Positions 1 through 22,532 of a stretch of DNA of 22,532 bases are shown here, in pieces (within the stretch, counting starts at the first letter, position 1; each line of letters opens with the position of its first letter). The stretch spans positions 1 to 22,532 of IMG/VR virus record IMGVR_UViG_3300014720_000203. The stretch is one strand, 5' to 3'. The stretch comes from a virus. The notes under the pieces were generated by a model. That model made no database searches. It had not been told where the DNA came from and saw only the letters and a list, made by a program, of their open reading frames with translations. Position numbers and translations under genes: made by a program.

Positions 1-273
1 CCAGAGGTCCACGTCACAGATACTTTCGTCACAAGTAAGTACGACACCATTGAGCTTATTAAAGACAAACTCCACATACAAATTATAAGACAAAATGACA
101 CTATTAGACTTGCTGGGACTTGCAAATCGGATACACTCGTGCGGGTGGTTAGGATACCAGTCGAGAAGATTGTTTACAAGGAAGCGAAAAAAGACTCGCC
201 TTTCAAGTATATCGGAGTTGCAGTTTGGGGACTCTGCGTGCTACTACTGATTATGAGAGGGATGAGGCGATAA
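1..273 (+). CDS. C-terminal part of small membrane-anchored protein (5' end off window)
   Basis: Frame 1 is open from the window edge to a TAA at 271-273, giving about 90 residues without a start. The sequence is mixed charged and polar (KDKLHIQIIRQND), then has a hydrophobic segment near the C-terminus (YIGVAVWGLCVLLLIM) and ends RGMRR, which looks like one membrane span with a short basic tail. It is the only plus-strand gene here and runs head-on into the glycosyltransferase gene, overlapping its 3' end by 23 bases. Small proteins with one membrane span often belong to phage lysis cassettes (holin or spanin-like), but no specific family is recognised, so that role is a guess. The open frame, its length and the clean membrane segment support a real gene. 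Confidence 0.6.
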   Translation, partial: PEVHVTDTFVTSKYDTIELIKDKLHIQIIRQNDTIRLAGTCKSDTLVRVVRIPVEKIVYKEAKKDSPFKYIGVAVWGLCVLLLIMRGMRR

Positions 274-1000
274 AGTCTCTCGCTATTGTATCCTCTACTT
301 CGTTGAAGTTGTGGTTCTGAAATTCTTCTAGCTTTCTAGACTGACCAGGACACCATTCTTGCCCATTTGGAATCTTAAACTGCTTATACTCCTCTATGGT
401 CTTGCACCAGTAGTGGTTTATTTGAGCTACATCTATGCTGCCACCTTCATTGAAGGGGCCATTACCTGTTTTAAATGATTGGTCTATCCACTCTAGATTT
501 GAACTGTGAGGTTGTTCATTAAAGATATGCTTATACTTCGTGTTGACAATTACTTTTATATGCTTGTCAGCACTCTCTTGTCTTTTTGTGAACCTGTTCA
601 ACAAGCTGTAATCTCCATCGGGTTTTTCTAGTCCATTATCACCAAAGAAAGTCCAGTTAACGGCTATTGACTTTGGCTTGTAAGGATAGAATGACTTAAT
701 GAAGTCCTTCACATTACTATGTTTTTTGAGACACAGATATTCATCAGCATCAAATATAGCTATCCAGTCATATACTCCCCTAAACTTCTCTATAATTGAA
801 TTGTAGGTTATTAGTTGCGTTAATATCCTATGCTCAATAGTAGGAGTGCTTAATAGTATTACTTCCTCTCTATGCGGGGAGTAATCCCAATCGTTAGCAA
901 CTACAATCACTTTATCAAACCCAAGGGCTAAATGGTAATCCACCCACTCCTTGATGTAAAGGTCTTCGTTTTTGGCAATGCAAGCAATAGCAGTCCTCAT
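251..1000 (-). CDS. Glycosyltransferase, GT92 / Glyco_tranf_2_4-like
   Basis: This 249-residue protein resembles GT-A fold glycosyltransferases of the GT92 (DUF23) / Glyco_tranf_2_4 type, which transfer a sugar from a nucleotide-sugar donor. The N-terminus carries the family signature AIACIAKNEDLYIKEW, followed by DYHLALGFDKV. A DxD-type metal/nucleotide-sugar motif lies at residues 84-86 (IFDADEYL). The C-terminal part has INHYWCKTIEEY, matching the HYxxKSxEEF region of the family. Length is normal for a single domain. Its ATG overlaps the stop of the upstream methyltransferase gene (ATGA), so the two are probably translationally coupled. No signal peptide or membrane span is seen, so it probably acts in the cytoplasm. 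The acceptor is unknown; candidates are host surface glycan, a phage structural protein or modified DNA. Confidence 0.85.
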   Translation of the reverse strand: MRTAIACIAKNEDLYIKEWVDYHLALGFDKVIVVANDWDYSPHREEVILLSTPTIEHRILTQLITYNSIIEKFRGVYDWIAIFDADEYLCLKKHSNVKDFIKSFYPYKPKSIAVNWTFFGDNGLEKPDGDYSLLNRFTKRQESADKHIKVIVNTKYKHIFNEQPHSSNLEWIDQSFKTGNGPFNEGGSIDVAQINHYWCKTIEEYKQFKIPNGQEWCPGQSRKLEEFQNHNFNEVEDTIARDFIASSLS

Positions 1001-1500
1001 TTTGTTATGTACCAGCTTTCTATTTGAGGTTCTTCTGATGGGGTGAAGTTTTTTCCGATTATAGCGGTGAACTCTTCTAGAGCCTTCTTAACTCCAGGGA
1101 GGTTCCTATCGTGCCCACATAATACACCACCATCTTTTACTTTCCCCCAATAATTGGTCATATCGTGGAAAGCCCATTCATAAGAGTGGTCTGCGTCTAT
1201 GTAAATGAAATCGTACTTGCCATCTTCAAGGTCTTCAAGAGCCTTATCACTGTATTTTCGTATAAGGGAGAACCTACCAGACTCAATGTATGGTTTCATC
1301 GTTTCCATCGCAATCTTCTCACGTTCTGACATATAACTACCTTGTATATACATATGCCAGTCTTGATACCCTTCAAATGGGTCAATCCCTATCAATGTCA
1401 AATTTGAGAATTCATCCAAGAGGCGTTTAGCATTAGCTGCCTCCCATATCCCAATCTCTACGGCAACGATTGGGTTATCTTTGTTAATGTGACTATACAT
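997..1500 (-). CDS. Class I SAM-dependent methyltransferase (Methyltransf_24-like)
   Basis: A 167-residue protein with a Rossmann methyltransferase core. Motif I is VEIGIWEA (residues 14-21), a strand-ending acidic residue is at D40 (LIGIDPF), and the motif IV region reads YDFIYIDADHSYEWAFHD. This pattern fits Methyltransf_24, a group often found in polysaccharide and secondary-metabolite clusters. No DNA-methyltransferase catalytic motif (DPPY/NPPY or PCQ) is present. It sits between two glycosyltransferase-like genes, so methylation of a sugar or glycan is the most natural reading, but that is inferred from context. It overlaps the downstream gene by four bases (ATGA) and lies 13 bases past the upstream gene, in a T-rich spacer. 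Confidence 0.82.
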   Translation of the reverse strand: MYSHINKDNPIVAVEIGIWEAANAKRLLDEFSNLTLIGIDPFEGYQDWHMYIQGSYMSEREKIAMETMKPYIESGRFSLIRKYSDKALEDLEDGKYDFIYIDADHSYEWAFHDMTNYWGKVKDGGVLCGHDRNLPGVKKALEEFTAIIGKNFTPSEEPQIESWYITK

Positions 1501-1513
1501 ATTTGTTTTTTTT

Positions 1514-2236
1514 TTAAAAAGTTATATTTTGAAACAAATGCAATGATGGCATCCCCTCAAACAGCTCGACATTCCTAAGCAATCCATTGCTACCAAGCCA
1601 TCCCTCAGAGGAGTACTTATCCTCTGTTTGTGGGGGCTGCAAGGACTTCACGTGAGCAGACTTGGCCCACCAGAAGTTACCAGCAAAGAATGGGTACTTA
1701 TTGGGGTGATGCTCCTTATACATCTCAAAGTACTCAGGGAACTTCTCCTTGTACACATAGTGACAACCAACAGCATCGATATTCTCTTTGCCTAGCTCAG
1801 TTACTGCGAACTGCCACCTTACAGCATTGAAGAAGAGCATTGAACGACACCATAGCTGGTTCACCAATCCTCCCCTTGAGCTACCTTTCGTGTGAGCGTA
1901 GAAGATATACCCATCGTCAGTCTTAGCGAACTCCCATAGCTTGTTGAGCGTAATACCCTCATAGCCCGTTTCCGCCTGGACAGCAACCACAATCTTTGGG
2001 TTGTCATAGCTTGATAAGTGATTAATAACAGCTTGTCTATTCTCCTCCTTGCCTACGATACCTACATAGATATTCTCAAGGCTATCCATAAGTCCGTAAG
2101 CGTTAAGCGTTACGAAGTGCTGATGGACGGTTAAGAGCCATTCATCTCCAGCGTAGATGTGGTAGAAGTGGTTAAGCTTGGGGCTATTGAGCGTCTGTGG
2201 CTCCGTCTGTTGGTTCTGCGTATTTAATTGTTCCAT
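1514..2236 (-). CDS. Putative glycosyltransferase with YAHTKG and GNFWWA motifs
   Basis: A 240-residue protein. After a Gln/Thr-rich N-terminus (residues 1-20) it has a compact domain with NHFYHIYAGDEW (22-33), IFYAHTKGSS (111-120), DAVGCHYVY (154-162), FFAGNFWWAKSAHV (183-196) and SSEGWLGSN. The YAHTKG and GNFWWA blocks recur in small glycosyltransferase-like proteins of polysaccharide clusters and large viruses. I recognise the pattern but cannot name a Pfam family with certainty. Context supports it: the genes on both sides encode a GT-B glycosyltransferase and a methyltransferase. The start at 2236 overlaps the upstream gene by 53 bases; the next internal Met is residue 50, past conserved-looking sequence, so the upstream start is preferred. 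Confidence 0.62.
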   Translation of the reverse strand: MEQLNTQNQQTEPQTLNSPKLNHFYHIYAGDEWLLTVHQHFVTLNAYGLMDSLENIYVGIVGKEENRQAVINHLSSYDNPKIVVAVQAETGYEGITLNKLWEFAKTDDGYIFYAHTKGSSRGGLVNQLWCRSMLFFNAVRWQFAVTELGKENIDAVGCHYVYKEKFPEYFEMYKEHHPNKYPFFAGNFWWAKSAHVKSLQPPQTEDKYSSEGWLGSNGLLRNVELFEGMPSLHLFQNITF

Positions 2237-3356
2237 TGGCTAGTAATGTGTCAAATCTGTTTTGCATTTGGTTTTCATCGTACAACCTACGATACAGGTT
2301 TCCCTTCTTGGAGAATATCTCTTGATAAGGAAAGTTCTTCTTAACGTACTCCTGTAGGTTCTTAGCCATCCCCTCTCTGAGGTCTTTGTCTAGGATTAGC
2401 TGCTTGGTGTAGCGATACCATCCAGACTCTTCTGCTTTGCTTACAATGAATCCGTTCTCCCCGTGCTTGATATGCTCGGTGTAGTAATCCATATTGGAGC
2501 AGATAAGAGCTTTGCCCATCCATCCAGCCTCAACGACCTTCAGCTCTGAGCGAGAACGATTGAACTCTGTCTTGTTCACAGGGGCATAGGTGACATCTAC
2601 ATCGTTGTACCCGTACATATACTCGTACACCGACCTTGCAGGGATGCGAGTGTAGTGCTTGTTTTGACCGTTTGCACTAAATACCTTTTGATAGTAGTTG
2701 TATGATGCGTTGTCGTTGTACCCAGCAAGTGTAACGGTGTACTTGCCGTTAAGGCTTTTATCGTTGCAAAGCATTTTCATACTCTTCTCCATCAAAGCAA
2801 CGTCTTCGATGTGCTGAGCCCCACCGAACCAACCAAACCTCACATAAGGAGCTGGTTTTTGTACAGGCACATACTGATGGTACTTGTCAGGGTATGGGAC
2901 ATTCTTAATGACAACGACATTTGGGTTGATTGCCGCAGCTCTGCTAGCTAAGTACTCCGTTGAGCAAGTCACCCAATCCGCTACACTGATGTTCTCCTCA
3001 ATGATTCTCGTGAGGTTGTTGTCCTTGTAGTGCTTGTAGGATACGTGGTCCTTGTTCAGAACCCAGTAGTCGTCAAGGTCTAGGATTAGCTTAGCATCAA
3101 ACTGTTTTAGCGCCTTAGCTGCCTCTTGAACACCCTCCACAGACTTCGTGTCAATCACACGGCTGACGACAAAGATGTCCGTTTCAAGGATGTCCGTATC
3201 CGACATCTTACCGAATCCCGTGAAGTTCCTGAACTGAAAGATATCCGTATTATCCTCCATCCACGAGTTCGGCATATTGAGACGATAGAGCGCAGCTCCA
3301 CTCTCTTCTTGGTGGTATATCGTAGTAATTACGATAGGTTTTGTATTCATATTCAA
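2184..3356 (-). CDS. GT-B glycosyltransferase, GT4 / Glycos_transf_1-like
   Basis: A 390-residue protein with the two-domain look of GT-B glycosyltransferases. The N-terminal half has alternating strands and helices with an ILDLDDYW segment. The C-terminal half holds FGWFGGAQHIED (start of the donor-binding domain) and then SRSELKVVEAGWMGKALICSN and EHIKHGENGFIV, matching the conserved E-containing nucleotide-sugar site (KxxEAxxxGxPVIxS ... GxNGxLV) of family 4. It probably transfers a sugar onto a glycan or protein; the acceptor is unknown. It is the first gene after a recognisable Bacteroidota-type promoter (3364-3391) and probably heads the four-gene glycan transcription unit. Its 3' end overlaps the next gene by 53 bases. 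Confidence 0.85.
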   Translation of the reverse strand: MNMNTKPIVITTIYHQEESGAALYRLNMPNSWMEDNTDIFQFRNFTGFGKMSDTDILETDIFVVSRVIDTKSVEGVQEAAKALKQFDAKLILDLDDYWVLNKDHVSYKHYKDNNLTRIIEENISVADWVTCSTEYLASRAAAINPNVVVIKNVPYPDKYHQYVPVQKPAPYVRFGWFGGAQHIEDVALMEKSMKMLCNDKSLNGKYTVTLAGYNDNASYNYYQKVFSANGQNKHYTRIPARSVYEYMYGYNDVDVTYAPVNKTEFNRSRSELKVVEAGWMGKALICSNMDYYTEHIKHGENGFIVSKAEESGWYRYTKQLILDKDLREGMAKNLQEYVKKNFPYQEIFSKKGNLYRRLYDENQMQNRFDTLLANGTIKYAEPTDGATDAQ

Positions 3357-3363
3357 TTAGATA

Positions 3364-3391
3364 CAAATATACACCCAATCAGCCATCACAA
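3364..3391 (-). promoter_or_regulatory. Bacteroidota-type promoter (TTG, 17 bp, TATATTTG)
   Basis: Read on the minus strand, TATATTTG (3364-3371) matches the -7 consensus TAnnTTTG exactly, and TTG (3389-3391) lies 17 bases upstream at the -33 position. The -7 box ends 13-14 bases before the ATG of the glycosyltransferase gene, so the leader would be under about 10 bases. The -33 element overlaps the end of the upstream nrdA gene. It would start the glycan operon separately from the RNR operon. Confidence 0.6.
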
Positions 3392-5160
3392 GAGACGCAA
3401 GCTGGGTCTGTAGCCCTAGCAGCGATGTCCCCTCTAAGAACAGACTCCGTTCTCATATAGTATAGAGTCTTAATACCTTGCTTCCAAGCTTCAATGTGGA
3501 CTTGGTTAATCCACTTAGGGGTTGCCTCCGTAGGGAAGGCTAGGTTCAAAGACACCGATTGGTCTACATACCTCTGCCTGATGCTCGCTTGTTTGATAAG
3601 CTCAAGCTGATTGATTTCTTTGAAGGTCTTAAAGACTTCCTTAACAGGCTCAGCTAGTTCGTGGGCTTTCCTTGGTTCGTCTGCCTTTCGGATATCCCCA
3701 CCAACCATCACCCACTCATCCAAGAAGTCTAGTCCTTGGACGCTACCTCCATCCTCAAGAATCTTATCCCACACGTCTTTAGTGTTCATACCAATCCTTC
3801 GCAAGACTCTCTCTAACTCTTGGTTCTTGCGGATGAATGTACCCTTGAGAGATTGCTCTGTGAACACGTTAGCAGCCCAAGGTTCAATCCCAGCCGACAC
3901 ATTACCTGACAATTTTGAATTACTAACCGTAGGTGCAACAGCTCGTAAATGCGTGTTCCTCATACCGAAACCACGACACCATAGAGGCTCACCGTAGATG
4001 CGAGCCATATCTCTAGATGCTCTCTCACTCTCAAGTTTAATATGCGAGAAGATAGAACGTGTGTGCATCTGAGATGGTAGGCCCTCAAAGGACATACCCT
4101 TCTGCTGTAGGTAGGTGTGCCAGCCTAGGACACCAAGTCCCAAGGCACGACCCTTCTCCGCAGAGCGAACAGAGTTCTCAAAGCCCCTCATATTCTTGGC
4201 TTTCTGAATGAACTCTTCTAGAACTCCATCAAGAAAGAACGTAGCGGTGTATACCAAGTCGGTGTCCTTCCATTCGTCATACTTGGCGAGGTTTAGTGAG
4301 GAAAGGCAGCAAACGAATGAGTGAGACTCGTCTGTGTACAGGGCGATTTCCGAACAGATGTTGGTCATAAACACCTTGAGGCCATTCTTCTTGTACATCT
4401 CAGGGTTAGCCTTGTTCACATTCCCTCGGAACATCACATAGGGTTCTCCAGTGGCCTTGCGCTTCTGCAATACCTTGGCCCACCTTCTGCGTGATTCTTG
4501 GTCTCCCTCTTCAATCTTACGCATAAACTTATCGGAGACAACCACGCATTGGTGCAGGTTGAGGCATTGTCTATTCACATCACCCTTTGGTTCACGGATT
4601 TCAATCCACTCCCAGAAGTCATCGTGTTCAATGTTTAGATTGATGCTAGCAGCACCACGACGCACGTTACCCTGAGAGGTAGCCAGAATCGTTGAATCGT
4701 AGATTTTACAGAACGGAACGACTCCATCTGTTGTGCCGTTTGAGTTGGAGATGGGGGAGCCAGCTGGACGTAGCATATTCATACCTACACCCACACCGCC
4801 TCCGTGCTTAGCAAGAAGCATCATCTCAAGGTTCTTTGTACCGATGTCCTGAATGCTGTCACCAATATCAATACCAAAGCAAGAGATTGGTAAGCCTCTG
4901 TCTGTGCCTGTGTTGGCTAGGACTGGAGTAGCTAAACACAACCAATTATTCCAAATATACATAAACAGTTTGTCCTCAAACGCTTGAGTCTGATTCAATC
5001 TGTTGGTTATGGTTCTGCATACTCTTCTATAAGCATCTCTTGGTGTTTCACGACCAATTAGATACCCATTGCTGATGGTCTTCACGTACTCCTCTGTGTT
5101 GCCCCATACGGGGAAGTCTACTCCGACCTCCCACCCTAATTCTTTTCCGTAGTTTTTCAT
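3379..5160 (-). CDS. nrdA: Class I ribonucleoside-diphosphate reductase, large (alpha) subunit, no ATP-cone
   Basis: This 593-residue protein reduces ribonucleoside diphosphates to deoxy forms for DNA synthesis, working with the NrdB radical subunit encoded at 5965-6954. Key residues are visible: C94 (LPISCFG) and C284 (FVCCLSSLNL), the redox pair; N267-x-C269-x-E271 (TNICSEIAL), with C269 the thiyl-radical cysteine; Y567-Y568 (KTLYYMRTES), the radical-transfer tyrosines; and a C-terminal C588-x-x-C591 pair (ACVSCDG) for re-reduction by thioredoxin or glutaredoxin. Length is short against about 750 residues in E. coli. The protein begins almost at the catalytic barrel, so the N-terminal ATP-cone that mediates dATP feedback is absent. 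It is the last gene of an nrdB, unknown, collagen-like, nrdA run, two bases after the collagen-like gene. Confidence 0.96.
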   Translation of the reverse strand: MKNYGKELGWEVGVDFPVWGNTEEYVKTISNGYLIGRETPRDAYRRVCRTITNRLNQTQAFEDKLFMYIWNNWLCLATPVLANTGTDRGLPISCFGIDIGDSIQDIGTKNLEMMLLAKHGGGVGVGMNMLRPAGSPISNSNGTTDGVVPFCKIYDSTILATSQGNVRRGAASINLNIEHDDFWEWIEIREPKGDVNRQCLNLHQCVVVSDKFMRKIEEGDQESRRRWAKVLQKRKATGEPYVMFRGNVNKANPEMYKKNGLKVFMTNICSEIALYTDESHSFVCCLSSLNLAKYDEWKDTDLVYTATFFLDGVLEEFIQKAKNMRGFENSVRSAEKGRALGLGVLGWHTYLQQKGMSFEGLPSQMHTRSIFSHIKLESERASRDMARIYGEPLWCRGFGMRNTHLRAVAPTVSNSKLSGNVSAGIEPWAANVFTEQSLKGTFIRKNQELERVLRRIGMNTKDVWDKILEDGGSVQGLDFLDEWVMVGGDIRKADEPRKAHELAEPVKEVFKTFKEINQLELIKQASIRQRYVDQSVSLNLAFPTEATPKWINQVHIEAWKQGIKTLYYMRTESVLRGDIAARATDPACVSCDG

Positions 5161-5162
5161 TT

Positions 5163-5741
5163 TTATTTATTAGTCCAAATTAAGTCTTCACCATTTTCAG
5201 CAACCGTGAGTACTTGGTTTGCTGAGCCTATTGCTAAGTTCTTCCAACCAGTGCCATCCCAATACTTGATGTCCCCCTTTGCATCTCCATTACTGAACCC
5301 CTCACCAGCGGGGCCTTGTTCACCTTGGAGGCCTTGTTCTCCTTGGATACCTTGTTCTCCCTGAGGGCCTTGCTCCCCTTGAGGCCCTTGTGAGCCTGTA
5401 GGCCCTGGGTCTCCTTGTGGGCCTTGAGGGCCTGTAGCACCTGTAGGACCTTGAGAGCCTGTAGGCCCTGGGTCTCCTTGTGGACCTGTAGGGCCTGCAG
5501 CACCTGTAGCACCTGTAGCACCTGTAGCACCTGTAGCACCTGTAGGGCCTGTAGGGCCTGTAGGGCCTGTAGCACCTTCGTCGCCTTTGTTCCCCTTCCA
5601 TTTATTCTCTAGAAAGTCTACGATAACTGGATAGGAAACCGATGTGGCCCTATTGATTTCAACAATAGACGCTGTTGGGTTTGCGGTTAAGTAATCCGCA
5701 AGAATCTTTTCTGTTGGGTTATAGCTTACTGGCATCTTCAA
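5163..5741 (-). CDS. Collagen-like protein with N-terminal helical domain and C-terminal tail-fibre-like module
   Basis: A 192-residue protein in three parts. Residues 1-49 form a mainly helical region ([28 protein letters not shown]) that looks like a small winged-helix or helix-turn-helix fold. Residues 50-148 are 33 uninterrupted Gly-X-Y triplets, 13 with Thr in the Y position (GPT, GAT) and the later ones Gln/Glu-rich (GEQ, GPQ). Residues 149-192 contain [17 protein letters not shown] and QVLTV..NGEDLIW, a module found at the ends of phage and Bacteroidota surface or fibre proteins. Collagen-like repeats are common in phage tail fibres, where they trimerise. A virion or surface role is likely, but the position between the two RNR subunit genes is odd. 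The start overlaps the upstream gene by 23 bases; an alternative start is Met3. Confidence 0.85.
5484..5573 (-). repeat. 9-bp tandem repeat tract in collagen-like gene
   Basis: Ten consecutive 9-base units of the form acctgtagc / gcctgtagg, four of them (5502-5537) identical. They encode Gly-Ala-Thr and Gly-Pro-Thr triplets. The 9-base unit keeps the frame whatever the copy number, so slippage would change collagen length without breaking the gene. Confidence 0.9.
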
Positions 5742-5946
5742 TGATTTTTTTAAGTTGTTGTTGTGTCTCTGATTCTAAGAACTCAGAGTCCGTTTCAGTA
5801 ATGAACACTGCAAAGAACTTGCGCCCCTTGATAGTTACATCGGATGTATACACGCTGAGCATTTCAAGCTCATCCTCAAGCATTGAGTCACAGATATCAT
5901 CGACTAACTTGCGATATTCTCTTGGGTTCATTTGTTTTAGTTTCAT
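5719..5946 (-). CDS. Hypothetical protein, 75 aa, acidic
   Basis: The product is not recognised. It is a small, mostly helical, acidic protein ([14 protein letters not shown], then a short beta-like stretch [12 protein letters not shown], then a charged helix). No cysteines, membrane span or signal peptide are seen. It lies 18 bases downstream of nrdB and overlaps the collagen-like gene by 23 bases, so it belongs to the RNR transcription unit. Met6 is an alternative start. Tight packing and codon use like its neighbours support a real gene. Confidence 0.65.
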
Positions 5947-5964
5947 ATCTATAGTTTAAGAGTT

Positions 5965-6954
5965 CTACCATACATCTTCAAAGTCTTCCCCCTCGTTGGC
6001 CTTGGAGTAATCCGTTGGCCTTAGAGCGAAGAAGTCTGTGTGTGTAAGACCACCAGTCAGATGATAGAACCAATCCAACTGACTAGCCTTAGCGTCATCG
6101 ACTACAAAAATAGCCTCATAACCTAGTTCAATAAGCTTCTCATTAGCCCTCTTCTTAATAAACTCAATGAGGTCTTCTGCCTTTAGGTTCTCCAAATCCC
6201 CCATCTCAAACATCTTGTTGATGAACTTTTCCTCAAGCTCAACGGCTAACCTAGCAGCTTCAATGATGCTTTCCTTGGCTTTTTCACGAAGCTCAGGGTA
6301 TTCGCTGCACATATGATTGAACAGCGTGCATCCCATCCTTGAATGTAGGGATTCGTCACGTACAGACCACTTCATTTGTTGGCCTATCCCTTTGAGAAGA
6401 TTCCTCATTTGAAAGGAGTACAGGACAGCGAATGATGAATACAGCGACACCCCTTCGGCAAAGGCAGAGAACACAGCGATGGACTTAGCCACTTCAAGTC
6501 TAGCCTTTGGCATTGCAGAAAGCTCTGTATGCGTATAATCCGCTTGAGTCTTCATAAGGTTATCGAATCGTTCTCTTGTGGACTCCTCGTGCAAGAACCC
6601 TTCAAAGTTCTCAAGACCAAGTGTCTCGTTGAGGTAGCTGTAGGCAGCAGCGTGGATAGTCTCCTGAGAGCCAAACATCATCGCCATTTGGATAATCTCG
6701 TGCTTCGGAAACCACTTCGTTACCTGATTTGTCCAGTAGTCAGACACAGCACACTCGGTCTGAGCAAAGCCCAAAAGAATGTTCCCAACTAGGTTGGTCT
6801 CGTGGGGCTGTAGGTTCTCACGGAAGTCCTTGACATCGTTCTGCATCGGTATTTCCGTATGAAGCCAAAAGGCTTGTGCTTGCTTCATCCAACCTTCTGT
6901 AAAGTAGATGGGGTACTCAAATGGTTTGTAGGCGACTCTATGGCTAAATAGCAT
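5965..6954 (-). CDS. nrdB: Class I ribonucleoside-diphosphate reductase, small (beta) subunit
   Basis: A 329-residue ferritin-like protein that makes the radical used by NrdA. Ligands of the dinuclear metal site can be placed: E67 (AQTECAVSDYW), E98 and H101 (SQETIHAAAY), E167 (FAEGVSLY), and E201 and H204 (RDESLHSRMG). Y105 sits where the radical tyrosine (E. coli Y122) lies. The first ligand is Glu, not the Asp of E. coli class Ia, a feature of some other class I subgroups; the metal and subclass cannot be settled from sequence alone. The acidic, aromatic C-terminus (EDFEDVW) fits the tail that docks on the alpha subunit. It overlaps the upstream nuclease-like gene by 11 bases. nrdA follows two genes later rather than directly. 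Confidence 0.96.
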   Translation of the reverse strand: MLFSHRVAYKPFEYPIYFTEGWMKQAQAFWLHTEIPMQNDVKDFRENLQPHETNLVGNILLGFAQTECAVSDYWTNQVTKWFPKHEIIQMAMMFGSQETIHAAAYSYLNETLGLENFEGFLHEESTRERFDNLMKTQADYTHTELSAMPKARLEVAKSIAVFSAFAEGVSLYSSFAVLYSFQMRNLLKGIGQQMKWSVRDESLHSRMGCTLFNHMCSEYPELREKAKESIIEAARLAVELEEKFINKMFEMGDLENLKAEDLIEFIKKRANEKLIELGYEAIFVVDDAKASQLDWFYHLTGGLTHTDFFALRPTDYSKANEGEDFEDVW

Positions 6955-7456
6955 TTTCTATTATTGTTTTTTTAAGTGTGTAGTGTGATATTGTTCTAAG
7001 TTCGTCTGTCGGTATCCATACAAACAAGTCCTCTCTGCCTCTCCTTGATTGCTTTAAGTAGGGGCCCTTGAACTTATCGTATACGGTTTCATCAGTGATA
7101 TTTGTTTCAACGAATGACGCTAGTAGCTTTCTATTAACGACAACCCAATCGAATTCAAATTCATAGGCGATGAAGTCAGCTCCACCGTATCCCCAGCCAG
7201 TTGTTCCGTAGGTGTTCTTGATTTCAAAGATAGCAAAGTCGTTGCAGTAATCGGAGTTTCTGTTCAATCTTCTCCTTGCTTTAACGTCTATCTTGACATC
7301 GTTGATGCACACATCCCAATGCTCTCGCATATCCTCGTGTCTTGTAGCCCTGCGAAACAGCTTGAATTTATCGGGGTAAGACAAAAGATAATCAGCAGTA
7401 AACCTAGTCTCTGCTGAAACTCCCTCCGCAATGGAGTTCGGATATTGGCTACGCAT
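6944..7456 (-). CDS. Putative PD-(D/E)XK-fold nuclease-like protein
   Basis: A 170-residue protein with a restriction-endonuclease-like pattern: E16 in the first helix (SAETRFTADYL), then HWDVCINDVKIDVKA, where D48, D57 and K59 would form the D...(D/E)xK catalytic triad, followed by strand-rich sequence (FAIFEIKNTYG, DWVVVNRKLL). Phages carry many such small nuclease-like proteins, some involved in host DNA breakdown or junction processing. No closer family is recognised, and activity is inferred from the motif only. It overlaps nrdB by 11 bases and its ATG shares one base with the stop of the upstream gene (TAATG). Confidence 0.6.
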   Translation of the reverse strand: MRSQYPNSIAEGVSAETRFTADYLLSYPDKFKLFRRATRHEDMREHWDVCINDVKIDVKARRRLNRNSDYCNDFAIFEIKNTYGTTGWGYGGADFIAYEFEFDWVVVNRKLLASFVETNITDETVYDKFKGPYLKQSRRGREDLFVWIPTDELRTISHYTLKKTIIENAI

Positions 7457-7674
7457 TATTCGCCCTCTACGTGTTCTCTTACGGCATCTCTAATGAACTC
7501 TAACTCTTTGCGTACAGATTGAATGAAGTCAAGCGTCAACTTCCGTACCGCTACCTCATCGACTAGTGGGTTTCCTTTTTCGTCGTGTAAACTTTCGTAC
7601 AGGTTTGTTGTGTTTTTTTGTACCTGATTTAGCGACATCAGGTAGTACTCGGATAGTCTCTTGTTCATTTCCAA
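7456..7674 (-). CDS. Hypothetical protein, 72 aa, helical
   Basis: Not recognised. The sequence is almost wholly helix-forming (RKLTLDFIQSVRKELEFIRDAVREH), suggesting a small helical bundle or oligomer. Met3 is an alternative start. It overlaps the 3' end of the upstream endonuclease gene by 119 bases in another frame and ends in a TAATG overlap with the next gene. The long overlap lowers certainty about the start, but a helical C-terminal half beyond the overlap and the coupling at both ends support a gene. Confidence 0.55.
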   Translation of the reverse strand: MEMNKRLSEYYLMSLNQVQKNTTNLYESLHDEKGNPLVDEVAVRKLTLDFIQSVRKELEFIRDAVREHVEGE

Positions 7675-8101
7675 GGAGTATGTTTATGGTTTGGTCGACT
7701 TGGGTTTGGTTCTTCGGGAGGAAGACTTTATAGTCTGACATTCCGTTGATTTGTAGCCAGTAGAGGAACAGCTTCCACCTGAGCGTGAATGTATGCTGCG
7801 AGGGGACGAATCCCTTTGTTTCGATGTAGAACTTTTGCTCGTGGGACACGAAGTCAGGCTTGTAGGTGATGGGGTACTCTTTGCTCCCAGTCCTGTCCAC
7901 CATCGTCTTAGAGCCGTTAGTGCATTTAAAATATAGAACTTCATTCCTAAACCCATCCATAAGCGTAATAGACTCAGGCTCATATTCAAAGATGAAACCA
8001 TTCTCTTTAAGCTTTTTATAGCAGTAGAGTTCGAGAGACGATTTAAGTTCGATACCATCGTATGTGTGTTTTTTATTTTTAACATTTTTGGTTTTAGCCA
8101 T
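7556..8101 (-). CDS. Phage endonuclease, endonuclease I / DUF1064-like (PD-(D/E)XK)
   Basis: A 181-residue protein with the layout of small phage endonucleases related to T7 endonuclease I and DUF1064. KHTYDGIELKSSLELYCYKKL contributes E24 on the first helix, YKPDFV contributes D83, and FYIETKGF contributes E94 and K96, giving the E...D...ExK site. LRWKLFLYWL follows as the expected helix. T7-like members cleave branched DNA such as Holliday junctions, a role that fits a gene directly downstream of the primase-helicase. The last 30 residues are very basic (KKHNKPVRKFTRRKRKPTSR), a likely DNA-binding tail, and are encoded in the overlap with the next gene. The start is 20 bases after the primase-helicase stop. 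Confidence 0.82.
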   Translation of the reverse strand: MAKTKNVKNKKHTYDGIELKSSLELYCYKKLKENGFIFEYEPESITLMDGFRNEVLYFKCTNGSKTMVDRTGSKEYPITYKPDFVSHEQKFYIETKGFVPSQHTFTLRWKLFLYWLQINGMSDYKVFLPKNQTQVDQTINILLGNEQETIRVLPDVAKSGTKKHNKPVRKFTRRKRKPTSR

Positions 8102-8121
8102 TGGCGAATATAGTCAAGCAG

Positions 8122-9939
8122 TTAGCTTCCTCCAAATAAAGTTCTACTTACTTCTCCACAATTTAAGGGGTTGAACATCAGGCTACCATTGATGTAGTAG
8201 AAGGTGTTTCTATCCGCATTGCACTCGAATCTTAGAGGCTCATTGAAAGATGTAGGGGAACCTCCAGTTTCTGTCTCACGAATCTTACGCACGTGCATCT
8301 CAACAGTTCGCCTCATCGCTATCTCAGGGTGCTGTATCTTTCTGTGAAACGTGAGGAAGTCGTCAGCTCTGTTCACGAACTTGCCACCTCCCTCTGTCTG
8401 CTCTGCGAATGGTGCGATAGGCAAACCATCGTCACCTTTCATACGCTGAGCCTCAGTGACAGCGTGGGCGTTAAGCCATACAGCCATCTTGTTGGCGTTT
8501 GACATCGTTAGCATTTCGCTGATAGCCTCGTAGTCGTATTCGTGTACACCAAGCGTGCTACCTTGCCTCATATCCCTTTTCAAGCTGTTGTATGGGTCGA
8601 TGAATACCCCATCAAGAGGTTCTTGCCTAAGCATCTTCTCCGTGAATATCAGGATATCATAAAAGGAATAGGTCTTGTTGTTTTCAATGACCGTGAAATG
8701 CTTCCTCACCCAATCGTAAGCTATCTTTCTTTCGTTAAAGGTCATAGACTCAACGCTTTTACCCATTGCAAAGGTCATCAGCTTCATTTTAACGGCTGCT
8801 GTCTTGTTCTCTGAGGTATACACCAGCCATCTCCATCCGTGCCTCATAGAGGCTACTACTTGCAGATACAATGCGAATGTGGTCTTGCCTATATTACTGT
8901 GTCCGTTGATGATGGTGAAGTTCTTCTTGAACCTCCAATGGAGGTCAACTTGCTCGATGCCAACGGAAAGACCTTGAGGTATCTCCCCCTCTGCGAACAT
9001 CGTAATCCATTTGTAGTCCTCTGAGTCGGAGGAGATGAAAGACATATCCCCATCGCTAATCAATAGCTCTCTACGCATCTTATCACGCTCATCCAATACA
9101 TTCTTGATTGGTAGCATCTTCCCTCTTTCAATACCATCCCTGATGGTATTTATAGCGGTGTGCATAGAGTCAATATCCTTCTTCTCTATCTCCCTAAGAA
9201 GAACCCTTACAACCTCCTCCTCTTCCATCATAGAGGCAGCTATGTACCCACCACAGAGTATTGATGCACGCAAAAGAACATCGTGCTTGCTTCCGTTCTC
9301 CGCTCTGCGAATCATACGGCAAGCGATGTTTAACTGCTCGTAGTCTGTAATCCCTGCTGTCTTTACCTCTATCTGCTGATTGTCAGCTTTCTCTGTTAAA
9401 AAGCCACCATAAGCCTCCGCATCATCTCTATAGACTAGCGCCTCATCGTGGCTAAAGAAACAAGCTCTAGATTCGTTTATCCCTGTTGAGTCTACCTCTA
9501 ACCCATAGTTGGCATCGTAGTAGCGAATAATGCTTCTGTAGTGGTCACGATGCCTTTCAGGGTTCGTGATACGTACAACAACCTTAACGCCTTTCCCTGA
9601 TGGGGATATAAAGCAAACAAGCGTGTGCTTATCTAGAGACAGATTTCTTTTTGCTTCCTCTGCATCAATCTTGTCAAAGTCAATTACCATCAACCCTGAG
9701 TGTTCTTGCAGAGACGAATCGTCCCTAGACAAAAAAACTCCCGAAAAGCATATAATCGGGAGTTGTTTTTTTTCATCCTTCGTAGCCTGACCGCTACGAA
9801 TCCTGTTAATAGTCGCTAAAGAAGATGTTTTCGGGGACCTTATATGTTCCAGTACTTGTCCAAGTGTTTGGACGTACGGTGTCTGAGTGTCCGTCAGGCT
9901 CTTGAATATCGTGACCTTCTTTTCTAGAATGTTGCTCAT
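8122..9939 (-). CDS. Primase-helicase: BT4734-like N-terminal domain plus DnaB/RecA-like ATPase
   Basis: A 605-residue two-domain replication protein. Residues 8-185 match the BT4734-like N-terminal domain, a Bacteroidota primase-type domain: acidic pair in VIDFDKID (D87, D89), ISPSGKGVKVVV (111-122) and NESRACFFSHDEALVY (155-170). Residues 310-600 form a RecA/DnaB-type helicase core with Walker A GHSNIGKTT (346-354) and Walker B LDGVFIDPYN (D448), ending with RxxDDFLTFHRK-type sequence. It probably synthesises primers and unwinds DNA at the phage fork. The start is supported because the family match begins at KKVTIFKS, residues 7-14. Its first 134 bases overlap the upstream DUF1599 gene. An intrinsic terminator (9731-9773) lies inside codons of about residues 56-70, which is highly unusual. 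Confidence 0.9.
   Translation of the reverse strand: MSNILEKKVTIFKSLTDTQTPYVQTLGQVLEHIRSPKTSSLATINRIRSGQATKDEKKQLPIICFSGVFLSRDDSSLQEHSGLMVIDFDKIDAEEAKRNLSLDKHTLVCFISPSGKGVKVVVRITNPERHRDHYRSIIRYYDANYGLEVDSTGINESRACFFSHDEALVYRDDAEAYGGFLTEKADNQQIEVKTAGITDYEQLNIACRMIRRAENGSKHDVLLRASILCGGYIAASMMEEEEVVRVLLREIEKKDIDSMHTAINTIRDGIERGKMLPIKNVLDERDKMRRELLISDGDMSFISSDSEDYKWITMFAEGEIPQGLSVGIEQVDLHWRFKKNFTIINGHSNIGKTTFALYLQVVASMRHGWRWLVYTSENKTAAVKMKLMTFAMGKSVESMTFNERKIAYDWVRKHFTVIENNKTYSFYDILIFTEKMLRQEPLDGVFIDPYNSLKRDMRQGSTLGVHEYDYEAISEMLTMSNANKMAVWLNAHAVTEAQRMKGDDGLPIAPFAEQTEGGGKFVNRADDFLTFHRKIQHPEIAMRRTVEMHVRKIRETETGGSPTSFNEPLRFECNADRNTFYYINGSLMFNPLNCGEVSRTLFGGS
9731..9773. terminator. Bidirectional intrinsic terminator inside the primase-helicase gene
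   Basis: A perfect 9-bp stem (9736-9744 aactcccga with 9756-9764 tcgggagtt) encloses an 11-base loop. It is flanked by a run of seven A (9731-9737) on one side and eight T (9766-9773) on the other, so it is an intrinsic terminator for transcription in either direction. For minus-strand transcripts it begins about 30-40 bases after the DUF1599 stop, the usual place for an operon end, yet it lies within the 5' part of the next gene. Confidence 0.85.
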
Positions 9940-10216
9940 CTTTTAAAACAATTTTAAGTAGAATTAAATAACCAATAAGGTCTGTGACCGTGTCCTCCGT
10001 GGAGTCGTTGATGCCTCTGTTCTTGATGCGGTTAAGCTTGTCATCAATCCTAGCGCATATAGACGCTCTTGGGGAGTTTGTGCTGAATATGTTTGATGGG
10101 TTTGTAGCTGCATCCCCATAAGCGGTGTTCTTTTCAAGGAGCAGAGACTCAACAGCTCGGCATTCCTCTACAATCTTTTCATTAGTACTCTTCATAGTAG
10201 TCCAATAGTTTGTCAT
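9806..10216 (-). CDS. DUF1599 / Nmad1 (nucleotide-modification-associated domain 1) protein
   Basis: A 136-residue protein. Residues 12-95 match the DUF1599 (Nmad1) family: LLLEKNTAYGDAA, RASICARIDDKLNRIKNRG and EDTVTDLIGYLILLKI. This family is an all-helical, MazG-like fold proposed, from gene neighbourhoods, to act in phage nucleotide or base modification metabolism; its exact reaction is unknown to me. The last 40 residues (polar, DIQEPDGHSDTVRPNTW) are an extra tail encoded in the 134-base overlap with the primase-helicase gene. Met8 (position 10195) is an equally good start and would cut the overlap with the upstream cyclotransferase gene from 35 to 14 bases. Confidence 0.82.
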   Translation of the reverse strand: MTNYWTTMKSTNEKIVEECRAVESLLLEKNTAYGDAATNPSNIFSTNSPRASICARIDDKLNRIKNRGINDSTEDTVTDLIGYLILLKIVLKDEQHSRKEGHDIQEPDGHSDTVRPNTWTSTGTYKVPENIFFSDY

Positions 10217-10544
10217 ACATCTCCCCCACCTGATACACCCAAGGGGTCATTTCTTCCCCTTCGGTAGTAACTACCTCGAGCTTCTCCCTTTCATAGAAGT
10301 GGGGATGCCCCTCAAGTGCATCAAGCGTTTTCAATCCCAAATCGTCCACAAGGTACAGCTCCATCTGTACAAAGTGTCCATCTTCGTGTGTTCCTTTTAT
10401 CAAGTATGGTAGGCCACTTATGCACAATCGCCTCGGCTGTTTTGTCTTAGCTTCTGCTACGAACTCACCGCCAGCATATTGCATAACTCTATGGTTGCCC
10501 TTATCTTTCTTTAGTGTACCATACACTCCAACAAGATGCTCCAT
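10182..10544 (-). CDS. Gamma-glutamylcyclotransferase (GGCT/AIG2-like)
   Basis: A 120-residue protein of the GGCT/AIG2-like fold, which cleaves gamma-glutamyl amides and releases 5-oxoproline. The substrate-binding loop VYGTLKKDKGNH (residues 7-18) and the catalytic glutamate E78 in LDALEGHPHFYER are both present, as is the family strand MELYLVDD. Length is typical for a single domain. Such proteins are known partners of amidoligases and class II amidotransferases in predicted peptide or metabolite modification systems, and both partners are encoded 9-11 kb upstream in this window. TAATG coupling links it to the small gene before it. It is probably cytoplasmic; its substrate is unknown. Confidence 0.88.
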   Translation of the reverse strand: MEHLVGVYGTLKKDKGNHRVMQYAGGEFVAEAKTKQPRRLCISGLPYLIKGTHEDGHFVQMELYLVDDLGLKTLDALEGHPHFYEREKLEVVTTEGEEMTPWVYQVGEMYDKLLDYYEEY

Positions 10545-10726
10545 TAGTTCTCTTGCTCCTTTCTGATTTGTGCTAGTTTCTTTGTCGCTAGGTCAACAGC
10601 GACATCGCTGAATACGGGTAGGTTTTCTGTGATAAAGGTAAGGTTGTCAATCTCTTGTTGCATCCTTGTAATACCAATACGTGACACCCATTGTCCGTAT
10701 TTTCTTGAGTCTAGTTCTTTATTCAT
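10544..10726 (-). CDS. Hypothetical protein, 60 aa, helical
   Basis: Not recognised. The start at 10726 (MNKELDSRKYGQWVSRIG) is chosen because it follows the stop of the DUF551 gene by four bases and because the upstream in-frame extension lies entirely within that gene. The product is predicted helical and charged (RMQQEIDNLTFITENL, VDLATKKLAQIRKEQ), with no membrane span. Its stop shares a base with the ATG of the cyclotransferase gene (TAATG), which implies translational coupling. Confidence 0.6.
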   Translation of the reverse strand: MNKELDSRKYGQWVSRIGITRMQQEIDNLTFITENLPVFSDVAVDLATKKLAQIRKEQEN

Positions 10727-10730
10727 TTGT

Positions 10731-10973
10731 TTAGGGTTTGGGGGGTTGAGGTAGTGGCATCCAATGGGTGATTTCTTCAGCAGTACAAAATTCATCAATT
10801 GAATCAAAATACCATCTAATCTGCTTTTTATCATTAGGTGGATATTTAGCCCACCAAGAGAGTACAATCCTATCGTTAACGCTAATTATTACCGACACAA
10901 ATTCCTTTGGCATTCGGTCTTTACAGGCTATCCACTTCATTGCTTCGGGGGGATTTTGGTGTAAATTTTCCAT
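10731..10973 (-). CDS. DUF551 domain protein
   Basis: An 80-residue protein with the whole-length pattern of DUF551, common in phages and prophages: MKWIACKDRMPKEF (WIPVxxRLPE-type opening), VSVIISVNDRIVLSWWA and the ending EITHWMPLPQPPKP (VTHWMPLPEPP). The family's biochemical role is not known; it is a small cytoplasmic beta-rich protein. It lies 10 bases downstream of the lipoprotein gene. Confidence 0.83.
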   Translation of the reverse strand: MENLHQNPPEAMKWIACKDRMPKEFVSVIISVNDRIVLSWWAKYPPNDKKQIRWYFDSIDEFCTAEEITHWMPLPQPPKP

Positions 10974-10983
10974 TATTTAGTAC

Positions 10984-11226
10984 TTAAAATGTGTATTCAA
11001 ACTTAGCAATAGTGTCCCCTTTACAAACACTTCTGCTTACGTTTATTATCCCGCAATCAGTATGGGCCTCCCATATAGGAGAAAATTGGAGGGTGCTTTT
11101 TTGCCCTACGCCATAAAATACTACGCTGTCAATTAAACATTTCCTAATAACTAGTTTTCTTTTTTTTGGAGGAGTAAAATCGCAAGACAGCAAGGCAATT
11201 GATAAAACCACAAAAATCTTTTTCAT
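10984..11226 (-). CDS. Small secreted lipoprotein
   Basis: An 80-residue protein with a classical lipoprotein signal: two lysines, a hydrophobic core and a lipobox LLSC with C15 as the lipidation site (KKIFVVLSIALLSC). The mature part is about 65 residues with three more cysteines (C30, C58, C68, numbered from the start), which could allow disulfide bonding in the periplasm. No family is recognised. Small phage lipoproteins of other systems (such as Llp of T5) block superinfecting phages, and that role is a hypothesis here. It stands in the middle of cytoplasmic-function genes and has a weak promoter-like element just upstream, consistent with a self-contained cargo gene. Confidence 0.72.
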   Translation of the reverse strand: MKKIFVVLSIALLSCDFTPPKKRKLVIRKCLIDSVVFYGVGQKSTLQFSPIWEAHTDCGIINVSRSVCKGDTIAKFEYTF

Positions 11227-11237
11227 ATTTAAGTTAT

Positions 11238-11945
11238 TTAAAATTTGCCAAAGGTAAGCTCCCCATCGTTGTAAACCAAGTATTTCCCTTGGTGAATTAC
11301 GTCAATAAGAAAGTATCTTCCTCCTGTGAACTTCTCTAGCATCCCAATGCTAGCATCTGCACCCACTTGAGTATGACCAACGACTTGTCTGTAGGCTTTC
11401 TTTAATGAGCTGTTTTTATTAGCCCTCATAAGTTGTTCGGGTCGAATCCATATCGGAGTCTGATAGGTATCACCACCTGTAGGGTCTAGGCCTGTGAACA
11501 TAAACTTCCTCGGCTGAACGATAAACAGATTGTTGATTTCGCTAACGATGTCTGCGTCCTCTGAAATATCGTTGTCTTTGAGCCATTCTGCTGATACCCC
11601 AGCGTGGGTACAAAGCAAGTCATCAAGCAAGAAAGCCATCTGAAAAAGGTCTTTGTTGTCTGTTAGCAAGTGGTTGATGGTTGGATACATCTTCGGCTGA
11701 AAGCCAGTATAACGCTCGTAGTTGAACATATAGTGGAAGTCGTGGTTTCCTATGAGCAGAATCGTATTCGGGATTCTACGCTTGTACTCAAGAATATCCA
11801 TAAAGTTCTCAAGTTGCTTCTCTGAGCTGATGTCAAGGCTATCAAAGTAGTCCCCGATGAATACTACTTGGTCGGGGGATTCTTTTGTGATAGCGTCTTT
11901 CCATAGCGTTCTTCCGTGGGTGTCCCCTAGTAGTATTGTTTTCAT
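11238..11945 (-). CDS. Calcineurin-like metallophosphoesterase / protein phosphatase-like
   Basis: A 235-residue protein with the complete metallophosphoesterase motif set: D8-T-H10 (LLGDTHGR), D32 (FIGDYFD), N67-H68 (LIGNHDF), H114 (CTHAGVS) and H191 (VVGHTQ). These bind two metal ions and hydrolyse phosphoesters; the order and spacing fit the Ser/Thr phosphatase-like branch, with lambda phosphatase a well-known phage relative. The start at 11945 is chosen because the protein opens directly with the first motif strand (MKTILLGDTHG); an in-frame extension upstream lies over the preceding gene. The substrate is unknown: host or phage phosphoproteins, or nucleotides. It lies 22 bases after the upstream gene. 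Confidence 0.9.
   Translation of the reverse strand: MKTILLGDTHGRTLWKDAITKESPDQVVFIGDYFDSLDISSEKQLENFMDILEYKRRIPNTILLIGNHDFHYMFNYERYTGFQPKMYPTINHLLTDNKDLFQMAFLLDDLLCTHAGVSAEWLKDNDISEDADIVSEINNLFIVQPRKFMFTGLDPTGGDTYQTPIWIRPEQLMRANKNSSLKKAYRQVVGHTQVGADASIGMLEKFTGGRYFLIDVIHQGKYLVYNDGELTFGKF
11249..11279 (-). promoter_or_regulatory. Possible promoter for the lipoprotein gene (weak)
   Basis: On the minus strand TACCTTTG (11249-11256) fits TAnnTTTG, with TTG (11277-11279) 20 bases upstream, a little wider than usual. It lies within the end of the phosphatase gene, 22 bases before the lipoprotein ATG. It could be a chance match in coding sequence. Confidence 0.25.
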
Positions 11946-11967
11946 AATCGCAAAATATGATATGTTT

Positions 11968-12219
11968 TTAGGGATTGTATTCATCTTGACACCATATCGG
12001 TGTTCTTTCTCCAACGTAAGCTGACTCCACGTTGTACTCAAAGTATTCAATCGCATCGTCTGCCCCCATCTCTCTCTCAAGGATAGCTACGGCCTTTGTA
12101 ACCGAATACACAACTCTAAAAGAGTTTCTGTCAAAGCCAATGATGGCATCGTCAAAGCCATCTGCGAAAAGTAATTCTTCGTCCCCTGATAGCTCTACAA
12201 GTAACTCTCGTCTTGTCAT
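11968..12219 (-). CDS. Conserved phage hypothetical protein (AYVGERTP motif)
   Basis: An 83-residue protein. The segment DGFDDAIIGFDRNSFRVVYS, then AVAILEREMGADDAIEYF and EYNVESAYVGERTPIW, matches a small conserved protein seen in many unrelated phages and large viruses; its function is unknown to me. The start at 12219 is chosen because ATGA overlaps the stop of the upstream membrane-protein gene, and the longer in-frame extension is only that gene read in another frame. It is acidic and soluble. Confidence 0.72.
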   Translation of the reverse strand: MTRRELLVELSGDEELLFADGFDDAIIGFDRNSFRVVYSVTKAVAILEREMGADDAIEYFEYNVESAYVGERTPIWCQDEYNP

Positions 12220-12617
12220 CCCTTTATGAATCGTTTTAAAATCGTTTCCTTTGCAACGCCCACCCATAGGTGACCAAAGAAAAACGCAAACCCAAGAACA
12301 GGGTCGATGAGTCCAAAACCCCAACAGATTGCAAGGATTTTCCCCATCTGAAAGCAATGCTCCGCATCCGTTAAGAACACAAGGAATGTAGAGCTGTATG
12401 GGAATCGTTCTGCGTGAGGCAAGGATATCCCAAAGTGATACCATTTAGGCTTGTAGGATAGAGGGTTGTTGTTTGGACCAAGGGCCCATTTGTTTCGCCA
12501 AGACTCCCTTGAGTTCCAATGCGTTAGCTTACCGCTCCAGTTCCCAACGATGCACTCGTCCTCAAGCTCATTGAACAGCATAAAGAGAAATCCTAATAAG
12601 AAGATAGATAGTATCAT
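12216..12617 (-). CDS. Membrane-associated hypothetical protein, 133 aa
   Basis: The first 15 residues are hydrophobic (ILSIFLLGFLFMLF), forming an N-terminal membrane anchor or uncleaved signal. A second hydrophobic stretch (ILAICWGFGLIDPVLGFAFFFG) lies near residues 94-115. Between them is a polar region rich in aromatic residues (SWRNKWALGPN, KWYHFGISLPHAERF). This gives two membrane spans with a loop of about 75 residues. No family is named with confidence. It is coupled on both sides (TAATG with the tiny membrane gene upstream, ATGA with the gene downstream), so a membrane complex with its upstream neighbour is possible. Confidence 0.72.
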   Translation of the reverse strand: MILSIFLLGFLFMLFNELEDECIVGNWSGKLTHWNSRESWRNKWALGPNNNPLSYKPKWYHFGISLPHAERFPYSSTFLVFLTDAEHCFQMGKILAICWGFGLIDPVLGFAFFFGHLWVGVAKETILKRFIKG

Positions 12618-12769
12618 TAGATTACATTTAGAAGTTTAAGTATAATTAAGAACATAGCACAACCAAAGAGTATCGAAGATAGCGATATCGCTGTGGCTGT
12701 TATCAACCAAATAGCAGTATCTACTCTGTGGTTTGCTTTTTTTCGCTTACGTCCATTCTGTGTTTCCAT
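12617..12769 (-). CDS. Tiny single-span membrane protein, 50 aa
   Basis: A 50-residue open frame from ATG at 12767-12769 to TAA at 12617-12619. The N-terminus is strongly basic (METQNGRKRKKANHR) and is followed by one long hydrophobic segment (AIWLITATAISLSS then ILFGCAMFLIILKLL), either one long span or a tight hairpin. The positive-inside rule puts the N-terminus in the cytoplasm. Its stop shares bases with the next ATG (TAATG) and its start overlaps the upstream gene by 49 bases. The coupling and membrane-protein composition support it despite its size. Function unknown. Confidence 0.62.
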   Translation of the reverse strand: METQNGRKRKKANHRVDTAIWLITATAISLSSILFGCAMFLIILKLLNVI

Positions 12770-13071
12770 TTTATTTTTTCGCTTAGTTGTTTGAGTTGTA
12801 CGATGTCACCATCTGTTGCATCCCAGAAGTCCTTAGACTCCAGAAGAATTACATTGGCGAGTGGCTTGTTAGGGGTGAGCAACAAAACGTGGGTCTCCTT
12901 TTCGTGTCTCCTGTGATTTGGTATCTTGGCAGTTGAGCCTTCATACGAACCAATCTTGACATTAAGTAAAATTTTTTTGTCACCTTTTTGAAACCCGAAA
13001 AAAGGGGATTCCGTGTATTTCAACGAAACCCCCCATTCGAGTGCTACCAAGAACGCTACAGCTTCTTCCAT
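12721..13071 (-). CDS. Hypothetical protein, 116 aa
   Basis: Not recognised. The N-terminal half is beta-rich (WGVSLKYTESPFFGFQKGDK, KILLNVKIG), the middle contains HVLLLTPNKPLANVILLES, and the end is charged. No membrane span or signal. It begins one base before the stop region of the SSB-tailed protein gene, so it is in the same run as the recombination genes. A nuclease-like fold could be imagined from the alternating strands, but no catalytic motif is convincing. Confidence 0.65.
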   Translation of the reverse strand: MEEAVAFLVALEWGVSLKYTESPFFGFQKGDKKILLNVKIGSYEGSTAKIPNHRRHEKETHVLLLTPNKPLANVILLESKDFWDATDGDIVQLKQLSEKIKWKHRMDVSEKKQTTE

Positions 13072-13332
13072 TTAGAACGGCAAGTCAGATTGGGGAGCTG
13101 CTGACTGATGAGCCGATTGAGCAGCCTTTGGTTCTAACAAGACTGCGTATGGACGCTTGGGGTCACGACCCTTGCGGATACGTACTTTGACACGTCCGTT
13201 TGCATCTGCCTTCTTCAAGGCTTCTGTAATCTCCGTGGCTGTCATAGATAGCGTGTATCCTGTGAATTCATTTTCGTACTCTTCATAGAATACATTTCCG
13301 AAATAGTTTGGCTTTTGGTTTTCTGTTGTCAT
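13072..13332 (-). CDS. Short protein with SSB-type C-terminal tip
   Basis: An 86-residue protein that ends SAAPQSDLPF, after a low-complexity Ala/Gln/Ser linker. This is the pattern of the C-terminal tail of bacterial single-stranded-DNA-binding proteins, which recruits helicases and nucleases through the final D-x-P-F. The body (residues 9-68) is beta-rich and contains VKVRIRKGRDPKRPYAVLLE, basic enough for nucleic-acid binding. It is shorter than usual SSBs and no clear OB-fold motif is recognised, so it is either a reduced SSB or another fold carrying the same interaction tip. It lies directly downstream of the exonuclease and annealing genes, which fits. Confidence 0.6.
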   Translation of the reverse strand: MTTENQKPNYFGNVFYEEYENEFTGYTLSMTATEITEALKKADANGRVKVRIRKGRDPKRPYAVLLEPKAAQSAHQSAAPQSDLPF

Positions 13333-13342
13333 AACTGGTTTT

Positions 13343-14143
13343 TTAAAGGATTTCTGTGATTAGATGTTGGTTGATGTCTTTGTTCTCAATGAAGTACTCT
13401 CTGTAGGTTTTGGTAGCGTTTTTTACAAGCTGTTCCCCTAGCTTGTAGAATTCTTCGGACACACTATATATCCCAACGTCTTGCGTTGCTTTGTCAATAA
13501 CGATGAAGTGGAAGTTCAGATAGTGAACACCGAATATCTTGCCGTAGATATACACTTGTGATGCGTATCCGTACTTTTTCGCACTATATCGGAATCCCTC
13601 GATATCAGAAGTAGTTTTCAAATCGTAGATGCTACCATCTTCGTGAACCATATCTGCTTTGGCTCTAAATGGCATACCTGCAACATAACCAAAGTCAGCT
13701 TTCTCGTAGGAGCAATTCATAATGATGTCTTCCACACGTTTGCAGTTCATTAGCGAGTTCATCATATTTTGAGCGTTGCGGAACTCGTCTCCTGTGATTA
13801 CTAACTTGCCTGGGTTAGCTACTTCAGCATCCTTGAAAGATTTAGTCAACTTGCTTTTAACATCCACAATCTCAAAGGAGTCCTGAACTTTGTTTGGCTC
13901 AAGGACAAGCATATGCAGAAGCTTTCCGTTGGTGAGTGCAGATGAAGACTCGCTACCATTATTTAGATAGCGTTGATAAGCCTTCGGTGATTGGTTAAGG
14001 AGTTTTACAGAAGAAGATGATAGTGATGCCTTACCAAGATACCCATAGTAAAACTCATCATCACCCATACGCTCTAGCAATTCATTGTAAGACCATTGGC
14101 TTCCATCAAGAAGCACGAACTTGGCGGGAATAACTTCTGTCAT
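13343..14143 (-). CDS. DUF3799-type PD-(D/E)XK exonuclease (RecE/Cas4-like)
   Basis: A 266-residue phage exonuclease-like protein. LTNGKLLHMLVLEP (70-83) holds the family histidine H77 on the first helix; FRAKADMVHEDGSIYDLKTT (159-178) supplies D164 and the D174-x-K176 part of the site; YASQVYIYG (193-201) is the Q-motif found in RecB/Cas4-like nucleases. DUF3799 proteins are the nuclease half of phage single-strand annealing recombination, resecting double-stranded ends for the annealing protein encoded just upstream. ATGA coupling with that gene supports the pairing. The start follows the upstream gene's stop overlap directly. Confidence 0.87.
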   Translation of the reverse strand: MTEVIPAKFVLLDGSQWSYNELLERMGDDEFYYGYLGKASLSSSSVKLLNQSPKAYQRYLNNGSESSSALTNGKLLHMLVLEPNKVQDSFEIVDVKSKLTKSFKDAEVANPGKLVITGDEFRNAQNMMNSLMNCKRVEDIIMNCSYEKADFGYVAGMPFRAKADMVHEDGSIYDLKTTSDIEGFRYSAKKYGYASQVYIYGKIFGVHYLNFHFIVIDKATQDVGIYSVSEEFYKLGEQLVKNATKTYREYFIENKDINQHLITEIL

Positions 14144-14727
14144 TTGCTTTTCTTAATTAAAGATTGGAGTGACTTTACTTGCGATTCAGTAAATAGGCTA
14201 GAAACTTTACCCTCCTCATACAACTCCCCTTGCTTATCTAATATCATTTTAAGCTTATCATAGGTTGGGTTAGCCTTGATGTAGTCCATAGCCTTCTGAA
14301 ACATTGCGTCAGGTTGGAGTGCTGCGGGTTGCGTCTCCTGTGATTGCGTCTCCTGTGATTGTTTGGTGGGGAGGTTTTGCTTGGCGATAGCCATCGCCAC
14401 CTCATCAGCCGTTGCGATAGAGGTCTCAATGCCGATACCCAAGTTACCCAAGCACCGACCCCAAGCCGAACTTTCGCAGTTCTCAACGTACGATGTCTTG
14501 TTAATCATAGAGGATGTTCTGTCCTCCTGAGCGTGACCCACGGCTACAACAATGCCCTCTGCATTGCGAATGGTTGCCCTTACGATGCACGATTGGTCAT
14601 CGTAGGACACAAGGTCTGACTCCATAGTCCACCCCTTGTACTCAGGTGCAGTACGGAAATAGAGAATGCGTTGAGATACCTCAACATAGGCTTTCCCCTT
14701 GATGTTGGTTGTTTTGAACTGATGCAT
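14140..14727 (-). CDS. Single-strand DNA annealing protein (Erf/Rad52-type)
   Basis: A 195-residue protein of the phage annealing type. Conserved segments include GKAYVEVSQRILYFR (11-25), the GW before ESDLVSYDD, VRATIRNAEGIVVAVGHAQE, and the block NKTSYVENCESSAWGRCLG, followed by GIGIETSIATADEVAMAI. These segments are widely shared among Erf-like recombinases. It should anneal complementary single strands in partnership with the exonuclease whose gene overlaps it (ATGA). The linker (about residues 120-135) contains a duplicated SQETQ. A promoter-like -7 box lies 28 bases upstream. Assignment to annealing proteins is confident; the exact subfamily is less so. Confidence 0.82.
   Translation of the reverse strand: MHQFKTTNIKGKAYVEVSQRILYFRTAPEYKGWTMESDLVSYDDQSCIVRATIRNAEGIVVAVGHAQEDRTSSMINKTSYVENCESSAWGRCLGNLGIGIETSIATADEVAMAIAKQNLPTKQSQETQSQETQPAALQPDAMFQKAMDYIKANPTYDKLKMILDKQGELYEEGKVSSLFTESQVKSLQSLIKKSK
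14330..14359 (-). repeat. 15-bp direct tandem duplication in the annealing-protein linker
   Basis: Two exact adjacent copies of tgcgtctcctgtgat (14330-14344 and 14345-14359) encode a repeated Ser-Gln-Glu-Thr-Gln in the flexible linker. Being in frame, it changes only linker length. Confidence 0.9.
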
Positions 14728-14752
14728 AAAATTGGGTTTAAATTGAACTGAA

Positions 14753-15247
14753 TTACAAAGATACTTGACTTTCCATCTTTTGCACTACATCGTTATGAAC
14801 ATTGATGCACATTCGCCTATCCTCCATAGCCTCGTAGAATGCACCGAAGTCATTCTTGACCTCTGCGTCATAGGACAATAGGTTGTCCATTGCCCTGATG
14901 GAGTTAATGATTGTGGAGTGGTGTCTGTTGAGCGTGTAGCCTATAGAGGTCAGAGTCCATCCTTGGAGGTGTAGGTACTTGCTGATAAAGTGCCTCGCAA
15001 AGACAAAGTTGTTTCTCCTATCATCAGAGCGAATCTCATCCATAGTAAAGCCAAGTAAGTCAACGGCTGACCTTACCAAAGAGGATTGGTTCTCCTCATC
15101 TATTTCATCTATAATCATAAGCACGGAGTTAACAGATAGAATTTTGTCATCTATGTCTGCTCCAAGTTTGTTTGCGTATTTGGTTAAGGAATGGCGAATA
15201 GAATCCCTTTCCCAAGCAAAGCGTGGGTTCAATCTGTTTGTTTTCAT
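14753..15247 (-). CDS. DnaA domain IV-like DNA-binding protein
   Basis: A 164-residue protein whose second half resembles the DnaA-box-binding domain: RRNNFVFARHFISKYLHLQGWTL-type sequence (positions 77-99, with R-x7-R and ISKYL helix), SIGYTLNRHHSTIINSIRAM (101-120) in place of the DnaA signature GxxFGRDHTTVxHA. The aspartate of RDH is His here. No Walker motifs are present, so it lacks the AAA+ ATPase. It may bind DnaA boxes at a phage origin, or compete with or recruit host DnaA. The start at 15247 is chosen for its leader (TTTAAACCA then ATG), and because the longer frame lies over the gene upstream. Replication and recombination genes follow it. Confidence 0.8.
   Translation of the reverse strand: MKTNRLNPRFAWERDSIRHSLTKYANKLGADIDDKILSVNSVLMIIDEIDEENQSSLVRSAVDLLGFTMDEIRSDDRRNNFVFARHFISKYLHLQGWTLTSIGYTLNRHHSTIINSIRAMDNLLSYDAEVKNDFGAFYEAMEDRRMCINVHNDVVQKMESQVSL
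14756..14763 (-). promoter_or_regulatory. Possible -7 promoter box (TATCTTTG) before the annealing-protein gene
   Basis: TATCTTTG on the minus strand fits the Bacteroidota -7 consensus TAnnTTTG and lies 28 bases before the ATG. No good TTG is found 17-20 bases further upstream, so this is a half-site match only. Confidence 0.28.
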
Positions 15248-15251
15248 TGGT

Positions 15252-15509
15252 TTAAATTTGTTTAAGGTGCGACTTATCGGAGTCAAAGTCATAGCGTTCC
15301 ACAACCCCATCTGCGATAATTAAAAAGAGTTCTCCTCTCCTTATGGGTTTGCCGTATAGCAAGACCCCATAGAAATGCCCATCATCATCGTATTCAACCT
15401 CACCATCTTCCATCAGGTCAACGATAGCGACTGCGGTGGACTCCCGACCATCGTACTTGATAGCCGAATAGATATTCCCATCTGTTTCGTTTAGTAGTTT
15501 GATTATCAT
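15252..15509 (-). CDS. Hypothetical protein, 85 aa, acidic beta-rich
   Basis: Not recognised. The start at 15509 is chosen because ATGA overlaps the upstream stop; a start 24 bases earlier is possible. The protein has alternating strands (STAVAIVDLM, GHFYGVLLYG, ELFLIIADGVVERY) and an acidic loop EDGEVEYDDDG. No membrane span. It ends five bases before the DnaA-like gene. Confidence 0.65.
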   Translation of the reverse strand: MIIKLLNETDGNIYSAIKYDGRESTAVAIVDLMEDGEVEYDDDGHFYGVLLYGKPIRRGELFLIIADGVVERYDFDSDKSHLKQI

Positions 15510-15835
15510 TGCTTTGGTTGAATTAATTTCCAATTATCTTGTAGGTAAATGGGGTAGGTCTTGTATTGCTTCTCACCAACCTTCCTCCCCCATAGCATAC
15601 CATTATCGTGCTGAACAACCTTGAAGACCCCCAAATAAGACTCTATCGTGTCACCTACACCAAAGGAGTACTTATGTACCCCCTTGATGTAGTAAGCGTT
15701 TCGTAGAGCCTCTGAGAGCCTTCTCTGTGCATTCAGAATTTCAAGTATGCAGTCTTCAATCTGTTGTTTTGTGGTTGATTGTAGGATTGCCTGAGAGCCT
15801 TGCTCAGACAGAGCCTTGAGTTCATCTATCTTCAT
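15506..15835 (-). CDS. Hypothetical protein, 109 aa
   Basis: Not recognised. The first half is helical (TTKQQIEDCILEILNAQRRL then SEALRNAYYI), the second half beta-rich with an SH3-like flavour (GVGDTIESYLGVFKVVQHDN, MLWGRKVGEKQYKTYPIYL). It is coupled by ATGA to genes on both sides, which supports start and stop. Soluble and presumably cytoplasmic. Confidence 0.68.
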   Translation of the reverse strand: MKIDELKALSEQGSQAILQSTTKQQIEDCILEILNAQRRLSEALRNAYYIKGVHKYSFGVGDTIESYLGVFKVVQHDNGMLWGRKVGEKQYKTYPIYLQDNWKLIQPKQ

Positions 15836-15969
15836 TTGGATTTCTTTTTTAAATACTCCCTATAAAGAACTGAACAGATTGCAATTCGTTGAGACTCGTT
15901 GGGGTAGCGTTTCCGCATAATAGCCATTGCGATACGCATAAATTGGCTCATTTCGGTAGCATTATACAT
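15832..15969 (-). CDS. Hypothetical small protein, 45 aa
   Basis: A 45-residue basic protein (MYNATEMSQFMRIAMAIMRK then RYPNESQRIAICSVLYREYL). The segment YPNESQRIAIC resembles a short motif seen in small phage proteins, but no function is known to me. The start at 15969 overlaps the upstream stop by eight bases; the longer in-frame extension is the upstream gene in another frame. Its stop overlaps the next ATG (ATGA). Confidence 0.6.
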   Translation of the reverse strand: MYNATEMSQFMRIAMAIMRKRYPNESQRIAICSVLYREYLKKKSK

Positions 15970-16237
15970 ACTCGTTAAAGGGTATAGTTCTCGCCATTGC
16001 CGTAGCCTCTGTCCGCTTGTACGCATCGGGGGGTTGTGGAGACCCCCACTCGCTTGGCTTGTTTGCCGTTTGCTGAGAAGCAAGGGCGAAGTTATCAATT
16101 TCCAAGGACAAAGTCAAGTTTCTGAGCCTTGAGTTTTCCGCAGACAGAATGTGGAGTTCCTCCTCCATTGTTTCTATGCGGAGGCGTAGGTAGTCAATAA
16201 GTGATTGGGCGAATGCCCCTGTTGGGTAGGTTTTCAT
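15962..16237 (-). CDS. Coiled-coil protein, 91 aa
   Basis: Residues 10-55 are a heptad-like helix (SLIDYLRLRIETMEEELHI, then SAENSRLRNLTLSLEIDNF), a likely coiled coil for dimerisation; the C-terminal third is Pro/Ser-rich and polar. No family recognised. The start is supported by a leader identical to that of the gene at 16495-16719, and both proteins start MKT. Confidence 0.68.
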   Translation of the reverse strand: MKTYPTGAFAQSLIDYLRLRIETMEEELHILSAENSRLRNLTLSLEIDNFALASQQTANKPSEWGSPQPPDAYKRTEATAMARTIPFNEYV

Positions 16238-16254
16238 AGGTTGGTTAGTTTAAA
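16238..16254 (-). repeat. Repeated leader, copy 1 (TTTAAACTAACCAACCT before ATG)
   Basis: The 17 bases directly before the ATG at 16237 are identical to those before the ATG at 16719, and the identity continues through the first codons (24-25 bases). It replaces a Shine-Dalgarno site and overlaps the stop of the upstream gene. Confidence 0.85.
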
Positions 16255-16498
16255 TGGTTTTCAAAACAAACCAACCCACCTTGTTTGGTGAGTCGGTTGG
16301 GTCATTGTCAATCAAGACACTCTCCGTGCCTTCATCGTTATCGTAAATTGAGGCTATTGTAAACCCATATGATAGATAACGGATAGCGTTTTCAGACTCT
16401 TCGGGACACATTAATCTGTAGTCCCCCGTATCGGTGTCATCGTAGTGTACTGCGGTCAATAAATGCCCGTGTTGGGCAAAAAATTCGGTCACATTCAT
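16250..16498 (-). CDS. Hypothetical protein, 82 aa, acidic
   Basis: Not recognised. It begins with a helix (VTEFFAQHGHLLTAV), is Asp-rich (YDDTDTGDYR, YDNDEGTESVLIDNDPTD) and ends with a hydrophobic strand (VGWFVLKTI). The leader is a copy of the 16.2-16.7 kb repeat. The end of the gene contains a terminator-like hairpin. It overlaps the upstream gene by four bases (ATGA). Confidence 0.65.
   Translation of the reverse strand: MNVTEFFAQHGHLLTAVHYDDTDTGDYRLMCPEESENAIRYLSYGFTIASIYDNDEGTESVLIDNDPTDSPNKVGWFVLKTI
16271..16300 (-). terminator. Terminator-like hairpin at gene end (weak)
   Basis: On the minus strand CCAACC-GACT-CACC, a six-base loop, then GGTG-GGTTGG form a 6+4 bp stem with a four-base bulge, followed by TTTGTTTTG. 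It lies within the last codons of the 82-residue gene. The bulge and broken T-run make it a weak terminator at best. Confidence 0.3.
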
Positions 16499-16719
16499 AG
16501 GTTGGTTGGGTTAAAGGGTTTCCAAGATAATGCCTCATCAGAGGAGAGGTCACAAGCAATCTCTATGTTATTCAAGTGAGTCCAAGCCTCATCTGAATGG
16601 GTGGTTGGTTGTTCAAATTCTTTTGCTAAATTCTTTTCGTAAATGAACCTTCGGATAACCGCAAGGTCATCATTGACCATTGAGAGTCGGTGTTTTAGTT
16701 GTTCTGTTTCTGTTTTCAT
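16495..16719 (-). CDS. Hypothetical protein, 74 aa
   Basis: Not recognised. Helical N-terminal half (TEQLKHRLSMVNDDLAVIRR) and an acidic C-terminal half (THLNNIEIACDLSSDEAL). It starts MKT behind the same leader as the coiled-coil gene at 15962-16237 and is coupled by ATGA to the gene after it. Charge and composition are typical of small accessory phage proteins. Confidence 0.65.
   Translation of the reverse strand: MKTETEQLKHRLSMVNDDLAVIRRFIYEKNLAKEFEQPTTHSDEAWTHLNNIEIACDLSSDEALSWKPFNPTNL
16499..16515 (-). repeat. Repeated leader, copy 2 (TTTAACCCAACCAACCT before ATG)
   Basis: Differs from copies 1 and 3 at two positions over 17 bases and sits at the same distance from its ATG (16498). It lies inside the 3' end of the upstream gene. 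Confidence 0.8.
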
Positions 16720-16736
16720 AGGTTGGTTAGTTTAAA
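16720..16736 (-). repeat. Repeated leader, copy 3 (identical to copy 1)
   Basis: Identical over all 17 bases to copy 1, directly before the ATG at 16719; the upstream gene's stop lies within it. Confidence 0.85.
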
Positions 16737-17002
16737 AGTGGGAGAACAGATTGGGGGGTGCTTGTGGTCTCAGGAGACTCGTAGTAAGACTTTATTGCAT
16801 TGCTTATGTAGAGTTCAATAGCCATCAGTTCCTCTGACTCAAGGACTCTGATTTGGTCTACCGATACTGCAAAGTCCAAGGGTATGCCTTGGTCATAGGT
16901 CACATCACAAGTCCCTGATAGCGTTGTTCCGTTAAGTTCAATGCTGAATTCGTGTACTGCAATACAACTAACAAGTTCGTGCGTTAGATTAAGTATGCTC
17001 AT
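16727..17002 (-). CDS. Hypothetical protein, 91 aa
   Basis: Not recognised. A beta-rich protein (VSCIAVHEFSIELNGTTL, GTCDVTYDQGIPLDFAVSV) followed by a helix (ESEELMAIELYISNAIKSYY) and a Ser/Thr/Pro tail. The pattern resembles small phage proteins with a short beta-sheet domain, but no family is named. Its start lies within the 3' end of the tiny membrane-protein gene (14-base overlap). Confidence 0.62.
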   Translation of the reverse strand: MSILNLTHELVSCIAVHEFSIELNGTTLSGTCDVTYDQGIPLDFAVSVDQIRVLESEELMAIELYISNAIKSYYESPETTSTPQSVLPLLN

Positions 17003-17141
17003 CTGATTTAGGTTTAGAGTTTAAGTAAATTAAGATTAAGGCGAATGCAAGTACCCATAGGATTGCCCTCTGTAAATTAAGCAGAGGGGCAACCACTATG
17101 AATACAATGCAAGAGAGAATTATTTTGTCACTCTTGTTCAT
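16989..17141 (-). CDS. Tiny two-span membrane protein, 50 aa
   Basis: An open frame of 50 residues from ATG at 17139-17141 to TAA at 16989-16991. It encodes two hydrophobic stretches (IILSCIVFIVVAPLL and AILWVLAFALILIYL) linked by NLQR, with a basic and polar C-terminus (NSKPKSDEHT): a helical hairpin. Its ATG overlaps the stop of the upstream gene (ATGA) and its 3' end overlaps the next gene by 14 bases. It fills what would otherwise be a 135-base gap. A strong RNA hairpin lies within it. Function unknown. Confidence 0.62.
   Translation of the reverse strand: MNKSDKIILSCIVFIVVAPLLNLQRAILWVLAFALILIYLNSKPKSDEHT
17063..17092. other. Strong hairpin inside the tiny membrane-protein gene
   Basis: ttgccctctg (17063-17072) pairs with cagaggggcaa (17082-17092) over 10 bp with one bulged G and a nine-base AT loop. 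No T-run follows on either strand, so it is not a standard intrinsic terminator. Confidence 0.6.
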
Positions 17142-17320
17142 ATAAAGGTGACGAATTTAATAGGATAGTAGTGATAGGTAACTTTGTTGAGTTTAACAAG
17201 CACCTTGTACTTGCCCTTGCACCGAGAGTCCGTAGTCATCCATACAGACCTACCAAAACGGACATTGCCTCTTCGGTCGGAGACCACTACCTTTCGGTTG
17301 ATTTCAAATTGTTTTGTCAT
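17138..17320 (-). CDS. Hypothetical protein, 60 aa, basic
   Basis: Not recognised. A basic, beta-rich small protein (QFEINRKVVVSDRRGNVRFG, GKYKVLVKLNKVTYHYYPIK) that could bind nucleic acid; no motif confirms it. The leader has TTTAAATTCAATCCCA before ATG, in the style of its neighbours. Coupled by ATGA to the tiny membrane gene. Confidence 0.62.
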   Translation of the reverse strand: MTKQFEINRKVVVSDRRGNVRFGRSVWMTTDSRCKGKYKVLVKLNKVTYHYYPIKFVTFI

Positions 17321-17347
17321 TGGGATTGAATTTAAAGGGTTAAATGA

Positions 17348-18256
17348 TTAAGGGAGAGGGTCTTGTTCAAGGCTTTCGGTGGTGTGCATTAGCCTCAGTA
17401 TTGCTTCAAGGTCTAACTCAGAGTTGTTAGCAACTATTTCACGCCAACGCCTATTTTGATAGGCTTCAGAAAGTGGGGTACTTGCATTGTCAGACCAATT
17501 GCTACGAACTACGCCACTTATATTATTAGGGTTGAGAGTTCTCCCTCCCGAACAACGAATTAGTGTGTCTGTTGGTGGAGGTTGTGGTGAATAAATGTCA
17601 TCCAAATTTCTCCAATGGTCAAACAAGTGTCTCCAATAGTTATAGCCTCCACGAACTCTAACGAATTCGCAATGGTTTAAGACCATTGATGCAGACTTGT
17701 AATTGCTCAGGTGACCAAGGAATTCACCAACATTGTTGCACTTAAAATTGCAGTCGGCAGATTGAACAAGGCGTTCATTCAATACATTCATCCGATGGCT
17801 CAGGTGAGGCAAGATTGTCTCAGCAATGTAAGTCGGTATACCACCCATAACGTGTCCAAATGGGTCAGGGCATACGTCAGAAATTACATTACCATCAAGC
17901 AAAGCGTAGTTCATTACATTGTCATTTATTAGCCTTGAGGTAATGTAGTTATAGGCTATCTCGCTTGGTACATAACACTTGTTGGGGAGTCTATACACCT
18001 TTGGTGAGGTGAAAACCACGAAACGATGTTTCTTGTATAGAATGTCCACCTTTATCCGTAAATACTTGAGTTTACAGATTTCTGATGTTGGGTTGAGCAA
18101 TGGGATGTAAGAGTTCTCCTCCCTATCCGATATCCAAGTTATCGTTCTGCGGTAACTATTCGCTCTTTGCAGTCCGTTTGAGGCCACGAATTCATCTATT
18201 GAACCCAACCATTCTTTTGCCTCTTTTTCCGTTTTGAATTTTAAGTCTATCGTCAT
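17348..18256 (-). CDS. Hypothetical protein, 302 aa, paralogue of the next gene upstream
   Basis: No known family is recognised. Residues 1-215 align with the 216-residue protein encoded at 18253-18903: shared opening (EWLGSIDEFVASNGLQRAN against AWLQKLRDFVESNGFDGAN), TW-S-D before ENSY, SEIAYNYITSRL against EEAYTFITKSL, and GIPTYIAETI against SMPTHIADLV. The extra C-terminal 85 residues are polar, Arg- and Asn-rich, and unlike the partner. There is no membrane span or catalytic signature. The start is supported by the ATGA overlap with the partner gene and by the aligned N-terminus. Confidence 0.75.
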   Translation of the reverse strand: MTIDLKFKTEKEAKEWLGSIDEFVASNGLQRANSYRRTITWISDREENSYIPLLNPTSEICKLKYLRIKVDILYKKHRFVVFTSPKVYRLPNKCYVPSEIAYNYITSRLINDNVMNYALLDGNVISDVCPDPFGHVMGGIPTYIAETILPHLSHRMNVLNERLVQSADCNFKCNNVGEFLGHLSNYKSASMVLNHCEFVRVRGGYNYWRHLFDHWRNLDDIYSPQPPPTDTLIRCSGGRTLNPNNISGVVRSNWSDNASTPLSEAYQNRRWREIVANNSELDLEAILRLMHTTESLEQDPLP

Positions 18257-18903
18257 TGGTTTTGAATTAAATGTCCGTTGCCCTCAAATGCCGTGTGAAT
18301 GCCTTCCCAAAAGGACTGACCCTCTCTTGTCTCGCTCCAACAGAATCTGTTCACCAACCACGCCTGAGAATCTCCGCTCTTGCAGATTTCTTTGTAGGAG
18401 TCAATATCTGAAAAGAGCCTTAACGCAAAGAATTGATTGTTCATTAATTCCTCGTTGCTATTCAGCCTTTCTTTTACAAGGTCAGCAATGTGAGTGGGCA
18501 TTGATGCAAGAATCAGTTCAGTAGGCTGAGGGATTTCGGAGGTGTCGCTATCAATGAATCTTTGAATCTTACCCGATAGGAGTGACTTGGTGATGAATGT
18601 GTAAGCCTCCTCAGGGGTGTTGTAGTTGTAGTTTGAGTCTCGGTCAGAGAACGCTAATATGAACTTAAGTTTATCTTCTCTAACCCGAATTACTACGCAT
18701 CTATTTTGAAAGTACTCGTCAGACCTTTCTATGCCCCTTCGGGTGATTGCGGTATAGCATCTGTCATCTTCATCGGAGAGCCAAGTGACTCTATTTGATT
18801 TGTAGTTTGCTCCGTCAAAGCCGTTTGACTCAACGAAGTCTCGTAGTTTTTGCAACCAAGCCACAAATTCATTGCTTGATGCGAATGGAATTCTAATTAT
18901 CAT
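18253..18903 (-). CDS. Hypothetical protein, 216 aa, paralogue of the next gene downstream
   Basis: No known family is recognised. It is related along its length to the N-terminal 215 residues of the 302-residue protein that follows it, and the genes overlap by four bases. Identity looks low to moderate, so the duplication is old. Features: strand-helix opening (IIRIPFASSNEFVAWLQKL), TWLSDEDDRCY, IRVREDKLKFILAFSD, a helix EEAYTFITKSLL, and a Trp-containing end (QAWLVNRFCW, SFWEGIHTAF). The tandem pair suggests a two-subunit complex or a diversified pair. Its leader resembles that of the 77-residue membrane gene before it. Confidence 0.75.
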   Translation of the reverse strand: MIIRIPFASSNEFVAWLQKLRDFVESNGFDGANYKSNRVTWLSDEDDRCYTAITRRGIERSDEYFQNRCVVIRVREDKLKFILAFSDRDSNYNYNTPEEAYTFITKSLLSGKIQRFIDSDTSEIPQPTELILASMPTHIADLVKERLNSNEELMNNQFFALRLFSDIDSYKEICKSGDSQAWLVNRFCWSETREGQSFWEGIHTAFEGNGHLIQNQ

Positions 18904-18933
18904 AATTGAAATAGATTAAGAGGTGAAAGGGAT

Positions 18934-19167
18934 TTAATAAGAGGGGTTGTAACGGAGAATAGTGTATAGCATTACACCAATGATGTGGATGAGCCACATA
19001 ACTTTGGTGTCAGCCAATGCCCCCTTGTATGGCTCTTCCACTAAACAAAATGAGTGGTATACACAAAAAGCAAGGGTTGAGACAAATAGAAGAAGACCTG
19101 ACGCTACATTGTCGCTGATGTAGATAGCGAAGAAAGATGGGAGGAATGAGATGAGTTTATGTAACAT
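18934..19167 (-). CDS. Small membrane protein, 77 aa
   Basis: Three hydrophobic stretches can be seen: LISFLPSFFAIYIS, GLLLFVSTLAFCVYHSF and VMWLIHIIGVMLYTIL, giving two or three spans, with a charged loop EEPYKGALADTK. No family recognised. Its leader (GGGTTGAAAAGGTGAAAGG on the plus strand) is of the type shared with the amidotransferase and amidoligase genes upstream, so it may be part of that unit, possibly acting at the membrane with them. Confidence 0.68.
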   Translation of the reverse strand: MLHKLISFLPSFFAIYISDNVASGLLLFVSTLAFCVYHSFCLVEEPYKGALADTKVMWLIHIIGVMLYTILRYNPSY

Positions 19168-19229
19168 TGATTTAGGGTTGAAAAGGTGAAAGGAATTGTG
19201 TGATAGTGGTGATAGTGAAAGTGATTGCG

Positions 19230-19251
19230 TGGGGGTCAGTCAAGACCCCCA
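19230..19251. other. GC-rich hairpin over the amidotransferase stop codon
   Basis: tgggggtc (19230-19237) pairs with gaccccca (19244-19251) over 8 bp with a six-base loop that includes the stop region of the amidotransferase gene. No T-run follows on the minus strand. It could be a transcript-end stabiliser or a weak terminator. Confidence 0.5.
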
Positions 19252-20090
19252 TACAAGTCACTCATTGTCTCTGCAATACCATTGCGAATAGCCTTGCGGT
19301 GGTTAGCCTCAAAATTCTTCACGGCTTCTAAGTGCTTGTCTCTGCCCTCTATAGTGCCGTAGCCGTTGTAAGAATTCTTCTGATACCCCGTAGCCAAGGG
19401 GAGTTCGGGGGTTCGTTTCAGCCAATTGCCCCTTGAATCCTTGTACCAACCTTGTTCCTCCCACTTGGTCTCCCAAGCCGTTTGTCCCTTGCCGTAGTTT
19501 GACTTGTTGGATACCTTGGTGTTGCCGTACCAAACGTAGTCTTGACGTTCAGCATAGGAATGGTTGGAGTACCAAGTGTCTTTGGCTTTGTCCCAATGCC
19601 CAAGGGACTCGTTGAGAATTCTGAATTCACCACGATTGTCCATAAGCACAACCTTGTTCGTACCACCAAGCAACTGCATAGCGAATCCACGAACACCTTT
19701 GTGGTCAATGAACTGAACATTTTTGGGTCTGAAGTTACCAAGGAGTTCAGCGAATTCCCTTGTGTCTGAGATACGATTGTCACCAAGTCCACGGATAATT
19801 CCATTATGGATGAGAGTAACCTTGCCGTGAGTCACCTCGTGGGGGTGGAGCATATCCTTACCCATTCCGTGGGTGGCTATGCGAAAGTGGAGCATAAGAG
19901 GTTTGTCTGAGATAGCACGGATGTACTTGTACTCTTCGTAGAAAGAGTCAAAGGAGGTGGACTCGTGGTAAGAGCGAATCTCACCACCATCAATGTAGCC
20001 GATACCTGCTCCGTGGTTGTTGTTGTCCCAACAATTCTTGAGGGACTTTTTGGAGAGGACGGATGATTTGTTAAGAATAGCAATACACAT
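19236..20090 (-). CDS. Class II glutamine amidotransferase (Ntn hydrolase)
   Basis: A 284-residue protein starting MCIAIL, so C2 becomes the N-terminal nucleophile once Met is removed, as class II amidotransferases require. Glutaminase motifs follow: NNHGAGIGYIDGG (24-36), HFRIATHGMGKDM (68-80, with the substrate-binding Arg), LIHNGIIRG (93-101, oxyanion Asn-Gly) and SDTREFAELL (108-117). These liberate ammonia from glutamine for a partner enzyme. The start at 20090 is chosen for Cys2; 47 in-frame codons upstream lie in a structured non-coding gap and would bury the nucleophile. C-terminal to about residue 180 is a polar, Trp/Tyr-rich tail not matched to a synthase. The adjacent upstream gene encodes an amidoligase, the expected acceptor. 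Confidence 0.88.
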   Translation of the reverse strand: MCIAILNKSSVLSKKSLKNCWDNNNHGAGIGYIDGGEIRSYHESTSFDSFYEEYKYIRAISDKPLMLHFRIATHGMGKDMLHPHEVTHGKVTLIHNGIIRGLGDNRISDTREFAELLGNFRPKNVQFIDHKGVRGFAMQLLGGTNKVVLMDNRGEFRILNESLGHWDKAKDTWYSNHSYAERQDYVWYGNTKVSNKSNYGKGQTAWETKWEEQGWYKDSRGNWLKRTPELPLATGYQKNSYNGYGTIEGRDKHLEAVKNFEANHRKAIRNGIAETMSDLYGGLD

Positions 20091-20235
20091 AATTGAAAAG
20101 GGTTGAAAGGGTTTGAAATGAAATAAAAAAAACAGATTGAAAAATGTTTGGGGGTGATGTTGAGAGAAACCAACCAAGGGGTAGCCAAGCCTTCCCAAAC
20201 CATAGGACAAGGCTACCCACAAGGTCAGCAATAAC
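20091..20235 (-). other. 145-nt structured non-coding gap between amidoligase and amidotransferase genes
   Basis: The largest gene-free stretch in the window. It holds an 8-bp stem (gggtagcc 20179-20186 with ggctaccc 20211-20218) with an alternative inner pairing, an eight-A run near 20120 (T-run on the transcript), and a GGGTTGAAAGGG-type leader next to the ATG. Frames inside it are not convincing as genes. It may be a leader, processing site or attenuator. Confidence 0.55.
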
Positions 20236-21711
20236 TTACGCTAACTTGGATGTAATGGCGGTGGTGGAGAACCTACCCACAACCTCAGAGCGAATGGATG
20301 AGCCAACTGAAGTCCACGCTTGTTTCATACGCTCAAGTAGAACGGATTGACGCTCAGGACTCACAAAAGATTTGGCTGAGTCACCTTCAAGCAGAGAACC
20401 AAAGAGATAGGTGAGTGCTTGTTTGCGTCTCAGTTTGTCAATGTTGTAGTAAACCGATAGCATCTTGTTCAGTTTGGTGTCATTGAACATAGCCTCTGCG
20501 ACTTGGTGGTAGTGGTTGAACTTATTAGCGTCAATAGACTTGGCTATCCAACGAACTAACTTGAGCCTCCACTTGAGTTCATCCACATTGGTGACTCCCG
20601 ATGGGATGCGAATCTCCACGGAACTACCCTTGAGGTGTATTGCTCTTCGTGATTGGTTATCAATCTCACTCTTGGTCTGTACCCCTGAATATATACCCGC
20701 CAACCTACCTTCGTACAAGGCGAATAGCATTGGGATGAAAGGGTATAACTTATCAAGCAAGTCCTTTGACCTGATGTCTCTATGGGAGAGAGTGATATGC
20801 CCTCCGCATTTCTTAGACTTGTTGGCGTTGATTGCCCACTCAAGCCTATCAAATTCAGCGTGTTGGGTCTTGGTGTCCATAAGGTCAAAGACAGGGGATA
20901 CGAATTCCACCCCAATCTCAGGGTGCAAAGAGCCATCCCTCTCCGCAACCCAACCACCACCCAAGATACAATTCATCCGACAAGCCTTGTTCCGTGCGGT
21001 GCGGTCATCTTTCTCCACCTCCCAACCTACACGCCAAGCCACGGAGGAGTCATTCAGTTTGGAGGAATCGTGGTGTCTCCGTGCTTGTCCGTGATACCCT
21101 GCAAGGTCAGGTGGTGTAGCGTGGTTGTCAAAGGTCTCCTCATTTTCAAAGAACACTTGTCCGTGAGAATCCATCCGCCCATCTTTCCACTCTCCAAGGT
21201 CAGCATCCCCAAAGTAGGTGAAGAAACCATCAAGGGTACGAATCTGCTTAATCGTTCCATCAGCATAGCACAAAGACCTATGACGATTGGTGCGTCTGCC
21301 TCTGCTCAATTCCACAAAGGGGAGGGTGACCCAAGACCCATTCTGAGGGATGTGGATGAGGTAATCTTCGTCCACCCCATTGAGGTCATAGGTTATTTCG
21401 TTGTTACGAAAAACTAAATGTCCGTTGACTGCGACACCAAGACCCTCAGAGAAATTGAAGCCTTGTTGGTAGTAGCGTTCAAGACCAAGTGCGGTGGCCT
21501 TTGCGTCAGAGACTTGGTATCTCTTGGGGAGGTAGCAGAAGACCTCCCTTGTTGACCCATCGGAGCAAGGGGCGGTGGCGAGGATTCTCATATGCTTGGA
21601 GGAGTCTCTTACCACCGATAGAGGTAGCCAAAAGTAACCAAGTTCGGGGAGGTATTGGCGAACTGCCGTTGCCTCATCAAGGGTGCGGTTGGTGAAAGGA
21701 TTCTTAATCAT
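20236..21711 (-). CDS. Putative amidoligase (COOH-NH2 ligase, PF12224-like)
   Basis: A 491-residue protein. The C-terminal two-thirds carries the amidoligase pattern of the glutamine synthetase / gamma-glutamylcysteine synthetase-like fold: VGWEVEKDD (228-236), GGWVAERDGSL (252-262), GVEFVSPVFDL (267-277), KCGGHITLSHRD (301-312), ALYEGRLAG (331-339) and VEIRIPSGV (365-373). E231/E233, D259, E269 and E366/R368 are likely metal/ATP-binding residues. Such enzymes join a carboxyl to an amine using ATP. The first 220 residues are a separate region of unknown function, which may recognise the substrate. It is followed, after a 145-nt gap, by a class II amidotransferase gene, an arrangement known for this family. 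A T-rich leader with TTTAAA precedes the ATG. Confidence 0.85.
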   Translation of the reverse strand: MIKNPFTNRTLDEATAVRQYLPELGYFWLPLSVVRDSSKHMRILATAPCSDGSTREVFCYLPKRYQVSDAKATALGLERYYQQGFNFSEGLGVAVNGHLVFRNNEITYDLNGVDEDYLIHIPQNGSWVTLPFVELSRGRRTNRHRSLCYADGTIKQIRTLDGFFTYFGDADLGEWKDGRMDSHGQVFFENEETFDNHATPPDLAGYHGQARRHHDSSKLNDSSVAWRVGWEVEKDDRTARNKACRMNCILGGGWVAERDGSLHPEIGVEFVSPVFDLMDTKTQHAEFDRLEWAINANKSKKCGGHITLSHRDIRSKDLLDKLYPFIPMLFALYEGRLAGIYSGVQTKSEIDNQSRRAIHLKGSSVEIRIPSGVTNVDELKWRLKLVRWIAKSIDANKFNHYHQVAEAMFNDTKLNKMLSVYYNIDKLRRKQALTYLFGSLLEGDSAKSFVSPERQSVLLERMKQAWTSVGSSIRSEVVGRFSTTAITSKLA

Positions 21712-21748
21712 AAGTGAAAGGTATTTAAAGGGTTGAAGTGATAGTGGA

Positions 21749-21844
21749 TTAATTTAGGAATAATAACAATGCAATTTCAAGTGCTAATAGTGTTCCGATT
21801 GCAATGCAAAAGGCATTCAGTAGTTCTTCGGTTTTGCTTTTCAT
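21749..21844 (-). CDS. Tiny membrane protein, 31 aa
   Basis: A 31-residue open frame from ATG (21842-21844) to TAA (21749-21751): a short charged start (MKSKTEELLN) and a single hydrophobic helix (AFCIAIGTLLALEIALLLFL). Support comes from its leader, which is a copy of the CTAAACCCCAAACC repeat preceding the next gene upstream, and from the membrane-type composition. Function unknown. Confidence 0.5.
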   Translation of the reverse strand: MKSKTEELLNAFCIAIGTLLALEIALLLFLN

Positions 21845-21869
21845 AGGTTTGGGGTTTAGTGGGTTTAAA
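21845..21869 (-). repeat. Repeated leader, C-type copy 1 (CACTAAACCCCAAACCT before ATG)
   Basis: Directly before the ATG of the 31-residue gene. It has TTTAAACCCACTAAACCC then CAAACCT on the minus strand, sharing CACTAAACCCCAAACC with copy 2 at 22066-22085. Confidence 0.8.
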
Positions 21870-22065
21870 GGTCTTTGGTTTTGATACGATACTCAGCAAA
21901 GGGACTCAACAAGGTTTGGCCTTCTGCTAACATTGGGAGGATGGAATCCTTCGCCCAATAGCCTTCCAATTTCTGCAATGCGTATTCAATACTTACCTCT
22001 TCGGTTGTGCCTCGTTCTCTGCAAGTTCGGATGACTATTGGAGATTCTTTTGGTGTTTGGTTCAT
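21865..22065 (-). CDS. Hypothetical protein, 66 aa
   Basis: Not recognised. A soluble protein with a short strand (PIVIRTCRERG) and a helical middle (SIEYALQKLEGYWAKD), polar end. The leader is a C-type repeat. It overlaps the leader of the tiny membrane gene by five bases. Confidence 0.6.
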   Translation of the reverse strand: MNQTPKESPIVIRTCRERGTTEEVSIEYALQKLEGYWAKDSILPMLAEGQTLLSPFAEYRIKTKDL

Positions 22066-22085
22066 TGGTTTGGGGTTTAGTGGGT
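22066..22085 (-). repeat. Repeated leader, C-type copy 2
   Basis: CACTAAACCCCAAACCA lies directly before the ATG at 22065; it matches copy 1 over 16 of 17 bases. Confidence 0.8.
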
Positions 22086-22089
22086 GAGT

Positions 22090-22114
22090 AAAAATGTGCG
22101 TTGACGAGTCGCAC
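22090..22114 (-). terminator. Small terminator-like hairpin after the 92-residue gene
   Basis: On the minus strand GTGCG, a nine-base loop and CGCAC are followed by ATTTTTA, about ten bases past the stop at 22126. The stem is only 5 bp, so strength is doubtful, but place and T-run fit. Confidence 0.35.
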
Positions 22115-22125
22115 CCCTCGGTTGG

Positions 22126-22404
22126 TTAAATGCCGTAATAGGCCGAATGTGGGCAGCAAGAACAAATGCCCCTGCGGCAGTCAAGTTTCTCCTCTTGCCT
22201 TTTCTCCCACTCAAAAACAGCCCATTCTTGGGCTTCGCCTTTTCTTGAATAGCCGTCCCAACTTTTTGAAATGGTTGGCATCTTTTCTTCAGCACTTGGA
22301 ATATTGAACCAATTTTGGGCTAAAAGCCAGTCCTGATAGGATTTTGGCGTACTACTGAACTGCTGACCTTTGTACTTGCCGAAGCGGAGGGTGAAGTTTT
22401 GCAT
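22126..22404 (-). CDS. DUF3820-like small protein with cysteine cluster
   Basis: A 92-residue protein. The opening LRFGKYKGQQFSSTPKSYQD then WLLAQNWF matches the FGKYKGxxxxxIPxxYLxWL motif of DUF3820-type modules, also found at the ends of exonuclease-like proteins. The remainder is charged, and the C-terminus has C76-R-R-G-I-C81-S-C83-C84 with H86, a possible zinc-binding knot. Function unknown. The gene is flanked by repeat leaders on both sides. The only CATG I could find in the window is at its ATG. Confidence 0.65.
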   Translation of the reverse strand: MQNFTLRFGKYKGQQFSSTPKSYQDWLLAQNWFNIPSAEEKMPTISKSWDGYSRKGEAQEWAVFEWEKRQEEKLDCRRGICSCCPHSAYYGI

Positions 22405-22434
22405 GATTATTGGGTTTAGTGGGTTGGGGTTTAG
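22405..22434 (-). repeat. Repeated leader, C-type copy 3 (rearranged)
   Basis: Before the ATG at 22404 the minus strand carries CTAAACCCC and CACTAAACCC in the opposite order from copies 1 and 2, followed by AATAATC. The stop of the upstream gene lies in it. Confidence 0.65.
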
Positions 22435-22532
22435 TTATCAAGGAGTGCTTTGAACCCCTTGTAAATTGAACTGCGGTAGGCTTGGGTGGTGTGGGCAAAT
22501 TGCCTACCAATCAAGGTGGAGGTAATGGAGCA
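22431..22532 (-). CDS. C-terminal part of an unknown gene (5' end off window)
   Basis: The minus strand is open from the right edge to a TAA at 22431-22433, giving 33 residues (ending YRSSIYKGFKALLDN). The product is polar, then helical; too short to recognise. The TAA lies within the repeat leader of the next gene, in keeping with the packing of this end. Confidence 0.5.
   Translation of the reverse strand, partial: CSITSTLIGRQFAHTTQAYRSSIYKGFKALLDN

Follow-up and report, generated by a model that had tools for sequence, protein, structure and literature searches.

A predicted amidoligase-glutaminase gene pair conserved across viral genomes, with a gamma-glutamyl cyclotransferase as an optional companion

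Our analysis of a 22.5-kb virus record from IMG/VR (22,532 nucleotides; referred to as the window) revealed two adjoining genes which are retained together in nearly all related viral loci: a predicted glutamine-synthetase (GS)-fold amidoligase and a predicted class II (Ntn) glutamine amidotransferase (GATase). We consider it likely that the two proteins form a two-subunit, glutamine-dependent amide synthetase, an estimate that covers the enzyme and not its target. Both genes lie on the minus strand, as does a gamma-glutamyl cyclotransferase (GGCT), the third ORF named in a preliminary description of this sequence. New here are the near-absolute count for the pairing, the optional and sometimes fused GGCT, and a ligase that Pfam and PHROGs overlook. 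Predictions of phage amidoligase systems go back more than ten years, and no paper cited here demonstrates a substrate for one; the obligate two-gene core with its optional GGCT represents a minimal set that is open to expression and assay.

Results

The ligase gene (20236 to 21711, minus strand) encodes 491 amino acids from an ATG start, with a catalytic domain predicted at approximately residues 200 to 491. The assignment of this ORF to the amidoligase fold, originally made from the letters alone, was borne out by GS-type matches of the structural model, by PF12224 matches of homologues and by invariant GS-type residues, and we conclude that the protein is a predicted GS-fold amidoligase (COOH-NH2 ligase). 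In the AF2 model, residues from about 200 to 491 mostly exceed a pLDDT of 90, and a Foldseek search with this model returned gamma-glutamylmethylamide (GMA) synthetase (E 2.3e-5, probability 1.0), glutamine synthetase and the depupylase Dop as the top solved structures. Whole-chain TM-scores were low (about 0.2-0.3), partly because the N-terminal 190 or so residues are unfolded in the model, and the fold assignment therefore rests on the Foldseek E-value, the residues and the profile match taken together. For the last of these, hhalign matched the ligase family to its amidoligase counterparts in phiEco32, LUZ24 and StenR_269 at 96% probability (E 2.6e-9). Across an alignment of 66 sequences, E231, E233, G267, E269, C302, G303, G304, H305, R336, E366, R368 and R382 are invariant, and E231, E233, E269, H305, R336, E366 and R368 follow the active-site order ExE...E...H...R...ExR; we take these to be equivalent to the GS active-site residues, in the order of the GS superfamily. 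A role for C302 as catalytic nucleophile is improbable, since a Chitinophaga copy of the ligase has Ala in its place.

The family is under-annotated: the window ligase has neither a Pfam nor a PHROG match that counts. A search with PF12224 gave no match to it even at E=1, whereas 19 of the 66 aligned homologues match this profile (best 3.2e-7), so that we claim Amidoligase_2 membership at the superfamily level only. Scanning IMG/VR with the single ligase protein likewise gave zero matches; as such a scan is insufficient, relatives were gathered from IMG/VR by alignment-based searches. PAZ_4 and other weak Pfam matches were taken as chance.

The first 200 or so residues of the ligase (21112 to 21711, minus strand) were modelled by AF2 with a pLDDT below 50 and are weakly conserved among relatives. 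This region had been reported as unmatched to known domains, and it still is. Many ligase relatives carry acidic and aromatic repeats of the type YYHxDDxxYYxE here, and zinc-ribbon-like Cys clusters occur in the N-termini of the distant relatives L002, L004, L005 and L006; no CxxC motif was found in the corresponding region of the window ligase. The simplest reading of these sequences is that of a putative accessory binding region whose zinc ligands were lost in most members.

The adjoining gene (19236 to 20090, minus strand; 284 amino acids) had been described as an Ntn amidotransferase, from an ORF of 331 amino acids whose TTG start at position 20231 was set mechanically. The identity of the ORF stood, with GlmS-type profile and fold matches, but the start did not. 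The enzyme begins at the ATG at 20090, 145 bp past the ligase stop, where the protein opens with MCIAIL. Ntn enzymes need such a start, with Cys directly after Met, and M1 and C2 are invariant in all 60 aligned GATase relatives. Also invariant among the 60 are H68, R70, T73, G75, H82, N96, G97 and D109, and the same alignment contains the glutamine-binding pattern HFRxATxG, HNG and D. Against PF13522, the window GATase scored 17.3 bits (E 0.005), below the cut-off of 27, and 56 of the 60 relatives match this profile at E<=0.1. Moreover, the window protein matches phrog_25883 (2e-7), the family profile retrieves the GlmS glutaminase (8e-7), and the structural model, in which residues 1 to 180 are mostly above a pLDDT of 90, matches the GlmS glutaminase structure 1xff (E 4.8e-8). 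The GATase has a poorly conserved C-terminal tail that terminates in a helix (residues 247-281). Residues and model together identify the gene next to the ligase as a predicted class II glutaminase with Cys2 as its nucleophile and GlmS-type glutamine-binding residues.

The ligase and the GATase form an obligate unit. Among 80 viral loci collected from IMG/VR through the GATase family alone, the ligase lies immediately 5' of the GATase in 79, and in the one remaining locus the contig, 3 kb long, begins 61 bp before the GATase ORF. The gene order is fixed, and the two genes mostly overlap or sit within about 50 bp of each other; in the window they are separated by the gap given above and do not overlap. 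The pair is also retained in 13 of 16 relatives from bacterial genomes. The GATase profile was absent from 36 random viral records, which were contigs picked by a meaningless 15-mer and were used as controls because a GH19-like lysin query gave only three contigs, 93-100% identical. Over 76 partly dereplicated neighbourhoods, only the ligase and the GATase recur in nearly all, and no other gene family occurs in more than about 30%. Ligase-GATase-ligase arrangements or duplicated pairs are found in L021, L027, L028, L035, L036 and L041, the last with a second ligase after the GATase and a second GATase.

The pair is located upstream of replication and recombination genes. Downstream of the GATase, the window carries two tandem ORFs (17348 to 18903, minus strand; 302 and 216 amino acids) without a family match, which are paralogues according to their mutual identity of 24.7% (E 2e-14). 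The closest relative, L008 (IMG/VR 3300042554_000772; ligase 52% and GATase 69% identical), has a broadly similar gene order, but instead of two paralogues a single related ORF follows its GATase (10823-11719). No relationship was detectable between these paralogues and the genes without known function in the LUZ24 and phiEco32 cassettes. In 15 of the 76 neighbourhoods, GroEL-like genes precede the pair on its upstream side (for example at 214-1842 in L003), in some cases together with a GroES-like gene.

The predicted GGCT (10182 to 10544, minus strand; 120 amino acids, GGACT/AIG2-like) proved to be real, with 65.9 bits against PF06094 (cut-off 22.8, E 6.2e-18) and a match to phrog_2520 (7.5e-20). 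A three-gene system had been proposed; the ligase-GATase part of that proposal holds, but the GGCT is not a fixed member, as only 14 of the 50 records that have the pair or, for StenR_269, a related cassette encode it. Many pair-bearing records of over 55 kb are without it, and we therefore regard the GGCT as a frequent accessory and not as part of the core. These long records without a GGCT, and the distance of about 8.7 kb between GATase and GGCT in the window, would also fit a GGCT that is present by coincidence, as a phage gene or one derived from a host, with no connection to the pair. Several findings make such a coincidence decidedly unlikely. In two phages, MW202828 (L003) and L096, the GGCT is fused to the GATase, which indicates a real link between GGCT and pair; in L083 it follows 43 bp after the GATase, and in phiEco32 and LUZ24 it is clustered with the other cassette genes. 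Furthermore, none of the 36 random viral records contains a GGCT (Fisher p 0.0002 against the 14 of 50; p 0.002 once close duplicates are removed, with relatedness only partly corrected). In L008, the GGCT is found at the same distance of 8.7 kb downstream of the pair.

Discussion

The preliminary description linked these genes to the amidoligase systems of Iyer, Aravind and colleagues, and rightly so, to judge from two papers that cite that work (PMC10580990 and PMC11318856). The same enzymes are contained in phage peptidoglycan-modification cassettes, for which an action on peptidoglycan has been offered as a hypothesis (PMC5498523; PMC11945000). Like the window, the cassettes of phiEco32, LUZ24-like phages, PSA-HP1 and RIO-1 combine an amidoligase adjoining a class II amidotransferase with a GGCT in the same genome and a location amid replication genes. 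The ligase and GATase of phiEco32 and LUZ24 are nevertheless distant from those of the window and were aligned here only through profiles. In addition, these two phages carry a COOH-NH2 ligase (PF14395) and an annotated RimK-type ATP-grasp ligase. PF14395 matches in phiEco32 and LUZ24 but neither in the window, which is a fragment, nor in 46 viral relatives, and the pathway of the window may therefore differ from that of the published cassette. A search with a RimK/ATP-grasp model gave no match here, but the same model also missed LUZ24 and found phiEco32 only weakly.

A bare amidoligase-GATase pair has already been reported in OM43 phages, where MEP401 and MEP402 carry the same two genes in the same order as the window (PMC10580990). 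Identities to the window are 18-19% for the ligase and 33-34% for the GATase, the MEP401/MEP402 ligase differs in having a Cys-containing N-terminal region, and a GGCT was not found in MEP402.

In the mechanism that we propose, the Ntn glutaminase would use Cys2 to convert glutamine to glutamate and ammonia, and the ammonia would be handed to the GS-fold ligase, which would activate a substrate carboxylate with ATP as an acyl-phosphate and convert it to a carboxamide. Our data establish the folds, the residues and the pairing of the genes; the coupling or channelling between subunits and the reaction are what we infer by analogy from the GS and GlmS families, ammonia is the presumed amine and the target a presumed one, and an amine other than ammonia could be used if the glutaminase acts separately. 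Where a GGCT is present, it might act in an accessory step in which gamma-glutamyl-amine groups are taken off or recycled as 5-oxoproline. The earlier suggestion, of a phage able to add and take off amide or gamma-glutamyl tags, is plausible as chemistry. MurT-GatD, a cell-wall amidating enzyme, has a Mur-ligase fold and a class I GATase fold where the window pair has GS and Ntn folds. It offers a functional analogy only, in that a separate glutaminase feeds a ligase which amidates a cell-wall carboxylate (PMC5871853; PMC3267633).

By this analogy, the target may be a free carboxylate of the host peptidoglycan stem peptide or of its precursor, and the amidated wall would then differ in a way that acts against competing phages or wall hydrolases. 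We favour a cell-wall peptide tentatively, at roughly somewhat under even chances, because the published peptidoglycan-modification cassettes share these enzymes. It is possible, if doubtful, that the pair instead modifies a side chain or the C-terminus of a host or phage protein or a small peptide, or produces a small metabolite of the amide or gamma-glutamyl type, in the service of host takeover or anti-defence. GS-fold relatives include Dop, with its isopeptide chemistry, as well as GMA synthetase, the zinc-ribbon-like N-termini of distant relatives could bind a macromolecule, and one bacterial copy on a conjugative element lies near E2- and ThiF-like genes. However, this linkage was seen only once, and the 76 neighbourhoods revealed neither a peptide tag nor a gene for a candidate substrate that is conserved next to the pair.

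We consider it highly unlikely that the carboxylate sits on phage DNA or on a nucleotide precursor, as part of a hypermodification evading host nucleases. The chemistry has a precedent in the phage enzymes CmoX, which carboxymethylates cytosine, and CmoY, which then ligates glycine to the product, and one CmoY cluster includes a glutamine-hydrolysing domain (PMC12783734); the position of the pair upstream of replication and recombination genes would also suit such a role. CmoY, however, is of the asparagine-synthetase type and not of the GS fold, no C5 cytosine methylase was found in the window or in L008, and the 76 neighbourhoods have no base-modifying neighbour in common. Matches to C5 cytosine methylases in other pair records are scattered and mostly weak. 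Some other target altogether seems unlikely. We also rate as unlikely the broader idea that the bare pair could be a self-sufficient amidation system, placing a new amide mark on wall, protein or DNA against rivals or defence, with the GGCT, sometimes fused to the GATase, as its eraser.

Besides phages, at least one conjugative element of Bacteroidota carries the bare pair. The best relative from a bacterial genome is found in Chitinophaga, beside the conjugative-transposon genes TraM and TraG. In this Chitinophaga eiseniae locus (L223), the pair is flanked by Prok-E2_D and ThiF-like (PRTRC-like) genes and by TraM/TraG (2172-8753 and 10862-15970), and its position between them places the pair on a non-phage mobile element as well. 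The window itself suggests a Bacteroidota host: a Shine-Dalgarno-like motif precedes only 3 of its 31 start codons, fewer than at random positions (18%), and its leaders are A/T-rich, for example CCCTTTTCAATT-ATG, as is usual in Bacteroidota.

Elsewhere in the window, PHROG matches identify a ribonucleotide reductase, with the large subunit at 3379-5160 and the small subunit at 5965-6954. Between these two genes, which together span 3379-6954, lie another small ORF and a collagen-like ORF (5163-5741) in which GPT/GAT/GPQ triplets follow one another over a long stretch. Moreover, a cluster at 251-3356, which may serve in glycan modification, contains genes for a methyltransferase-like protein (997-1500) and a glycosyltransferase (2184-3356) along with two more ORFs.
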